Shown: positions 1 through 64,000 of the stretch, piece by piece
Numbering within the stretch: position 1 is the stretch's first letter
Layout of the letters: each line of letters starts with the position of its first letter
Origin: Verrucomicrobiota bacterium
GTDB lineage: Bacteria; Verrucomicrobiota; Verrucomicrobiia; Chthoniobacterales; Terrimicrobiaceae
DNA: 64,000 bases
Direction of reading: 5' to 3'
Assembly (NCBI GenBank): GCA_026398255.1
Contig: JAPLTG010000015.1
Span: forward strand, 1 to 64,000
The notes under the pieces: model-generated
What the model was told of the DNA's origin: nothing
Seen by the model: only the letters and a program-made list of their open reading frames with translations
Databases searched by the model: none
Position numbers and translations under genes: made by a program

Positions 1-2
1 TA

Positions 3-2723
3 TGGGTTGAAAATGCTGATCCCGGAAACCTGAAACCTGAAAAGGCCAGCGATTGGAGCCAACCGGCAACCTGGACGATGGGCTTACTACAGCCCGACGA
101 TTGGCAGGCGCGCTGGATAGGTGTCAAGGAAAGCGCTTCGGCAAGTGCGGTGGAAGTCGGGCCGTTGCGGATTATCAGCGCTTCCTACCAGGCGCTCGGT
201 GGCACGCCGGCCCGCGATGTGACGGAACTGGTGTCCCGCAAGGTGAGCGGCAACAGCCTGGTTCTGGCAGTGGACAACGATGCCCTTGGCGGGGATTGCG
301 CCGGCGGCACCAAGAAGCAGTTGGTGGTGGAGTATGAACTGGCTGGCAAGCGCCAGAGCCAGCAGATTCTGGAAAACGACACGCTCAACATCAACGCTGC
401 GGTAGCGGGGGTGTCGCCGGGGGTGTGGTCCCGCCCGAGGTATTTGCGCAAATCGTTCGAGGTTGATCGGAGCGTTCACCGCGCCACAGTGTATGCGAGC
501 GCACTTGGGCTTTACCAACTGAGCCTGAATGGGCAGCGTGTGGGCGATCATCTGCTTGCTCCTGAATGGACCAATTACGGCAAGCGTGTGCAGTATCAGA
601 CTTACGACGTGACGGCACTGGTGCGCAGCGGCACCAATGCAATGGCGGCGATCTTGGGCAACGGTTGGTATTGCGGAGGCTGGCAGCGCTGGAAGAAACA
701 GCTCGCGGCCATCTACGGGACCGAGCCGTTCCTGCTGGCGCAATTGGAGATTGAATTCACCGACGGCAGCCGGCAGACGGTCGTCTCGGATGGCAGTTGG
801 CGCGGCACCACCGATGGGCCGTTGGAATTTGCCGGGATTTACGAGGGCGTTACCTACGATGCCCAGAAAGAAATGCCGGGTTGGGACGGTCCGCGGTTCG
901 ACGATTCAAGATGGGGGCCAGCGCAAGCGCAAGGCACTGATCTGAAAGTCGGAAAATTGGTCTGGCAGCGCAATGAGCCGATCCGGGCAACGCAGGAACT
1001 CAAACCCGTGGCGGTCACTGAACCAACGCCTGGCGTCTACGTCTTCGCGTTCGACCAGAATATAGCGGGCTTCTGCCGTTTCAAGTTCCGCGGAAAGGCC
1101 GGCGATACCATTGAGTTGCAATATGGTGAGATGCGCAATCTGGACGGGACGGTTTTTCTCGGAAATCTCTGCGTCATGAGTCAACACCGGATACAGTTGG
1201 ATCGCTATACATTCCGTAGCGATGGACTGGAAACCTTCCAACCCCTGTTCACATATCACGGATTCCAATACGTGGAAGTCCGGGGGCTGAGAGAGAAGCC
1301 GGACTTGGACAGCCTGATTGGAGTGGTGTTTCACAGCGACTGCCCGGAGGTCGGCCAGTTCACCTGCTCCGAACCGTTGCTGAACCGACTGGCGCAGAAC
1401 ATCCTCTGGTCGCAGCGCGCCAATTTCATGGGCGTGCCGACCGATTGCCCGCAACGCAACGAGCGCTGCGGCTACACCGGCGACGCCCAGTTCTTCATGC
1501 CGACGGCCGTCTACAACATGGACGTGGCAGCTTTCTTCAACAAGTGCCTGGTGGACCTCTGTCAGGACTCCTTCAACGAAAAGACTGGAGCATTTTCCGA
1601 CCATATGCCCGATATTCATTCCACTGGCTATGGAAATGTCGGCTGGGGTGACGCAGGTATCATATGTCCTTATATCTTTTATCGAACCTATGGAGATACG
1701 CGGCTAATACGCGATCACTACGAAGCGATGCGCCGGCACATGGAGTTCTGGATTGCACGCGGCGGCGCTGAGCTTGCGGACAAAGGCGGGGTTAGAAATT
1801 CAGACGGACCGCGTGACTGGCTCAACCTCGCAAACCCAACAAAATCGGAGGTCATCGCCACGGCCTATTTTGCCTATTTGGCCGACCTGATGACGGAGAT
1901 GGCCAGGGTGGTCGGCCGCACGGAAGACGTTGAACGCTACCGGCGAATTGCCGCGGAAACCCGCACCGCATTTGGCGCGTCTTTTATCAACGAGGATGGC
2001 AGTATCCTGGAGAGCGGCCAGACAGGATATGCGCTGGCCTTCACGATGGGACTCGTTCCCGAGTCGTTGAAGGCGAAGGTGGCAGAGAAATTTGCCGGTG
2101 AAATCAAAAAGCGTGGAGATCATCTGGCTACGGGCTTCATCGGCACGCCGCGGTTGCTGCCGGGGTTGCATCTGGCTGGACGGGATGAGGATGCCTACAA
2201 ATTGCTTCTGACCAAGACCGCTCCTTCCTGGCTCTATCCGGTATCAATCGGCGCCACGACGATCTGGGAGCATTGGGTTAGCTGGGACGGCAAGACTCCC
2301 CAAGGAGGGATGAATTCGCTCAACCACTACGCCCTCGGCGCGGTGGGAGAATATTTGTTCGGCATGGTTGGCGGCATCCAGTCGAATGCGCCGGGGTATA
2401 AGCGGATTCGGATTCAACCCGTTATTCGCGAGGGCTTGACCTGGGCCAAAACCAGCTACGATTCCATCTGCGGTAAGATTTCGACGGATTGGAAATTGGA
2501 CGGCAGCAAACTGACGCTGGACGTCACCATTCCCGCCAACACCACCGCCACCGTGTTTGTCCCGGCGAAGGATGCCTCCGCAGTGACCGAATCTGGCAAG
2601 CCCGTGACAAAAGCAGAGGGCGTGAAGTTCCTGCGCACCGAAAACGGAGCTGCCGTCTATGCTGTCGGCTCCGGAACCTACCGGTTCGAGTCTGCTCTCC
2701 CGGAAGCAGAAGAAGAGGAATAA
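3..2723 (+). CDS. GH78 alpha-L-rhamnosidase, 5'-truncated by window edge
   Basis: Family GH78 inverting enzyme removing terminal alpha-L-rhamnose, presumably exported. The frame is already open at base 3. The residues before the first ATG (78) include TWTMGLL, followed by DDWQARWIG, the usual GH78 N-terminal strand, so 78 is not the real start. By comparison with the paralog at 20379, about 105 residues including the signal peptide are missing. The (alpha/alpha)6 domain signature DCPQRNERCGYTGDAQ is near base 1443; its Asp, Glu and Asp match the conserved acidic residues of characterised GH78 enzymes. The C-terminal beta domain (TTATVFVPAKDA, TESGKP, GSGTYRF) is shared almost word for word with the GH78 at 20379. 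The protein ends in an acidic tail, EAEEEE, absent from that paralog, exactly where the sequence runs into an EF-hand gene remnant in another frame. The family assignment is secure; the terminus looks rearranged. Confidence 0.93.
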   Translation, partial: WVENADPGNLKPEKASDWSQPATWTMGLLQPDDWQARWIGVKESASASAVEVGPLRIISASYQALGGTPARDVTELVSRKVSGNSLVLAVDNDALGGDCAGGTKKQLVVEYELAGKRQSQQILENDTLNINAAVAGVSPGVWSRPRYLRKSFEVDRSVHRATVYASALGLYQLSLNGQRVGDHLLAPEWTNYGKRVQYQTYDVTALVRSGTNAMAAILGNGWYCGGWQRWKKQLAAIYGTEPFLLAQLEIEFTDGSRQTVVSDGSWRGTTDGPLEFAGIYEGVTYDAQKEMPGWDGPRFDDSRWGPAQAQGTDLKVGKLVWQRNEPIRATQELKPVAVTEPTPGVYVFAFDQNIAGFCRFKFRGKAGDTIELQYGEMRNLDGTVFLGNLCVMSQHRIQLDRYTFRSDGLETFQPLFTYHGFQYVEVRGLREKPDLDSLIGVVFHSDCPEVGQFTCSEPLLNRLAQNILWSQRANFMGVPTDCPQRNERCGYTGDAQFFMPTAVYNMDVAAFFNKCLVDLCQDSFNEKTGAFSDHMPDIHSTGYGNVGWGDAGIICPYIFYRTYGDTRLIRDHYEAMRRHMEFWIARGGAELADKGGVRNSDGPRDWLNLANPTKSEVIATAYFAYLADLMTEMARVVGRTEDVERYRRIAAETRTAFGASFINEDGSILESGQTGYALAFTMGLVPESLKAKVAEKFAGEIKKRGDHLATGFIGTPRLLPGLHLAGRDEDAYKLLLTKTAPSWLYPVSIGATTIWEHWVSWDGKTPQGGMNSLNHYALGAVGEYLFGMVGGIQSNAPGYKRIRIQPVIREGLTWAKTSYDSICGKISTDWKLDGSKLTLDVTIPANTTATVFVPAKDASAVTESGKPVTKAEGVKFLRTENGAAVYAVGSGTYRFESALPEAEEEE

Positions 2724-2740
2724 TACCAAAGTTAGCGCCC

Positions 2741-3046
2741 AAGAGAAACCCTCCGCCAAACACCCCGAACGCGAAGATCAATAAACTCAAAGCATTCGAC
2801 CTCGACGGGAACGACATCTGTCCGCGCGAGGAGTATGAGCGGGCCCACTGGCTGAACTTTGAACGATGCGACAAAAATAAAGATGGATTGCTCGATCGCA
2901 CCGAGTTCCCCGCGAATGCCATCGGCTATCACGACAAAAACAAAGATACCAAACTGGACCTCGATGAATACCAGGTGCGCTACGACGAACTCTTCCTGAT
3001 TGAAGACAAAAACAAAGACGGCGTCCTGTTTGTGGAAGAGATGTAA
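2741..3046 (+). pseudogene. 5'-truncated EF-hand protein fragment
   Basis: This frame encodes about 100 residues with four calcium-loop motifs: DLDGNDICPREE, DKNKDGLLDRTE, DKNKDTKLDLDE and DKNKDGVLFVEE. It aligns with the C-terminal two thirds of the intact EF-hand protein at 49823-50377, starting at that protein's KRTPPPNTP linker (here KRNPPPNTP). The cytoplasmic tail, transmembrane helix and start codon of the intact gene are absent. The only upstream ATG in this frame (2489) lies deep inside the GH78 gene and would give a shadow-frame N-terminus. The most economical reading is a deletion that joined the 3' end of GH78 to the 3' part of an EF-hand gene. A -1 frameshift from the GH78 frame in the purine-rich stretch 2703-2720 could still make a GH78-EF-hand fusion. 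The first loop departs from the EF consensus (N-D in place of D-G). Confidence 0.7.
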
Positions 3047-3229
3047 ACTTTGCGATCAGGGTTTGAAGCCGAAGGCCAGCTAGAGCCAAGGGACGCCGCG
3101 CCGCCGGGGTCCCAAGTTTCAGGCGCGTATGCGCCGTTTCTTGATCTTGATACAAAGGCGGCATTGCCGCGCGGGAGCACGAAGAATGGCGGCGAGGTCG
3201 TCTTTCCGATCCGCAGACTGGCCTCGCGC

Positions 3230-6200
3230 TTACCGAGGGGACAACTCCCCAAGCGACAACCTCGCGACGCCTTGGTGATCTGGGCTTGAGCGGTTTTTGG
3301 CGGAGTAGTTGCCCCACTTGAGGGCGTAGTCGAGCGTGTCGAGCAGGTAGAGGTAGTATTGGTTGTCCTTGAACTGTCCGTAGCGGGCGGTGGTGGTTTC
3401 GCCGTCGCCATAGACGGTGAGGGCGAGGTTCGCCTCCTTGTCATTCAAAGTGTAGGCGCGTATGGCCTGCTTGGCGGCACTGGCTTCGTAGGTGGGCAAC
3501 TTGCCCTCGGGCACTGGCCAACCCATGAGGTAAAAATCCCAGACATCCTTGTTCCATGGCTGTGTGGGCTTTTGCGCCCAGGTCGGCTTGTCGGTGCTGA
3601 AGAGCTCGATGCTTCCCTTGGCACTCCCGAGGTGGCCCTCTGGATACGACGACCAATAGGGTTTTTTGTCCCACTGGAGCCGGTCAAACTGGTCGCTGGT
3701 CTGGAATTTGATGCCGACCTCCAGGTTCACTGGTTCGCCGGTGCGCGGCAGTTTACCGGTGGTGTCGAGTGGCGGAATGTTTTTGAATTGGTAGCTGATG
3801 TCCATGCGCCCGTTGGCGGCGATGGAGTATGCGTATTCGACATCGAATGCATCGAGGCTTCCGGTGATATGGACCACGACGGCGTCGACTTTTTTCTCGA
3901 TGCGGATGTCTTTCAATTTCCACGCGTCGAGCAAGGGGCTCTCGTAGAGGACGGTTTTTGTAATCACAGAAGGGGTCTTCCCGATATCGGGATTGATGCC
4001 CATGAGGTGGAATTCCTCGAGTTTGAAGATGTGTGGCATCGGGCCGACGAGGGGAATGCTGGCCTCGCCGTGTTTGATGCTTTGGATGAGGCCGGTGGCG
4101 CGGTCGATCACGATGGCGAACTCCTCGCCTTGAATGGTGATCTGGCCGTTGGCCTCGACCACTTCGGGGGCGCCTTCCAGTCGCGGTGTCTCGGGTTTTG
4201 CGGGAGTTCCGAGCGTGATGTGGTAGTCATCGACGAGTTTTTTTGAGCTATCGAGGAATGACACGCCGATTTCCGTGCCGGCTTTCCAAGCGGCGGCGGG
4301 AAGTTCGATGGTGCCCTTCTCGTGAGGCTCGATGGGCGGGCAGGCGAGTTCCTGCGTTTTGCCATCGTAGATCACGCGCATCGTGACCTGGTCGAGTGTG
4401 GTGTGGTCGAAGCGGTTTTGCACCGGCAGGGAAATGGGTTTGCCGGCCTCGAATTGTGCCACCTGCGTTTCGAGCAAGCGCACCGGGCTGTAGGCTTTTT
4501 TCACATTCCAGAATTCCGGCTTCGGCCGGCGCCATTCGTCGATGATGCCCCAGCGGGATGTGCCGTAGATGTTAGGCAGCTTTTCAGAAACCGGAATTTT
4601 CGGCTGGCCTTTTACAAAGCGTCGCACGGCACCTTGGGAGGTTTTGTTGATGGGCTCGGGGCAGATTGTCATGTCGTCCGCATAGTTCCAAATTGCTGCT
4701 CCGATGCTGCCGTTGGAGGAAAAAAGAGCAGTCCACGCCTTGTCCAGGCTGCGCCCCCAGTAGTCGCGCGCATTCGGGTCGTGAATCCACAGCTCCGCCG
4801 AGTGGCCGAGCACATGCATCCACTCATCGTAGATGACAGGCATCTCTGTCTTCTCAAAATTCATGTCCCAAGTCGGGTAGTGCCAGCTTTGGATGTCGTA
4901 GCTTTTCTGCTCCGGGTCGTCCTTCACTTGATAGCTCGCCGTGAGTGCACGGGAGGGGTCGGTTTTCCGGACGAAATCGGCGGTGGTGGCGAAGTTCCTG
5001 CCGAAGACGCTCTCGTTGCACATGGACCACATGATGATCGAGGGGTGGCTGCCGTAGTTAAGAATAACCTCGCGCTGCTGGTCGATGAAGAGGTGCTCAT
5101 ATTGCGGGTCGTCGTGCATGTCGAACGACTCCCTGTTGGCCTTGCCGCAGTCCAGCACGGCCGATTCGAGGTTCACATAAAGCCCCTTCTCGTCGCACTG
5201 CTCGACGAAGCCGCTGCCTGGAGGGTAGTGCGAGGTGCGAACGAAATTCATGTTCGCCTCCTTGAAAAGATCCACATCGATGTTGTCGACCGCAGGCTCG
5301 GGCACGAAGCCCTTGAGCGGGTTCACGAGGTGGCGGTTGGCGCCGCGGAGTTTCACGACCTTGCCGTTAACGACCAGGTTCTGTTTTTCATCGAAGCGGA
5401 TATCTCGAAAACCTATGCGCTTCGAGTAAACCGCCGTCGGTTGGCCGGGCGCCTTGCTCGTGATCTCGAGGCGATACAAGCGCGGGTGCTCGGCGTCCCA
5501 AGTTTGAGGCGAGGTGACCTCCGCCTTCCAAGTGACCTGCGGCTGGTCGAGCTGGCAATCGGGCGTGGCGAGCGGGACTTCCTTGCCCTCGGGATCGAAC
5601 AGGCGAAACGAAGCGGTCGCTTTCGGGTCGGGCGTTTCCACCTGGCCGGTGACAGTGAGCGTGGCGGTTTTGCGGTCCTCCGAGAACGGCGACGAGACGA
5701 TGGGGAATTCAAAAAACGACTTCGGCCGCGCTTGCAGCGAGACACTCCTGACGAGCCCGCCGATCGCGCGGAGGCGCTTGCCATTAAAAGCGATGTCCTT
5801 GCTGAGGTCGGTGATTTCGAGCGCGATCCAGGCCTCCTGCCCGGGAGTCACCACCGAGGTAATGTCGCACTCCCACGGCGTCCAGCCACCCTGATGCTCG
5901 GTGATGAATTTTCCATTCACCCAAACCTTCGTGAATTCGTGCGCACCCTCAAAGCGGAGGCGGATTTTTTGGCCTGCAAAGTCTGTGGGAATCGTGACCT
6001 TGCGCATGTAGGCCATCCGGATGTTCTCCTTGATCGGATGTCCCTCGCGGAACACATCCCCCGGCACCGGCATCGTCTTCCAACCCTTCGGCTCGGCGAG
6101 CTCCTTCCAGAACCCCTCCGGCGCGGGAATCTGAAAATGCCAGGTGCCATCGAGCGAAACATCGGCATCCCCCACCCCGTCGAGTTTCTCGAGCGGAGAG

Positions 6201-6292
6201 CCGTGCGAGAAAAAGGCGAAAGCGGAGAGTTGAAGAAAAACGAACGGCCAGCGGAGGCAGTTCCCAAGGCGGGCAAAGGCGAGGTCGATCAT
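3230..6292 (-). CDS. GH2 family glycosidase (beta-galactosidase-like), exported
   Basis: Retaining GH2 exo-glycosidase (beta-galactosidase, glucuronidase or mannosidase type; specificity not readable), about 1020 residues. The start at 6292 is chosen over 6325 because it places a signal peptide first (MIDLAFARLG, then a hydrophobic FVFLQLSAFAF core). Order: N-terminal sugar-binding sandwich (about 35-190; LDGTWHFQ, FTKVWVNGKF), immunoglobulin-like domain (200-300), TIM barrel (300-600) and C-terminal beta domains. The acid/base Glu is in SMCNES (about E427) and the nucleophile candidate is in VIYDEWMH (about E490). It is the only sizeable gene on the minus strand and diverges from the GH2 gene at 6608; a motif match at 6422-6436 faces it. 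The last residues run into a GC-rich stretch before the TAA at 3230, so the extreme C-terminus may not be native. Confidence 0.9.
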   Translation of the reverse strand: MIDLAFARLGNCLRWPFVFLQLSAFAFFSHGSPLEKLDGVGDADVSLDGTWHFQIPAPEGFWKELAEPKGWKTMPVPGDVFREGHPIKENIRMAYMRKVTIPTDFAGQKIRLRFEGAHEFTKVWVNGKFITEHQGGWTPWECDITSVVTPGQEAWIALEITDLSKDIAFNGKRLRAIGGLVRSVSLQARPKSFFEFPIVSSPFSEDRKTATLTVTGQVETPDPKATASFRLFDPEGKEVPLATPDCQLDQPQVTWKAEVTSPQTWDAEHPRLYRLEITSKAPGQPTAVYSKRIGFRDIRFDEKQNLVVNGKVVKLRGANRHLVNPLKGFVPEPAVDNIDVDLFKEANMNFVRTSHYPPGSGFVEQCDEKGLYVNLESAVLDCGKANRESFDMHDDPQYEHLFIDQQREVILNYGSHPSIIMWSMCNESVFGRNFATTADFVRKTDPSRALTASYQVKDDPEQKSYDIQSWHYPTWDMNFEKTEMPVIYDEWMHVLGHSAELWIHDPNARDYWGRSLDKAWTALFSSNGSIGAAIWNYADDMTICPEPINKTSQGAVRRFVKGQPKIPVSEKLPNIYGTSRWGIIDEWRRPKPEFWNVKKAYSPVRLLETQVAQFEAGKPISLPVQNRFDHTTLDQVTMRVIYDGKTQELACPPIEPHEKGTIELPAAAWKAGTEIGVSFLDSSKKLVDDYHITLGTPAKPETPRLEGAPEVVEANGQITIQGEEFAIVIDRATGLIQSIKHGEASIPLVGPMPHIFKLEEFHLMGINPDIGKTPSVITKTVLYESPLLDAWKLKDIRIEKKVDAVVVHITGSLDAFDVEYAYSIAANGRMDISYQFKNIPPLDTTGKLPRTGEPVNLEVGIKFQTSDQFDRLQWDKKPYWSSYPEGHLGSAKGSIELFSTDKPTWAQKPTQPWNKDVWDFYLMGWPVPEGKLPTYEASAAKQAIRAYTLNDKEANLALTVYGDGETTTARYGQFKDNQYYLYLLDTLDYALKWGNYSAKNRSSPDHQGVARLSLGELSPR

Positions 6293-6421
6293 AAGCGATT
6301 TATCATTGGGACATGGGACGATCATCTGGGGAAAAGAGTTCCTGCAGCGCCTTCGGGGGCTTTTTTGGCACCCACTGTGCCGGAGGCCATCGCCTCTGTC
6401 ATTAAGGCCATTTCGGATTCT

Positions 6422-6436
6422 GGCAACCTAGCCATT
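6422..6436 (-). promoter_or_regulatory. Candidate operator, motif copy A
   Basis: On the minus strand this reads AATGGCTAGGTTGCC, preceded by TTGGCTG. It shares the TGGCYAGGNTG core with intergenic sites near 6533, 37867 and 49708. It lies about 130 bp upstream of, and points toward, the minus-strand GH2 gene. Unlike the other copies, its left half is a direct rather than inverted repeat of the core. A regulatory role is inferred. Confidence 0.4.
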
Positions 6437-6524
6437 CAGCCAATTTTTTCGGAGCAAGATTATTCCCTTTTGCGAGTTTCGATGCGGTTTTTAGAGATGG
6501 CAGCGAGGCCCGGCACTTTCCATT

Positions 6525-6552
6525 TAGCCAAATGGCTAGGATGACTAGGATG
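6525..6552 (+). promoter_or_regulatory. Candidate operator, motif copy B (inverted repeat)
   Basis: TAGCCA-AA-TGGCTA is a perfect 6-bp inverted repeat with a 2-bp centre, continuing into GGATGAC. CTAGGATG then repeats 9 bp further on (6536-6543 and 6545-6552). It lies about 60-80 bp upstream of the GH2 start at 6608. The arrangement suits a dimeric repressor or activator; no regulator gene is in the window. Confidence 0.45.
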
Positions 6553-6607
6553 CCTTTGCTGCTAGATTTTTCTTTTTTCCACTCCCACGAATCAGATCCC
6601 TTTCAAA

Positions 6608-9600
6608 GTGAAAACAAAATCCCCGATGCCCCCATTCAGACTCCTTTTTTTAGCATGCCTTTTTGTGCTCGCAGCAACCCAGGCGGGCTTCTGCGGGTCG
6701 AGTGCTGACGACGCCCGGGAGCGAGTTCGACTCTCCGAGGATTGGGCTTTTCACCTCGGTGAGGCGCCTGGTGCGGAGGTGCCGGGGTTTGACGATTCCA
6801 AGTGGCGGAAACTGGATGTGCCACACGACTGGAGCATCGAGCAGCCCTACGATCCCAAGATGCCCGGGGGCTCGTCTGTCGGCTACCTTCCTGGCGGCAT
6901 CGGTTGGTATCGCAAATCGTTCACGCTTCCCGAATCGGACAAGGGCAAGGAAATCGCCATCGATTTTGACGGTGTCTATATGGACAGCCAAGTATGGATC
7001 AATGGGCACCTGCTGGGTAAGCGCCCGAATGGATATGTGGGTTTCCGCTACGACCTCACGCCCTACCTGAAATACGGCAGCGAGAAAAACCACATTGCCG
7101 TCCGTGCCAATGTCGAACCGAGTGGCAGCCGCTGGTATCCGGGGGCCGGCATCTATCGGAATGTCTGGCTCGTGAAAATGAACCCGATCCATGTCGCGCA
7201 TTGGGGCACGGCGGTGACGAAGCCGGAGGTTACGAAGGAAAAGGCCACTGTCCGCCTGCGCACGGAGGTGGAAAACAAATCCGCCGAGGCCTCGGAGGTG
7301 AAGCTCACTTCTGTGATTCTCGACCAAAAAGGCAACGAGGTGGCCAAGGCGGAATCCAAGCAACGCATCGCGGCGGGCGGGATGCAGGAATTTGACCAGC
7401 AATTTGTCGTCGCCAATCCCCTCCTCTGGTCCCCTGACTCTCCTGATCTGTATCAAGTGGTGTCCACAGTCCAGGCGGGCGGCAAGACTCTGGATCAATA
7501 CACGACGCCACTGGGCATCCGGACTTGCGAATTCACAGCCGACCGGGGGTTTTTGCTGAACGGGGAACGCGTCGATATCAAAGGCGTTTGTATGCACCAC
7601 GACTTCGGCGCGCTCGGGACCGCCATTTCCGACCGGGCCTTGGAGCGTCAACTTGAAATCCTGCGCGAGATGGGCTGCAACGCCATCCGCACGAGTCACA
7701 ATCCGCGCGAGCCGGAATTCTATGCGATGTGCGACCGCATGGGCTTCATGGTCATGAATGAGGCCTTCGATGTCTGGGAACAGAAAAAACTCGGCAATGA
7801 CTACCATAAGTATTTCAAGGAGTGGCATGAGCGGGATTTGACCAGCATGGTCCGCCGCGACCGCAATCATCCCTGCGTGATCCTCTGGAGTGTGGGAAAT
7901 GAAGTCAATGAACAGCACAAACAGGATTTTCCCGGCCAACGACCCCAGCCGTGCGGCCACGGCGGCCTGCAATTCTCCAGAGGCCTGCGAGAAAAATGGC
8001 ATCACGGCCGCGCTGGATGTCTATGGCCAAAATTACGCCCTCGAAACCTTCGAAAAATACAAAGGCAAAAAACCCCTCATCGGCTCGGAGAATGCAACCA
8101 ACTTCACGACGCGGGATAGTTATTCTTATGAGATCGTGAAAGATAAGGGCCTCACAATGGCATTCCAGAACATTAAGAATAACAGCGAATGCACCGGATA
8201 CGGGAGATTCTGGGGAAATGATCGCACGGATCACACCCTCATGACGCTGAGAAAATCGCCGTGGGTCGCAGGTCAATTTGCTTGGACCGGGTTTGATTAT
8301 CTTGGCGAGTGTTTCCCTTTTCACTGGCCTGTCCGCAATGGCTTGTTTGGCATCATCGATCTGGCCGGATTTCCCAAGGACTCTTACTATATCTACCAAG
8401 CGGATTGGACGGATGAGCCTTCCATTCATATCATTCCGCAAAGCTGGAACTTCTCCCAATACTTTCTCGCGCCGATTCCTGTTTGGGTCTACAGCAACTG
8501 CGAGGAAGTGGAGTTGTTTGTGAACAACCGCTCCCTTGGGGTAAAAAAAATAAACCGCAGCGAGACACTTCATGCGGAGTGGCTTGTGAAATATGAAGCC
8601 GGCGAGTTGAAGGCGGTGGGCAGAACCAATGGCCAGATCGTATGCACGGACATCGTGCGAACCTCAGGCGAGCCGGCGGGGCTCGAAGTGCTCGCTGACC
8701 GAACTGAAATCGCTGCAGACGGCACGGATCTGAGCTTTCTGGAAGTCCGCTTGGTGGACAAAAATGGCGTGACCTGTCGAGACTCGGATCGGGCGATTCG
8801 CGTTACCATCGAAGGCGCCGGCACGTTGGCAGGCATTGACAATGGGAGCGCCAGCAACCACTCGCCTTTCAAGGGAAACCAGGTCGAAACATGTTACGGT
8901 CGCGCACTGGTGATTCTGAAATCGACAAAGAAGGCAGGTGCTATGCAAGTGAAGATATCCGCCGACGGGGTGAAAGCCGCCACGGCAACGATTGCGACGC
9001 TTTCCCCCGAAGACGCACGCCTCGCCGAGGTGGCGATGAATCGTGATAAGGCTCGTAGGGACAGGAATAAAAAAAACAGCCGTCACCACTTGGCAAAGAT
9101 CGCGAAGGTTCCACAGGTGGAGAATTTGGTTTCCGGAAAAACAGCGACAGCCTCCTCATTCAACGGCGGCAGTGGCGTGCTCACCGTGGCTCCGGTTTTC
9201 AAGCACGGTCTTGGCCAACACGCGGACTCGGTGGTCGCCTCGCGGAGTAAAAAGCCCCCGACATGGTCCGAAATGGATGCTCGCCGCGTCATTGTCGACG
9301 AGGCCAAGCGCCAAGGAGTTACATTTATCCTGGATGGCAAGCTACCAATAGTTGAAGGCATCCGCTCGTCCCGCGACGGCAAAGCCTCTTCCGAGGATGC
9401 GACTTCAGCCCCACCCGGCCCCCTTGTGTTCGATGGCGTGGATCAAACGGGAAAGATCGTCTTTGAGATCCTCACCAGCGAGGATGTCCCCGACCGGACG
9501 GATAATACAGACCGCATCACCGACTTCCTTGCTGCGGCACAAAAGCTTGCTGAGGAACTGAAAACAAAGTCCGGCGACTATGTAGCCGGAGTTTTCTATG

Positions 9601-9698
9601 ACCCTTTGACAGCAAAAGGAACCGTTGCGGATGAAGAACCCCTCCGAGCGCAGGTGCGAGACTTCATTGCATGGCTCAAGAAGGAAAAAAAATCTTAA
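6608..9698 (+). pseudogene. GH2 beta-galactosidase-like gene, frameshifted
   Basis: Two overlapping frames together make one GH2 enzyme. 6608-about 7935 encodes a signal peptide (FRLLFLACLFVLAATQA), the sugar-binding domain (VPHDWSIE, VWINGHLLG), the immunoglobulin-like domain and the barrel up to the acid/base motif SVGNEVNEQ (E432). From about 7925 a +1 frame continues with NDPSRAATAACNSPEA, DVYGQNY and the nucleophile motif IGSENATN, then C-terminal beta domains and a roughly 180-residue tail I do not recognise (9110-9698). At the switch the homologous text lacks about 15 residues normally found between acid/base and DPSR, so this is probably a deletion plus frameshift. The start is GTG at 6608; ATG at 6626 is an alternative. 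A sequencing error cannot be excluded, since both halves keep conserved motifs. Confidence 0.8.
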
Positions 9699-9779
9699 GT
9701 AATTTTAAAATAAGAAAAATCCGATTTTATGAAAACACCAACCTCCCCACGGATCGGGCTCACGACTTTAGGAATCACC

Positions 9780-11219
9780 ATGAAATCAAATCTTCTGCGG
9801 GGTTTTATTCTTTTTGCTTCCTTGGCCGCGTTGTCCGAAGTGCGGGCACAGTCTGCTGCTGTGGAGCGACTGAATAGGACGAACGAAGCTGTTGCCGCTG
9901 ACAATACGACCATACAGGACAGTGCCATGACGATGATCAACAATCCCCTGAATCATGATTTTGGATCGGCGTTGAACGACCCGCACGGGGTGGTTCATGA
10001 TGGAAAAGTCTATCTGTTCGCGGGCCATGATTTCTCCCCGGACAATCCGACGTTTGTGATGAACGACTGGTGGGTCTGGTCGTCGGAAAACTTATTGGAC
10101 TGGAAATTGGAGAGCGTATTGGATCCAAAAGATACGTATCTCAAGCGTCCGCTCACGAGCTGTTGGGCTCCCTACGGCGCGTTTCGCCATGGCAAGTGCT
10201 ACTTTTATTTCTCCGTCGGCGGTGCTCAAGGCGGGGTGGTGGTGGGCGACTCTGTTAAGGGCCCGTGGCGCGACCCTCTGGGTAGGCCGCTGATTCCCAA
10301 GGGTTATGATGCGGATCTTCTCAAGGATGATGACGGCGAGTATTACATGGTATACGGGGTTTGGAACTACCATATCGCCCGCATGAATGAAGACATGATC
10401 AGCTTCGCCGAGGAGCCCCGCTTGATCACCATCAACAACCCCCGCGGTCCTTATAATCTGGATGGCAACAATAAAGAGCGACCGACCGATGACAAACCGT
10501 CGCTGCATAAACGCAACGGTATCTACTACCTATCGTGGAGCAGTTTCTACGCGGTGTCGGACTCCGTGTATGGTCCCTATGAATACCGGGGAACGGTGAT
10601 CAAACCGGAACTTCTTGCTCCGGAATACCGCAAAGGCAATGTGTGGATCGATCGGCACGGCAACTTTTTTGAATTTAACAACCAGTGGTATTACGTCGTC
10701 AACGATGCAAGTCAACCGGGTTACAAAGGCGTCTACCGGGCATCGGTCATGACCTATCTCCACTTTCTGGATAATGGCGACATGGCCCCGGTGCGTATCG
10801 ATTCGCTTGGGGTGGGCCAGTATAATGCGGATGGCGGACGCATCGAAGCCGAGAATTACTTTAAGGCTGTTCGGGCCGAGAAACGGGAATGCCCGGTCGG
10901 TGGGTTTGAGATGCGGAGCCTGACGTCGGGAAGCGAACTTTATTATCCCAACATCCACAACATTCCGGCTAATGCCACCTTGCATGTTTCGCTCGCGTGC
11001 GGAAGTGCGGTCGACGGGGCGATTGAGGTGCGCGACGGAAACCCGCAGGGACGTTTGCTGGGAGTATTACCGGTTTTGAATACCGGTGGCTGGGATACGT
11101 TTCAGACGGCGACATGCACGCTGAACAATGAAGCGGGCACCAGCAGCTTGTGCTTCGTCGTGAAAACAGAACGTGATCAGGAAGTGGTCCGGCTCGACGG
11201 ATTTTCGCTTACGAAATAA
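9780..11219 (+). CDS. GH43-family glycosidase with C-terminal CBM6-like domain
   Basis: Exported five-bladed beta-propeller enzyme of the GH43 type, typically acting on terminal arabinose, xylose or galactose. The start at 9780 is preferred to 9729: it follows an AGGA sequence and begins directly with a signal peptide (MKSNLLRGFILFASLAALSEVRA). Propeller motifs include NDPHGVVHDGKVYLF (base Asp), SCWAPYGAFRHGKCYFYFS, YDADLLKDDDGEYYMVYG and DDKPSLHKRNGIYYLSW, the region that normally carries the third carboxylate. From about residue 365 (GGRIEAENY) to the end is a CBM6-like jelly roll with the usual GGWDTFQTATC and LCFV strands. It opens the long co-directional run that continues to 34230. The family is clear; the substrate is not. 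Confidence 0.85.
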   Translation: MKSNLLRGFILFASLAALSEVRAQSAAVERLNRTNEAVAADNTTIQDSAMTMINNPLNHDFGSALNDPHGVVHDGKVYLFAGHDFSPDNPTFVMNDWWVWSSENLLDWKLESVLDPKDTYLKRPLTSCWAPYGAFRHGKCYFYFSVGGAQGGVVVGDSVKGPWRDPLGRPLIPKGYDADLLKDDDGEYYMVYGVWNYHIARMNEDMISFAEEPRLITINNPRGPYNLDGNNKERPTDDKPSLHKRNGIYYLSWSSFYAVSDSVYGPYEYRGTVIKPELLAPEYRKGNVWIDRHGNFFEFNNQWYYVVNDASQPGYKGVYRASVMTYLHFLDNGDMAPVRIDSLGVGQYNADGGRIEAENYFKAVRAEKRECPVGGFEMRSLTSGSELYYPNIHNIPANATLHVSLACGSAVDGAIEVRDGNPQGRLLGVLPVLNTGGWDTFQTATCTLNNEAGTSSLCFVVKTERDQEVVRLDGFSLTK

Positions 11220-11248
11220 GATTTAGAAGTGGAGCATTTAATTACGAT

Positions 11249-11434
11249 ATGAATATAAAGATACCGATCGCCGCTGCCCTTTCCGGGAGACGGTCTGCCC
11301 TCGCCTATGGAGGTAAGCAGTTTATGATTCCCAACTGCCTGATGGCCGGTGAATGGAGCCACGTGGCATTGATCATGAATTCCAACCAACAGAGAATGGA
11401 ACTGTATCTTAACGACGAGCTGATTCTCCAATAA
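11249..11434 (+). pseudogene. Orphan LamG-domain fragment with leader-like start
   Basis: A 61-residue frame. After a short start (MNIKIPIAAAL) it reads FMIPNCLMAGEWSHVALIMN and QQRMELYLNDEL. This matches the LamG segment inside the next gene (FVVPNCLKAGEWSHVAVAVD, QQRMEVYLNGKR at about 12805-12900). It is too short to fold as a LamG domain and stops 13 bp before the next ATG. Most likely it is a remnant of a duplicated LamG-bearing gene whose 5' end was fused to an internal piece. Confidence 0.65.
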
Positions 11435-11447
11435 TAAACATATAAAT

Positions 11448-14300
11448 ATGAAATACATTGCCCTGATTGGATGTGCTGCATTGCATCTTACTACCGCATT
11501 TGTCCTCTCCGCTGATACCATCGCACAGGGTGCTGAGACTGGAAAAGAGAGGCCCGATGGCAAATACAATGTCGTATGGACCTCCCCCAGCAAGGACTAC
11601 AACGGTTCCATGCCGATTGGGAATGGGGATCTGGCAGCGAATGTGTGGGTCGAGCCAACCGGAGATCTGATATTCTATCTATCAAAAAGCGACGCCTGGA
11701 CCGGTGGCCGGCCGGATCCCGAATTGGTGAAGCTGGGGCGGGTTCGAGTCCGTCTCGACAAGCCGCTTTTTCAAGAAGGCGCGACCTTCCGTCAGGAACT
11801 GGATTTAAAGACCGGAAGCATCACTATTGACTCGTCGGCTGGTGATTTGAAACGCTCGATCCGCTTCTGGATCGATGCAAATCGCCCAGTGGTTCATGTG
11901 GATATCGAAAGCTCGGTTCCCTGCTCCGCTGAGATCGCCCTGGAAAGCTGGCGAGCGGATGGACAATGGCTCCATGGTGGAGCGGAAAAAGATGTCATCC
12001 TGCCTTCGGATGGGCAAACAGTCCGATGGTATCAACGGAATGTGCATAGCGTCTTTGCCGATTCTTTCAAATTTCAGCATCTGGGAGATATTGTGGATCA
12101 GTTTACCGATCCGCTCATGAATCGCACTTTCGGTGGCCTGATTTCTGGCGAAGGTCTGAAGTCCAAAGATAATAAAACGCTCGTGACTTCGGCGCCCGCG
12201 AAGGAGATCGCCGTCAGTATCCATGCGCTCACGGCTCAAACAAAAACGCCCGAGGATTGGTTGGCACAACTCGAGCAACAGAGAAAGACGGTGGAAGCTT
12301 TTCCAAAGGGAGAGGCTTGGCCGGCTCATCTGAAATGGTGGCAGGATTTTTGGCAGAGAAGTTGGATCTATGTCACGCCCGGGCAGGAGCCCTCAAAAAA
12401 TGCGGTGACGAGTTTGATTCCTGCCAATGCGTTGAACTTTCGTTTCGGTGTTAGCAGCAAAGGGGGAGAGAAATTTCAGGGCCAGTTGGGACGAGCGAGT
12501 CTATTGAACCGCGCCTTGACCGAGGCCGAAATTAAAGAACTCGCTGGCAGCCAATCCTTGCCCGCTGGATTAAAAAAAGAGGACATCCTTTTCAGTTCCA
12601 CGCCCGAGCTTTATTCCGAGATCAAAGATTCCTCCGCGTGGACAGATGCCCCGGCGATGACCTTTGAGGCTTGGATCAAACCGGACGCGGTCGCCGCGAG
12701 TGCGAGGATTCTCGACAAAACAATGCCCGGTAGCGATGAGGGTTTTCTGCTCGACACCTGCCCAGGCAATGGATTGCGCCTGATTGCAGGCAAAAATAAC
12801 TTCGTTGTTCCGAATTGTTTGAAGGCGGGCGAATGGAGCCATGTCGCTGTGGCCGTAGATGCCAGTCAGCAGAGAATGGAAGTTTATCTCAATGGCAAAC
12901 GGGTGGCTGGTAGTAAGGAAAAAATCAGCGTTTCAGATGAGGCCTTTGAGGTGAGTCGGGCCTATCAACTCCAGCGCTGGGTCCAGGCCTGTGCCGGACG
13001 AGGCGCCTACCCCATTAAGTTCAACGGATCCCTTTTTACGGTAGATGGCATGGATAATTACCAGAATGTTCCGGAGGGATCATATGCTGGCCCTGACCAC
13101 CGTCGCTGGGGCGGACCTTACTGGTGGCAGAACACCCGGTTAATTTATTGGCCGATGCTGTATTCCGGCGATTACGACCAGATGGCTCCGCTTTTCACCA
13201 TGTATCGAAATATGCTGCCTCTTCTTAAAGAGCGAACACGCCGCTATTTTGGCCATGATGGGGTAAACTTCTCAGAGACCTCGCAGATGTGGGGTCTCAA
13301 TCGCAGACAGGATTTTGGCATGGGTAAAGAAAACCCGGATGTCTATTCGAAGTGTCCTTATACGAGGTATTACTGGGATGGCGGGCTGGAGATGTCCACC
13401 ATGTTGCTGGCCTATTATCTCAATACCCAAGATGAGGCTTTCGTAAAAGAGACGCTGCTGCCCATTGCGGATCAGGTGGTGATCTTCTATGACCAGCATT
13501 ACAAACGCACTCAAGATGGCAAATTGCATATCTCGCCTTCGCAGGTGCTGGAAACCTGGCATACGGCAGAGGATCCGATTACTGTCCTCGCCGGTCTCCG
13601 AACCGTGCTAGGCGGACTGCTGAAATTGCCCGATTCGTTGACTACAGCTGAACAGAGAGAGCGCTGGCAGCGATTTCTCGGCGAGGTGAAGGAACTTCCC
13701 ATCGCAGAGGAAGCTGGCAAGAAATGGTTAAAGCCAGCCTATGTATTCTCCGATCGCAAAAACTGTGAAAACCCCACGCTTTATGCGATCTTCCCCTACC
13801 CGATCTATGGTGTCGGGAAACCCGATCTGGAGATCGGTCGGGAATCCTTTGCGCGGCGCGATAACAAGCGCACGGGTGGTTGGCAGCAGGATTCGATCCA
13901 GGCCGCCCTGCTCGGTCTGACCGAGCAGGCGAAGACCTATCTCGTCCAGGCTGTCACCACAGAGAACCTCATGGGCAGCGCCAATGAAAAAGCGAACCGC
14001 CCGGATAGCCGCTTCCCGGCCTTCTGGGGCCCGAATTTCGACTGGATACCCGACCAGTGCCAAGCTTCCGTGATCCTCAATACGCTTCAATACATGCTCA
14101 TGCAGACCGATGGCAAAAAAATCAATCTGCTTCCGGCGTGGCCTAAAGACTGGAATGCCAACTTCAAGCTCCACGCGCCTTACAAAACCACCCTCGAAGG
14201 CCGTGTGGTCAACGGGGCGCTGGTGGATTTGAAAGTCACGCCCCAAACGCGCGCCAAGGATATTGTGAATGTCATGACCGCAGAGGGATCGGGGAAATAA
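11448..14300 (+). CDS. DUF5703 / GH95-like glycosidase with inserted LamG module
   Basis: A 950-residue exported protein. After a signal peptide comes a DUF5703 N-terminal beta domain (YNVVWTSPSKDYNGSMPIGN, GDLAANVWVEPTGDLIFYLS), then an (alpha/alpha)6 barrel resembling GH95 alpha-L-fucosidases (FEVSRAYQLQRWVQACAGRG, YPIKFNGSLFT, RLIYWPML) and a C-terminal beta domain (IYGVGKPDLEIG, INLLPAWPKDWN). Relative to the paralog at 29130, it carries about 180 extra residues (roughly 316-498; bases 12393-12941) between SWIYVTPG and the barrel. The insert contains LamG strands in reversed order. DUF5703 proteins are usually treated as glycosidases by fold; the substrate is unknown. It lies 8 bp upstream of the next GH2 gene, consistent with co-transcription. 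Confidence 0.8.
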   Translation: MKYIALIGCAALHLTTAFVLSADTIAQGAETGKERPDGKYNVVWTSPSKDYNGSMPIGNGDLAANVWVEPTGDLIFYLSKSDAWTGGRPDPELVKLGRVRVRLDKPLFQEGATFRQELDLKTGSITIDSSAGDLKRSIRFWIDANRPVVHVDIESSVPCSAEIALESWRADGQWLHGGAEKDVILPSDGQTVRWYQRNVHSVFADSFKFQHLGDIVDQFTDPLMNRTFGGLISGEGLKSKDNKTLVTSAPAKEIAVSIHALTAQTKTPEDWLAQLEQQRKTVEAFPKGEAWPAHLKWWQDFWQRSWIYVTPGQEPSKNAVTSLIPANALNFRFGVSSKGGEKFQGQLGRASLLNRALTEAEIKELAGSQSLPAGLKKEDILFSSTPELYSEIKDSSAWTDAPAMTFEAWIKPDAVAASARILDKTMPGSDEGFLLDTCPGNGLRLIAGKNNFVVPNCLKAGEWSHVAVAVDASQQRMEVYLNGKRVAGSKEKISVSDEAFEVSRAYQLQRWVQACAGRGAYPIKFNGSLFTVDGMDNYQNVPEGSYAGPDHRRWGGPYWWQNTRLIYWPMLYSGDYDQMAPLFTMYRNMLPLLKERTRRYFGHDGVNFSETSQMWGLNRRQDFGMGKENPDVYSKCPYTRYYWDGGLEMSTMLLAYYLNTQDEAFVKETLLPIADQVVIFYDQHYKRTQDGKLHISPSQVLETWHTAEDPITVLAGLRTVLGGLLKLPDSLTTAEQRERWQRFLGEVKELPIAEEAGKKWLKPAYVFSDRKNCENPTLYAIFPYPIYGVGKPDLEIGRESFARRDNKRTGGWQQDSIQAALLGLTEQAKTYLVQAVTTENLMGSANEKANRPDSRFPAFWGPNFDWIPDQCQASVILNTLQYMLMQTDGKKINLLPAWPKDWNANFKLHAPYKTTLEGRVVNGALVDLKVTPQTRAKDIVNVMTAEGSGK

Positions 14301-14308
14301 AAAACAGA

Positions 14309-17200
14309 ATGAGATTCGGATACCTACTCCTAGGGTTGGTTCTTGCGGCTCAGGTGTGCGCCTCCAAAGCGGAGGAGGCGACAGAGCCAAATGCCGGGGC
14401 GAGAAAAGTCCTATCCCAAGACGACGACTGGCATTTCCAAAAAGGGGATTCCCCTCTTCCAGGCCGGACGAAACTCGGTGGCTGGCGCTACCGCGTTGAT
14501 CCGCGTGGTGAGGCCTTAGCCAAAGAAGTCTCCACTCCAGGGTTGGATACTTCCGGCCCGGAGTGGGCGGCGGGGTCATATATTTCCCGAGGCAAGGACA
14601 CCACCGGGGAAGAGTGGCGCGAGGGCGGCAATCTCGGGCCCAAGGGCTCCGTCTTTCATGCTTGGTTCAGGACCGAGATCAAAGGCTTCGCCGCTCGCCG
14701 GCCGACGCTGGAATTTATTGGAGTCACGGGTGGTGATGCCGAGGTCTATGTCAATGGCACGAGGCTCAAGCAACACCGCGGTGGAAGGGCGGAGATGTTC
14801 ACTGTGGATGTCAGCAGCGTCTGGAACCCTACAGGGATCAATGTCATTGCCCTGCTGATGGAAGCGAAGGACAACGCCTACCTTGATTCGCCTGTCGAGT
14901 TGGTGGATTTGGACCAGACGGCTCTGCCGGCTACCTCCTGGGCAAGCCCCGCTTTTAACGATAGCGCATGGCGCGTCGTCTCGGTTCCTCACGATTACGT
15001 GGTCGAAGGCCCTGTGGGCACGCGTGGTCCCGATGGCTACACGCGTGAGATCGCGTGGTATCGGAAAAATCTGGTGCTGCCGACTTATGCGCCAGGCAGT
15101 CGTGTCTGGCTCGAATTTGATGGGGTTTACCGCGCCAGCCGCTATTGGCTGAATGGTCAGGAACTTGGCGTGCACAACAGCGGGTATGTGCCCTTCCGCT
15201 TTGATATCACCGCGTTGGTCAAGCCCGGAGACAATGCCCTCGCCGTGCGCGTTGATCCCAGATACGCCGAGGGCTGGTGGTATGATGGAGGCGGCATCTA
15301 CCGTCATGTCAGACTGGTGATCACGGCACCTATTCATGTCGCACCAGAGGGAATCTTCCTCACCACCACCATCCCGGATGCCAAGAATGGGATCGTTGCC
15401 CCGGCGACACTCCATATCGATGCAACGCTCCGCAATGATAGCGCAGATGCAACGGAAGCCGAGATTGTTCATGAGGTCTTGGGCCCCGATCAGAAGTCTG
15501 TTCAGCGGACCTCGGAGCGAATTCGTTTGGGAGTGGGCGAAATGAAACAAAAAGTCTCGCTGGAAATTCCCTCCGCTATGCTCTGGTCCTGCGAACATCC
15601 GGTTCTCTATTCGGTCCGCACGACCATCCAAATCAGGGGAGAGGTGGTTGACCAGGTCACCAATACCTTCGGTTTCCGAACCGTCGCCTTCGATGCCGAG
15701 CGCGGTTTCTTGCTCAACGGCGAACCGGTGAAAATCAAGGGCACCTGTAATCACGAAAGCCATTCCGGCGTCGGGGTGGCCATTCCTGATCGCCTTCATG
15801 TCTGGCGCCTCGAACAACTCAAGGCCATGGGCGGCAATGCGGTTCGCTGTTCTCACAGCGCCATGTCGCCCGTTTTCTACGATGCCTGTGATCGGCTTGG
15901 AATCCTTGTCATGGATGAATTCCGCCAATTTAGTGACGGCTACAGTGTCAAGGTGAACAGAAATGCGACTGCAGACCATTTGACCGACCAAATCAATCAA
16001 GTGAAGCGCAACCGCAACCATCCCTGCATTGTGATCTGGTCTATCTGCAACGAAGAAGCTCACGTCACAGAAAACGAGGACGGAGCCCGTCTGGCCAAGG
16101 CCTTTGTTAAAATGCTTCAGACATATGATGGCACTCGCCCGACCACAGCTTCAGCAGTCCACGGTTGGGCGAAAGAGGGTCTGTGCGGTGTGATCGATGT
16201 CGTCGGGGTGAATTACACGGCACCCAGATACGACAAGATTAGGGAAACATTCCCTACCAAGCCATTTCTGGGCACGGAGTCCTGTAGTGAAACCTCGACC
16301 CGTGGATTTTACGAACGCACCCCGTTTAAAAATACCATGGGTGCGGGCCCGACTTTGTATGGCGACGAAAAGAAAGGCTACTTGAGTAACTATAGCGAGA
16401 ACGGCCCCGGTTGGTATCAATCGTGCGAGGTGGGTTGGAAGGCTGTTGCAGCCCGGCCATGGATGGCCGGCTACTTCGTATGGACGGGCTTCGATTACAA
16501 AGGGGAACCGACGCCGTTCGCCCAGCCCGCTCAGCCTTCGATCAGTTCCTCCTTCGGGATCATGGACACCTGCGGATTCCCCAAGGATTCGTATTATTAT
16601 TACAAATCCTGGTGGGGCAGTGAACCGGTGCTGCATGTCTTTCCCCATTGGAACTGGGAGGGCAAGGAGGGCCAAGAGATTCCCGTTTGGGTTCATAGCA
16701 ACTGCGACGAGGTGGAGCTGTTTCTGAATGAAAAATCCCTCGGCAAAAAAAAGATGGAAAGAAACGGCCATCTGGAGTGGCAGGTGCCGTATGCCCCGGG
16801 AAAACTTGAGGCCAAGGGCATCAGCCAAGGCAAGCAGCTGAGTGCCGTGCGCGAAACTACCGGCGTCGCCGCAGGGATCGCTCTCGCGCCGGATCGCTCC
16901 GATCTCACGGCGGACGGCGCAGATTTGGCGTGGGTCGCGGTGAGCGTGGTGGATGAGAAGGGGCGCACAGTTCCGACGGCGAGCAATCTGATCCGCTTCT
17001 CAGTCACTGGGCCGGGGAAAATTCTCGGCGTCGGCAATGGAGACTCTTCCTGCCACGAACCGGACAAGGCAACGCAACGCTCAGCCTTCAACGGCTTGTG
17101 CATGGTGCTGGTGCAGACCACTCCCACGGGTGGTGACATCATGCTCACCGCAGAATCCGATGGGCTCAAGCGAGCCATGATGACGCTAAAGTCAAAATGA
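14309..17200 (+). CDS. GH2 beta-galactosidase-like enzyme with inserted N-terminal jelly roll
   Basis: Exported 963-residue GH2 enzyme with a cleavable leader (MRFGYLLLGLVLAAQVCAS). The first GH2 strand (LSQDDDWHFQKGD) is separated from the usual VPHDY segment (about residue 227) by about 150 residues that look like an extra jelly-roll module (LEFIGVTGGDAEVYVNGTRL). The sugar-binding, immunoglobulin-like and TIM-barrel domains follow. The acid/base is E582 in WSICNEE and the nucleophile E657 in LGTESCSE, both present. C-terminal beta domains include SNCDEVELFLN and a Big-like domain (PDRSDLTADGADLAW). The gene is followed 4 bp later by a paralog sharing the same architecture and an almost identical C-terminal third. 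Activity on beta-galactosides is the most likely but not proven. Confidence 0.9.
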   Translation: MRFGYLLLGLVLAAQVCASKAEEATEPNAGARKVLSQDDDWHFQKGDSPLPGRTKLGGWRYRVDPRGEALAKEVSTPGLDTSGPEWAAGSYISRGKDTTGEEWREGGNLGPKGSVFHAWFRTEIKGFAARRPTLEFIGVTGGDAEVYVNGTRLKQHRGGRAEMFTVDVSSVWNPTGINVIALLMEAKDNAYLDSPVELVDLDQTALPATSWASPAFNDSAWRVVSVPHDYVVEGPVGTRGPDGYTREIAWYRKNLVLPTYAPGSRVWLEFDGVYRASRYWLNGQELGVHNSGYVPFRFDITALVKPGDNALAVRVDPRYAEGWWYDGGGIYRHVRLVITAPIHVAPEGIFLTTTIPDAKNGIVAPATLHIDATLRNDSADATEAEIVHEVLGPDQKSVQRTSERIRLGVGEMKQKVSLEIPSAMLWSCEHPVLYSVRTTIQIRGEVVDQVTNTFGFRTVAFDAERGFLLNGEPVKIKGTCNHESHSGVGVAIPDRLHVWRLEQLKAMGGNAVRCSHSAMSPVFYDACDRLGILVMDEFRQFSDGYSVKVNRNATADHLTDQINQVKRNRNHPCIVIWSICNEEAHVTENEDGARLAKAFVKMLQTYDGTRPTTASAVHGWAKEGLCGVIDVVGVNYTAPRYDKIRETFPTKPFLGTESCSETSTRGFYERTPFKNTMGAGPTLYGDEKKGYLSNYSENGPGWYQSCEVGWKAVAARPWMAGYFVWTGFDYKGEPTPFAQPAQPSISSSFGIMDTCGFPKDSYYYYKSWWGSEPVLHVFPHWNWEGKEGQEIPVWVHSNCDEVELFLNEKSLGKKKMERNGHLEWQVPYAPGKLEAKGISQGKQLSAVRETTGVAAGIALAPDRSDLTADGADLAWVAVSVVDEKGRTVPTASNLIRFSVTGPGKILGVGNGDSSCHEPDKATQRSAFNGLCMVLVQTTPTGGDIMLTAESDGLKRAMMTLKSK

Positions 17201-17204
17201 TAGT

Positions 17205-20153
17205 ATGAAGAAAAATATAATTTCCCTGATAGGCTTCACGGTCTTGCACCTGTGTTCAGCTTCTTCGCTATCCGCGCAGGAGGCGGACGCGATCCAGAAG
17301 CCTGATACACTCCGGAAAACCATTTCTCTGGATCAGGGTTGGCGTTTTCAGGAGGGCAGGTTCACTCTTCCGGAGCGGACACAGATTTCTGCTTGGCGCT
17401 ATCGCTTAGACGCGCGGGGGGAAGCGTCGGCCGATGTCATGGCGGCACCCGGGCTCGACACATCAGGCCCCGAGTGGGCGGAGGGATCCAAGTTCGACGC
17501 CCGCAAAGGCCAAAAAGAGGAGTCGATACTGCAAGGCTGGCTGGCTGTGGGCGATATGAACCGCAAGGATGATTTCGTGTCAGCCTGGTTCCGTGCCGAG
17601 TTGCCGGGGGGACCCGCCACCAGGCCGACTCTGGAATTTTCCCGCATCAACCGTATCGCGCATGTCTATGTCAACGGCGTCAAGCTGGCGAGGCGGGAGG
17701 GACCGGAGGAGGATTTCACAGTCGACCTCAGCAAGGTCTGGAAAAACGAAGGGACAAACTTTGTTGCCGTATTGGTCGAGGGTCTTGATAATTGGGGAAC
17801 AATTGGAACAGTGAATTTCGTGGATTTGGACAAAGTCGTCTTCCCTTCCACTCACCCCATCAGCCCGGATTATGATGACAGCGGCTGGAGAATCGTGGAT
17901 GTTCCGCACGACTATCTCGTTGAAGGAAAAATCGTCAGTCGTGGGGGAGGAGATGGATATTCCCGTTTGCCAGCATTATACCGGAAGGTTCTAACGAAGC
18001 CGGAGATGGCTCCGGGCAGCCGGGTTTGGCTGGAGTTCGACGGGGTTTACCGCATGAGCCGCTATTGGATCAATGGGAAGCCTATCGATGTTCACCCCGG
18101 CGGATTTGTGCTGAATCGGATTGATGTCACCGATGCGCTCAAGCCCGGTCAAAACTCCTTAGTCGTCAGTGCGGATCCCACGATATCATCGGAAAGTGGT
18201 TTTGATGGAGCCGGAATCTATCGCAGTGTGAGAATGGTGGTCGTGGCGCCCGTGCATGTGGCGCCGGATAGTATCTTTGTGACTTCGACAATTGCTGACC
18301 CGAAGGATGGCGTCACCGCGCCTGCGGTCGTGAATGTGTCCGCTAGCATAAACAACACCGGTAAAGCTGAAGTGGCTGCCGAAGTGATTCATGAGGTGAT
18401 GGATGCCGAAGGCCAGGTCGTGCAGAGCGCAACGCAACGGCAGCAGCTTGCGGAGGGCGAGACGGCGATGAAGCAAACCCTGCAAATCCCCGACGCCAAG
18501 CTCTGGTCCTGTGAGCATCCGGTGCTCTACACCCTGCGCACGACGATCAAGGTGGATGGCAAACCGGTGGATCGTGTGCTGACTCCCTTCGGTATCCGCA
18601 AAATCGAGTTTGATGCCAACCGGGGATTCCTGCTCAATGGCAAGGTTGTAAAAATCAAGGGAATTTGCTCCCGACCGAATCATGCCGGGGTCGGACATGC
18701 CATGCCTCCCCGTCTCACGGAATGGAGGCTTGAGCAGCTGAAAAAAATGGGGGGTAACGCTTACCGTTGTGCTCACTACGCGTTTGAGCCTGCCTTTTAC
18801 GATGCCTGTGATCGCATGGGAATCCTCGTGATGGATGAATTTCGCAGTTTTGGTGATGGCTCTACCATGTTGGCCTCAGATAAAACGACTACTGAGACTC
18901 TGGAGAATCAGACCATTCAGCTGAAGAGCCGCCGGAATCACCCGAGCATCATTATGTGGTGCGTGGGCAATGAAGGGGGAGGCTATCAAAACAAGCCCAG
19001 CGGCGGACGGATTGCCAGCGCGGTCAAGAAGCTGGTCGATACCTTGGATGGAACGCGCCCGACGACCTACGCAAATAACGGAAGTCTCGGCCCAGGTCTC
19101 ACCCAGGACGATGCTTTTAGCATACAAGGGGTTTCCGGCGCGGTCGATGTCGTCGGGGTCAATTATAACATCCAGCGCTACGACCAGATCCGCGCTCGAT
19201 ACCCTGATAAACCCATGATTGGAACGGAAGTTAGCAGCGAAATCGCAACCCGTGGCTGCTACGACCGCACCTCATTTAAAAATAAAATGGGTGGCCCGAC
19301 TCTTTACGGAAACGAAGCACTTTGCCATTTGAGCGCCTACAGCGAGAACTGTATGGGATGGTCGGCGACCTGCGAAGCCACTTGGAAGGCTATTGCCGAG
19401 CGTCCCTGGATGATGGGTTGTTTCGTCTGGTCAGGCTTTGACTACCAAGGGGAGCCCACACCATTTGTCTGGCCAGGGCAAGCGGCGATCAGCACGCAGT
19501 TCGGCATCATGGATTTCTGCGGATTTCCCAAGGATTCGTATTGGTATTACAAATCCTGGTGGGGCAGTGAGCCGGTGCTACATGTCTTTCCGCATTGGAA
19601 CTGGCAGGGCAAGGAGGGAGAGGAAATTCCCGTGTGGGTTTACAGCAATTGCGATGAGGTAGAGCTGTTCCTGAATGAAAAATCCCTCGGCAAGAAAAAG
19701 ATGGAAAAAAACGGCCATCTGGAGTGGCAGGTGCCTTATGCCCCGGGGAAACTCGAGGCCAGGGGCATCAGCCAAGGCAAACAACTCAGTGCCGTGCGCG
19801 AAACCACTGGTGAACCTGCAGGGATCGTCCTGGAGCCTGATCGTTCTGTTCTCACGGCGGACGGCGCAGATCTGGCGTGGGTCGGCGTGAGCGTGGCGGA
19901 TGATCATGGGCGCGTCGTGCCGACAGCGGGAAATAAGGTGCGCTTTTCTGTGAGCGGTCCAGCCAAAGTTCTCGGCGTCGGGAACGGGAATCCGACCTGT
20001 CATGAATCCGTCAAGGCGTCGCAGATTTCAGCCTTCAACGGCCTGTGCATGGTGCTGGTGCAGACCACACGCACGCCAGGTGATATCGTGCTCACCGCAG
20101 AATCCGATGGGCTTAAGCCATGCGCGATCAAGCTCAAGTCCCATTCCAGATGA
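17205..20153 (+). CDS. GH2 beta-galactosidase-like enzyme, tandem paralog
   Basis: Exported 982-residue GH2 enzyme with the same plan as the gene just upstream: leader, first strand (ISLDQGWRFQEG), inserted jelly roll (PTLEFSRINRIAHVYVNGVK), sugar-binding domain (VPHDYLVEG), barrel and Ig-like C-terminus. The acid/base is E590 in WCVGNEGGG and the nucleophile E675 in IGTEVSSE. The barrel is clearly diverged from the upstream copy, whereas the region from KSWWGSEPV onward is nearly identical, including at DNA level (compare 16745-16865 with 19695-19815). That suggests gene conversion or recent exchange. Its first 130 residues are also copied in the stub at 44009. The stop codon overlaps the start of a GH2 stub at 20150. 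Confidence 0.9.
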   Translation: MKKNIISLIGFTVLHLCSASSLSAQEADAIQKPDTLRKTISLDQGWRFQEGRFTLPERTQISAWRYRLDARGEASADVMAAPGLDTSGPEWAEGSKFDARKGQKEESILQGWLAVGDMNRKDDFVSAWFRAELPGGPATRPTLEFSRINRIAHVYVNGVKLARREGPEEDFTVDLSKVWKNEGTNFVAVLVEGLDNWGTIGTVNFVDLDKVVFPSTHPISPDYDDSGWRIVDVPHDYLVEGKIVSRGGGDGYSRLPALYRKVLTKPEMAPGSRVWLEFDGVYRMSRYWINGKPIDVHPGGFVLNRIDVTDALKPGQNSLVVSADPTISSESGFDGAGIYRSVRMVVVAPVHVAPDSIFVTSTIADPKDGVTAPAVVNVSASINNTGKAEVAAEVIHEVMDAEGQVVQSATQRQQLAEGETAMKQTLQIPDAKLWSCEHPVLYTLRTTIKVDGKPVDRVLTPFGIRKIEFDANRGFLLNGKVVKIKGICSRPNHAGVGHAMPPRLTEWRLEQLKKMGGNAYRCAHYAFEPAFYDACDRMGILVMDEFRSFGDGSTMLASDKTTTETLENQTIQLKSRRNHPSIIMWCVGNEGGGYQNKPSGGRIASAVKKLVDTLDGTRPTTYANNGSLGPGLTQDDAFSIQGVSGAVDVVGVNYNIQRYDQIRARYPDKPMIGTEVSSEIATRGCYDRTSFKNKMGGPTLYGNEALCHLSAYSENCMGWSATCEATWKAIAERPWMMGCFVWSGFDYQGEPTPFVWPGQAAISTQFGIMDFCGFPKDSYWYYKSWWGSEPVLHVFPHWNWQGKEGEEIPVWVYSNCDEVELFLNEKSLGKKKMEKNGHLEWQVPYAPGKLEARGISQGKQLSAVRETTGEPAGIVLEPDRSVLTADGADLAWVGVSVADDHGRVVPTAGNKVRFSVSGPAKVLGVGNGNPTCHESVKASQISAFNGLCMVLVQTTRTPGDIVLTAESDGLKPCAIKLKSHSR

Positions 20154-20374
20154 ATCAAAGATTATTAGACGTTTGTGGTATTACGGCCCTGCTTCTGATT
20201 TCTCAGCAGGTCGATTCTCCAGCGTTCGAGGCGACCGCACCCAAAGCGGAGGTGAGGAAAATTCTCTCTCTGGATGCCGATTGGCGCTTCCTGAAAAGGG
20301 ATTCATCGCTTCCCGTTCGAAAAAAGAAGGTTGGAAGGCAGTCAATCTCAGGCAAGTCACGCTGCGACCTGTGA
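20150..20374 (+). pseudogene. N-terminal stub of a third GH2 paralog
   Basis: The start codon overlaps the preceding stop (ATGA). The 74-residue frame has a leader, then KAEVRKILSLDADWRFLKRD and SSLPVRKKK. This matches the opening of the two upstream GH2 proteins (RKTISLDQGWRFQEG, TLPERTQ) up to their inserted jelly roll. After that it degenerates and stops 4 bp before the GH78 start. It is a truncated third tandem GH2 gene, deleted for everything after the first strand. Confidence 0.7.
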
Positions 20375-20378
20375 AAAT

Positions 20379-23066
20379 ATGAAAATACTCGCCTGCCTCC
20401 TGCTTCCGTTGATTTTCCTTTGCGAGGCCTTCGCTTCAGTTCCGACCCATTTGCGCTGCGAATTCCGAAAGGACCCGCTTGGCATTGATGTCGCCAATCC
20501 GAGGTTGGCTTGGAACCTAGAAACTGACGACTTGAAACCTGAAAGAGGAGTCAGGCAAAACGCGTATCAGGTATTGGTGGCTTCAACACCGGAGCTGCTT
20601 GCCAAAGATCAGGGAGATCTTTGGGACAGCGGCAAGGTGGCGTCCGGGGACTCCACGCAGGTTCCCTACCAAGGCAAGTCCCTCGCCACCGCACAGACCT
20701 GCTATTGGAAAGTTCGCTTCTGGGATCAAAAAGACCAGGCGGTTCAGTGGAGCGATGTTGCGTTGTGGACGATGGGGGTGATGTCATCGGGCGATTGGAA
20801 AGCCAAGTGGATCGGGGCACCGGATGCGAAGGTCACCGAGGGCGTAGTCGACGCGGGCAAGAACGTGCCTAATGTAAATTCTGCACCCAAGCCAAATTCC
20901 ACGGTGGTGGTGCGTCGCGAATTCACCGTGAAGCCGGGATTGCGCCGGGCGCTCGTGAACGTCTGCGGCCTAGGTGAATACGAGATGACACTGAACGCAG
21001 CCAAGGTCGGCGACGACCTGTTTCCCTCGGGCTGGACCCAATACAAAAAGACTTGCTTGTATGACACCTATGACATCACCGCGATGCTGCGCACTGGCAC
21101 CAACGATCTCGCGATGCTGCTTGGCAACGGAAGGTATAACGTCATGGGTGGTGCCGGACGCTACTGTCAAGCCCGTGGCTCGTTCGGTCCTCTCAAGGCC
21201 ATTGCGCAAGTGAGGCTCGAATACGCTGACGGCACGACCGAGATCATCGGCACGGACGAGAGCTGGCAGGTCAGCGACGGCCCCATCACATTCTCCTGCA
21301 CCTACGGCGGCGAGGATTACGACGCGCGCTGGAAGCCGCAGTGGGAACCGGCAAAGATTGTAGCGGGACCCGGCGGCGAGTTGAAGGGGCTTTCCTGCGC
21401 CGCACCGCCGATCCGGACGTATGACGTGTTGAAGTCGGTCAAGCTCACGAATAACGTGTTCGACCTTGGCCAGAATGCGTCGTTGATGCCGCGTCTGACC
21501 GTGAAAGGCCCTGCTGGCGCCTCGGTAAAAATCACTCCCTCCGAGTTACTCAAACCCTCCGGTGAACTCAACGATGATATGTGCAAAGAGCAAGCTTACT
21601 GGCACTACACCCTCGCTGGCACGGGCACGGAGACGTATTTTCCAAAGTTCTTTTACCGCGGCGCGCGTTACTTGAAAGTCGAGTGTGCCGGTGGCGCGGA
21701 ACTCGTCGATATCGAAGGCGTGGTCGTGCATTCGTCGGCCGAGCCGGTTGGTGAGTTCAGTTGCTCGAACGAGCTCTTCAATCGCATCCGCACGCTCGTC
21801 CGCTGGGCCCAACGCTCCAACATGATGAGCGTGCTCACCGATTGCCCACATCGGGAAAAGCTCGGTTGGCTGGAGCAGTATCATCTCAATGGGCCATCAC
21901 TGCGCTACGGATTCAATCTGGCTACGCTGTTCACCAAGGCGATGAACGACATAGCAGACTCGCAGCTGGAGAACGGACTCGTGCCGAACATCGCGCCAGA
22001 ATACATGAAATGCCCAGGTGCATTCCGCGACTCGCCTGAATGGGGCAGTTCCAGCGTGCTGGTGCCTTGGCAACAATACGAGTTTGACGGCGACATCACG
22101 TTGTTGCGCCGTTACTACGACATGATGCAACGTTATGTTGCCTACCTCGGCACCCAGGCGAAAGATCACATCATCGAACAAGGGTTGGGCGACTGGTATG
22201 ACATCGGTCCGAAAGGTTCGGGATATTCGCAAAACACCCCGAAAGGGTTAACCGCAACGGCAATTTACTACGAAGACGTGACCGTAATGACCCAAGTCGC
22301 GAAACTCCTCGGCCGCGACGATGATGCGCGCCGATACGAAGAACTGGCTGGGGAAATCCGACTGGCTTTTCACGCCAAATTCCCCGAACTGCCGGCCTCG
22401 CAGACCGGCCGAGCGATGCCGTTGGTCGTCGGGTTGGTCGAACCGGCGCAGCGCCAAGCGGTGCTCGACGCTTTGGTGAGTGACGTGGAGCAAAAGGGAT
22501 TGACCTCCGGTGAGGTCGGCTTCCGGTATCTGCTGCGCGCCCTGGCCGATGGCGGCAGGTCGGATGTCATCTTCGCAATGAATAACCAGTCCGATAAACC
22601 CGGTTACGGTTACCAACTCCGGCTAGGCAAGACCAGTCTGACCGAGGCGTGGAACGGCGGCTCGTCGCAGAACCATTTCATGTCGGGCCAAATCATGGAG
22701 TGGTTCTATCACGACCTTGCCGGGATACAGTCCGCGCAGCCCGGCTTCAAACAATTCACCATCAAGCCAGCCATCGTCGGTGATCTCACCTGGGTGAAAT
22801 CCCATTTCGACTCGCCTTACGGTCGCCTCGCCAGCAACTGGAAGCGTGAGGGGAGTAAACTTTCAATGGATGTGACTATCCCAGGCAACACCACGGCGAC
22901 CGTCTTCGTTCCGGCCAAGGATGCAACCGTTGTGACCGAGTCCGGCAAGCCGGTTGACCAAGCAGCCGGTGTGAAATTTCTGCGCATGGAAAACAATGCG
23001 GCTGTTTATGCGGTGGGTTCTGGGACCTACCGATTCCAGTCCAGGCTCATGGAGACCATCAAGTGA
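20379..23066 (+). CDS. GH78 alpha-L-rhamnosidase, exported
   Basis: Full-length GH78 enzyme, 895 residues from ATG 20379, chosen because it starts a signal peptide (MKILACLLLPLIFLCEAFA); the longer frame from 20331 adds only stub-derived sequence. N-terminal fibronectin-like domain (LRCEFRKDPLGIDVANPRLAW), rhamnosidase N domain (RAKWIG-type motif KAKWIGAPDA), then the (alpha/alpha)6 domain with LTDCPHREKLGWLEQYHLN, where the acidic residues seen in characterised GH78 enzymes are retained. The C-terminal beta domain TTATVFVPAKDA is near-identical to that of the first gene. An odd LKPE insertion sits in the linker before GVRQNAYQVLVAS. The stop overlaps the GTG of the next gene, so translation is probably coupled. 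Confidence 0.92.
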   Translation: MKILACLLLPLIFLCEAFASVPTHLRCEFRKDPLGIDVANPRLAWNLETDDLKPERGVRQNAYQVLVASTPELLAKDQGDLWDSGKVASGDSTQVPYQGKSLATAQTCYWKVRFWDQKDQAVQWSDVALWTMGVMSSGDWKAKWIGAPDAKVTEGVVDAGKNVPNVNSAPKPNSTVVVRREFTVKPGLRRALVNVCGLGEYEMTLNAAKVGDDLFPSGWTQYKKTCLYDTYDITAMLRTGTNDLAMLLGNGRYNVMGGAGRYCQARGSFGPLKAIAQVRLEYADGTTEIIGTDESWQVSDGPITFSCTYGGEDYDARWKPQWEPAKIVAGPGGELKGLSCAAPPIRTYDVLKSVKLTNNVFDLGQNASLMPRLTVKGPAGASVKITPSELLKPSGELNDDMCKEQAYWHYTLAGTGTETYFPKFFYRGARYLKVECAGGAELVDIEGVVVHSSAEPVGEFSCSNELFNRIRTLVRWAQRSNMMSVLTDCPHREKLGWLEQYHLNGPSLRYGFNLATLFTKAMNDIADSQLENGLVPNIAPEYMKCPGAFRDSPEWGSSSVLVPWQQYEFDGDITLLRRYYDMMQRYVAYLGTQAKDHIIEQGLGDWYDIGPKGSGYSQNTPKGLTATAIYYEDVTVMTQVAKLLGRDDDARRYEELAGEIRLAFHAKFPELPASQTGRAMPLVVGLVEPAQRQAVLDALVSDVEQKGLTSGEVGFRYLLRALADGGRSDVIFAMNNQSDKPGYGYQLRLGKTSLTEAWNGGSSQNHFMSGQIMEWFYHDLAGIQSAQPGFKQFTIKPAIVGDLTWVKSHFDSPYGRLASNWKREGSKLSMDVTIPGNTTATVFVPAKDATVVTESGKPVDQAAGVKFLRMENNAAVYAVGSGTYRFQSRLMETIK

Positions 23067-24124
23067 AGCATCAACGGAAAATTCATTTGATTCAGAAAAT
23101 GCGAATGGCGCTCATTCCGTGGGCGCTTTGCGGCGCTACCTTGGCTGCGGAAAATGCCAAGCTGTCGGCGCCCCCGGTGGTTTTTTCGCGTGCCCAGTTA
23201 GAGAAACTGGCTGGAACGGATGGTTTCAAACCCTTTGAGGGCAACCCCGTGATAAAACCAGGTGCGAAAGGCGAGTGGGATGCCGGTGCCCTGGGTTCGA
23301 TGACTTTACTGAAGGTTGGCGAGGTGTTTCATATATATTACGAGGCGTGGGGCGTTCGTGGCAACAACACTGGCGCCCCTCACGCTGATTACGCCAGTAT
23401 CCAGATCGGCCATGCCACCTCGCGCGACGGCATTCATTGGGTCAAGGATCCCGCCAATCCCGTTTTGCCCAGTGGCGCCGGCAGTGATTGGGATCACAAG
23501 GGCACGTGGGACCCATATGTCCTCCACGAAGATGGCATGTTTAAAATGTGGTATGGCGGAGGTCTCGACGGCTGTTCCGGCTTGGGCTACGCAGTTTCCA
23601 GCGATGGAACCCATTTTCAGAAGAAAGGGCGTTTGCCCGCGCCGTCGGCTGACCTGAATCGCGTCGAGGACGTCCATGTCGTGCATGACAAGGCCTCGGG
23701 CCGCTACTTCATGTATTACTGGGACCGAAAGCACGAGCCGATGGGCTTGTTCCGCGCCCAGTCGCCGAATGAGACCGATTTCGATTTCGCCCACGCCGAT
23801 CCGATCCGCATTGAGGGCTTGAAGTATCCGGCGATGTATAAATTCACCCATGTGTTTCAGGATGGCGACCAGTGGTATATGTTCTTTGCCGAATTCGTCC
23901 GCCCCGGCTGTAAAGGCTGTCACACTGGCTACGCGACCTCGTCCGATGGCCTCCAATGGACCGCGAAAAATCCAAACATTCTCGTCGGACAGGACGGCGA
24001 GATGCTCAAGATCGCCGACGACCTGTGGCTGATGTTCTACGGACCGGACGGCTTTTTTGACCAGGCCGGCTGCGACATCCGCGTCGCACTTTTCAAAGGC
24101 AAATTCACGGATATGGCGCATTGA
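23063..24124 (+). CDS. GH43/GH32-like five-bladed beta-propeller glycosidase
   Basis: 353-residue protein starting with GTG overlapping the GH78 stop (AAGTGA); ATG 23099 would give a shorter, cleaner signal peptide (MRMALIPWALCGATLAAE). The propeller repeats are visible: FEGNPVIKPGAKGEWDAG, FHIYYEAWG, IGHATSRDGIHW, GTWDPYVLHEDGMFKMWYGG, GYAVSSDGTHF, RYFMYYWDRK, WYMFFAEF and GYATSSDGLQW. These are typical of the GH32/43/62/68 superfamily, possibly a GH130-like phosphorylase or hydrolase. The WDPYVLHEDG and NRVEDVHVVHD segments supply candidate catalytic carboxylates. Exact family and substrate are not determinable from the sequence alone; the neighbouring rhamnosidase suggests a terminal sugar on the same glycan. 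Confidence 0.75.
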   Translation: MKHQRKIHLIQKMRMALIPWALCGATLAAENAKLSAPPVVFSRAQLEKLAGTDGFKPFEGNPVIKPGAKGEWDAGALGSMTLLKVGEVFHIYYEAWGVRGNNTGAPHADYASIQIGHATSRDGIHWVKDPANPVLPSGAGSDWDHKGTWDPYVLHEDGMFKMWYGGGLDGCSGLGYAVSSDGTHFQKKGRLPAPSADLNRVEDVHVVHDKASGRYFMYYWDRKHEPMGLFRAQSPNETDFDFAHADPIRIEGLKYPAMYKFTHVFQDGDQWYMFFAEFVRPGCKGCHTGYATSSDGLQWTAKNPNILVGQDGEMLKIADDLWLMFYGPDGFFDQAGCDIRVALFKGKFTDMAH

Positions 24125-24166
24125 ACATCAATCCTGTTTGCAACACTCAAATAGAAAAGTAGATAC

Positions 24167-24283
24167 ATGAAACTCACCTCCTTCGCCCTCGCCGCTTGGT
24201 TATTGGCACCGCTGGCCGCGCTGCACGCCGCCAATGTGGCCTGCTTGAAATTGAAGGGTGCAGATTCAGTCCATGTTAACTAA
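24167..24283 (+). pseudogene. Orphan signal-peptide ORF
   Basis: A 38-residue frame: MKLTSFALAAWLLAPLAALHAA is a textbook signal peptide with AxA-like cleavage, followed by only 16 residues before a stop 9 bp upstream of the next gene. I recognise no mature domain. It is best read as the surviving 5' end of a deleted exported enzyme. A genuine micropeptide is possible but unsupported. Confidence 0.5.
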
Positions 24284-24292
24284 AATCAATCC

Positions 24293-26326
24293 ATGAAACA
24301 ACTTCTCATCCGATCTTTAGTTGTCGCTGGTTTCACGGCCGCTAACCTTAGTGCACAAGAAGCCCCCGTGTCTCACACTCTATGGAGTTTTGATTCGCGG
24401 GAGCAGTTGGGAGTCGCGGATTCTCCGAAGCATCCGTTGAGTTTTGTGGACGGAGTTCGGGGCAGGGCTCTCGTTTTTGACGGCTACAACACGGAGGTAG
24501 TGTGCGCTCCTCAGAAATCGCCGGTTCTTGGAGAACGCTTCACGATCTCGGCGTGGGTGGCCCCGCAAGAGTATTCATCGAATCTCTCGGCCATCATCAA
24601 TCGACAACAGGACTTCCTGAAGGGCTATTTTTTCGGCATCAATCAGTTGGGGCAATTGGTCGGCTCCATGGCCATGGATTCGGGTTGGAAGACCTGCATC
24701 TCGACGAAGTCCATCCCGCTGCTGAAGTGGTCGCACGTGACGATGGTCTGCGATGCGAGCAAGGGAATCGCGCTGTATATTGACGGAGAGCCAGCAGGAG
24801 AGATCGCCTTTTCGGGACATCCGGTTCTTGCGGACGGTGCGGAGACATGCATCGGCAAAACGCAGGTGAAAATGAACCCAGCCCTTACGGAACGGAAGAC
24901 GAGCAAAGCCATAGTGTCCTTGATGTATTTTAATGGCCTCATCGACGAATTAGATCTTCGCGGTGAGGCGCTCAGCGGGGCGGAGGTCCGGCAAGCTTTC
25001 AAGCTGACTCCGGTCGCGAATGTTCAGCCGCTGCAATTCCAAAAAATGCCATCGGGCAGCGATGAGCCGCGACCGTTTGGCGCGTATTACACCAAGCTCA
25101 AGTATGCACCCGGTTGGGACGCGTGCTGGAAGGGAAGTGACCTGCCGGATGTGGTGGTGCGCTTCACCGGGAGTCCCGTGAAACTCGTGTTCTGGCGCGG
25201 GACGGGTTACATCCCTGCGTTGGTCAGTGAGAACGGTATCTGGATGACCGATCAAAGTGGCGAGAACTTTGGAACCGGTGAGTGCTATGAAGCCATGGGA
25301 GACAAGCAGTGCCGCTACTCACATGTTCGCATCATCGAAAATACGCCGGCTCGTGTGGTGATTCATTGGCGTTATGCCTTGGCTTCCATTACGCATAAGA
25401 TTTTATGGGAAAGCGACACCTATCCAGGCGATTGGATGGATGAATATTGGACCGCCTATCCTGACGGAGTCATGGTTCGCAAGCAGGTTCTCTGGAGCGA
25501 GTTTAAAAACCCCGGGTCTTATCAATTCCAAGAGACAATCTTATTCAACCAGCCCGGAACCAAGCCCCAGGACAATTTGGAGTCTGAAGCTATCACCTTC
25601 ATGGACATGGCCGGCAAAAAGGCCAGCTACTCATGGGAAAAAGGCGCTCCTAAGAATTTCCCCGAACCCAAATTCATGCCCATCGAGATGGTGAACTTCA
25701 AGTCGAAATACCGGCCCTTCAGCATCCACCACGCCGAGAGGATCACCCGCCCATTCCCTTTCGGCTGGGTCAAGGACTACTCGACCTTTCCCTGTTGGAA
25801 CCACTGGCCGGTCTCGCAGATTCCCAGTGATGGAAGAAACGCCCAAGCATTCGATAAGCCCAGCCACTCGTCATTGACCGCCATAAACGGCGATCTGCAG
25901 AAGTATGAGAAATTTCCCGATGGGACCATCCGCGTGCGCTCGCTCATGGGTATGACCACCCAACCCATCGATTCTCTATTGCCGCTCGCCCGCTCCTGGA
26001 ATGCGGCTCCCCGACTGGAAACCCAATCTGCGGGGTATGTCTATTCCGGATACGACGCGTATCAACGCGCCTATCTTTTTGAAAAACAGGGAGTGGATGG
26101 CCGAGAACTCACCTGCAAAATCCTCGCCTCACCCGAGTCTCCAGTCTCCAACCTCTGCCTGGTCATTAAAAACTGGGGCTCCTCGCCCGCCTCAATCAGC
26201 CACAACGGCCAGAAAGTGTCCGCAAATGATTGCGCAACCGGTTTGGTCAGAACCTTGGAAGGCGATGATCTCGTGATTTGGCTACCCATGGAAGCGACAC
26301 AAACGCTGACGATCTCTGTAAAATGA
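24293..26326 (+). CDS. LamG-domain exported protein, putative polysaccharide-active enzyme
   Basis: 677 residues. Signal peptide (MKQLLIRSLVVAGFTAANLSA), then a LamG/concanavalin-like jelly roll (about 28-235: GRALVFDGYNTEV, FTISAWVAPQEYSS, LKWSHVTMVCDA, MYFNGLIDELDL). About 430 residues of a conserved-looking but unassigned domain follow (RFTGSPVKLVFWRGTGYIPA, DKQCRYSHVRIIENTPARVV, HWRYAL, DEYWTAYPDGVMVRKQ). The LamG half is a carbohydrate-binding module; the second half is beta-rich and may be a lyase or hydrolase. I considered ulvan lyase PL40-like families but cannot confirm this by eye. It sits between a beta-propeller glycosidase and an SGNH esterase, so a role on the same glycan is likely. 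Confidence 0.6.
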   Translation: MKQLLIRSLVVAGFTAANLSAQEAPVSHTLWSFDSREQLGVADSPKHPLSFVDGVRGRALVFDGYNTEVVCAPQKSPVLGERFTISAWVAPQEYSSNLSAIINRQQDFLKGYFFGINQLGQLVGSMAMDSGWKTCISTKSIPLLKWSHVTMVCDASKGIALYIDGEPAGEIAFSGHPVLADGAETCIGKTQVKMNPALTERKTSKAIVSLMYFNGLIDELDLRGEALSGAEVRQAFKLTPVANVQPLQFQKMPSGSDEPRPFGAYYTKLKYAPGWDACWKGSDLPDVVVRFTGSPVKLVFWRGTGYIPALVSENGIWMTDQSGENFGTGECYEAMGDKQCRYSHVRIIENTPARVVIHWRYALASITHKILWESDTYPGDWMDEYWTAYPDGVMVRKQVLWSEFKNPGSYQFQETILFNQPGTKPQDNLESEAITFMDMAGKKASYSWEKGAPKNFPEPKFMPIEMVNFKSKYRPFSIHHAERITRPFPFGWVKDYSTFPCWNHWPVSQIPSDGRNAQAFDKPSHSSLTAINGDLQKYEKFPDGTIRVRSLMGMTTQPIDSLLPLARSWNAAPRLETQSAGYVYSGYDAYQRAYLFEKQGVDGRELTCKILASPESPVSNLCLVIKNWGSSPASISHNGQKVSANDCATGLVRTLEGDDLVIWLPMEATQTLTISVK

Positions 26327-26391
26327 TCCGTAGATCCCATCCGCCCTGTTCGGTCTGTGCAACTTCTGACCCAGTTCCTGGAAGCTGGCAA

Positions 26392-27411
26392 ATGAACACC
26401 ATGAAAAGAAACGCCATGAACTTATGCTCGTTAATCGCCGTCGTTCTGGTCCTTCTCAACGGAGCTCAGGTCAGGGCCGCAGACAGCGCGTCTGATTCAG
26501 CCATCACTCGTATCGTGTTTCTTGGCGATAGCATCACGGAAGGCGTCGGCGTCAAAGAAAAAGCGAAGGATCGGTATGCCACGGTCGCCACAAGATTGTT
26601 GGCGGGCAAGCATCCTGGAATCACAGAGATCAACCTGGGACAAAGCGGGCGGGCCCTTTGCCAGCAAGAAGCCGGGTATTCCGAAAGCGTGCTGAAGCAA
26701 AACCCGGATGCGGTGGTCATTCAGTGGGGCGTAAACGATCAATACTGGGGCTTCTCCATTGCAGAATTCGTGGCTCGTTATGATGCGCTTGTTGCTGCAC
26801 TGCGAACCGCGAAGCCTCGGATGCCGATCGTTCTCATGACATTGATCGCCGACTTCCGCTGGTCGGAAAACCAAGACGCGTGGATCGGCGAGGCAAACAT
26901 CGCCTTGCAGGAGATTGCCGCCCGCTACCGCTGCCACCTGGCCGACACGCATCGGGCCGTCGATCATCAAAAGACGCTCTACAGCGATCTCATCCACCCC
27001 AACACCGCCGGCGCCGAGGTGATGGCAAAAACCATCGTTGCCGCTCTCGATGTCCCGCCGCTGTCCGTCGAAAAATCGGCCGTCTCATTCGATCAAGGCA
27101 CCGAGGTGCGATTCCTTCAAAACGTCTTTCTGCCGAAGCGTGAAGGCACGGAACCGCAGTGGGTGCATGTCACGGACATCAACCCCAAGGGGATGAACAT
27201 CGAGAGCAAGATTCCCATCGCCATCCGCACCGCACCGATCTACCCGGCGGGCAACTATCGCATCGTGATCCGAGATAAGTCCGGAGCAGTCGTGAACACC
27301 ATCGCGTCTGAGGTGAACTGGTCCCGGATGAATAGTTTTACATTTGATCCCAAGGACCACGCCGGCCCATTTCGCATCGAAATCCTGCCGGAGAATCCCG
27401 CTAACAAATAA
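26392..27411 (+). CDS. SGNH/GDSL-family esterase (carbohydrate deacetylase-like), exported
   Basis: About 339 residues. The start at ATG 26392 is set by GGAAG at 26380-26384, seven bases upstream; ATG 26401 is also possible. A signal peptide (LIAVVLVLLNGAQVRA) precedes a complete SGNH catalytic set: block I FLGDSITEG (Ser), block II LGQSGRA (Gly), block III WGVNDQYW (Asn) and block V DLIHPNTAG (Asp and His). Such enzymes usually remove acetyl groups from polysaccharides. A C-terminal beta domain of about 100 residues (VRFLQNVFLPKREGTEPQW) follows. It is useful as an in-window reference for the degenerate SGNH domains at 41048 and 46717. It probably deacetylates side chains before the glycosidases act. 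Confidence 0.85.
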   Translation: MNTMKRNAMNLCSLIAVVLVLLNGAQVRAADSASDSAITRIVFLGDSITEGVGVKEKAKDRYATVATRLLAGKHPGITEINLGQSGRALCQQEAGYSESVLKQNPDAVVIQWGVNDQYWGFSIAEFVARYDALVAALRTAKPRMPIVLMTLIADFRWSENQDAWIGEANIALQEIAARYRCHLADTHRAVDHQKTLYSDLIHPNTAGAEVMAKTIVAALDVPPLSVEKSAVSFDQGTEVRFLQNVFLPKREGTEPQWVHVTDINPKGMNIESKIPIAIRTAPIYPAGNYRIVIRDKSGAVVNTIASEVNWSRMNSFTFDPKDHAGPFRIEILPENPANK

Positions 27412-27426
27412 CCCCATCATACATTC

Positions 27427-29106
27427 ATGAATTATACCTTACGAAAAGTCATAACGGCCGGTTTTGCTGTGCTGCTGTTGAACTCAGACGCGCGTCTGCT
27501 TGCGGAGGGGGCGGGCGCGATCCTGAAGCCTGATGCGCTACGCAGTTATGTGGCAACCTTTAATGGTCAGCGTCCCGACGATACTGCAGAGGGATTACCT
27601 GAGGATGGATCGGTCACCGCGATCAGCAACGACCAGGCTGCTGATTGGATGGAAAAAAACATCCCGCTTTTCGAGTGTTCCGACAAGGATATCGAGGAGA
27701 CCTATTACTTTCGTTGGTGGGCCTACCGGAAACACATCTGGAAAACTCCTGACGGTTTCGTTGTTACGGAATTCCTGCCGAAGGTGGGTTGGAGCAAGAA
27801 ACACAACACCATCAATTGCCCCGTCGGCCATCAACTCTACGAGGGGCGCTGGATCCGAGACCCGAAGGTCATGTCAGAATATGCAGCGTTCCACTTTGGA
27901 AAAGGCGGCGATCCGGGAGGTTCGAGCAAGATGTATTCCCAGTGGATCACCGATGGCATCTACGCGAATTATCTGGTCACTGCCGACAAGCCGTTCGTCA
28001 CCGGCTTGTTAGACGCCTTGATCAAGAATCACGAGGCTTGGAAGCAAGGTAATCCGGCTCTCCACCCATGGCAGAGAAGCCGGTTGCTGGACAATGGTCT
28101 CTACTGGCAGGTTGATTCCTGGGAGGGGCAGGAGTTTTCCATCGGTGGCACGGGCATCCGGCCGCCGATGAACTCGTATATGTTCGGTAGCGCGGTGGCC
28201 ATTGCCAAAATCGCGGAACTGGCTGGCCGGAAAGAATTAGCCGACCAATATCAGACCGAAGCGGAGCAGTTGCGAAAACGGGTTCAGGATCAACTGTGGG
28301 ATCCCGAGGCGAAGTTCTTTAAAGTGATGCGGCACGAAATGGCACCGATGAACCAGTATGACAACTCGGTCGCGGAGGTCTGCGAGCCGGGCAAATTGGT
28401 CAAGGTTCGCGAGATCTTTGGATTTGTGCCTTGGTATTTCAATATGCCTGAGGCCGGTCGTGGCTACGAAGAAGCGTGGCGGCAACTGACCGACCCACAG
28501 GGATTCTCCGGTGCCTATGGACCGACGGTGGCTGAGCGGCGAGATCCTAAGTTTTTTATCAATGCCGCAGGGTGCATGTGGTGCGGAGCGAGTTGGCCGT
28601 TTTCGACATCGCAAACACTCACCGCCTTGGCAAATGTGCTCAACAATTACAACCAAGATGTGATCGGCAAAAAAGAGTATTTCGACCTTCTCAAGGCCTA
28701 CACGCGCAGCCACCGCCTCACGCTGGATGACGGTAAGGTCGTATCGTGGCTCGACGAGTCGCTCAATCCCGATACAGGACGCTGGATGAAGGTGGGGCCA
28801 TTCCCGAAAACGCGTGGCAGGGATTACAACCACTCCAGCTACTGCGACCTGGTCATCTCTGGCCTTGTGGGACTGCGTCCGCGCTCGGATGACATCGTCG
28901 AGGTCAACCCGCTCGTGCCCGAAGACGCCTTGGATTATTTCTGTTTGGACAACGTGAGCTATCACGGCCACAACCTCACGATTTTGTGGGACAAGACGGG
29001 CCAGCAGTATGGTCGTCGCAAGGGGCTGCACATTCTGGCCGACGGCAAGGAGATCGCTTACAGCGAAAAGTTAACAAAGATAACCGGTGGCCTTCCTACT
29101 CGATAA
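27427..29106 (+). CDS. (alpha/alpha)6-barrel glycosidase, MGH1/GH63-like
   Basis: 559-residue exported protein. Leader (VITAGFAVLLLNSDARLLA), then motifs of six-hairpin glycosidases: YYFRWWAYRKHIW, HNTINCPVGHQLYEGRW, MYSQWITDGIYANYL, LLDNGLYWQVDSWEGQEFS, GTGIRPPMNSYMFG and YGPTVAERRDP. The pattern resembles MGH1-like/GH63-related enzymes with an acidic cleft, where Asp in VDSWEG and acidic residues near the C-terminal NHSSYCDL region are candidate catalytic residues. Which sugar it releases is unknown. Its last 25 residues (LHILADGKEIAYSEK) form a small beta cap. The spacing to its neighbours (15 and 23 bp) places it in the same operon-like run. Confidence 0.6.
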   Translation: MNYTLRKVITAGFAVLLLNSDARLLAEGAGAILKPDALRSYVATFNGQRPDDTAEGLPEDGSVTAISNDQAADWMEKNIPLFECSDKDIEETYYFRWWAYRKHIWKTPDGFVVTEFLPKVGWSKKHNTINCPVGHQLYEGRWIRDPKVMSEYAAFHFGKGGDPGGSSKMYSQWITDGIYANYLVTADKPFVTGLLDALIKNHEAWKQGNPALHPWQRSRLLDNGLYWQVDSWEGQEFSIGGTGIRPPMNSYMFGSAVAIAKIAELAGRKELADQYQTEAEQLRKRVQDQLWDPEAKFFKVMRHEMAPMNQYDNSVAEVCEPGKLVKVREIFGFVPWYFNMPEAGRGYEEAWRQLTDPQGFSGAYGPTVAERRDPKFFINAAGCMWCGASWPFSTSQTLTALANVLNNYNQDVIGKKEYFDLLKAYTRSHRLTLDDGKVVSWLDESLNPDTGRWMKVGPFPKTRGRDYNHSSYCDLVISGLVGLRPRSDDIVEVNPLVPEDALDYFCLDNVSYHGHNLTILWDKTGQQYGRRKGLHILADGKEIAYSEKLTKITGGLPTR

Positions 29107-29129
29107 AGACAACTCCCATTTTAAAATAT

Positions 29130-31394
29130 ATGATCAAACGACTTCCCCTCCTATTACTCCTTGGCTGCATTCATCCCATGGCTGCGCTGCAGGCGGGGGG
29201 TGACGGACTCCCGGAAAAATACAATGTCGTATGGGACTCGCCCAGCAAGGATTACAATGGCTCCATGCCGATTGGAAATGGCGATATCGGGGCTAATGTG
29301 TGGGTGGAACCGACTGGTGATTTGATTTTCTATCTCTCGAAAACCGACGCGTGGAGCGGCGGCGGTCCAGATCCGGAATTGCTGAAACTCGGGAGGTTTC
29401 GAGTGCGCCTCGACAAACCGCTTTTCCAAGAAGGCGCGAGCTTCCGTCAGGAACTGGATTTAAAGGCGTCCGTCGGCGAAATGAAACGCTCGATTCGCTT
29501 TTGGATTGATGCGAATCGCCCTGTGGTTCATTTGGATATCCAAAGTTCCCCACCCTGCACGGCCGAGATCGCCCTGGAAAGTTGGCGGGCCGAGGGCAAA
29601 TACCTTCGAGGGGGTTCCCAAAAGGACATCATCCTGCCAGCGGATGGACAGACGGTGCGGTGGTATCAGCGAAATGTTCACAGCATTTTCAAAGATAACA
29701 TGAAAAACCAGCACATGGGCGATGTCGTGGATCAATTTCCTGATCCGCTGATCCATCGCACCTTCGGCGGCGTGATTTCCGGCAAAGGGTTGAAGTCGAA
29801 AGACGATAAAACGCTCGCGACCGCGGCTCCCATGGAGCGGATCGAAATACAAATCCATCCCCTGACCGCTCAAACGAAAACAGCAGATGAGTGGCTGCTC
29901 CAACTCGAGGAACAACGAAAAACGGGGAATGCTACACCGATAGGCGAGGCTTGGTCGGCCCATGTGAAATGGTGGCAGAGCTTCTGGCAGAGAAGTTGGA
30001 TCGATGTCACGCCATCTGCCGAAACCGGCCAAAACAATTTGAACGAAGCTTTTGAAGTCAGCCAAGCCTACACGCTGCAACGCTGGATTCAGGCCTGCGC
30101 AGGTCGTGGTGCCTACCCCATCAAATTTAATGGCTCCTTGTTTACAGTCGATGCAGTGGATGCGTTCTGGAAATTTCCTGAAGGCCAGTATGCCGGTCCC
30201 GACTACATGCGCTGGGGTGGTCCCTACTGGTTCCAGAACACGCGCTTGATTTACTGGCCGATGTTGGCTTCCGGGGATTACGACCAGATGGCGCCGCTCT
30301 TTACGATGTATCGCAACATGCTGCCGTTGTTGAAGGAACGGGCGCGCCGCTATTTCGGACACGACGGGGTGCACTTTTCCGAGACGACTGAGATTTGGGG
30401 ACTCAATCGGGATGTTTGTTTTGGCAAAGATAATCCGGGTTTCTATCCGACCAGCACTTACATGAAGTATAACTGGGATTGCGGGTTGGAACTCTCGACC
30501 ATGCTTCTGGCATATTACCAGCATACGCAGGACCAAGCCTTCGTTGGCGAAACTCTTCTGCCCATCGCGGATCAGGTCGTCACCTTTTATGAGCAGCACT
30601 ATCAACGCGACAAGGATGGGAAGCTGCATATTTATCCTTCCCAAGCTCTTGAAACTTGGCAAAACACCGAAAATCCCACCACCGTTCTTGCAGGCATGCG
30701 TGTTGTTTTGGCGGGACTGCTGGCATTGCCCGAGTCCTTGACGACGAGCGAGCAGCGCAAGCGCTGGACACGCGTGCTCGGGGAGATGAAAGAAGTTCCT
30801 ATTGCCGAAGAGGGTGGCAAGAAATGGATCAAGCCGGCCCATGTTTTTTCCGACAAAAAAAACGCGGAACATCCGGAATTGTATGCGGTCTTCCCATATC
30901 CGATCTATGGTGTTGGGAAGCCGGATTTGGAGATCGGTCTGGAAACCTACAAGCGCCGCGAGAACAAGCGCACGGGCGGATGGCAGCAGGACGCCATCCA
31001 GGCCGCGTTACTTGGACAAAGCGCGGATGCTAAGTTTTTTATGCTTCAGAATATCACCATGGAAAACCTCATGGGCGGGGACAACGAGAAAGCGAAACGC
31101 CCGGATAGCCGCTTCCCCGCTTTCTGGGGCCCAAACTTCGATTGGATTCCCGACCAGTGCAATGGCTCAGTGATCCTCTCCACGCTGCAATACATGCTCA
31201 TGCAGACGGACGGGAAGAAAATCATCCTGCTTCCGGCTTGGCCAAAGGAGTGGAACGCCTCTTTCAAACTCCACGCTCCCTACCAAACAACTGTCGAAGG
31301 GCGTGTGGAAAATGGAAAAGTGGTGGATTTAAAGGTCACTCCAGAATCCCGTATCAAAGACATCGTAAATGCCGAAAATTTAAAACCTCAATAA
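29130..31394 (+). CDS. DUF5703 / GH95-like glycosidase, paralog without LamG insert
   Basis: 754 residues from ATG 29130, chosen because it begins the signal peptide (MIKRLPLLLLLGCIHPMAAL); the longer frame from 28986 overlaps the previous gene. The DUF5703 N-terminal domain (YNVVWDSPSKDYNGSMPIGN, DIGANVWVEPTGDLIFYLS) and GH95-like barrel (RWIQACAGRGAYPIKFNGS, MLLAYYQHTQDQAF, IYPSQALETW) are closely related to 11448-14300. It shows the uninterrupted form of the fold: SWIDVTPS is followed within about 10 residues by AFEVSQAYTLQRW. Its TAA stop falls inside the first units of a 9-bp tandem repeat that forms the whole spacer to the next gene. Confidence 0.82.
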   Translation: MIKRLPLLLLLGCIHPMAALQAGGDGLPEKYNVVWDSPSKDYNGSMPIGNGDIGANVWVEPTGDLIFYLSKTDAWSGGGPDPELLKLGRFRVRLDKPLFQEGASFRQELDLKASVGEMKRSIRFWIDANRPVVHLDIQSSPPCTAEIALESWRAEGKYLRGGSQKDIILPADGQTVRWYQRNVHSIFKDNMKNQHMGDVVDQFPDPLIHRTFGGVISGKGLKSKDDKTLATAAPMERIEIQIHPLTAQTKTADEWLLQLEEQRKTGNATPIGEAWSAHVKWWQSFWQRSWIDVTPSAETGQNNLNEAFEVSQAYTLQRWIQACAGRGAYPIKFNGSLFTVDAVDAFWKFPEGQYAGPDYMRWGGPYWFQNTRLIYWPMLASGDYDQMAPLFTMYRNMLPLLKERARRYFGHDGVHFSETTEIWGLNRDVCFGKDNPGFYPTSTYMKYNWDCGLELSTMLLAYYQHTQDQAFVGETLLPIADQVVTFYEQHYQRDKDGKLHIYPSQALETWQNTENPTTVLAGMRVVLAGLLALPESLTTSEQRKRWTRVLGEMKEVPIAEEGGKKWIKPAHVFSDKKNAEHPELYAVFPYPIYGVGKPDLEIGLETYKRRENKRTGGWQQDAIQAALLGQSADAKFFMLQNITMENLMGGDNEKAKRPDSRFPAFWGPNFDWIPDQCNGSVILSTLQYMLMQTDGKKIILLPAWPKEWNASFKLHAPYQTTVEGRVENGKVVDLKVTPESRIKDIVNAENLKPQ

Positions 31395-31455
31395 CCTCAA
31401 TAACCTCAATAACCTCAATAACCTCAATAACCTCAATAACCTCAATAACCTAAAT
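31384..31455 (+). repeat. 9-bp tandem repeat (AACCTCAAT)n filling an intergenic spacer
   Basis: Seven exact copies of AACCTCAAT (starts 31384, 31393, 31402, 31411, 31420, 31429, 31438) plus one altered unit (AACCTAAAT, 31447), ending directly at the ATG of the next gene. The upstream gene's stop codon (31392-31394) is contributed by the repeat itself. The unit includes TAA in one frame, so copy-number change does not alter either protein but changes the spacer in 9-bp steps. Confidence 0.97.
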
Positions 31456-34230
31456 ATGAATAAAATAATACAATTAGGAACTGCAATCGCATTCTGTTCG
31501 ACGGCAATTGCCGCCGAGCTCCATGTCTCACCCGCAGGCAACGATGCGAGTGATGGCAGCAAGTCGGCGCCGCTGAAGACGATCTCGGCGGCAGCGTCCA
31601 AAGCTCAGCCGGGAGATACGATCACCGTGCAAGAAGGCATTTATCGCGAGAGGATTAATCCGCCACGAGGGGGAACGGCCGATGACAAGCGCATCACCTA
31701 CCAGGCCGCTCAAGGGGGCAAGGTGGTCATCAAGGGTTCCGAGCAGATCACGACATGGTCTCCGGTGGAGAACGATGTGTGGAAAGTCACCCTGCCGAAT
31801 AGCTTCTTCGGGAAATTCAATCCTTACAATGATCTGGTGCGCGGGGACTGGTATGAGGCCAAGCGTCCTTATCATACGGGAGCGGTCTACCTCAATGGTC
31901 ACTGGCTTAAAGAAGCCTCACGCAAGAACCAAATTCTGAAGTCGGCAGCGAAAGAAGTCGCTGAAAACTCCAGACCTGAACTCATGAATCTCCGGCAATT
32001 GGTTGGGAACGGAAAGGATGGCCAACCCTTGCTTGCGTCCAAGTATGAAACCGCCAGCGACCCATTGCAAACAACGAACCTCCCTGATGGCTCGACCAGT
32101 GTCGGCAAGCTGAAAGACGGCTCCGTGTTATCCTTCGAGATGGATTTCGGCGTAGATGCCAAAAACTTGACGATTCACGCCGCTTCGCCAGTCGATGGAG
32201 GCATTGTGGAGATTCGGAAAGGTGACGCAGGCGGAGAATTGCTGGGCACGATCGATGTCGGCTTCACTGCGGAATGGACCAGTTTCCAGCCATTTCAAAC
32301 GAACTTAAGCGAAGGGCTTAGCGGAAAAAATAAAATCGCGTTGGTGTTCAAGGCTCGTCCACAGAAGCTGCAGGACGATGCCCAGACAGCGTATTGGTTT
32401 GCCGAGGTGGATCAAGAATCCACCACCATCTGGGCGCAATTCAAGGGTGTGGACCCGAACAAGGAAATGGTCGAAATCAATGTGCGGCAAAGCATTTTCT
32501 ATCCTGAAGAGACAGGCATGAACTACATCACGGTGAAGGGGTTCACTCTGGAGCAGGCAGCGACCCCTTGGGCCCCGCCTACGGCAGAGCAGATCGGGGC
32601 GATCGGCACCAACTGGTCGAAAGGCTGGTTGATCGAGGACAATACGATTCGTTACTCCACCTGCAGCGGGGTGACGCTGGGGAAACACGGTGACGAGTTC
32701 GACAACACGATGAACTACAATCGGTCGATTCGCGTTGGCTTGGAACGCGGTTGGGACCGCAAGAATATCGGCAGCCATGTCGTGCGGAATAACCACATTT
32801 ACAATTGTGGCCAAGGCGGGATTATCGGCAGTCTGGGTTGCAGTTTTTCAACAATCACCGGGAATGAAATTCACGATATTCGGCAGCACCACGAATACGG
32901 CGGGTGTGAAACAGCTGGCATCAAGTTGCATGGAGCGGTGGATGTCCTCATCAGTAAGAATCATGTTTACCGCTGTGCGCACTGGGGCGGCATCTGGATC
33001 GACTGGATGGGCCAAGGCGCACGGTTGACCGGCAACCTCCTGCATGGCAACAGCAACGATCTGATGGTCGAGATGAACCATGGCCCGATGCTCATCGACA
33101 ACAATATAATGCTGTCCGCAGGAGGCGTCTTGGATGCGAGTGGCGGCGGGGCGTATGTGCACAACCTGATCAGCGGAGCGATGTCCATCTGGTCGGACCT
33201 CACAAAACGGCAGACACCAATGTTTTTGCCTCACTCCACGGAAATAAAATTTCCAAAGCATCTCAATGAAAAATTTGGGGCCATGGGCGGTGGGGCCGCT
33301 CGCTTTTCCAATCCCGTAGACAAGACCGAACAGGATGTTGTCTACCAGAGTGTTCGATACGGCTGCGAAGGATATGTTCTCGATGTCCCCAACGGAAACT
33401 ACACCGTGACGCTAAAATTCAATGAGCCATTTTTCGAAACGGTCGGCTCACGCCGTTTTGGCGTGAATATCCAAGGGGCACCCGTGGTGGAGAAATTGGA
33501 TATCATGGCAAAAGCGGGTAAAAATGTGGCGTTCGATGTGGTCACCGAAGGCGTTTGTGTGAAGGACGGCGTGCTGAAGGTCGGGTTCACTCGCGATTTC
33601 GGCGATCCCTGTATTGCGGGAATTGAAGTGGCCGGCCCCCGGGATGTGGCCAAGCCGTTCGATCTTCGGATCAATTGTGGCGGCGAAGCGTGGGAAGCCT
33701 TTCGAGCCGACTTCATGATCATGACGCCTGAGGCCCGTGTGGCTCTGATGGATAAGTGGGGCGGTGTCGGCGTCACCGTGGATCAAAACGATGACCGCTT
33801 TTTCAACAACCTTTTCATCAATGCCAAGTCGCTGTCCCGTTACGATGAACACAAGTTCAAAATCACAGCGGCCGGCAATGTCTTCCTGGCCGGGGCCAAA
33901 GCCTCGGAACAAGACAAAGATCCCATCGTCGCGGAAGCCTTCGATCCAAAAATCAAGCTCGTCGAAAAAGCTGACGGCTGGTGGTTGGAGATGAATGTGG
34001 ATTCCACATGGGAGGAGAAGGTTAAGCGCCATCTTGTGTCGTCGGATTTGCTCGGCCGAGCCCAACTTCCAGGCGCTTCTTTTGAAACTCCAGATGGCAA
34101 ACCCTACCTTCTCGATACCGACTACTTCGGCAATAAATGGCCGAAAAATCACCCCTCTCCCGGACCTTTTGCCTTGACCGGAGAGAAAGCAATGAAAGTC
34201 AAAGTGTGGCCCAGGAAGAATGATAAATAG
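31456..34230 (+). CDS. Right-handed beta-helix polysaccharide-active protein with jelly-roll inserts
   Basis: 924-residue exported protein. After the leader comes the usual opening of beta-helix carbohydrate enzymes (ELHVSPAGNDASDGSKSAPL, GDTITVQEGIYRERINPPRG). An inserted CBM6-like module follows (about 205-320: LSFEMDFGVDAKNLTIHA, LLGTIDVGF, KIALVFKARP). The parallel beta-helix proper comes next, with repeated turns (WLIEDNTIRYSTCSGVTLG, VVRNNHIYNCGQGGIIGS, ITGNEIHDIR, LISKNHVYRCAHWGGIWID). A malectin-like domain (VLDVPNGNYTVTLKFNEPFF, DLRINCGG) is embedded further on. The fold is that of pectate-lyase-like lyases and of families such as GH141; catalytic residues cannot be assigned by eye. 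The ATG follows the 9-bp repeat with no Shine-Dalgarno. Confidence 0.72.
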   Translation: MNKIIQLGTAIAFCSTAIAAELHVSPAGNDASDGSKSAPLKTISAAASKAQPGDTITVQEGIYRERINPPRGGTADDKRITYQAAQGGKVVIKGSEQITTWSPVENDVWKVTLPNSFFGKFNPYNDLVRGDWYEAKRPYHTGAVYLNGHWLKEASRKNQILKSAAKEVAENSRPELMNLRQLVGNGKDGQPLLASKYETASDPLQTTNLPDGSTSVGKLKDGSVLSFEMDFGVDAKNLTIHAASPVDGGIVEIRKGDAGGELLGTIDVGFTAEWTSFQPFQTNLSEGLSGKNKIALVFKARPQKLQDDAQTAYWFAEVDQESTTIWAQFKGVDPNKEMVEINVRQSIFYPEETGMNYITVKGFTLEQAATPWAPPTAEQIGAIGTNWSKGWLIEDNTIRYSTCSGVTLGKHGDEFDNTMNYNRSIRVGLERGWDRKNIGSHVVRNNHIYNCGQGGIIGSLGCSFSTITGNEIHDIRQHHEYGGCETAGIKLHGAVDVLISKNHVYRCAHWGGIWIDWMGQGARLTGNLLHGNSNDLMVEMNHGPMLIDNNIMLSAGGVLDASGGGAYVHNLISGAMSIWSDLTKRQTPMFLPHSTEIKFPKHLNEKFGAMGGGAARFSNPVDKTEQDVVYQSVRYGCEGYVLDVPNGNYTVTLKFNEPFFETVGSRRFGVNIQGAPVVEKLDIMAKAGKNVAFDVVTEGVCVKDGVLKVGFTRDFGDPCIAGIEVAGPRDVAKPFDLRINCGGEAWEAFRADFMIMTPEARVALMDKWGGVGVTVDQNDDRFFNNLFINAKSLSRYDEHKFKITAAGNVFLAGAKASEQDKDPIVAEAFDPKIKLVEKADGWWLEMNVDSTWEEKVKRHLVSSDLLGRAQLPGASFETPDGKPYLLDTDYFGNKWPKNHPSPGPFALTGEKAMKVKVWPRKNDK

Positions 34231-34243
34231 CTAATTTTAAATT

Positions 34244-34279
34244 AAATCTGCACACCTTGTGATCAAATTCTCCTTCAAA
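34244..34279 (+). repeat. 36-bp dispersed repeat, copy 1
   Basis: Matches 37931-37966 at 34 of 36 positions (differences at the 10th and 15th base). Both copies start with AAATCTGCA and contain GTGATCAAATTCTCC. Both lie in an intergenic region next to the GH106 gene, one before it and one after it. Confidence 0.9.
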
Positions 34280-34444
34280 TTCCTCTTTTACTCGCTCTTC
34301 GCGCTCGGCGCCTTGTTGCGAGCGAACCTGCAAAACACTACGAGGCGACATGCAGACATGGGCTCAAGTTCCAGACAGCAAATGACCCGGATTTTCCAAA
34401 AAGTCGCTTTGATCCACTTCCACACACCCGGCAAAGGGATCTAA
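34259..34444 (+). pseudogene. Orphan leader-peptide ORF (GTG start)
   Basis: GTG at 34259 begins IKFSFKFLFYSLFALGALL, which resembles a signal peptide. The remaining 40 residues are basic and polar, resemble no domain I know, and end at 34444. The same GTG context is repeated at 37946, where the frame dies after about ten codons. Together they look like two decayed copies of the 5' end of one lost exported gene. Confidence 0.45.
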
Positions 34445-34450
34445 TTAACT

Positions 34451-34464
34451 AATTGCGCGCAATT
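34451..34464. promoter_or_regulatory. 14-bp perfect palindrome upstream of GH106
   Basis: AATTGCGCGCAATT is a perfect palindrome whose right edge lies 27 bp before the GH106 start codon. The central TTGCGCGCAA resembles binding sites of LacI-type regulators. Its position would block initiation or the promoter of 34491. The regulatory role is inferred. Confidence 0.45.
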
Positions 34465-34490
34465 TATTTGAGGGAATTCAGAAAAATGAT

Positions 34491-37400
34491 ATGAGAATAC
34501 TTCGCCGTTGTCTCGCCACCGTCTTCATAAGTTCCATTCTTCTTTTGGTATCAACCGAAGCGGGGCAAGGCGCACCGGCTGCGGAGGACTCCATGAAAAT
34601 CCCGCCCCCGGAGACGGCGGCAGTTGCCGGCGCCTCGGCGCGCTCTGCCGCTGACCTCAAAGCGGGCTTCACAACCCCACCCCCGGAAGCCCGCCCCCGT
34701 TTCTTTTGGTTCTGGCTTGGTGGCAGCATGACCAAGGAAGGCATCCAAGCAGATCTGCAGGCGATGCATGAGATTGGCGTCGGGGGTGTTTTGATGATGA
34801 ACGTCTATCCCACTCCTCCGCTGAACATCACCTGCATGGGCGACAAATGGTGGGATTTGTTGACCTACGCCAATACGGAGGCGAAGCGCCAGGGGATTCT
34901 TTTTGGAACCCATAACTGTCCGGGCTGGAGCACGAGTGGCGGCCCTTGGAATACCGTGGAAAACTCGATGCAGAAGGTCGTTTTTTCGGAGCAAACCGTC
35001 CAAGGTCCAGGCGCCGATTCCTTGAAACTAGCCCGCCCGGAAGTCGATCCCAAATTCGACTATTACCGGGATATCACCGTTCTCGCGGTGAAAAATGCCA
35101 AGGCTCAATCTATCCCAGTCGAGGACATCATTGATCTCAGCGGGCAAATGGATGAGCAGGGACTCTTAACATGGCGCGCGCCTGAGGGAGTCTGGACGGT
35201 CTACCGATTTGGCCATACCACCACTGGGCACAAGAATGGTCCGCCGATTGAGGGAGGACAGGGATTGGAATGCGATAAGATGAGCCGCGAGGCCACCAAG
35301 ATTCATTTTGAAGGCTACGCAAAAAAGATCATCGAGCGAATGCGCCCGCTCGTTGGAGAGACTTTTCACAATCTCGAACTCGACAGCTATGAAGCTGGCA
35401 AACAGGACTGGACCCCAAAGTTTCGCGAGGAATTTCAAAAGCGCCGAGGCTATGACTTGCTACCCTGGTTGCCGGTTCTCGCAGATTGTATCTTGGGGAG
35501 CCCAGACCAGACGGCTCGTTTCAAGTGGGACATGGAAAAAACCATTTCCGATCTTTATGTCGAGAACCACTATCAGTATCTGGCCGATCTTGCCCGGCAA
35601 GAGGGAGTCCGCATGGACTACGAAGCCTACGGCGGCCCCTTCGACCCACTTGCCGCTGGAGGTGCGGCCGACATGCCCATGGGTGAGGGTTGGACCGGAT
35701 TGGGGGGATGGAGTTCGGTGAAACTCGCGGTCTCCGCCGCCCACACGCATGGCAGGCCGCTCATCGGTTGCGAAGCTCTAACATCCACTCCCATGCATTC
35801 GCAGTGGAAGCAGACCATGTATTCCCTCAAGGCTTTTGCGGACCAGGCGTTTTCTATGGGCATCAACATGCTGGTTCTACACTGCTATGCCCAGCAGCCC
35901 TGGGAACATGTGCGGCCTGGCATGACCATGAACTTCTGGGGGACGCAATTCAGTCGCACCCAGACTTGGTGGGATCTCTCGCGCCCATGGTTTGATTATA
36001 TCTCGCGGTGCCAATTTCTGCTGCAGCGAGGGATGCCCGTTGTAGACATCTGTATTCTCGGCATCGGGGAACCCGGTGGAATTCCCGCTGGCTTCAAAAC
36101 CGACTTCTGCAATGACGAAACTTTATCCCGGATGACGGTCGAGAATGGTGACCTCGTTCTGCCTGACGGAATGCGCTATCGCCTGTTACTGCTTCCAGCC
36201 AACCGCCAGATTCCCATGCAAAGCCTCAAGGAAATCGACCGACTGGTGAAGGCTGGAGCCTCCGTATCCGGTCCACGGCCGGATCGGATCCCCGGCTTGA
36301 CCAATTACCCGAACGAGGACAGGGAGATTCAGAAAATTGCTGGAACCATTTGGGGGAACTGTGATGGGAACTCCGTCAAGGAAGCACGCTACGGGAAGGG
36401 GCATGTCTTCTGGGGTCTTCCTGTCTCAGAGGTTCTGGCGAAACGAGGCATTTCTCCCGATGTGGTATTCAGCGAACCACGTTCGGGGGAGGGAGTTCTT
36501 CCGGGCTCACTCGCAGCCGGAATCTTATTCAATCATCGGAGCTCAAAAGATGAGGAAACATATTTTATTTCCAATCAGGAAGATTGTTTTCGCGAAGTGG
36601 TCGCCTCTTTCCGCGCAGCAGGAAAACGGCCTACGTTCTGGTTTCCCGATACGGGCAAAGTCGAGAGGGTGCCTGTTTACGAAGAACGCGACGGGCGCGT
36701 CTCGATTCCGCTACGCCTGCCTCCATCGGCCTCTCTCTTCGTTGTGTTTCAGGACACGGCTGGAGACGACCATCTCACCAGTATAAAACCGATACCTGGA
36801 AAGAACGCCATACCTGCCGCACCGCTGCAGCCGCTTCGCATTTCCAAGGCCACAGCCATATCAAAGGACAAAAAGACATTCGTTGATCTCACGGAGCAAG
36901 TGCAGGCGCTGTCACAGACAGGAATCCTACGCATTACCCCGGAAGTTTTTCATCAGATCACGGCAGGCCTTACCAATGTCGAACGCATCAGCGTGAATTA
37001 CCTCGTCGAGGACGACTGGCACACGCGTTACGCCTATCCGAGCGGCACATTACAAATCCCCGAGGGGGTCCCTCTTTCCCAGGATGTCGACTACGAGGTG
37101 GCAACCAGCGCCGGGGGAAAAACTTCCCTGACTGTCTGGAAACCCGGCACCTACAATCTCGAGTGGGCTTCGGGCAAGTCCGACGCTATCAATGTTGATA
37201 CTGCAGGAGCATCCCTGCCGCTGAACCAAGACTGGAAGGTCAGTTTTAAACCCGGTTTGGGAGCCCCGGAATCCGTGCGTTTGTCCGAGCTGCATTCCCT
37301 GAGCAAGCATGAGATCCCCGGGGTGAAATTTTACTCGGGAATCTCGACCTACGAGAAAGTTTTCTCGGTTCCTGCCGAAATGATGGATCCCACCAAAGTG

Positions 37401-37853
37401 ACTCGGCTGGATTTGGGTCAGGTCAAAAGTGCTGCCGAAGTGATTTTGAACGGACGCAATCTGGGAATTCTCTGGAAACCACCATTCCAGGTGGACGTGA
37501 CGGGCCTTCTCCGCGCAGGCGAAAACGACCTCCAAATCAAGGTGGCGAACAACTGGCCGAATCGAATGATTGGTGATGAGCAGGAACCGGACGACTGCAG
37601 TTGGTCGCATATCATTAGCTGGCCCCACGGCGATCAGCCAGAGCCGGTCGGCCGCAGCCTGTCTGTCATTCCGGACTGGGTGATCAACAAAACGCCTCGC
37701 CCATCGGCCGGGCGGGTCACGTTCAGCACGTGGAAATTCTTCGATAAGGACAGCCCGCTTCTCGACTCCGGCTTGTTGGGGCCGGTCAAGCTCGATACCG
37801 CGCATCGTTTCACTTTGGAACCCTCTTCCAAGTCAGAGGCTCATAAAGACTGA
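34491..37853 (+). CDS. GH106 alpha-L-rhamnosidase, exported
   Basis: 1120 residues with a signal peptide (LATVFISSILLLVSTEA). It carries the GH106 hallmarks: PPEARPRFFWFWLGGSMTKE, then IGVGGVLMMN, the glycine-rich HNCPGWSTSGGPW, the barrel motifs NLELDSYEAGKQDW and IGCEALTST, HCYAQQPWEHVRPGM and WWDLSRPWFDYISRCQFLL. A C-terminal beta-sandwich (TRLDLGQVKSAAEVILNGRN, LLRAGENDLQIKVANNWPNR) closes the protein. GH106 enzymes are calcium-dependent exo-rhamnosidases known from rhamnogalacturonan II breakdown and similar glycans. It stands alone, with 260 bp upstream containing a palindrome and 226 bp downstream containing operator motif copy C, so it may form its own transcription unit. Confidence 0.92.
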   Translation: MRILRRCLATVFISSILLLVSTEAGQGAPAAEDSMKIPPPETAAVAGASARSAADLKAGFTTPPPEARPRFFWFWLGGSMTKEGIQADLQAMHEIGVGGVLMMNVYPTPPLNITCMGDKWWDLLTYANTEAKRQGILFGTHNCPGWSTSGGPWNTVENSMQKVVFSEQTVQGPGADSLKLARPEVDPKFDYYRDITVLAVKNAKAQSIPVEDIIDLSGQMDEQGLLTWRAPEGVWTVYRFGHTTTGHKNGPPIEGGQGLECDKMSREATKIHFEGYAKKIIERMRPLVGETFHNLELDSYEAGKQDWTPKFREEFQKRRGYDLLPWLPVLADCILGSPDQTARFKWDMEKTISDLYVENHYQYLADLARQEGVRMDYEAYGGPFDPLAAGGAADMPMGEGWTGLGGWSSVKLAVSAAHTHGRPLIGCEALTSTPMHSQWKQTMYSLKAFADQAFSMGINMLVLHCYAQQPWEHVRPGMTMNFWGTQFSRTQTWWDLSRPWFDYISRCQFLLQRGMPVVDICILGIGEPGGIPAGFKTDFCNDETLSRMTVENGDLVLPDGMRYRLLLLPANRQIPMQSLKEIDRLVKAGASVSGPRPDRIPGLTNYPNEDREIQKIAGTIWGNCDGNSVKEARYGKGHVFWGLPVSEVLAKRGISPDVVFSEPRSGEGVLPGSLAAGILFNHRSSKDEETYFISNQEDCFREVVASFRAAGKRPTFWFPDTGKVERVPVYEERDGRVSIPLRLPPSASLFVVFQDTAGDDHLTSIKPIPGKNAIPAAPLQPLRISKATAISKDKKTFVDLTEQVQALSQTGILRITPEVFHQITAGLTNVERISVNYLVEDDWHTRYAYPSGTLQIPEGVPLSQDVDYEVATSAGGKTSLTVWKPGTYNLEWASGKSDAINVDTAGASLPLNQDWKVSFKPGLGAPESVRLSELHSLSKHEIPGVKFYSGISTYEKVFSVPAEMMDPTKVTRLDLGQVKSAAEVILNGRNLGILWKPPFQVDVTGLLRAGENDLQIKVANNWPNRMIGDEQEPDDCSWSHIISWPHGDQPEPVGRSLSVIPDWVINKTPRPSAGRVTFSTWKFFDKDSPLLDSGLLGPVKLDTAHRFTLEPSSKSEAHKD

Positions 37854-37858
37854 GAAAT

Positions 37859-37879
37859 TGGCCAAATGGCCAGGCTGAC
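37859..37879 (+). promoter_or_regulatory. Candidate operator, motif copy C
   Basis: TGGCCA-AA-TGGCCA is a perfect 6-bp inverted repeat with a 2-bp centre, followed by GGCTGAC. It has the same layout as copy B at 6525. It starts 6 bp after the GH106 stop and about 200 bp before the esterase gene. No T-run follows, so it is not a typical terminator. Confidence 0.45.
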
Positions 37880-37930
37880 AGGCGCGGCCAGAAGTTTTAC
37901 AAATGAAAAGTCCCCTACCCCTATCAATTG

Positions 37931-37966
37931 AAATCTGCATACCTGGTGATCAAATTCTCCTTCAAA
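37931..37966 (+). repeat. 36-bp dispersed repeat, copy 2
   Basis: Second copy of the repeat at 34244-34279. The GTG-initiated frame inside it (VIKFSFK) is lost after about ten codons, so this copy is a more decayed version of the same leader-encoding start. Confidence 0.85.
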
Positions 37967-38079
37967 ACGAATCCGTGTGACAATGCCTACGCCTTCAAAA
38001 TAGTGCGGCAGCAACCGTTTTGAGCTGGCTTGAAGCGCTTGAGTAAAAACTGACTTTTAAAAAACATGAAACTAATATC

Positions 38080-38961
38080 ATGAAAGCCATCATCAGCATT
38101 AGCTTATGCGTCAGCATCTGCTCGATAGCTATTGCTGGCGAGGTCCATGTCTCATCTCATGGCAGCGATGCCAATGAGGCGATCCGGGAGAGCGCTAAAA
38201 GTCTCACCTACAAAAAGGTCGGCGATGTGGAACTGGAGATGAAAATCACCTACCCGTCTGACTGGAAGGCAGATGGAGAGAAACTCCCTGCTATCGTGCT
38301 CTTCTTCGGCGGTGGCTGGTATGCTGGAGATATCACGCAATTTCGCGTCACAGCGCCTTACCTCACTCAGCGCGGCATGATCGTGGTCACGCCCGAATAC
38401 CGCACGATCAACAAGCACGGCGTGACACCTGTTCAGTGCTTGGCAGATGCCAAGAGCGCCATGCGTTATGTGCATAAAAACGCTGCTGCGTTGGGAATTG
38501 ATGCAAGCAGGATCGCCGCAGGGGGCATTTCGGCTGGCGGACATCTTGCTGCCGCCACGGCTTTTAGCAAGGGATTCGACGACCCGGATGACGACCTCCA
38601 GGTCAACTGCAAACCGTCGGCCTTGGCGCTCATTGTTCCAGTGATCGACAACGGGCCCGGGGGCTTTGCTCACGACCAGGTCAAGGCATACTGGGAAGCC
38701 TTTTCCCCGATGCACAATATCGGACCCAACCCGCCACCGGCATTATTTTTAGTCGGCGATCTCGACAAGTATATCCCTGTGGCAACGGCACATCAGTTCA
38801 AAGCCGAAATGGAAAAACACGGCGGTCGCTGTGATTTGAAAATCTACGAAAAGGCCGACCATGCCTTTAACTTTTCTCCAACAGGCTCCAAAGCCACCCA
38901 CCAAGACATGGACGATTTTTTTGTCAGCTTGGGATATTTGAAAACGAAAGAGATTCCATAA
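38080..38961 (+). CDS. Alpha/beta-hydrolase esterase (acetyl-xylan/feruloyl-esterase-like), exported
   Basis: 293 residues. The fold is that of the HSL/BD-FAE-like esterases: oxyanion motif LFFGGGWYAGD, nucleophile elbow GGISAGGH (S151), acid in GDLDKYIP (probably D228) and His in KADHAF (H260), all present. It likely removes acetyl or other ester groups from the glycan. The N-terminus is peculiar: after the leader it reads GEVHVSSHGSDANEA, close to the opening of the beta-helix protein at 31456 (AELHVSPAGNDASDG), and only then enters the esterase domain (KKVGDVELEMKITYP). The leader therefore looks borrowed from a beta-helix gene. It lies 17 bp upstream of the GH-D-like gene. Confidence 0.85.
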   Translation: MKAIISISLCVSICSIAIAGEVHVSSHGSDANEAIRESAKSLTYKKVGDVELEMKITYPSDWKADGEKLPAIVLFFGGGWYAGDITQFRVTAPYLTQRGMIVVTPEYRTINKHGVTPVQCLADAKSAMRYVHKNAAALGIDASRIAAGGISAGGHLAAATAFSKGFDDPDDDLQVNCKPSALALIVPVIDNGPGGFAHDQVKAYWEAFSPMHNIGPNPPPALFLVGDLDKYIPVATAHQFKAEMEKHGGRCDLKIYEKADHAFNFSPTGSKATHQDMDDFFVSLGYLKTKEIP

Positions 38962-38978
38962 AAATAAAAAACAATAAC

Positions 38979-41051
38979 ATGAAAACATACTTGCCACTCG
39001 TTGGATATTTCGCATTGGTCGTGAGCTTCTTGCCTGCCGCATTCGCAGAAAAGCCCAAGGCGCCTGTCACATTCGACTACCCCGATCAGCGCTCCCCTGG
39101 CCGCGCGAAAGCCATCGTCCAGGGAAATACCCGCACGCTGCAAAATGACCTCGTGTCGTTTCAGTTTGATGTCACCGAGGGTCGAGTGGCGAACGCTCGC
39201 TTCGACATCCTAGGCGAAGCGGGGGCCAGCGTGGTCGTGGATGAACCGTTTTCCTTGGTCGTGGATGGCAAGCCGATCAACGCCTCGGCGTTGAAACTCG
39301 ATCCGCAAATTCCGGAAGAGACGACTCCTGCAAACACGACCTCGCCACGACTGGGCGATCATGATGCAGCCAAGTCGTTTGCCCTGACCTATACCGCGCC
39401 GGACGATTCGTATCGCGTGGTGTGGAAACCCATTCTTCGGGATGGTTCGAACTACATTCTCTTCGATGTCACGATCACTCCGTTGCGCGGGGATTTGAAT
39501 CTGAACCGCTTGGTCATGCTGGATGTGACCGCCAAGAATTTGAAGCAACTCGGCACTCCGGCCGGGAGTCCGGTGGCGAACGAGCGCTTTTTCTTCGGAT
39601 TTCACCATCCGACAGCTCGGCCACTCATCGCTGGGGAAAAACTGACCTTTTACTGGGACCGCGCTAATATGGCGGTGAAACAAGGCGAGACGGTTCATCA
39701 ACGCGCCGCCATCGGCATTTACCCGAAAGACCAGCGCCGCCGAGCCTTCAACTACTATCTGGAGCGCGAGCGCTCGCATTCCTATCATCAAGTCCTGCAC
39801 TACAATGCGTGGTATGACATCCTGCATACCGAACGCACGAAGAAAGCAGATGAAGCCGAAGCTCTTGAGCGAATCCAGAGATTCCACAACGAATTGAGCG
39901 TCAAGCGCGGTCTGCCCGTGGAGTTATTTATGTTCGACGATCCTTGGGACAATGTGTCCGGCACGGCCACGGATGTCTGGCAGTTCGACCCCAAGCGTAA
40001 CCCAAACGAGTGGAGAGTCATGAAAGAGGTCGCAGAAAAGCATGGCGCAAAATTGGGTGTTTGGATGTCACCCCAAGGCGGTTGGGGCGGACGGCAGGTC
40101 CGATTTGCAACGGCGAGGCAAAACAATTTGCCCTATGCGATTAAAGACTTGGCCTTCAGCTTGTCCGATCCGCCCTACCTCGCACGGTTCCGGGAGGTGT
40201 GTTTTGATTTCCTGCGCAATCAAGGCGTCACCATGTTCAAATTCGACGGCTTCAACGAGAACCCAAAAAATGAATCCGAACGCGAGGCGCTGGTGCAACT
40301 GATCGAAGACATGCGCAAAGAAAAGCCGGATGTCTTCATCAACACCACTTGCGGCGCGTGGCCCAGTCCGTTTTTCCTCATGAACTCGGATTCGATTTGG
40401 CGTGGCGGTGGCGACATCGAAATGAAAGGCGTCGGGCCTGTGCGCGAGCAAGCGATCAATTATCGCGACTGGACTACTTACATGAAGGTCGTCTTCCAAA
40501 GCCCGCTTTTCCCAGTTTCCTCGGTGATGGTGATGGGGCCCGTGCTTGCACCGTATGTGCACCATGAAGGATTCGATACCGCCACCCTCCAAGAGTGGAA
40601 AAATGAAGTGCGTTCCTACTTTGGCCTCGGGGTGAACCTGCAGGAACTCTACATCGGTCCGACGAATCCGGACACTGGCAAACCTCTGATGACCGATGAG
40701 CTTTGGGACATCGTAGCCGAAGGCGCCAGGTGGGCGCGCACGAACGAAGATGTCTTGGTCGATGCCCATTGGGTGGGCGGCGATCCAGGCAAAGGACAAG
40801 TCTATGGCGTGGCGGCGTGGAATCCTAAAAAAGCCACCCTCATGCTGCGCAATCCCTCCGACAAACCCCAGTCGATCGATATCGAACCGATCACGGCCTT
40901 CGAGGTGCCGCCGCATCAAAAAACCGAGTCCTTCACCATGAAAAGCCCGTGGGCGGATGAAGCGGATCAACCCGCCGTGACGCTCACGGCAGGAAAAGCC
41001 CACACTTTTCAACTCGAGCCATTTCAAGTCATCGTCTTAGAGCGCAAATGA
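38979..41051 (+). CDS. Clan GH-D-like alpha-galactosidase (GH36/GH27-type), copy 1
   Basis: 690-residue exported protein: leader, N-terminal beta-supersandwich ([17 protein letters not shown]), TIM barrel and C-terminal beta domain ([16 protein letters not shown]). Barrel strand motifs [28 protein letters not shown] and [11 protein letters not shown] match GH36/GH27 alpha-galactosidases. D423 in KFDGF is the nucleophile candidate, and an Asp in [11 protein letters not shown] is the acid/base candidate. Relatives in Verrucomicrobia and Planctomycetes are often mislabelled enterotoxin. Nearly the same protein recurs at 44648-46720. The last codon overlaps the ATG of the SGNH-GH95 gene (ATGA), so the pair is translationally coupled and probably works together. 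Confidence 0.75.
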
Positions 41052-43993
41052 AGCTTCTTTTTTCGGCGCTCTCCCTTCTCTGGATTGCATCGGCCCAGGC
41101 CCTGCCGATCAAGGTGGCCTGCGTTGGCGACAGCGTTGCTTTTGGAACGGGGATTCCCGATCGCGAAACAAACAGCTACCCCGCCCAGCTTCAGAAAATT
41201 TTGGGCCAGAGATTTGAAGTGAGGAACTTTGCCTCCGAGAATGCGAGCATCAGCCCAGATCCTCCCGCGCCTTACATCGAAACTCCGCAATACAAAGAGG
41301 CGTTGAAATTTCTCCCAAATGTTGTCCTGATCCATCTGGGCACCTACGACACGCTGCCACAGCCGTGGTCACAAAGCTGGAAATTTGGCATCGCCTACCA
41401 GGAAATGATATCCCAATTCCGGGCGCTGCCGAGCAAGCCCGTGATCTGGGTGCTCAAACCCGTGCCAGCTTTTAAAAGTGCGGACAGGGGGATCAACGCC
41501 ACGATCCTCGAAGAGGAAATCCTCCCCCTCATTGAAGGCATTGCCGCCAAGGCCAAGGCCCCGGTCATTGACCTGCATACGCCTTTCCGCAAGCGCCCCG
41601 AGCTTTTTCCGGATGGCATTCTCCCCAATGCGGATGGAGCCGCAGAGATAGCAAAAATCATCGCCCCTCAGCTGGAGAAATACCGCGACCAGGCACCGCC
41701 GCCGCCAGCCCGTGTGAGCTATCCCCCGGCGCAAAATGGCGTGATCTGGGACGATGCGGCCGCCACTTTCTGGGAGGACGCCTACCCTGTCGGCAATGGT
41801 CGCTTGGGGGCCATGCCTTTCGGGGCTTTTCCTACGGAACGCATCCTCCTCAACGAGGAGACGATCTGGGCCAACCACACGCAGATGTATGAAGAGGAAA
41901 ACGCCTTCCCGCACCTTGAGAAAATCCGCGAACTGGAGGCAGCGGGCGACTACAAGGGCGCTGACGAGTATTTCAAGGAGCATCTTTCCAACAAAGGCAG
42001 CCCTCCGAAAAGCCCCTACAGCTACCAACCCGCAGGCTGGCTGAAACTTCACTATCTCAATACTGCCGAGCTTGTTTCGACCCATCGCGCCCTTGATATC
42101 CGAACCGGAATCGCGACTTCCATCTACAAACTGAGCGATGGCAATACCATCACTCAGGAAGTCTTTGCCTCCAGCCCAGATGATGTGGTCGTCATCTCGA
42201 TCAAGTCCACCAAACCCATTGATCTCACGGTAGGCATAAATGGAGCGACACTCCAAGGCGGAGACCTTGTGCTTGAGGGAAAAGCGGATGGAGTCCTCGG
42301 GACAAAATTCACCAACCGCCTTCGCGCCTCCCTTCCGCCGTCAGGCCCATCGAAAAATCCCGGCGCTCTTGAGTTCAAGCAAATGAGCGAGATCACATTC
42401 CAGCTCGCCATTGCGACCGATTTCAATCGCCAAGACTCCGCCCAACCACTCCCCGAGGGCTGGCAGTCCAAGACGGCCGCCACCTTGGAGAAACTCAAGG
42501 ACAAGCCGCTGGCCAAGATCCAAGCCGACGCCATTGCCGATCTCCAGAAATACTTGAACCGCGTTCAATTCGATATCGGGAAGACGAGTGTTGACATCCT
42601 TTCCCTGCCCACCAAGGACCGGCTCCAGCGCATCAAAGAAGGCCACCACGACGATCCGGACCTCATGGAGACCTACTTCCAGTTCGGTCGCTACCTGCTC
42701 ATCGCCTCCTCCCGGCCCGGCTGCCTACCGGCCAACTTGCAAGGCAAGTGGAATCCCTACGCAAGACCACCATGGGCCTCGGACTACCATCTGAACATCA
42801 ACATCCAGATGAATTACTGGCTGGCGGAGACCTGCAACCTCGCCGAGCTTCATCAGCCCTTCTTCGAACTCATGCGCCTATATCAACCGAGCGGGAAAGA
42901 TCTCGCTCGGCGTCTTGGAATGAAAGGCTGGTGCATGGGCCACTCGACCGATGTGTGGGGCAATGCCCGCTCGATGGGGGTTTTTCCCATGTGGGCGGCG
43001 ACCTATTTGGGTGGGCAATGGATGGCTTTTCACATCCTGGAGCACTACCAGTTTAATCGCGATCCCCAGTTTCTCCGGGACCACTGGGACATCCTCACCG
43101 CCTCCACCGAATTTTGTGAATCCTACCTCATTCCCGGCCCGGACGGCACGCTCATGGCCCGCCCTGCGTCTTCACCCGAGAACACATTTTTTTATACAGA
43201 CCAGAACGGCGTGAAACAGAGAGCCGCGTTGAGCGCGGGAACGACAGTCGAGCAGTTCATGATCCTTCAAGTCTTCAAAGATTACATCGAAGCCGCCGAG
43301 GTGTTGGGCAAAATGGACGATCCCCTCGTGAAACGCGTCCAAGAGCTTCTACCCAAAATCTATCGCCCAAAAGTGGCGAGCGACGGACGCCTCATGGAGT
43401 GGCGCCTGCCGTTTGAAGAAGTCCATCGTGGCCACCGCCACATCTCGCATGTCATCGGAGCCTATCCGGGCAATGTCATCAACCTCGACACCGACCCCAC
43501 CATGCGTGACGCAGTGATCAAGGCCGTCGAAGGCCGCTTGGCCCACGGCGGCGCTGGCACAGGCTGGAGCCGGGCTTGGACGATCGGCATGTTCGCGCGG
43601 TTCTCGGACGGTGAAAAAGCCTATGAAAACTTCCACGCGATCCTCGCCAAATCCACCCTCGACAACCTCTGGGATTGGCACCCGCCGTTTCAAATCGACG
43701 GCAACTTCGGCGCGACCGCCGCCCTCGCGGAAATGCTCCTCCACAGCCACAATGGAGAGATCAAGCTCCTCCCCGCCCTGCCTTCAAAATGGAGGGATGG
43801 CTCGATCAAGGGCCTACGTGCCCGTGGCGATTACACGGTCGACATCACTTGGGCCGCTGGCGAACTCACCGAGGCAATCATCCGCGCCGGATACAGAAGC
43901 CCAAGCGACATTCGGGTGGTCTATAAAAACAAACCCCAAACGCTAAAGATCCAGCCAGGCAAGTCAGTGACTCTGACGCCGAAGGAATTTTAA
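41048..43993 (+). CDS. SGNH-like/GH95 fusion: alpha-L-fucosidase or L-galactosidase, copy 1
   Basis: 981 residues. Leader, then an SGNH-hydrolase fold (20-215), then GH95 (about 225-981). GH95 motifs: [29 protein letters not shown], the asparagine-rich [28 protein letters not shown] and [18 protein letters not shown], with the conserved Asp at about 884. GH95 enzymes are inverting alpha-1,2-L-fucosidases or alpha-L-galactosidases, and this half looks intact. The SGNH half is not: Ser29 is kept in GDSV, but block II Gly is gone (FASENAS), block III Asn is Tyr (GTYDT) and the catalytic His is Leu192 (DGILPN). The front half is probably a non-catalytic or binding domain. It is coupled to the upstream GH-D gene and duplicated at 46717. 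Confidence 0.85.
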
Positions 43994-44008
43994 GAGGAAT
44001 CCTTCCCT

Positions 44009-44611
44009 ATGAAACGACGTTTGATTATCATGTGTAGCGTTATGGCAGCTTGTCTGACTGCCCAGGTGGCTCAGGCAGGCCAACCCAGCGCGACTGATCC
44101 AATCCGAAAAACCATGTCCTTGGATCAGGGGCGGCGTTTCAAAGAGGGGTGGTTCACTCTTCCCGAGCGCACACCGGTTGTTGGTTGGCGCTATCGCTTA
44201 GACGCGCGAGGGGAAGCCTCAGCGGACGTTATGGCGGCACCCGGGGTTGATACGTCAGGACCAGAGTGGGCGGAGGGATCTAAGTTCGACGCCCGCAAAG
44301 GCCAAAAAGAGGAGTCGATATTGCAAGGCTGGCTGGCTGTGGGCGACATGAACCGCAAAGACGATTTCATGACAGCTTGGTTCCGTGCCGAGGTCGCTCT
44401 TCAAGGAGGGGCGGATTGGCAAACCGTGGTGCTGGATCCGGCTCATTTCCTCAACGCCGCCAACGAACCGCTCAAAGACTGGACCACCATCAAAGAACTC
44501 CGCTTCGGAGCCCAAGAAACCTTGAGGGGCAAAAGCACCAAAGAACTTGGCGGAAAATGGCAAGGCCCGCCGCCGGAATTCCGAAACCTGCGTTGGATCG
44601 TCGGCTCGTAG
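44009..44611 (+). CDS. Chimeric GH2 N-terminal stub with unrelated C-terminus
   Basis: 200 residues. After a leader (MCSVMAACLTAQVAQA) it follows the GH2 protein at 17205 almost exactly through KTMSLDQGRRFKEGWFTLPE and RLDARGEASADVMAAPG to GDMNRKDDFMTAWFRAE, with high DNA identity (44190-44390 against 17390-17590). It then switches to a different C-terminus (DWQTVVLDPAHFL, LKDWTTIKELRFGAQ, GPPPEFRNLRWI). That sequence reads like the final strands of a carbohydrate-binding jelly roll from another exported enzyme. No catalytic domain remains. It may encode a free binding module, or be a recombination scar between the two copies of the GH-D plus GH95 unit. Whether it is expressed is unknown. Confidence 0.65.
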   Translation: MKRRLIIMCSVMAACLTAQVAQAGQPSATDPIRKTMSLDQGRRFKEGWFTLPERTPVVGWRYRLDARGEASADVMAAPGVDTSGPEWAEGSKFDARKGQKEESILQGWLAVGDMNRKDDFMTAWFRAEVALQGGADWQTVVLDPAHFLNAANEPLKDWTTIKELRFGAQETLRGKSTKELGGKWQGPPPEFRNLRWIVGS

Positions 44612-44647
44612 GCCAAATTTTTCAAAAATCAATCTTCACTCAAACCA

Positions 44648-46720
44648 ATGAAAACATTTTTACCACTCTTGGGATATTTAGCTCTGGGCATGAGCTTTTT
44701 ACCTGTTGCGCTCGCATCAAAATCCAAGGCGCCTGTCACATTCGACTACCCGGATCAGCGCCTTCCCGGCATCGCGAAAGCGACCGTTAAAGGAAATACC
44801 CGCACGCTGCAAAATGACCTCGTGTCGTTCCAGTTTGATGTCACCGAGGGGCGAGTAACGAATGCGCGCTTCGACATCCCCGGCGAAGCGGGGGCCAGCG
44901 TGCTCGTCGACGAACCGTTTTCCTTGATTGTGGACGGCAAGCCGGTCAATGCGTCGGCTTTGAAACTAGATGCGCAAATCCCGGAAGAGACGACTCCCGC
45001 AGACACGACCTCGCCCCGACTGGGTGATCATGATGTGGCCAAGTCGTTTGCCCTGACCTATACCGCGCCGGACGATTCGTATCGCGTGGTCTGGAAGCCC
45101 ATTCTCCGGGATGGTTCAAACTACATTCTGTTCGATGTCACGATCACTCCGTTGCGCGGGGATTTAAACTTGAACCGCTTGGTCATGCTGGATGTGACCG
45201 CCAAGAACCTGAAGCAACTCGGCACTCCGGCCGGGAGTCCGGTGGCGAACGAGCGCTTTTTCTTCGGATTTCACCATCCGACAGCCCGGCCACTCATCTC
45301 TGGGGAAAAACTGACCTTTTACTGGGACCGAGCCAATATGGCGGTCAAGCAAGGCGAGACGGTGCACCAACGCGCCGCCATCGGCATTTATCCGCAAGAC
45401 CAGCGCCGCCGAGCCTTCAACTACTATCTGGAGCGCGAGCGCTCGCATTCCTATCATCAAGTCCTGCACTACAATGCGTGGTATGACATCCTGCATACCG
45501 CACGCACGAAGAAAGCGGATGAGGCCGAGGCCATTGAGCGAATCAAGACCTTCCACAACGAATTGAGTGTCAAGCGCGGCGTGCCCGTAGAGTTGTTTAT
45601 GTTCGACGATCCGTGGGACAATGTATCCGGCACGGCCACAGATGTCTGGCAGTTCGACCCCAAGCGCAATCCCAACGAGTGGAAAGTGATGAAAGAAGTC
45701 GCCGAAAAGCATGGCGGCTCGCTGGGGGTCTGGATGTCACCCCAAGGCGGTTGGGGCGGACGGCAGGTCCGTTTTGCAACGGCCAAGCAAAATAACCTGC
45801 CTTATGTGGTTAAGGACTTGGCCTTCAGCTTGTCCGACCCGCCTTATCTCGCGCGGTTCCGGGATGTGTGCTTCGACTTCCTTCGCAATCAAGGCGTCTC
45901 AATGTTCAAATTCGACGGTTTCAACGAGAAACCTGAAAATGAATCTGAACGCGAGGCGCTGGTGAAATTGATCGAGGACATGCGCAAGGAGAAGCCGGAT
46001 GTCTTCATCAACACGACCTGCGGCTCCTGGCCCAGCCCGTTTTTCCTCATGAACTCCGACTCGATCTGTCGGGGTGGCGGCGACATCGAACTGAAAGGCG
46101 CGGGCCCCGTGCGTGAACAAGCGATCAATTACCGCGACTGGATCACCTACACGGGGGTCGTTTTAAAAAGCCCGCTTTTCCCGGTCTCATCGGTGATGCT
46201 CCATGGTATCGTGCTTGCGCCCTATGTGCATCACCAGGGATTTGATACCGCAACCATCCAAGAGTGGAAAAATGAAGTGCGATCTTACTTTGGCCTCGGG
46301 GTGAACCTGCAGGAACTCTACATCGGCCCGACGAATCCGGACACTGGCAAACCACTCATGACCGATGAGCTTTGGGACATCGTAGCCGAAGGCGCCAAGT
46401 GGGCGCGCGCGAACGAAGATGTCTTGGTCGATGCCCATTGGGTGGGCGGTGACCCCGGCAAGGGACAAGTCTACGGCGTGGCGGCGTGGAATCCTAAAAA
46501 AGCCACCCTCATGCTGCGCAATCCCTCCGACAAACCCCAGTCGATCAATATCGAACCGATCACGGCTTTTGAAGTGCCTCAACATCAAAAAACCGAGTCC
46601 TTCACCATGAAAAGCCCATGGGCGGATGAGGCGGATCAACCCGCCGTGACGCTCACGGCAGGAAAAGCCCACACTTTCCAACTCGAGCCATTCCAAGTCA
46701 TCGTTTTAGAACGTAAATGA
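44648..46720 (+). CDS. Clan GH-D-like alpha-galactosidase (GH36/GH27-type), copy 2
   Basis: 690 residues, exactly the length of copy 1 and by eye about nine-tenths identical, with the same barrel motifs ([32 protein letters not shown]). Candidate catalytic Asp residues are kept. One notable change near the acid/base region is NSDSICRGGGD where copy 1 has [11 protein letters not shown], and [13 protein letters not shown] replaces [13 protein letters not shown]. Both changes fall in loops likely to line the active site, so the copies may differ in specificity. As in copy 1, the stop overlaps the start of an SGNH-GH95 gene (ATGA). Confidence 0.75.
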   Translation: MKTFLPLLGYLALGMSFLPVALASKSKAPVTFDYPDQRLPGIAKATVKGNTRTLQNDLVSFQFDVTEGRVTNARFDIPGEAGASVLVDEPFSLIVDGKPVNASALKLDAQIPEETTPADTTSPRLGDHDVAKSFALTYTAPDDSYRVVWKPILRDGSNYILFDVTITPLRGDLNLNRLVMLDVTAKNLKQLGTPAGSPVANERFFFGFHHPTARPLISGEKLTFYWDRANMAVKQGETVHQRAAIGIYPQDQRRRAFNYYLERERSHSYHQVLHYNAWYDILHTARTKKADEAEAIERIKTFHNELSVKRGVPVELFMFDDPWDNVSGTATDVWQFDPKRNPNEWKVMKEVAEKHGGSLGVWMSPQGGWGGRQVRFATAKQNNLPYVVKDLAFSLSDPPYLARFRDVCFDFLRNQGVSMFKFDGFNEKPENESEREALVKLIEDMRKEKPDVFINTTCGSWPSPFFLMNSDSICRGGGDIELKGAGPVREQAINYRDWITYTGVVLKSPLFPVSSVMLHGIVLAPYVHHQGFDTATIQEWKNEVRSYFGLGVNLQELYIGPTNPDTGKPLMTDELWDIVAEGAKWARANEDVLVDAHWVGGDPGKGQVYGVAAWNPKKATLMLRNPSDKPQSINIEPITAFEVPQHQKTESFTMKSPWADEADQPAVTLTAGKAHTFQLEPFQVIVLERK

Positions 46721-49686
46721 AAACCACCATCATAGCACTCGCGCTTTTTTGCGCCTCCTCAGCCGTAGCCCAGCCCATCAAGGTCGCCTGCGTCGGAGAT
46801 AGCATCACCTTAGGAGTCGGAATTCCTAGTCCGGAAACAAACAGCTACCCCGCCCAACTTCAAAAAATGCTGGGTGAGGAATTTGAGGTGAAGAACTTCG
46901 GAGCCAAGGATGCGACCCTCATTCCGGATTCCCCAGCAGCCTACTTCAAAAGTCCAGAGTTCCAACAGGCCAAGCAATTTCTGCCCGATGTGGTGATCAT
47001 TAATCTGGGCACCTATGACGCCAACCCCGGGTTTCAACAATGGAAATTCAGTAGAACCTACCATGATATGATCCAGCAGTTTCGTAGCCTGCCAAGCAAA
47101 CCGGTGATCTGGATCGTCAAACCCGTAACCACTTTTATCACCGAGGAGAAGGGCATCAACGGCTTAATAATTGAAGAGGAGATTCTTCTCCGTATCGACG
47201 GGATTGGAATCAAAGCCGGGGCTCCCGTGATAGACCTCCATGCTCCTTTCCTCGATCGTGCCGAGCTTTTCCCCGATAAAATTCTCCCGAACGCAGAGGG
47301 CGCCCGGGAGATCGCGAAGATCATCGCGCCATGGCTTCAGAAATACCGTGACCAAGCACCGCCCCCGCCTTCTCGTGTGAGTTATCCGCCGGCTGATAAC
47401 GAGGTGATCTGGGATGATGCTTGCGCCTCACACTGGGAAGATGCTTATCCGATTGGTAATGGACGGTTGGGAGCGATGAACTTTGCCACCTTCCCCAAGG
47501 AGCGCATCCTGCTCAATGAGGAGACCATTTGGGCAAACACGGGCAAAATGCATGAGGAGGAAAACGCGTTTCCGCTCTTCGAGAAAATCCGTGAACTCGA
47601 GGCAGCGGGTGACTACAAGGGCGCGGACGACTATTTTATGGAGCATATTTCCCGCAAGGGCAGCTCCTCTAAAAACCCCCAACTTTATCAACTCGCGGGC
47701 TGGCTAAATCTCCATTATCAGAATACCGCTAAAATCGTTTCGACCCATCGTGCCCTTGATCTGCGCACGGGTATCGCAACCTCGACTTATACGCTGAGCG
47801 ATAATTCGACAATCTCACAGGAGATGTTTGTGTCGGCCCCTGATGATGTCATCGTCGTCTCCATTCGATCTGATAAACCCTTTGATATCATGGCCACCAT
47901 GGACGGCGCTCAAATCGAGGGCGGCGATCTGGTTTTGACCGGGAAGGCGGACGGTGCCCTCGGAACGAAATTTCAAAATCGTCTTCGCGCGTCCCTCGCC
48001 CCGTCAGGCCCATCGAAAAATCCCGGCGCTCTTGAGTTCAAGCAAATGAGCGAGATCACATTCCAACTCGCCATTGCGACCGATTTTAATCGCCAAGACT
48101 CCGCCCAACCCCTCGCCGAGGGCTGGCAGGCCAAGACAACCAGCACACTCGAAAAGCTCAAGACCAAGCCGCTCAGCCAGATCATGGCGGACGCCATTGC
48201 CGATCATCAGAAATACTACAACCGCGTCCATTTTGACTTGGGGAAGACGAGCGACGAACTCCTCGCAAAACCAACCAAAGACCGCCTCAAGCGCCTGCAA
48301 GAGGGCAGCCATGACGACCCCGATCTCATGGAAACCTACTACCAATTCGGCCGCTACCTCCTGATCGCCTCTTCTCGTCCGGGCTGCCTCCCGGCGAACC
48401 TGCAGGGTATTTGGAATGCTCATAGACAGCCGCCATGGTCCTCGGACTATCACCTCAATATCAACATCCAGATGAATTACTGGCTGGCAGAGACCTGCAA
48501 CCTCGCCGAGCTTCATCAGCCCTTCTTCGACCTCATGCGCATGTATCAACCGAGCGGGAAAGATCTCGCCCGTCGTATGGGAATGAAAGGCTGGGCCATG
48601 GGGCACTCGACCGATGTGTGGGGCAGTGCCCGCTCGATGGGAATTCAACCGATGTGGGCAGCCACCTATCTGGGCGGGCAGTGGATGGCCTTTCACATCC
48701 TCGAGCATTATCGTTTCAATCGTGATCCGAAAATTCTCTCGGATAACTGGGACATCCTCACTGCCTCCACCGAGTTCTGTGAATCTTATCTGATTCCCGG
48801 TCCGGACGGCACCCTCATGGCCCGTCCCGCATCTTCACCCGAAAACGAGTTTTTCTACATCGATAAAAACGGAGTCAAACAGAAAGCCGCCCTCAGCGCA
48901 GGAACGACGGTCGAGCAGTTCCTGATTCTTCAAGTCTTCAACGACTACCTTGAAGCCGCCGAGGTCCTCGGAAAAATGGACGATCCCCTCGTGAAACGCG
49001 TCCAAGAACTTCTACCAAAAATCTACCGCCCGAAAGTGGCCGCCGACGGACGCCTTATGGAGTGGCGCTTGCCCTTCGAAGAAACCAGTCCCGGCCACCG
49101 TCACATATCGCATGTCATCGGAGCCTATCCGGGCAATGTCATCGATCTCGACGACGACCCCGTTATGCGCTCTGCCGTGATTAAATCCATCGAGGGCCGC
49201 ATGGCCAGAGGCGGAGCTGGCACAGGATGGAGCCGCGCTTGGACGATCGGCATGTATGCTCGCTTCTCCGATGGGGAAAGTGCTTATGAAAACTTCCACG
49301 CGATCCTCGCCAAATCGACCCTCGATAATTTATGGGACACCTGCGATCCTTTTCAGATCGACGGCAATTTCGGCGCGACCGCCGCCCTCGCGGAAATGCT
49401 CCTCCACAGCCACAATGGCGAAATCAAACTCCTCCCCGCCGTCCCTTCCAGATGGAAAAATATTTCGGTCAAAGGCCTCCGCGCTCGTGGCGATTGCACG
49501 GTCGATATCACTCGCGTCGACGGCGAACTCGCCACGGCAACGATCCACGCCGGAAAACAAAGCTCGGGCGAAATCCGAGTCGTGTATCAGAACAAATCCA
49601 AATTGCTCCAGATCACGCCAGGCAAGTCGGCAACCCTCACACCAAAAGATTGGGACGCTGAGAACAGCAAGGTTGAGATTCGGTAG
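46717..49686 (+). CDS. SGNH-like/GH95 fusion: alpha-L-fucosidase or L-galactosidase, copy 2
   Basis: 989 residues with the same plan as 41048: leader, SGNH fold and GH95. GH95 motifs are intact ([52 protein letters not shown] with Asp at about 882). The SGNH half shows the same losses as copy 1: Ser29 in GDSITLG remains, but block II reads FGAKDAT, block III GTYDAN has Tyr for Asn, and DKILPN has Leu190 in place of His. Conservation of the loss in both copies implies it predates the duplication. The N-terminal half is more diverged between copies than the GH95 half (the [20 protein letters not shown] region is identical). Confidence 0.85.
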   Translation: MKTTIIALALFCASSAVAQPIKVACVGDSITLGVGIPSPETNSYPAQLQKMLGEEFEVKNFGAKDATLIPDSPAAYFKSPEFQQAKQFLPDVVIINLGTYDANPGFQQWKFSRTYHDMIQQFRSLPSKPVIWIVKPVTTFITEEKGINGLIIEEEILLRIDGIGIKAGAPVIDLHAPFLDRAELFPDKILPNAEGAREIAKIIAPWLQKYRDQAPPPPSRVSYPPADNEVIWDDACASHWEDAYPIGNGRLGAMNFATFPKERILLNEETIWANTGKMHEEENAFPLFEKIRELEAAGDYKGADDYFMEHISRKGSSSKNPQLYQLAGWLNLHYQNTAKIVSTHRALDLRTGIATSTYTLSDNSTISQEMFVSAPDDVIVVSIRSDKPFDIMATMDGAQIEGGDLVLTGKADGALGTKFQNRLRASLAPSGPSKNPGALEFKQMSEITFQLAIATDFNRQDSAQPLAEGWQAKTTSTLEKLKTKPLSQIMADAIADHQKYYNRVHFDLGKTSDELLAKPTKDRLKRLQEGSHDDPDLMETYYQFGRYLLIASSRPGCLPANLQGIWNAHRQPPWSSDYHLNINIQMNYWLAETCNLAELHQPFFDLMRMYQPSGKDLARRMGMKGWAMGHSTDVWGSARSMGIQPMWAATYLGGQWMAFHILEHYRFNRDPKILSDNWDILTASTEFCESYLIPGPDGTLMARPASSPENEFFYIDKNGVKQKAALSAGTTVEQFLILQVFNDYLEAAEVLGKMDDPLVKRVQELLPKIYRPKVAADGRLMEWRLPFEETSPGHRHISHVIGAYPGNVIDLDDDPVMRSAVIKSIEGRMARGGAGTGWSRAWTIGMYARFSDGESAYENFHAILAKSTLDNLWDTCDPFQIDGNFGATAALAEMLLHSHNGEIKLLPAVPSRWKNISVKGLRARGDCTVDITRVDGELATATIHAGKQSSGEIRVVYQNKSKLLQITPGKSATLTPKDWDAENSKVEIR

Positions 49687-49698
49687 TCGCTTTGAAAA

Positions 49699-49720
49699 TT
49701 GGCCATCTGGCCAGGATGCA
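49699..49720 (+). promoter_or_regulatory. Candidate operator, motif copy D
   Basis: TGGCCA-TC-TGGCCA followed by GGATGCA: the same inverted repeat and downstream GGNTG as copies B and C. It lies 13 bp after the GH95 stop and about 100 bp before the EF-hand gene, the only sizeable gap in this area, so it may mark the promoter of the EF-hand/GH78 pair. Confidence 0.45.
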
Positions 49721-49822
49721 AAGCACTCCCCCAAGCTTTAAAATTTCTGGCTTGCTGAATTTTTTGCTATTCCCATCTCTCGATCTCCTCCCCCGCCCCG
49801 CGCGGCTCGCCGATGTGGCTGC

Positions 49823-50377
49823 ATGAAAATTCAACCCACCAACCCGAACATGAAACCCGCCCCACAAAACAAACCCACCCGTCAAACCAACTTGGCTGTC
49901 TCTGGTTCCATCAGCACCGGGCTTTTGATCGCCATGGCTGTCGTGGCCGCCCTGCTGTTCCTCGGCGCTTATTTTCTCTTTTCAAAAAACGCCCCTACCG
50001 CAGCAAAACCCGAACCGAAGCCAAATGATGCCGCTGTCCCTGCGGAAAAGCCGCCTGCACCGCCTGCACAAAAAAGGACTCCGCCGCCAAACACCCCGGC
50101 TCAAAAAATACAGATATTCAATGAAGTCGATCTGGATGGAGATGGCGTCATGACTCGCGAGGAGTATGAAGCGGCCCACTGGAAGAATTTCGAGCGCTGC
50201 GACAAAAACAAGGATGGCTTGCTCGAACGCTCCGAGTTCCCTTGGGGCGCCATCCTCGCACACGACAAAAACAAGGACACCAAGCTCGATCGCGAGGAAT
50301 ACAATCTCCGCTATTTCGAGGGTTTCAGGGATACGGACAAAAACAAAGACGGCGTGATTTTCGTGGAAGAGACATAA
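49823..50377 (+). CDS. Membrane-anchored four-EF-hand protein
   Basis: 184 residues (ATG 49823; ATG 49850 also possible). A short polar N-terminus is followed by one transmembrane helix (STGLLIAMAVVAALLFLGAY), a Pro/Ala/Lys-rich linker and four consecutive calcium loops: DLDGDGVMTREE, DKNKDGLLERSE, DKNKDTKLDREE and DKNKDGVIFVEE. Positions 1, 3, 5 and 12 of each loop carry ligands, so calcium binding is plausible. The loops would lie outside the cytoplasmic membrane. No enzymatic domain is visible; it may be a calcium-responsive anchor or protein-binding adaptor. Its stop overlaps the start of a GH78-like gene (TAATG). A truncated paralog also touches a GH78 gene at 2741, so the pairing of EF-hand and GH78 recurs. 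Confidence 0.8.
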   Translation: MKIQPTNPNMKPAPQNKPTRQTNLAVSGSISTGLLIAMAVVAALLFLGAYFLFSKNAPTAAKPEPKPNDAAVPAEKPPAPPAQKRTPPPNTPAQKIQIFNEVDLDGDGVMTREEYEAAHWKNFERCDKNKDGLLERSEFPWGAILAHDKNKDTKLDREEYNLRYFEGFRDTDKNKDGVIFVEET

Positions 50378-52884
50378 TGCGAAGGGAATCATCCGACCCA
50401 TCGAGCAACCCATCGCTCCCGCCGCAGCCTGACTTGATCAGGTTTCCTGGCACTGCGGCCGACGCCGTCGGCACGAGGTTGCAAGCCTCGATGATCTGGG
50501 CTGGACCGGAAACGGATGACGAGCCGGTGGCGGTCACATTTCGAAAAACTTTCCCGCTCGAGAAGGTGCCGGATCGCGCCTCGCTGTCGATTTTCGCCGA
50601 TGCCCGCTACATCCTTTGGGTGAACGGACGCTATGTCGATCGCGGCCCAGGCCGCTTCCAGCCTAACGGGCCGGAATACGATGTCTTGGAAATCGCGCCA
50701 CACTTGCGCGAGGGCGCAAACGCTCTGGCCGTTTTGGTTTTGGGTAATCTCTCCACCGGAAAAATCATGCGCCACGCCCCGGGGCTCGCGGCGGTGCTCG
50801 CTTGCGACGCCGACGAAGTTCTGAAAACCGACGCCTCCTGGAAATACACGCGAAAAAATCCTTGGCAAAAAGTGGAGTCCACCTGGGCAGAGGTCCTCGA
50901 CTCCCGCGTCGATGCCCGCATCGTCGATGGAGACTGGACCTCCGCAAACTACGACGACCGTGAATGGGAATCGGCCACCAGCATTGATGGCCAAGCCTGG
51001 GGACCGCTCACCGCACGACGCATTCCGCTCCTCCGAGAAACCCCGGTGCCGATCCAATCCAGCACCGACCTGCCCGCAACTCTCACGGCCGGCCAGAGCG
51101 TGCGCTTTCAGGCAGGCCGAATTGTGCAGGCGTATCCCGTTATTTCCTTCACGGCGGAGGCCGGCACGGAGCTGGAGATCGCTCCCTACAACTCCACCTA
51201 CATCGCGAGAGAGGGGCGGCAGTCCTATTTCCCGATCGACTCCAAAGGCGTCACCGAATTCGAGATCACCGTCAGGCACGGCCGCGCGGTCATCGACGAG
51301 GTGAAGTTGATCGAGCGCGTGTATCCCTTTTCCCAGATTGGGAAATTTCATTGCGACGATGCGTTTTTGAACCGACTTTGGGTCATGTGCGCTCGTTCCT
51401 GTGAGATTTTGAGTGAGGAGGCGTATGTGGATTGCGCCGATCGCGAGCGGGTCGAGTGGATGGATACGACTCCGCCACTTTTCGACATCACCCAGACGGC
51501 GATGGCGGGGCCTCCCGGACCTGATGGGAAGCCGGTTTTCAGCGATCCCCGCTTGCTCGGGGCACTGCTCCGCCGCACGGCACTGACGCTCCAACCGGAG
51601 GGCTGGGTCAAAGCCCACACTTGCTCGGACCGCTACGATCTCCACGCGAAAATGGAGGACCGCTGCTGCGCTTGGGTGGAGGGTCTTCGGCTATACTACG
51701 AAGCCACCGGCGATGCGGCGCTCCTCAAAGAACTGTGGCCCGCCGTCATTGCGCAGATGGATTTTTTCCTAAATCTCCGAGGCGACCGGGGGCTCATTTC
51801 CTGCCGCGATTGGGTGGTCTGGGACAATCCCCTCAGCTACGCCACCGGCCAAACGACCACGATCAACGCCTTCGTCCAACGAGCCCTTGCGGACAGCGCC
51901 TTTCTCGCCGCCGCCATCGGGGAAAACACCGACGCCACCCGCTTCGCCAAGGAAGCAGAGGATTTGGCGGCGATCATCAACCGCATTTTGTGGGATGAGA
52001 CATCGGGCTCGTATTTTTCTGGCGTTGGAAATTTGGAAATCCTCCCGAGCGACCGGATGTTCCGTCAATCGATCGACCTTGCGAAGCAGGGCGACTTCTA
52101 CAAACCAACCCTGCATTCGAATATTTTTGCGTTGGACCGGGGCCTCGTGCCACCCGAGCGCCGCGAGCGGGTGATCGACGCCATTCTCAGGCTCCTTCCG
52201 GAGAAAATCACCGGCTCGATCATGGTTTACTACTATGTGATCAAGCAGCTCTACGCCCTCGACCGCCCAGATCTCGACGAACGGGTGCTGGCGATGTTCC
52301 GCCAAGGCTGGCAGGCCATGGCCGCCCATCCCTGGCAATGCTCGTGGGAGTTTTCGGAAGTGGAGGACGGGCATTCGAAGGCCCATAGCTACGGCATGTT
52401 CCCTGGCTGTTTTTTGAGTTCCCATGTCCTCGGCGTTCGCCGCGTGGGGCCAGCAACGGACAGGCAAATCCTCATCGAACCTCACCTCGGCGACCTCCAC
52501 GAAGCCGAAGGCGTGGTGGTCACGGAATTCGGTCCGGTGCCGATCTCCTGGCACCAAGCGGAGGGCGAACTCCATTTCCAAGGCACCATCCCCTCCGATA
52601 CGGCCGCCAGGCTTTCCCTGCCCGCCGCACCCGGTCAGGAAGAAATCCTCCTCAACGGAAAGCGACTCCGGGGCACGCTTGCAGGAACGCGACTGCTGCT
52701 CGATCTGGCGCCCGGAGATTTCGCAGGAACCCTCACCTGTGCCCAAACCCCGAGCGTCAACTTGATCCACAGCAAGAGTCCTGAGAATCACTCGCCGCTG
52801 AAAACCTTGAGCAAGGGCGCGCAGAGGGCACAACTGCGCAACGAATCCACCGAATGCCACGCTTACTCGAAGGCGTTAAACTAA
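50377..52884 (+). CDS. GH78-like alpha-L-rhamnosidase, no signal peptide
   Basis: 835 residues. The start is set at 50377, where ATG overlaps the EF-hand stop (TAATG). N-terminal sugar-binding domain (SLSIFADARYILWVNGRYVD, REGANALAVLVLG), a central beta domain, then the (alpha/alpha)6 domain with VDCADRERVEWMDTTP; the acidic residues corresponding to other GH78 enzymes are kept although the CPQR signature is altered. HPWQCSWEFSE and LGVRRVGPATDRQILIEPHL match the usual C-terminal GH78 segments. No hydrophobic leader is present, so the enzyme may act in the cytoplasm on imported oligosaccharides, unlike the two other GH78 proteins here. The last 40 residues are polar and poorly conserved-looking. 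Confidence 0.8.
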   Translation: MRRESSDPSSNPSLPPQPDLIRFPGTAADAVGTRLQASMIWAGPETDDEPVAVTFRKTFPLEKVPDRASLSIFADARYILWVNGRYVDRGPGRFQPNGPEYDVLEIAPHLREGANALAVLVLGNLSTGKIMRHAPGLAAVLACDADEVLKTDASWKYTRKNPWQKVESTWAEVLDSRVDARIVDGDWTSANYDDREWESATSIDGQAWGPLTARRIPLLRETPVPIQSSTDLPATLTAGQSVRFQAGRIVQAYPVISFTAEAGTELEIAPYNSTYIAREGRQSYFPIDSKGVTEFEITVRHGRAVIDEVKLIERVYPFSQIGKFHCDDAFLNRLWVMCARSCEILSEEAYVDCADRERVEWMDTTPPLFDITQTAMAGPPGPDGKPVFSDPRLLGALLRRTALTLQPEGWVKAHTCSDRYDLHAKMEDRCCAWVEGLRLYYEATGDAALLKELWPAVIAQMDFFLNLRGDRGLISCRDWVVWDNPLSYATGQTTTINAFVQRALADSAFLAAAIGENTDATRFAKEAEDLAAIINRILWDETSGSYFSGVGNLEILPSDRMFRQSIDLAKQGDFYKPTLHSNIFALDRGLVPPERRERVIDAILRLLPEKITGSIMVYYYVIKQLYALDRPDLDERVLAMFRQGWQAMAAHPWQCSWEFSEVEDGHSKAHSYGMFPGCFLSSHVLGVRRVGPATDRQILIEPHLGDLHEAEGVVVTEFGPVPISWHQAEGELHFQGTIPSDTAARLSLPAAPGQEEILLNGKRLRGTLAGTRLLLDLAPGDFAGTLTCAQTPSVNLIHSKSPENHSPLKTLSKGAQRAQLRNESTECHAYSKALN

Positions 52885-55800
52885 ATGGATTTTAGATACA
52901 TAAAGAGGTTTTTAAAAAACAGCCAAGCCACCTCTGGCAGCGCTCTCATTCTCGTTCTGCTCATCACCTCCCTTCTCGCCACCATAGCCGTCTCCTTCCT
53001 CTCCACCTCCCGCGTGGAGCAGATCGCCGCCAAGAATTTCTCCCGTCAAAACGCCGCCTCCGGCCTCGCCGAAATGGCCACCCAGCAAGCCATGGGCAAA
53101 GTCCAGCAGGGCTTCACTGTAAACGGCACCGGCACGACCGTCATCACCACCCAACCGGGCGCGATCACCCAGTTTGTATTTACTAACGGCAATATTACAT
53201 CCCCCGCGCCAGTCATTACAGGTAATGCCACAACCTATCCGCCTACAGCCACGCTCTTCTCTGGCAGTGGGAATGTGACCACCAATGGAACAGCTAATCT
53301 AAACAACCTCCAAAATCCCTCATCCAACTCCAGCGCTACCACCAATCAATTCACCATCACGGGTAATCGCACTGAGCTGATCCTCGTTCCCATGGAAAAT
53401 ATCACAAGCAACGGCACCGTTATTGGCCGCGTCGCCTACTATGTCGATGACGAAGGAACCAAACTCAATGCCAACAGCGCCACTGGAAATAGGACTGCCT
53501 TAAACGCTGGAAACCGCCCTCAGGACATCGCTGCACTCGTGAGCAGTGCTGCAAGTAGCTTTTCTAACATCATAAACAGCTCTTCTTCAAATACAAGTAG
53601 CATTACAGGATGGAGTCATTTCTTTCGTCCCGAGCAGGTGGGCGCGGCCGTCAGTGGTATTTCAGGCAACCATACCCCTTTCATTTCTACAGCCACCCCA
53701 TCCGCCAGCACCACGGCAAACATGTCCCACCTACTCACGCCCTGGGGAACGCAAAGGCTTTATATCAATGCCCTCTCCACAAACGCCATCGACGGCACCG
53801 GAGATGCCTCTGTGAACACAATCCACGCTGCACTCACAAACTCCACGCTTACGGCGATATTCGGAAGTGATTTCGCGGCTAAATATACCTCCACCGGCGT
53901 GAAGCAGATCGCCGCGAATATGCTCCAGATGCGCGATCCAAACACCGCTACGGTTAACGCCAGTTTTAGCTACCAAGGCCCACTCATCGGGTCGAGAACT
54001 CTAAATGCCTCCACCTACATTCCGCAGGAATATTTGGGATTTGCTCCATATCCCATTGTTAGCGAAGTTAGTATAGATGTTACTTATGGAAATGGCCCGC
54101 CATATCTTAGACCTTTTTTGCGCGTGAATGTGGAACTATATAATCCCTATCCTATTGCATTCAATGCTCCAAATGCCACCCTTGAATACTTTATACGAGG
54201 CCTGACATGGAATATGACTCACACTATTAATTCAACTGGTCAAACATATGGCCCTTACAGATATGGAGGCTATGGCAATTGGACAGATACAACAACATCC
54301 CCAGAGTATGGCTTGCGAAGCGATCTAAGAGATCCTAAAAAACCAAATACTCAATTTAGTGAAACTGGTAGCATTCATCACAACCCATACGGAACTATGG
54401 GAATAATAATTCCAGCATATTCCAAAGTGAAATATAATATGGCAGGCCCGGCTTGGGGAACATATGGCCAAGCGCTAACTACCTCTGTTTTTCCATTTGA
54501 TCAAAATGATATAGTTATTAATTCTATTACAGATGTTAGATGCACTATTACCTACATAAAAATTACTGCGAATAGCACTATAGTTGGCGGCTTGTTTGGT
54601 GCAAGCAACATAAATCCTAACACCATTAGAGATTGGGTCTCCGGAGCAGATGTTGGCCCTTTCATTCCAAATAATGGAAGCCTGAGCATGGTTGGCGGGT
54701 TTAATTATGTCAACTCGCAAAATATAAGCTTTCCTGTTAATACACCGATAACATTTCCGCGAGGTGCCAACTGGTTTGATTGTATATTTAATGCCGACAA
54801 CATATCCAAATACTCATACCAGAGGCTTTGCCCGTTGATAAAAACCTCCATGGCGGCTTCTTCAAATCTTACTGCAAGCACCAGATCCTGGACGATTAAT
54901 GCCAGCACTGCGAATCAGACTTTTAACAATGTTACTTCAGCCTCAGGCATAACCACCGCAAACCAGACAGAGCAATTCAACGATGCCAATGCCAACCCAA
55001 GCTACGATTCAGGAAATACGATCCCAAGCGACCCCTCCTTCAATAACTATAACGGAAATGCCATTTACGCCGATGCAACCTTGTCGAATGGGACACTAAC
55101 CAACACCACCGACATGCGAATTCCGGAACTGCCCAGTTTCTCCGGAAATTACTTTTACACATCCCCTTCAGACTTGGGCCTCGTGCCTACCAATCAGCGT
55201 TGGCGCCGCCTCCGGATGCAAATGCAGCCCAGCTCCGAGGGTTCAATGATCCCCGATTGGGCCATGCTGGATGTGATCTCTTTCGGCAACTCGACAGACC
55301 CCAATAGCGCCTTAAACCGCATGACTCCTGTTAACATCAATGGCAGGTTTTACTTGCCCGGAAATATAACAAACAGTTCTCCCCCAGCCCCACGCACAAT
55401 CGGCATCAGTGCCTTGGCACAAGTTTTATCATTATCTGGCAACAGCAGCATTCAGAACCCCGTTGCCCCCACTTCTTCCGCATACTCGCTAACAAGCAAC
55501 GAGACACTGCGATTCAAAGGAAATTCTACAAGCTCTGCGAATATCACTGCCCTAGCCAACAACATTGGCAACATGACATGGTCTGCAAATTCTACTTGGG
55601 GAAAAGGAAACTCCACAAATGACCCCAGCAGCCGCAGAAAAACAAATAAATTTCCAGTCAACCAATACATCCTCCCATCCGAAATTATGGAAATTTCCGG
55701 GGTCGCCGATGCCGTCACACCGAACTACACCAGCACCAGCACTCACTTCAAAACGAACGAAGGCCGCGCCAGCGCCCTCATTCCCGCCGTCACCACCCGC

Positions 55801-55971
55801 AGTTCGTGCTTTATGATCTACGCCTACGCACAAGCACTGGACAATCAAGGCAACATCGACTCCGAAGCTCTCACAAAAACCTTGGTGGAAGTGCAATATG
55901 ATTCCTCAACGACACCGCCCTCCTATAAAGTTAAAAAGCTCTACACTCAGCCGATTCCTTTGGGGCCATAA
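52885..55971 (+). CDS. Verru_Chthon cassette protein A-like pseudopilin
   Basis: 1028 residues, starting on the base after the previous stop. The N-terminus is a type IV pilin/PilX-like segment (SGSALILVLLITSLLATIAV, LSTSRVEQIAAKNFSRQNAA). The C-terminus carries the family's characteristic close: LPSEIMEISGVADA, NEGRASALIPAVTTRSSCFM, IYAYAQALD and YKVKKLYTQPI. These features are those of Verru_Chthon cassette protein A, known from Verrucomicrobia and normally accompanied by cassette proteins B, C and D, none of which is here. The central part (about bases 54060-54900) is strongly AT-rich compared with both ends. I count 44 N-X-S/T sequons, very dense even for an Asn/Ser/Thr-rich protein. Function is unknown; an envelope or pseudopilus role is inferred. 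Confidence 0.8.
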   Translation: MDFRYIKRFLKNSQATSGSALILVLLITSLLATIAVSFLSTSRVEQIAAKNFSRQNAASGLAEMATQQAMGKVQQGFTVNGTGTTVITTQPGAITQFVFTNGNITSPAPVITGNATTYPPTATLFSGSGNVTTNGTANLNNLQNPSSNSSATTNQFTITGNRTELILVPMENITSNGTVIGRVAYYVDDEGTKLNANSATGNRTALNAGNRPQDIAALVSSAASSFSNIINSSSSNTSSITGWSHFFRPEQVGAAVSGISGNHTPFISTATPSASTTANMSHLLTPWGTQRLYINALSTNAIDGTGDASVNTIHAALTNSTLTAIFGSDFAAKYTSTGVKQIAANMLQMRDPNTATVNASFSYQGPLIGSRTLNASTYIPQEYLGFAPYPIVSEVSIDVTYGNGPPYLRPFLRVNVELYNPYPIAFNAPNATLEYFIRGLTWNMTHTINSTGQTYGPYRYGGYGNWTDTTTSPEYGLRSDLRDPKKPNTQFSETGSIHHNPYGTMGIIIPAYSKVKYNMAGPAWGTYGQALTTSVFPFDQNDIVINSITDVRCTITYIKITANSTIVGGLFGASNINPNTIRDWVSGADVGPFIPNNGSLSMVGGFNYVNSQNISFPVNTPITFPRGANWFDCIFNADNISKYSYQRLCPLIKTSMAASSNLTASTRSWTINASTANQTFNNVTSASGITTANQTEQFNDANANPSYDSGNTIPSDPSFNNYNGNAIYADATLSNGTLTNTTDMRIPELPSFSGNYFYTSPSDLGLVPTNQRWRRLRMQMQPSSEGSMIPDWAMLDVISFGNSTDPNSALNRMTPVNINGRFYLPGNITNSSPPAPRTIGISALAQVLSLSGNSSIQNPVAPTSSAYSLTSNETLRFKGNSTSSANITALANNIGNMTWSANSTWGKGNSTNDPSSRRKTNKFPVNQYILPSEIMEISGVADAVTPNYTSTSTHFKTNEGRASALIPAVTTRSSCFMIYAYAQALDNQGNIDSEALTKTLVEVQYDSSTTPPSYKVKKLYTQPIPLGP

Positions 55972-55991
55972 CTCGGCTTTGAATAACCAAC

Positions 55992-56630
55992 ATGAAAAAA
56001 ACAATATTCATCCTCTTAACAACCATATCACTAGCTATGGCCGGTCCCGATATTGGCGATCCCGCGCCGAATTTTTCGCTCCCAAGCTCTGTCGGCAAGA
56101 CAGTTTCCCTGGTGGATTTTAAGGGTAAAATTGTTGTGCTTGAATGGGTCAACCATGGCTCTCCCTATGTGCGCCGCAAATATGTCTGGGAACAAATGCA
56201 GAAAGCCCAGCGCGCCGCTAAAAGAATGAAAAAAACAGAGGCTTTTGAAAAAAATGAAGATGCCGTGGTATGGCTAACAATCTGCTCCTCCGCGCCAGAC
56301 AAGTATGGCCACATGACCCCCGATCAAATCAACTTCATTAACCGCCGGGAGAAATCCGCCGCAGACTTCTACTTGTCCGATGAATCTGGAACTGTGGGTC
56401 GCTCCTACGGCGCCACCAAGACACCAGAGATTTTCATAATAAACTCTGCTGGTAAAATCGCATACCACGGGGCTTTCGACGACGATACGCAAGAACCCGG
56501 TCCTGGCGAAAAGCCTCTACCCAATACAAAGAACTATGTCTTGCAAGCCATGCAGGATCTAGTTGCAGGCATACCAGTAGCCACACCCAAAACAGACCTT
56601 TTCGGATCCGGAATCATCTACGATGAATAG
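55992..56630 (+). CDS. Exported thioredoxin-fold (AhpC/TSA-type) protein lacking redox cysteines
   Basis: 212 residues. Signal peptide (MKKTIFILLTTISLAMA), then a redoxin fold: IGDPAPNFSLPSSVGK, VVLEWVNHGSPYVRRKY, DAVVWLTICSSAPDKYGH and GATKTPEIFIINSAGKIAYHG. In relatives with this architecture the loop reads EWxNxxCPFVxxHY, and the chain ends in a GCSVKY-like motif. Here both cysteines are Ser (S57 and S206), and the only Cys is C98. It should have no thiol redox activity. Its last residues (GIIYDE) run into a remnant of a second Verru_Chthon A gene, so the C-terminus looks spliced. It may survive as a binding or scaffold protein, or be decaying. Confidence 0.78.
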   Translation: MKKTIFILLTTISLAMAGPDIGDPAPNFSLPSSVGKTVSLVDFKGKIVVLEWVNHGSPYVRRKYVWEQMQKAQRAAKRMKKTEAFEKNEDAVVWLTICSSAPDKYGHMTPDQINFINRREKSAADFYLSDESGTVGRSYGATKTPEIFIINSAGKIAYHGAFDDDTQEPGPGEKPLPNTKNYVLQAMQDLVAGIPVATPKTDLFGSGIIYDE

Positions 56631-56694
56631 CACCACACCCGCTCAATACAAAGTCAAAAAACTCTACACCCAACCGATCCCTTTAGGCCAGTAA
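56623..56694 (+). pseudogene. 3'-end remnant of a second Verru_Chthon A gene
   Basis: In the frame overlapping the redoxin stop, the sequence reads NSTTPAQYKVKKLYTQPIPL and then GQ-stop. This corresponds to the last residues of the protein at 52885-55971 (STTPPSYKVKKLYTQPIPL, then GP-stop). At DNA level it matches 55911-55971 with mainly third-position differences. The redoxin gene is thus bracketed by two copies of the same gene end, evidence of a former tandem copy that was mostly deleted. Confidence 0.8.
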
Positions 56695-56740
56695 GACATT
56701 TCCTCAAAGAACTATCGATACACAACTCACCCATTTTAAA

Positions 56741-59700
56741 ATGAAACGACACCAACTGTTACTCACCGCACTCCTCGCCTCTTCACTCATTGCTTCCGCC
56801 CAACCCGCGCCCTCCCCGCTCGATTACACCTACGGCTACTGGTCCGGCACCTGGAGGCGCGACTCCGGTTCGACCGATCTCCCCCGGCTTTGCATCGAGT
56901 CAGGATATTATGGTTTCCAGTGGGATATCAAAAATCCCAGCAAGATTCGCTTCGGCTTGCTGGATGACAAGGTCGGCTACCTGCAAGCCGGCGGGATGGC
57001 TCTGGAGCGTCTCCAGAATTTACCCGAGGGGGAATTGGAGGCCGAGATCAAGATCGACGGCCGGACCTACAAGATGAAGGCCTGTCGCTCGGGGTTGGAG
57101 ACAAAAAACTCCACCCCTCTCTCGTATGTGTGGCTATGGGAATCCGCACGCATCGCCCAGAATTACGAGTTGCGGGAATTGCAACTCGAGGACGCCGAGG
57201 GCAATATACTGCCCGCGATTGGCTCGTTGGCCGTGGTGGCATGGCCCCAGAGCCTGAGCTTCTCACTGGATCTCCAACCGCTCTTTGATTATCGGGACGG
57301 ACTCGCCCCTGGGCGCAAGGGCAGCGCCTACTCGGTTCGGACTCAGCCATTGGAAGTATCCGACGCTCCTGGCATCGACTCCCCCGCCTTCACCGCCGAG
57401 TGCTGGTTCCTGCGCGACGAGCGCAAGAAGTCTGAAACAGGGACTATTTTCGGAAAAAACCACAACGAAAACAGAGACGGCCATTTCGGGGTTATTCTGG
57501 GCCGATGGGGAAAAATCAGTGCCGTCATGAGCATTTACAGCGATGGCAAAAATAACATCCATCTCGTCAGCGAAAGCGCGCCGGATCTGGATGTGACCGG
57601 AAAATGGCACCATGTCGTGCTCACCTACGACGGCTCGACCATGCGAGTCTATGCAAATGGAAGATTGCTGGGGCAGAAAGAAATCAACCTCCCCCGCAAA
57701 CCCGGCAATGGGGTTCTGCGCTTCGGCCAGCGGCCTGATGGGGCATTCCCCATGCAGGCGGTTTTTGACGATGTGCGTATGTGGAATCGCGCCCTCTCCG
57801 AGCAGGAAATCGCCGCGATTTTTAAAAATCCCGACACGCTTCCTTCGCAGGATGGATTGGTTTACCAGTCCAACTTCGACGAAATCCCCGTCGTGACCCA
57901 CCCCGTGTGGAAAGACGCCGAGCTGGCCCTTCGCTTCAAAGCCGGCGGCTTGGAAAAGTCTGCGGAGCGCAAAATTTCGGGCGATTGGACATATCCCCGC
58001 AGTGAGAACTTAACCTTGAATTGCAATCTCCCCGGATCTTCCAGGCCGGACGAGGGTGTTTCGATCAAAGTCTCGACCGGGGGTAACCAAACGGTGCCAA
58101 CGGCCTTCGAACCACGCTACGACTGCATCGTGGCCAGAGCGAACTACAGCTTTAAAGTTACCTCCCCGTCGCTCCTCAAGCGCGCCGCCTCACGCGGCGA
58201 GGGTGTTGCCAACTATGACGAGTTTCTTGTGGAAGTCGAAAACCAAGGCACGCAACCACGAAATGTGCCGTTCCTGCTCGAAATGCTTGGCACGGCGAGC
58301 ATCACTGGTCTCGTTCCGATGCTGTGCGAACTCGACGGAACGCCCACAGGAATCCCGGTGCAGCTTTCCAAGAATTGGCACCACACCGTCCTCCCCAACT
58401 ACCTGCGCGCCTACACGCTCCTGCCCGCAGCACCCGGCAAAACCTCGTATCTCCTGCGAGTCGTGTATGGCTTCTACGGATCCCTGCCCAGTGCCAGCAA
58501 TAGCCAACTCTCGCTGGTCGGCTGGGGCGATACCACCAACGGACGCTGGGATCAGCTCGCCATCGGCTCCTCCGGCGAGACGATCTGCTTCAACCCCGAA
58601 TTCTCCGCAAGCATCAGCGCCATCACCGATGTCCGCGCTCTCCTCACTCGACAAGGCAAGGATGGCAAAAAATGGCAGTGGTCCGATGCCGGATGGGGTG
58701 GCGATTGGCTCTCAGTCAATGGTCCCACGGGGACAAAACTCATGCTCGCCCGCACGAAAACCTCGTATCTCTCGCACGGCCCCTGCCTGCCGGAGACGGT
58801 TTACCAAGGCAGCTACGGAGCGAACGGCGAGGTCGAACTCAAGGCCGAGGTCTCCACGCCGCGCACCGACGACCACGCCAAGACTTTTATTCGTCTGCGC
58901 TACGACTTCCGCACGGAACTCCCCACTAAGGATTCGTGGCTCTTCCGACTCGGGCAGGGCAAAGTTTTTTGCCCGAAAATCGCCATCGGAAACCGCGATG
59001 GATTGATACAAGAACTCGACGCGCCGAAGGGATTAAAGACCACTGAACTCGCTCTGGACCACTACGCACTCACCGGCCCCGCACCGTGGTGGGTCGGCTT
59101 CCCAGGCTCGAAAGTTCCCGACTGGGCGACCGGCAGCAAGGGCTTCGTTGTTCGTTCCTATCGCGCGAACTTCGGCGGAAAGACCTACGACTCCCCCACC
59201 CTCTCGCTGCCCGTGGGCGAAGTCGGCGCCGAGAGTCGATGCCATGTCGATGCCGTCCTCGTGCCCCCTGCCGGAATCGAAAAATACCAAGCCGGCGACT
59301 CGGTGGAGATGGATATCGAAATCGATGTCATCCCTGCCGAAGTGGACGACTACTACGGCCCTAATGAGGCGTTCCGAAAGCACATTGCCGAAAACCCGGG
59401 CTCCTGGAAAACCTTCCACCGGCTGGCCATCGCCAACGACCTCCAAGTCGAAGCGCAAGGCGCCAGCGTCCTGCGCAACTTCCCAATCGTCGTGAAAGCC
59501 GATCCCGGTGCCAGCATGATTCGCCTCGAAATCCAAGGCGGGGCCGGCGCCGTGCCAGTCCGCTTCGAAGGCCTCGACTCGGCAAAAGGCTGGGAGCTCG
59601 GGCAGGTCACTTCCGGAGAGCAGATTTTGAGCGAATACCTGCCGCTCATGGCCAAATTCGCCCCCTCCCTCGCAACCCGCCTCTCCCCTGAAACTCAACC

Positions 59701-59845
59701 GCTCGATCAAAGCGACTACGGAAATGACTTCTGGGAAACATCCTTCGACCCGGACTCAAAAACCTACACCGTCACCTACAACCTCCCCCTCGACGGAAAA
59801 CCCAACACGACCTGGATCCTCAAAAAACTCCAACAGCCCAAATGA
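56741..59845 (+). CDS. Large exported LamG-domain protein of unassigned catalytic family
   Basis: 1034 residues. Signal peptide (LLLTALLASSLIASAQ), an N-terminal beta domain opening with SPLDYTYGYWSGTWRR, a LamG jelly roll in the middle (about 205-395: FTAECWFLRDERKK, KWHHVVLTYDGSTMRVYANG, VFDDVRMWNRALSEQEIAAI), and about 600 further residues without a family I recognise (LSLVGWGDTTNGRWDQ, KWQWSDAGWGGDWL, APWWVGFPGSKVPDWATG). The length, leader, LamG module and position among glycosidases suggest a polysaccharide-active enzyme or large binding protein. I see no diagnostic catalytic motif. The stop overlaps the isomerase start (ATGA), so the two are co-translated, which hints that its product feeds that sugar pathway. 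Confidence 0.55.
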   Translation: MKRHQLLLTALLASSLIASAQPAPSPLDYTYGYWSGTWRRDSGSTDLPRLCIESGYYGFQWDIKNPSKIRFGLLDDKVGYLQAGGMALERLQNLPEGELEAEIKIDGRTYKMKACRSGLETKNSTPLSYVWLWESARIAQNYELRELQLEDAEGNILPAIGSLAVVAWPQSLSFSLDLQPLFDYRDGLAPGRKGSAYSVRTQPLEVSDAPGIDSPAFTAECWFLRDERKKSETGTIFGKNHNENRDGHFGVILGRWGKISAVMSIYSDGKNNIHLVSESAPDLDVTGKWHHVVLTYDGSTMRVYANGRLLGQKEINLPRKPGNGVLRFGQRPDGAFPMQAVFDDVRMWNRALSEQEIAAIFKNPDTLPSQDGLVYQSNFDEIPVVTHPVWKDAELALRFKAGGLEKSAERKISGDWTYPRSENLTLNCNLPGSSRPDEGVSIKVSTGGNQTVPTAFEPRYDCIVARANYSFKVTSPSLLKRAASRGEGVANYDEFLVEVENQGTQPRNVPFLLEMLGTASITGLVPMLCELDGTPTGIPVQLSKNWHHTVLPNYLRAYTLLPAAPGKTSYLLRVVYGFYGSLPSASNSQLSLVGWGDTTNGRWDQLAIGSSGETICFNPEFSASISAITDVRALLTRQGKDGKKWQWSDAGWGGDWLSVNGPTGTKLMLARTKTSYLSHGPCLPETVYQGSYGANGEVELKAEVSTPRTDDHAKTFIRLRYDFRTELPTKDSWLFRLGQGKVFCPKIAIGNRDGLIQELDAPKGLKTTELALDHYALTGPAPWWVGFPGSKVPDWATGSKGFVVRSYRANFGGKTYDSPTLSLPVGEVGAESRCHVDAVLVPPAGIEKYQAGDSVEMDIEIDVIPAEVDDYYGPNEAFRKHIAENPGSWKTFHRLAIANDLQVEAQGASVLRNFPIVVKADPGASMIRLEIQGGAGAVPVRFEGLDSAKGWELGQVTSGEQILSEYLPLMAKFAPSLATRLSPETQPLDQSDYGNDFWETSFDPDSKTYTVTYNLPLDGKPNTTWILKKLQQPK

Positions 59846-61287
59846 AAACGAACCAAGCACCCAAGCACCCCTTGCGCGTCGGCCTTTTCGGCATCGGCCT
59901 CGATACCTACTGGCCGCAATTCGCCGGACTCAAGGAACGCCTCGAAGGTTATCTCACCCAAGTCGCCGGTAAACTCGCCAAGGATGGTGTCGAAATCTGC
60001 AATGCCGGCCTGGTGGACTCGCCGGAGCGCGCCGTTGAGGCCGGGAGTTACTTCCGCCGCTCGGAGGTGGACATCGTGTTTCTCCATGTCACGACCTATG
60101 CGCTGTCTTCCACCGTCCTGCCCGTGATGCAACGCGCCAAGGTGCCGGTGGTGATCATGAACCTCCAGCCCGGCGAGGCCATTGATTACGCCGCCTTCAA
60201 CAAACTCGGCGACCGCACGAAGATGACCGGTGACTGGCTCGCGTGGTGCTCAGCCTGCCCGGTTCCCGAAATCGCCAATGCCTTCAAGCGCGCGGGCATC
60301 GATTTCCACCAAGTCACCGGAACGCTGCTCGATGGCGATCCCGTTTGGAAAGAGGTCGAGGAATGGATCGAAGCCGCCCGCGTCGCCCACACCATGGCGA
60401 ACAACCGCCTCGGTCTGCTCGGCCATTATTACAACGGCATGCTGGACATCTACACCGACCTCACCGCCCAGCTCGCCTGCTTCGGCGGGCACATGGAAAT
60501 CCTCGAGGTCGAGGAACTCGCCGCCATCCGTCGCGACATTTCCCAAGCGCCGGTCGATGCCAAACTCGCCGAATTCCGTGCCTCGTTCGACATCCAGCCC
60601 GATGTGTCCGAGGAGGAACTCCTCCGCGCCGCACGCACCGCCGTGGCTCTCGACCAACTCGTGGAAAAACACCGCCTCGGTTCGATGGCCTACTACTACA
60701 TGGGCACCGGATCGGACGAGAACGAGGATGTCATGACCTCCGTGATCCTCGGCAACTCACTCCTCACCGGCCAGGGCGTTCCTGTCGCCGGCGAATACGA
60801 GGTGAAAAACGCACAAGCCATGAAAATCATGGACACCTTCGGCATCGGCGGATCCTTCACCGAATACTATGCCGCCGACTTCCGCGAGGATGTCGTCCTG
60901 CTCGGCCATGACGGCCCCGGCCACATCAAAATCGCCTCGAGCAAAACCAAAGTCCGCCCGCTCGATGTCTATCACGGCAAGGTCGGACGCGGCCTCTCCG
61001 TCGAGATGAGCGTCCAGCACGGCCCCGTGACCCTCCTCTCGGTGATCGAGGGAGCCAATGGCCGCCCAGAGTTTCTCGTCGCCGAGGGCGAATCGGTTCC
61101 CGGCCCGATCCTGCAAATCGGAAACACCAACAGCCGCTACAAATTCCCCATCGGCGCGCGGGGTTTCATGGAGCAGTGGAACGCCCACGGCCCCGCCCAC
61201 CACTGCGCCATCGGGGTCGGCCACATCTCGGGAAAACTCAAAAAACTCGCCGCCCTCCTCGGAATCGAAATGCAGACCGTTTGCTGA
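59842..61287 (+). CDS. L-fucose/L-arabinose isomerase family sugar isomerase
   Basis: 481 residues, no leader, so cytoplasmic. It has the aldose-ketose isomerase plan of the AraA/FucI superfamily: RVGLFGIGLDTYWPQF (N-terminal Rossmann-like domain), VDIVFLHVTTYALSSTV, LLGHYYNGMLDIYTDL, MGTGSDENEDV and a C-terminal beta-barrel domain (GEYEVKNAQAMKIMDT, GHDGPGHIKIAS, HHCAIGVGHI). Conserved Glu and His residues in GSDENED, GEYEVKN and the closing HHCAIGVGH are candidates for the metal site. The family interconverts aldoses such as L-arabinose or L-fucose with ketoses. It is the only clear sugar-catabolism gene here, so it probably handles the main monosaccharide released by the cluster. The exact substrate is unknown. 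Confidence 0.8.
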   Translation: MKTNQAPKHPLRVGLFGIGLDTYWPQFAGLKERLEGYLTQVAGKLAKDGVEICNAGLVDSPERAVEAGSYFRRSEVDIVFLHVTTYALSSTVLPVMQRAKVPVVIMNLQPGEAIDYAAFNKLGDRTKMTGDWLAWCSACPVPEIANAFKRAGIDFHQVTGTLLDGDPVWKEVEEWIEAARVAHTMANNRLGLLGHYYNGMLDIYTDLTAQLACFGGHMEILEVEELAAIRRDISQAPVDAKLAEFRASFDIQPDVSEEELLRAARTAVALDQLVEKHRLGSMAYYYMGTGSDENEDVMTSVILGNSLLTGQGVPVAGEYEVKNAQAMKIMDTFGIGGSFTEYYAADFREDVVLLGHDGPGHIKIASSKTKVRPLDVYHGKVGRGLSVEMSVQHGPVTLLSVIEGANGRPEFLVAEGESVPGPILQIGNTNSRYKFPIGARGFMEQWNAHGPAHHCAIGVGHISGKLKKLAALLGIEMQTVC

Positions 61288-61295
61288 AGAAACAC

Positions 61296-64000
61296 ATGAA
61301 AAAAACCGCACTTATTCTCACCCTTTCACTCCTGCCGTTTGCAGGCCTCTGCGCCGCGGATTCCTCGTTGCGGTCTGAATTTCTCAATCCGCCCGACTCC
61401 TCGCGCCCGCGCACTTGGTGGCATTGGATGGATGACAAAGTCACCAAGGAGGGCATCACGAAAGACCTCGAGGCCATGAAAGCCATCGGCCTCAAGGGTG
61501 CCCATATTACCAATATCTGGCAGGGCGGACTGCCCGACGGAACAGCGGGTGACGCCTGCGTGCTCACGCCGCATTGGCTCGATTTGGTCGAACACGCCGC
61601 CAAGGAGTGCCAACGCCTCGGGCTGCAACTCGGCATGTCGAGCGCCTCGGGCTGCTCCGGTTCGGGCGGCCCATGGATCACACCGGAACTCTCCATGCAG
61701 GAAATCGTCTGGACCGCCACGCATGTCGAAGGAGGAAAACTCCAAACCATCGCCCTCCCCCAACCGCGCACCAACCATCATTACTACCGCGATGTCGCGG
61801 TGTTGGCTTTTCCTGCGCTGGAAGGCGACGGCCAGCCCGTGATGGACCTCAAGCCGAAGATCACATCGTCCGTTCCGGGTTTGAACTGGGCACCGGCATT
61901 GGATGGCAATCCCAAGACCTCGGTCGCACTGCCGCCAATCAAGCCGAATGAAAAATACTCCCTCATAATGGAGTTCGAGAAGCCCGTTCCGGTCCGCTCG
62001 CTCAATTTCCTCTATGTCGAAAAACAGGACAAAGACATCGAGGGATCCCTTTGGATCAGTGACGACGGAAAAAAATGGAACAAGCTCGTCAACTCGTATC
62101 CTTGGAAGTCCGAAGGCTCACCCGGCGAAGCCGAGCTGATCGATGCTTTCCCCGAAACGACCTCCCGGTTCGTGATGGTGAACTTCGAGCGCGCGAACCA
62201 AGGCTTTGATTTGCGTGAACTGAATTTCCAATCCGCACGCCTTGCGAAAATCAAAGAGAAGGCCGCCCGTATCCGGTCCGCACCGTTTATATCAGACCCG
62301 TCGAAGCAAGTCTTTGCCGACTCCCAAATCATCGCGCCCGACCAAATCCTCGACATCAGCGCCGACCTCATCGATGGCGGCGTGTTGCAAACGACGCTGC
62401 CCGCGGGTCGCTGGACGGTCCTGCGTTTCGGCCATACTTCGAACGGCAACAAAATCAAACCCGTCTCCGAGCGCTCGACCGGCTTGGAAGTCGACAAATT
62501 CAGCGCGGAGGCGCTGCAATACCATTTCGACCACGGAATGCTCGGCCAGGTTCGCAATCGCCTCGGCCCGCTTTTCGGGACGGTTTTCAAGGATGTGAAT
62601 ATCGATAGCTGGGAAGCCGGTTGCCAGACTTGGGGTGCGAAATTCCCCGCCGAGTTCCAGACGCGCAGAGGCTACGACATTACCAAGTGGCTCCCCGCCC
62701 TCACCGGCCGCATCGTGGGCAATCTCGACGAGACCGAGCGTTTCCTCTGGGACTACCGCCGCACCATTTCGGACCTCATCAACGAAAACTTCTACGGGGC
62801 GTTCCGGAAAATCCTCAATAGCCACGGCGTGTTGCTTGAAGCCGAAGCCCCCGGCATCGGAATGCCGATTCCCATCGACCAACTCCAAAGCCTCGGCATG
62901 GTCGACATCCCGCAGGGCGAATTCTGGCTCGGCGGCAAACTCAACCCCGGCGACCCGCCTTATGCCAAGGGCGGACAGGACAACACTAAGGAACCGGCTT
63001 GCGCCGCGCATACCTACGGGAAGCCGATCGTCTCCTGCGAGGCATTCACCGCGTTCGGCAAGGATGACGGTTGGACGCAACATCCGTTCCGCTTGAAGCC
63101 TTATGCCGACAAGCAATTTTGCAACGGGCTCAATGAAGTGGTCTTTCACCGCTACGCGCACCAACCCGACGACCGCGTGCCGGGCATGAGCCTCGGGCAG
63201 TTCGGCCTGAACTTCGAGCGCACGCTCACTTGGTGGAACCAAGGCCGCAGTTGGGTGGACTACCTCACACGCTGCCAGCACCTCCTCCGCCAAGGCCGCT
63301 TCCACGCCGATGTGCTCTACTACTACGGCCGCGATGTTCCCGGCAGCGCAGGGTATTTTGTGCCCGATGCCTTGGACCCCAGGAAGTCCATGAAACCCGT
63401 CCTGCCGACAGGGTATGATTACGATGTCTGCGACTCGACGATTTTCCAGCAGATCAAAATCGAAAACGGCGAAGTCGTCCTGCCAAGCGGCATGCGCTAC
63501 CGCTATCTCGTCCTACCCGACCACGCACGACTCCTCCCTGCGGATGTGAAGGAAATCAAACGCCTCGCCGAGGCCGGGGCCACACTCATCGGCCCCGCGC
63601 CCACCCGCTCGCCCTCGCTGGCGGACTTCCCGCAAGCTGATCAAACCGTTCGCACCCTGGCGGCGGAAATCTGGCCTGCCGATGGCAAACCCGGCGAGCG
63701 GCCCATTGGCAAAGGCCGCGTGATCACAGGCAAGTCGTTCGAGGAAATCCTCGCTGCAGACGGCTTGACGCCCGACTTTTCCTCACAAGCCTCCACCGAT
63801 GCAAAAATCCACTACATCCACCGCATCCTGCCTGAAGGCGACCTGTATTTCGTCTGCAACCTCCAGGACCGCGCCGAGACGGCAAAGCTCCGCTTCCGCA
63901 CCACAGGGCGCACCATGGAAATCTGGGATGCCGTGACCGGTGCCATCGTGAAAAATGTGGTCGCCACAGATGACGGGCAGGCCACCTCCGTCACCGTGCC
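61296..64000 (+). CDS. GH106 alpha-L-rhamnosidase, 3' end beyond window
   Basis: Open from ATG 61296 to the window end, 901 residues seen. Signal peptide (MKKTALILTLSLLPFAGLCA), then GH106 motifs: NPPDSSRPRTWWHWMDDKVT, IGLKGAHITNIW, GMSSASGCSGSGGPW, a discoidin-like insert (about 185-320: VPVRSLNFLYVEKQDKD), the barrel motifs KDVNIDSWEAGCQTW and VSCEAFTAFG, FHRYAHQPDDRVPGM and WWNQGRSWVDYLTRCQHLL. These parallel the LDSYEAG and GCEALTS motifs of the GH106 at 34491, although the two proteins are not close paralogs. It lies 8 bp after the isomerase gene. A C-terminal beta-sandwich is expected past base 64000. Confidence 0.9.
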   Translation, partial: MKKTALILTLSLLPFAGLCAADSSLRSEFLNPPDSSRPRTWWHWMDDKVTKEGITKDLEAMKAIGLKGAHITNIWQGGLPDGTAGDACVLTPHWLDLVEHAAKECQRLGLQLGMSSASGCSGSGGPWITPELSMQEIVWTATHVEGGKLQTIALPQPRTNHHYYRDVAVLAFPALEGDGQPVMDLKPKITSSVPGLNWAPALDGNPKTSVALPPIKPNEKYSLIMEFEKPVPVRSLNFLYVEKQDKDIEGSLWISDDGKKWNKLVNSYPWKSEGSPGEAELIDAFPETTSRFVMVNFERANQGFDLRELNFQSARLAKIKEKAARIRSAPFISDPSKQVFADSQIIAPDQILDISADLIDGGVLQTTLPAGRWTVLRFGHTSNGNKIKPVSERSTGLEVDKFSAEALQYHFDHGMLGQVRNRLGPLFGTVFKDVNIDSWEAGCQTWGAKFPAEFQTRRGYDITKWLPALTGRIVGNLDETERFLWDYRRTISDLINENFYGAFRKILNSHGVLLEAEAPGIGMPIPIDQLQSLGMVDIPQGEFWLGGKLNPGDPPYAKGGQDNTKEPACAAHTYGKPIVSCEAFTAFGKDDGWTQHPFRLKPYADKQFCNGLNEVVFHRYAHQPDDRVPGMSLGQFGLNFERTLTWWNQGRSWVDYLTRCQHLLRQGRFHADVLYYYGRDVPGSAGYFVPDALDPRKSMKPVLPTGYDYDVCDSTIFQQIKIENGEVVLPSGMRYRYLVLPDHARLLPADVKEIKRLAEAGATLIGPAPTRSPSLADFPQADQTVRTLAAEIWPADGKPGERPIGKGRVITGKSFEEILAADGLTPDFSSQASTDAKIHYIHRILPEGDLYFVCNLQDRAETAKLRFRTTGRTMEIWDAVTGAIVKNVVATDDGQATSVTV

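Follow-up and report, generated by a model that had tools for sequence, protein, structure and literature searches.

To our knowledge, natural circular permutants have mostly been described as isolated pairs. Concanavalin A is a naturally permuted jelly roll. The 1,3-1,4-beta-glucanase of Fibrobacter succinogenes is another naturally permuted jelly roll, according to the literature cited in PMC2213659. For the enzyme studied here, the closest described systems are the two GH139 proteins of solved structure, the 2-O-methyl-alpha-L-fucosidase BT0984 (9hyq) and its homolog SDT91673.1 (9hmb), and neither of them carries the insert described below. In BT0984, Asn412 is the proposed base and Glu561 the proposed acid, and the subsite residues are Gln411, Asn639, Glu641, Trp683 and Phe378 (PMC12282258). 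The C-terminal sheet of the GH139 structures takes in a strand located between helices 2 and 3, and helix 3 itself is situated between N-terminal domain and barrel.

The gene that we analysed lies in a stretch of 64,000 nucleotides of a Verrucomicrobiota genome, called here the window. Its open reading frame is intact and encodes 950 amino acids in a single open frame with no stops. Pfam analysis of the protein identified DUF5703_N at residues 43-307 and Laminin_G_3 in two stretches, and the GH95 catalytic profile gave only a partial match (551-706, E 2.5e-9). An NCBIfam scan of the gene and of the insert gave no match. The features of the gene are the following:

11448 to 14300, + strand: GH139-type glycoside hydrolase gene with insert (ORF, Pfam, model and structure match)
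11574 to 12368, + strand: DUF5703_N (PF18961), N-terminal beta domain with leading helices (E 9.9e-72)
12348 to 12374, + strand: anchor FWQRSWIYV (residues 301-309), expected from the GH139 structures to correspond to beta17 in the C-terminal sheet
12375 to 12962, + strand: whole insert, residues 310-505 (196 amino acids), between the anchors FWQRSWIYV and YQLQRWVQ (506-513)
12423 to 12542, + strand: LamG tail block T (ALNFRFGVSSKGGEKFQG...LLNRALTEAEIKEL), placed first (Laminin_G_3 profile 108-151)
12633 to 12929, + strand: LamG head block H (MTFEAWIKPD...ILDKTMPG...LLDTCPGNGLRLI...GEWSHVAV...VYLNGKRV), placed second (Laminin_G_3 profile ~11-110)
12963 to 13037, + strand: post-insert host helix (YQLQRWVQ...) and loop PIKFNGSLF, with F525 aligned to F378 of BT0984 (-1 subsite)
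13128 to 13133, + strand: Q561-N562, aligned to Q411-N412 of BT0984 (N412 is the proposed catalytic base)
13551 to 13553, + strand: E702, aligned to E561 of BT0984 (proposed catalytic acid)
13881 to 13883, + strand: W812, aligned to W683 of BT0984 (stacks on the -1 sugar)

A full-length AlphaFold2 model built with 81 relatives reached a mean pLDDT of 89.6, and the insert is confident there too. The best PDB match of this model is a GH139 protein, 9hmb (E 3.7e-63), followed by 9hyq. The GH139 architecture of DUF5703_N, (alpha/alpha)6 barrel and C-terminal beta domain is present in the protein, which shares both fold and domain order with BT0984 and SDT91673.1. In the alignment to BT0984, residues Q561, N562, E702, N772, E774, W812 and F525 correspond to Q411, N412, E561, N639, E641, W683 and F378, and the residue aligned with D723 is also conserved. 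The Asn pair of the GH95 -1 subsite (AfcA N421, N423) has no counterpart, and Q561-N562 stand there as in GH139. Alignment and model thus indicate that the host is a GH139-type inverting glycosidase. The original prediction had called it a DUF5703/GH95-like enzyme; DUF5703_N is indeed there, but the structure match suggests that GH139 is the better name. By this alignment the GH139 catalytic machinery is kept, including the catalytic acid that SDT91673.1 lacks, and 2-O-methyl-alpha-L-fucosidase activity is only putative. Part of the Trp triad seems to be absent from the window protein, so that its substrate may differ.

In relatives that are free of the insert, the linker at this site is usually about 9-25 amino acids long. 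Comparison with the GH139 structures indicates that the insert takes the place of the loop connecting the strand FWxRSWI to the helix that leads into the catalytic barrel, in agreement with the insertion into a loop proposed before. Since the loop with F525 comes after the helix YQLQRWVQ, the insert would lie about one helix from the pocket. The large size first estimated for the insert (about 180 residues) holds, the measured length being 196; the linker of a paralog in the window has 20 residues and not about 10. The LamG does lie inside the insert, with its LamG-like part spanning approximately residues 326-494 instead of 316-498.

The original prediction had also read this segment as a LamG module with reversed halves, that is, a circular permutant. 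When its parts were scanned apart, the first matched Laminin_G_3 (PF13385) positions 108-151 (E 2.8e-4) and the second positions 11-107 (E 1.6e-14), so the tail precedes the head and the canonical order of the Laminin_G_3 parts is not found. Re-ordered in silico to the canonical order, the insert gave one continuous match over positions 11-151 with 74 bits; re-ordered sequences were used only in this profile scan and in domain alignments. Two separate, complementary and non-overlapping profile pieces in reverse order are not due to chance. The Laminin_G_3 score is 68.3 bits for the whole protein and 72 for the insert, against a curated cut-off of 27.6, and 41 of 48 inserts match PF13385 at E <= 0.001. 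The window insert covers the profile except for the first edge strand, which L012 and other long forms do have.

Structure prediction points in the same direction. Modelled alone with AlphaFold2, together with 47 other inserts in the alignment, the insert forms a single compact domain (pLDDT 90.8, pTM 0.86) whose core is all beta and in which EIKELA forms a short helix, a predicted single concanavalin A-like beta sandwich; neither unrelated partial domains nor a LamG in canonical order were seen. A Foldseek search of the PDB placed pentraxins and the LamG-like carbohydrate-binding protein 4dqa on top. The fit to pentraxins is about 10 A rmsd over ~170 forced columns and 2.5-2.7 A over ~93. VIA-align gave Z scores of 7.3-9.2 against CBM40, PTX3, laminin LG and neurexin LNS, middling values for a common fold, and its matches are nearly always limited to model residues 58-184, the head part. 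Both programs are sequential aligners, and strand connectivity was taken from the sequence and DSSP. A second part that superposes and a first part that cannot be placed in sequence are consistent with what is expected of a permutant. Matches to the fold of clostridial neurotoxin binding domains were given no weight, as they reflect the common jelly roll. We therefore consider, with a probability of roughly 0.86, that the segment is a single, complete Laminin_G_3 domain that has undergone natural circular permutation and sits within a loop of a GH139 enzyme. Its new termini lie between the strands LYxNGxxVA and LPLRIG, and the linker that follows the helix EIKELA connects the old ones.

To see how common such inserts are, as the original prediction had proposed, GH139 junctions were collected from 387 genomes of the window's phylum by a whole-protein scan and a PF18961 survey. 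Among 159 distinct junctions, 62 have inserts of at least 100 residues, 90 have 25 residues or fewer and 7 fall between. One search pattern of the whole-protein scan lay within the insert, which biased that scan towards inserts; the PF18961 survey alone (74 resolved junctions) gave 22 inserts, 48 short junctions and 4 between, and permuted inserts are thus common. Over all loci, every GH139 insert with both blocks identified is tail-first (67/67) and none is canonical, and these 67 span Verrucomicrobiota, Planctomycetota and Armatimonadota. The recurrence of the permuted domain in dozens of related enzymes from several phyla indicates an inherited natural permutation and not a sequencing oddity. 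In the long forms (L010-L024) the tail is followed by the usual first strand, G-L-x-x-D-W, and then by the head; the window insert is a shortened form relative to them. Three inserts (L032, L044 and L045) resemble products of later deletion, and in L044 and L045 only remnants such as NARPLRIGADSDQPLGG are left. In one family of the phylum (L152-L164), the GH139 inserts are strongly diverged, with a reduced tail helix and a barely recognisable tail motif; decay or a new use of the module is possible.

The same LamG subfamily was also found on other hosts. The long-insert profile A2 was run on the 387 genomes of the window's phylum, on 148 of the class with the Victivallales genome G389, and on 343 Planctomycetota (phylum of L010) and 201 Armatimonadota (phylum of L012) genomes. 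Permuted copies occur at the extreme C-terminus of GH95-like enzymes, with the stop directly after (L199, L293, L276), at the N-terminus of a GH95 enzyme (L295), about 100 residues from the end of a Pfam-less host (L294, L268 and others), and in two PA14-bearing proteins (L200 and L235; PA14 by Pfam in L235 and by resemblance in L200). The Pfam-less host family (L294, 743-3397; L268, L240, L272-L275, L278) has about 880-1000 residues and a C-terminal tail after the permuted LamG; in the L294 host Pfam matches only the LamG, and a PDB search gave nothing useful. Tail-to-head candidates L188, L193, L194, L196, L198, L201, L202, L209 and L211-L217 were discarded as tandem canonical LamG arrays.

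By sequence, the closest non-permuted relatives are the N-terminal LamG domains of GH95 proteins L171-L178 and L281-L288, a GH95 assignment made by Pfam for L171 and L175. These domains start soon after an apparent signal peptide and read head, tail and then a GDWxF strand. They share the motif RIxDK...LLDTxPGNSLR with the permuted inserts, but they are head-tail with the W strand after the tail, and they are N-terminal and not inserted. Domains in fully canonical order (W, head, tail) are found at GH95 C-termini (L285, L289, L290, L292) and before DUF5703 cores (L279, L280). Since permuted GH139/GH95, H-T-W and W-H-T loci were all found, these sequences indicate that the blocks W, H and T occur naturally in every one of their three rotations (W-H-T, H-T-W and T-W-H) within one subfamily.

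The window holds a second GH139 gene, which bears on the history of the insert:

29130 to 31394, + strand: paralogous GH139 gene without insert (Pfam, tree)
30009 to 30068, + strand: paralog linker of 20 residues (TPSAETGQNNLNEAFEVSQA), with NLNEAFEVSQA in common with the insert-bearing L003; read as a deletion scar

In the core tree this paralog is sister to L003 (core amino-acid identity 0.93, dS 0.38), and AAAA runs are found at both presumed deletion ends of the paralog/L003 junction. Because L003 is its sister, NLNEAFEVSQA is kept and AAAA runs flank the site, deletion is the best reading, and the paralog most likely lost its insert. The initial idea that the window gene had gained the insert relative to the paralog was dropped, as the core tree is against it. 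On a tree of 157 GH139 cores the insert label needs 24 changes, at least 14-15 of them forced by well supported branches. Distances of insert and core are correlated (Mantel r 0.77), which favours old common inheritance with many losses; as the two trees mostly agree, independent gains from different donors were rejected as the main cause of the patchiness. The trees are in conflict for L022 and L189. In L022 (1540-6673), an adjacent GH139 pair has one member with the permuted insert and one without, and the two are close sisters by core. Between the window gene and L001, identity reaches 93-99% at residues 192-291 and 512-890 and is 65-82% in the insert and at both ends, a mosaic that we read as the mark of gene conversion tracts ending near the insert. 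Estimates of dN/dS, which are rough with some dS near or above saturation, are about 0.05-0.11 for the core and mostly 0.1-0.25 for the insert, so that the insert is under purifying selection, yet evolves faster than the core.

Other observations were made along the window. A GH2 enzyme is split over the overlapping frames 6608-8119 (N-terminal part and part of the TIM barrel) and 7890-9698 (DUF4982 and C5 domains) on the + strand, which suggests a frameshift or pseudogene. A two-gene block occurs twice on the + strand (38979-43993 and 44648-49686), consisting of a Pfam-less ORF of 690 amino acids followed by a GDSL esterase-GH95 fusion. An ORF of 1028 amino acids with no Pfam match (52885-55971, + strand) lies within the glycan-degradation cluster.

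In a tree of the head block, the GH139 inserts and L199 form one group (93/84), next to the GH95 N-terminal LamG (89/52) and apart from generic LamG; the insert L120 falls outside it on a long branch. The simplest reading, not a proven one, is a single permutation followed by spread of the module and repeated loss. The permuted module would have a single origin, probably in a tandem duplication whose outer halves were trimmed away, would then have been built into the GH139 loop, and may have been repeatedly lost or exchanged through recombination. Several independent permutations in the LamG subfamily, a rival on this history only, are possible but less probable. Trees of the re-ordered full domain (~150 columns, backbone not fixed) require at least 5 changes of the order label with 100 rows and 3 with 72 rows, and the existence of three different block orders would also fit repeated permutation; however, a tree that unites all permuted forms in one clade is not rejected (p-AU 0.42), and the break point is common to the tail-first forms.

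As to function, the insert would serve as an accessory module for glycan binding (CBM-like), attached through two connections where the domains of the enzyme meet and mounted one helix upstream of the loop forming the -1 subsite. By hypothesis, the permutation would serve loop orientation, setting the facing of the module's loops relative to the host. The sugar-binding fold matches of the insert include CBM40 and 5hon, domain 4 of the arabinanase AbnA with arabinotriose. The neighbourhood is rich in enzymes for fucose/rhamnose glycans (GH78, GH106, two GDSL-GH95 fusions, two GH139, GH43-CBM6 and a fucose/arabinose isomerase-like gene). Because LamG-type fold matches bind sugars and the neighbours are of this kind, accessory glycan binding, rather than bracing, is probably the role of the insert. 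A purely structural role, in which the permuted LamG binds no sugar and braces the seam of N-terminal domain, barrel and C-terminal domain or shields the surface, is a possible but less probable explanation. Its position at the seam, as seen by comparison with GH139 structures, its faster evolution and its frequent loss or shortening with the catalytic core retained (L032, L044, L045 and the diverged L152-L164) would agree with bracing, but the motif RILDK...GFLLDTYPGNSLRLI of the loop is conserved across different hosts in permuted and non-permuted members alike, pointing to a shared local function, and many LamG-type relatives bind glycans.

It is very improbable that the segment consists of two unrelated partial LamG pieces, the decaying remnant of a tandem pair with no working domain. 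Tandem canonical LamG arrays do read tail-to-head at their junctions, and truncation would yield such an order, but the pieces found here are complementary and non-overlapping, are predicted with high confidence to fold together, keep their order over 67 genes of several phyla, and are under purifying selection. An assembly or annotation artefact, such as a chimeric gene or misjoined contig, can be dismissed: the source is a draft genome of 44 contigs, but independent metagenome assemblies (e.g. L001, L002, L003 and L005) have the same insert in the same place, and the reading frame is uninterrupted.

The permuted domain reading has consequences for annotation and for the study of permutation. 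Profile searches catch only part of permuted domains, so that such LamG inserts are under-annotated and GH139-type genes seem to contain a partial LamG match. The insert also provides an accessory module that can be put to the test in the fucosidase-type enzymes of Verrucomicrobiota, Planctomycetota and Armatimonadota. In this LamG subfamily three rotations occur on homologous enzymes, and the permuted form is widespread, internal and gained or lost between close relatives, which provides a natural series in which to study the origin and the purpose of permutation. A tentative generalization is that the subfamily circulates among GH95/GH139-type glycosidases as natural permutants, rotation perhaps being kept as an evolvable docking choice that mounts the same ligand-binding face at the N-terminus, at the C-terminus or in an internal loop in the orientation needed.

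In the open-access literature we found no report of a permuted LamG or of an insert in GH139, and the main text of the BT0984 paper (PMC12282258) mentions neither laminin nor an insertion. A permuted LamG inside GH139 thus seems to be undescribed, while permutation of the concanavalin A-like fold is already known. With the LamG-like jelly rolls of PF13385 and the pentraxin and laminin-LG/LNS folds, the insert shares both profile halves and the fold matches; in the PDB relatives 4qvs and 8sl1 the head comes before the tail, whereas in the window insert they are swapped. The F. succinogenes glucanase and concanavalin A share with the insert a permutation within the concanavalin A-like fold, but they are whole-chain catalytic and seed-lectin proteins, whereas the insert is a module inside a host enzyme and belongs to a subfamily with several block orders.
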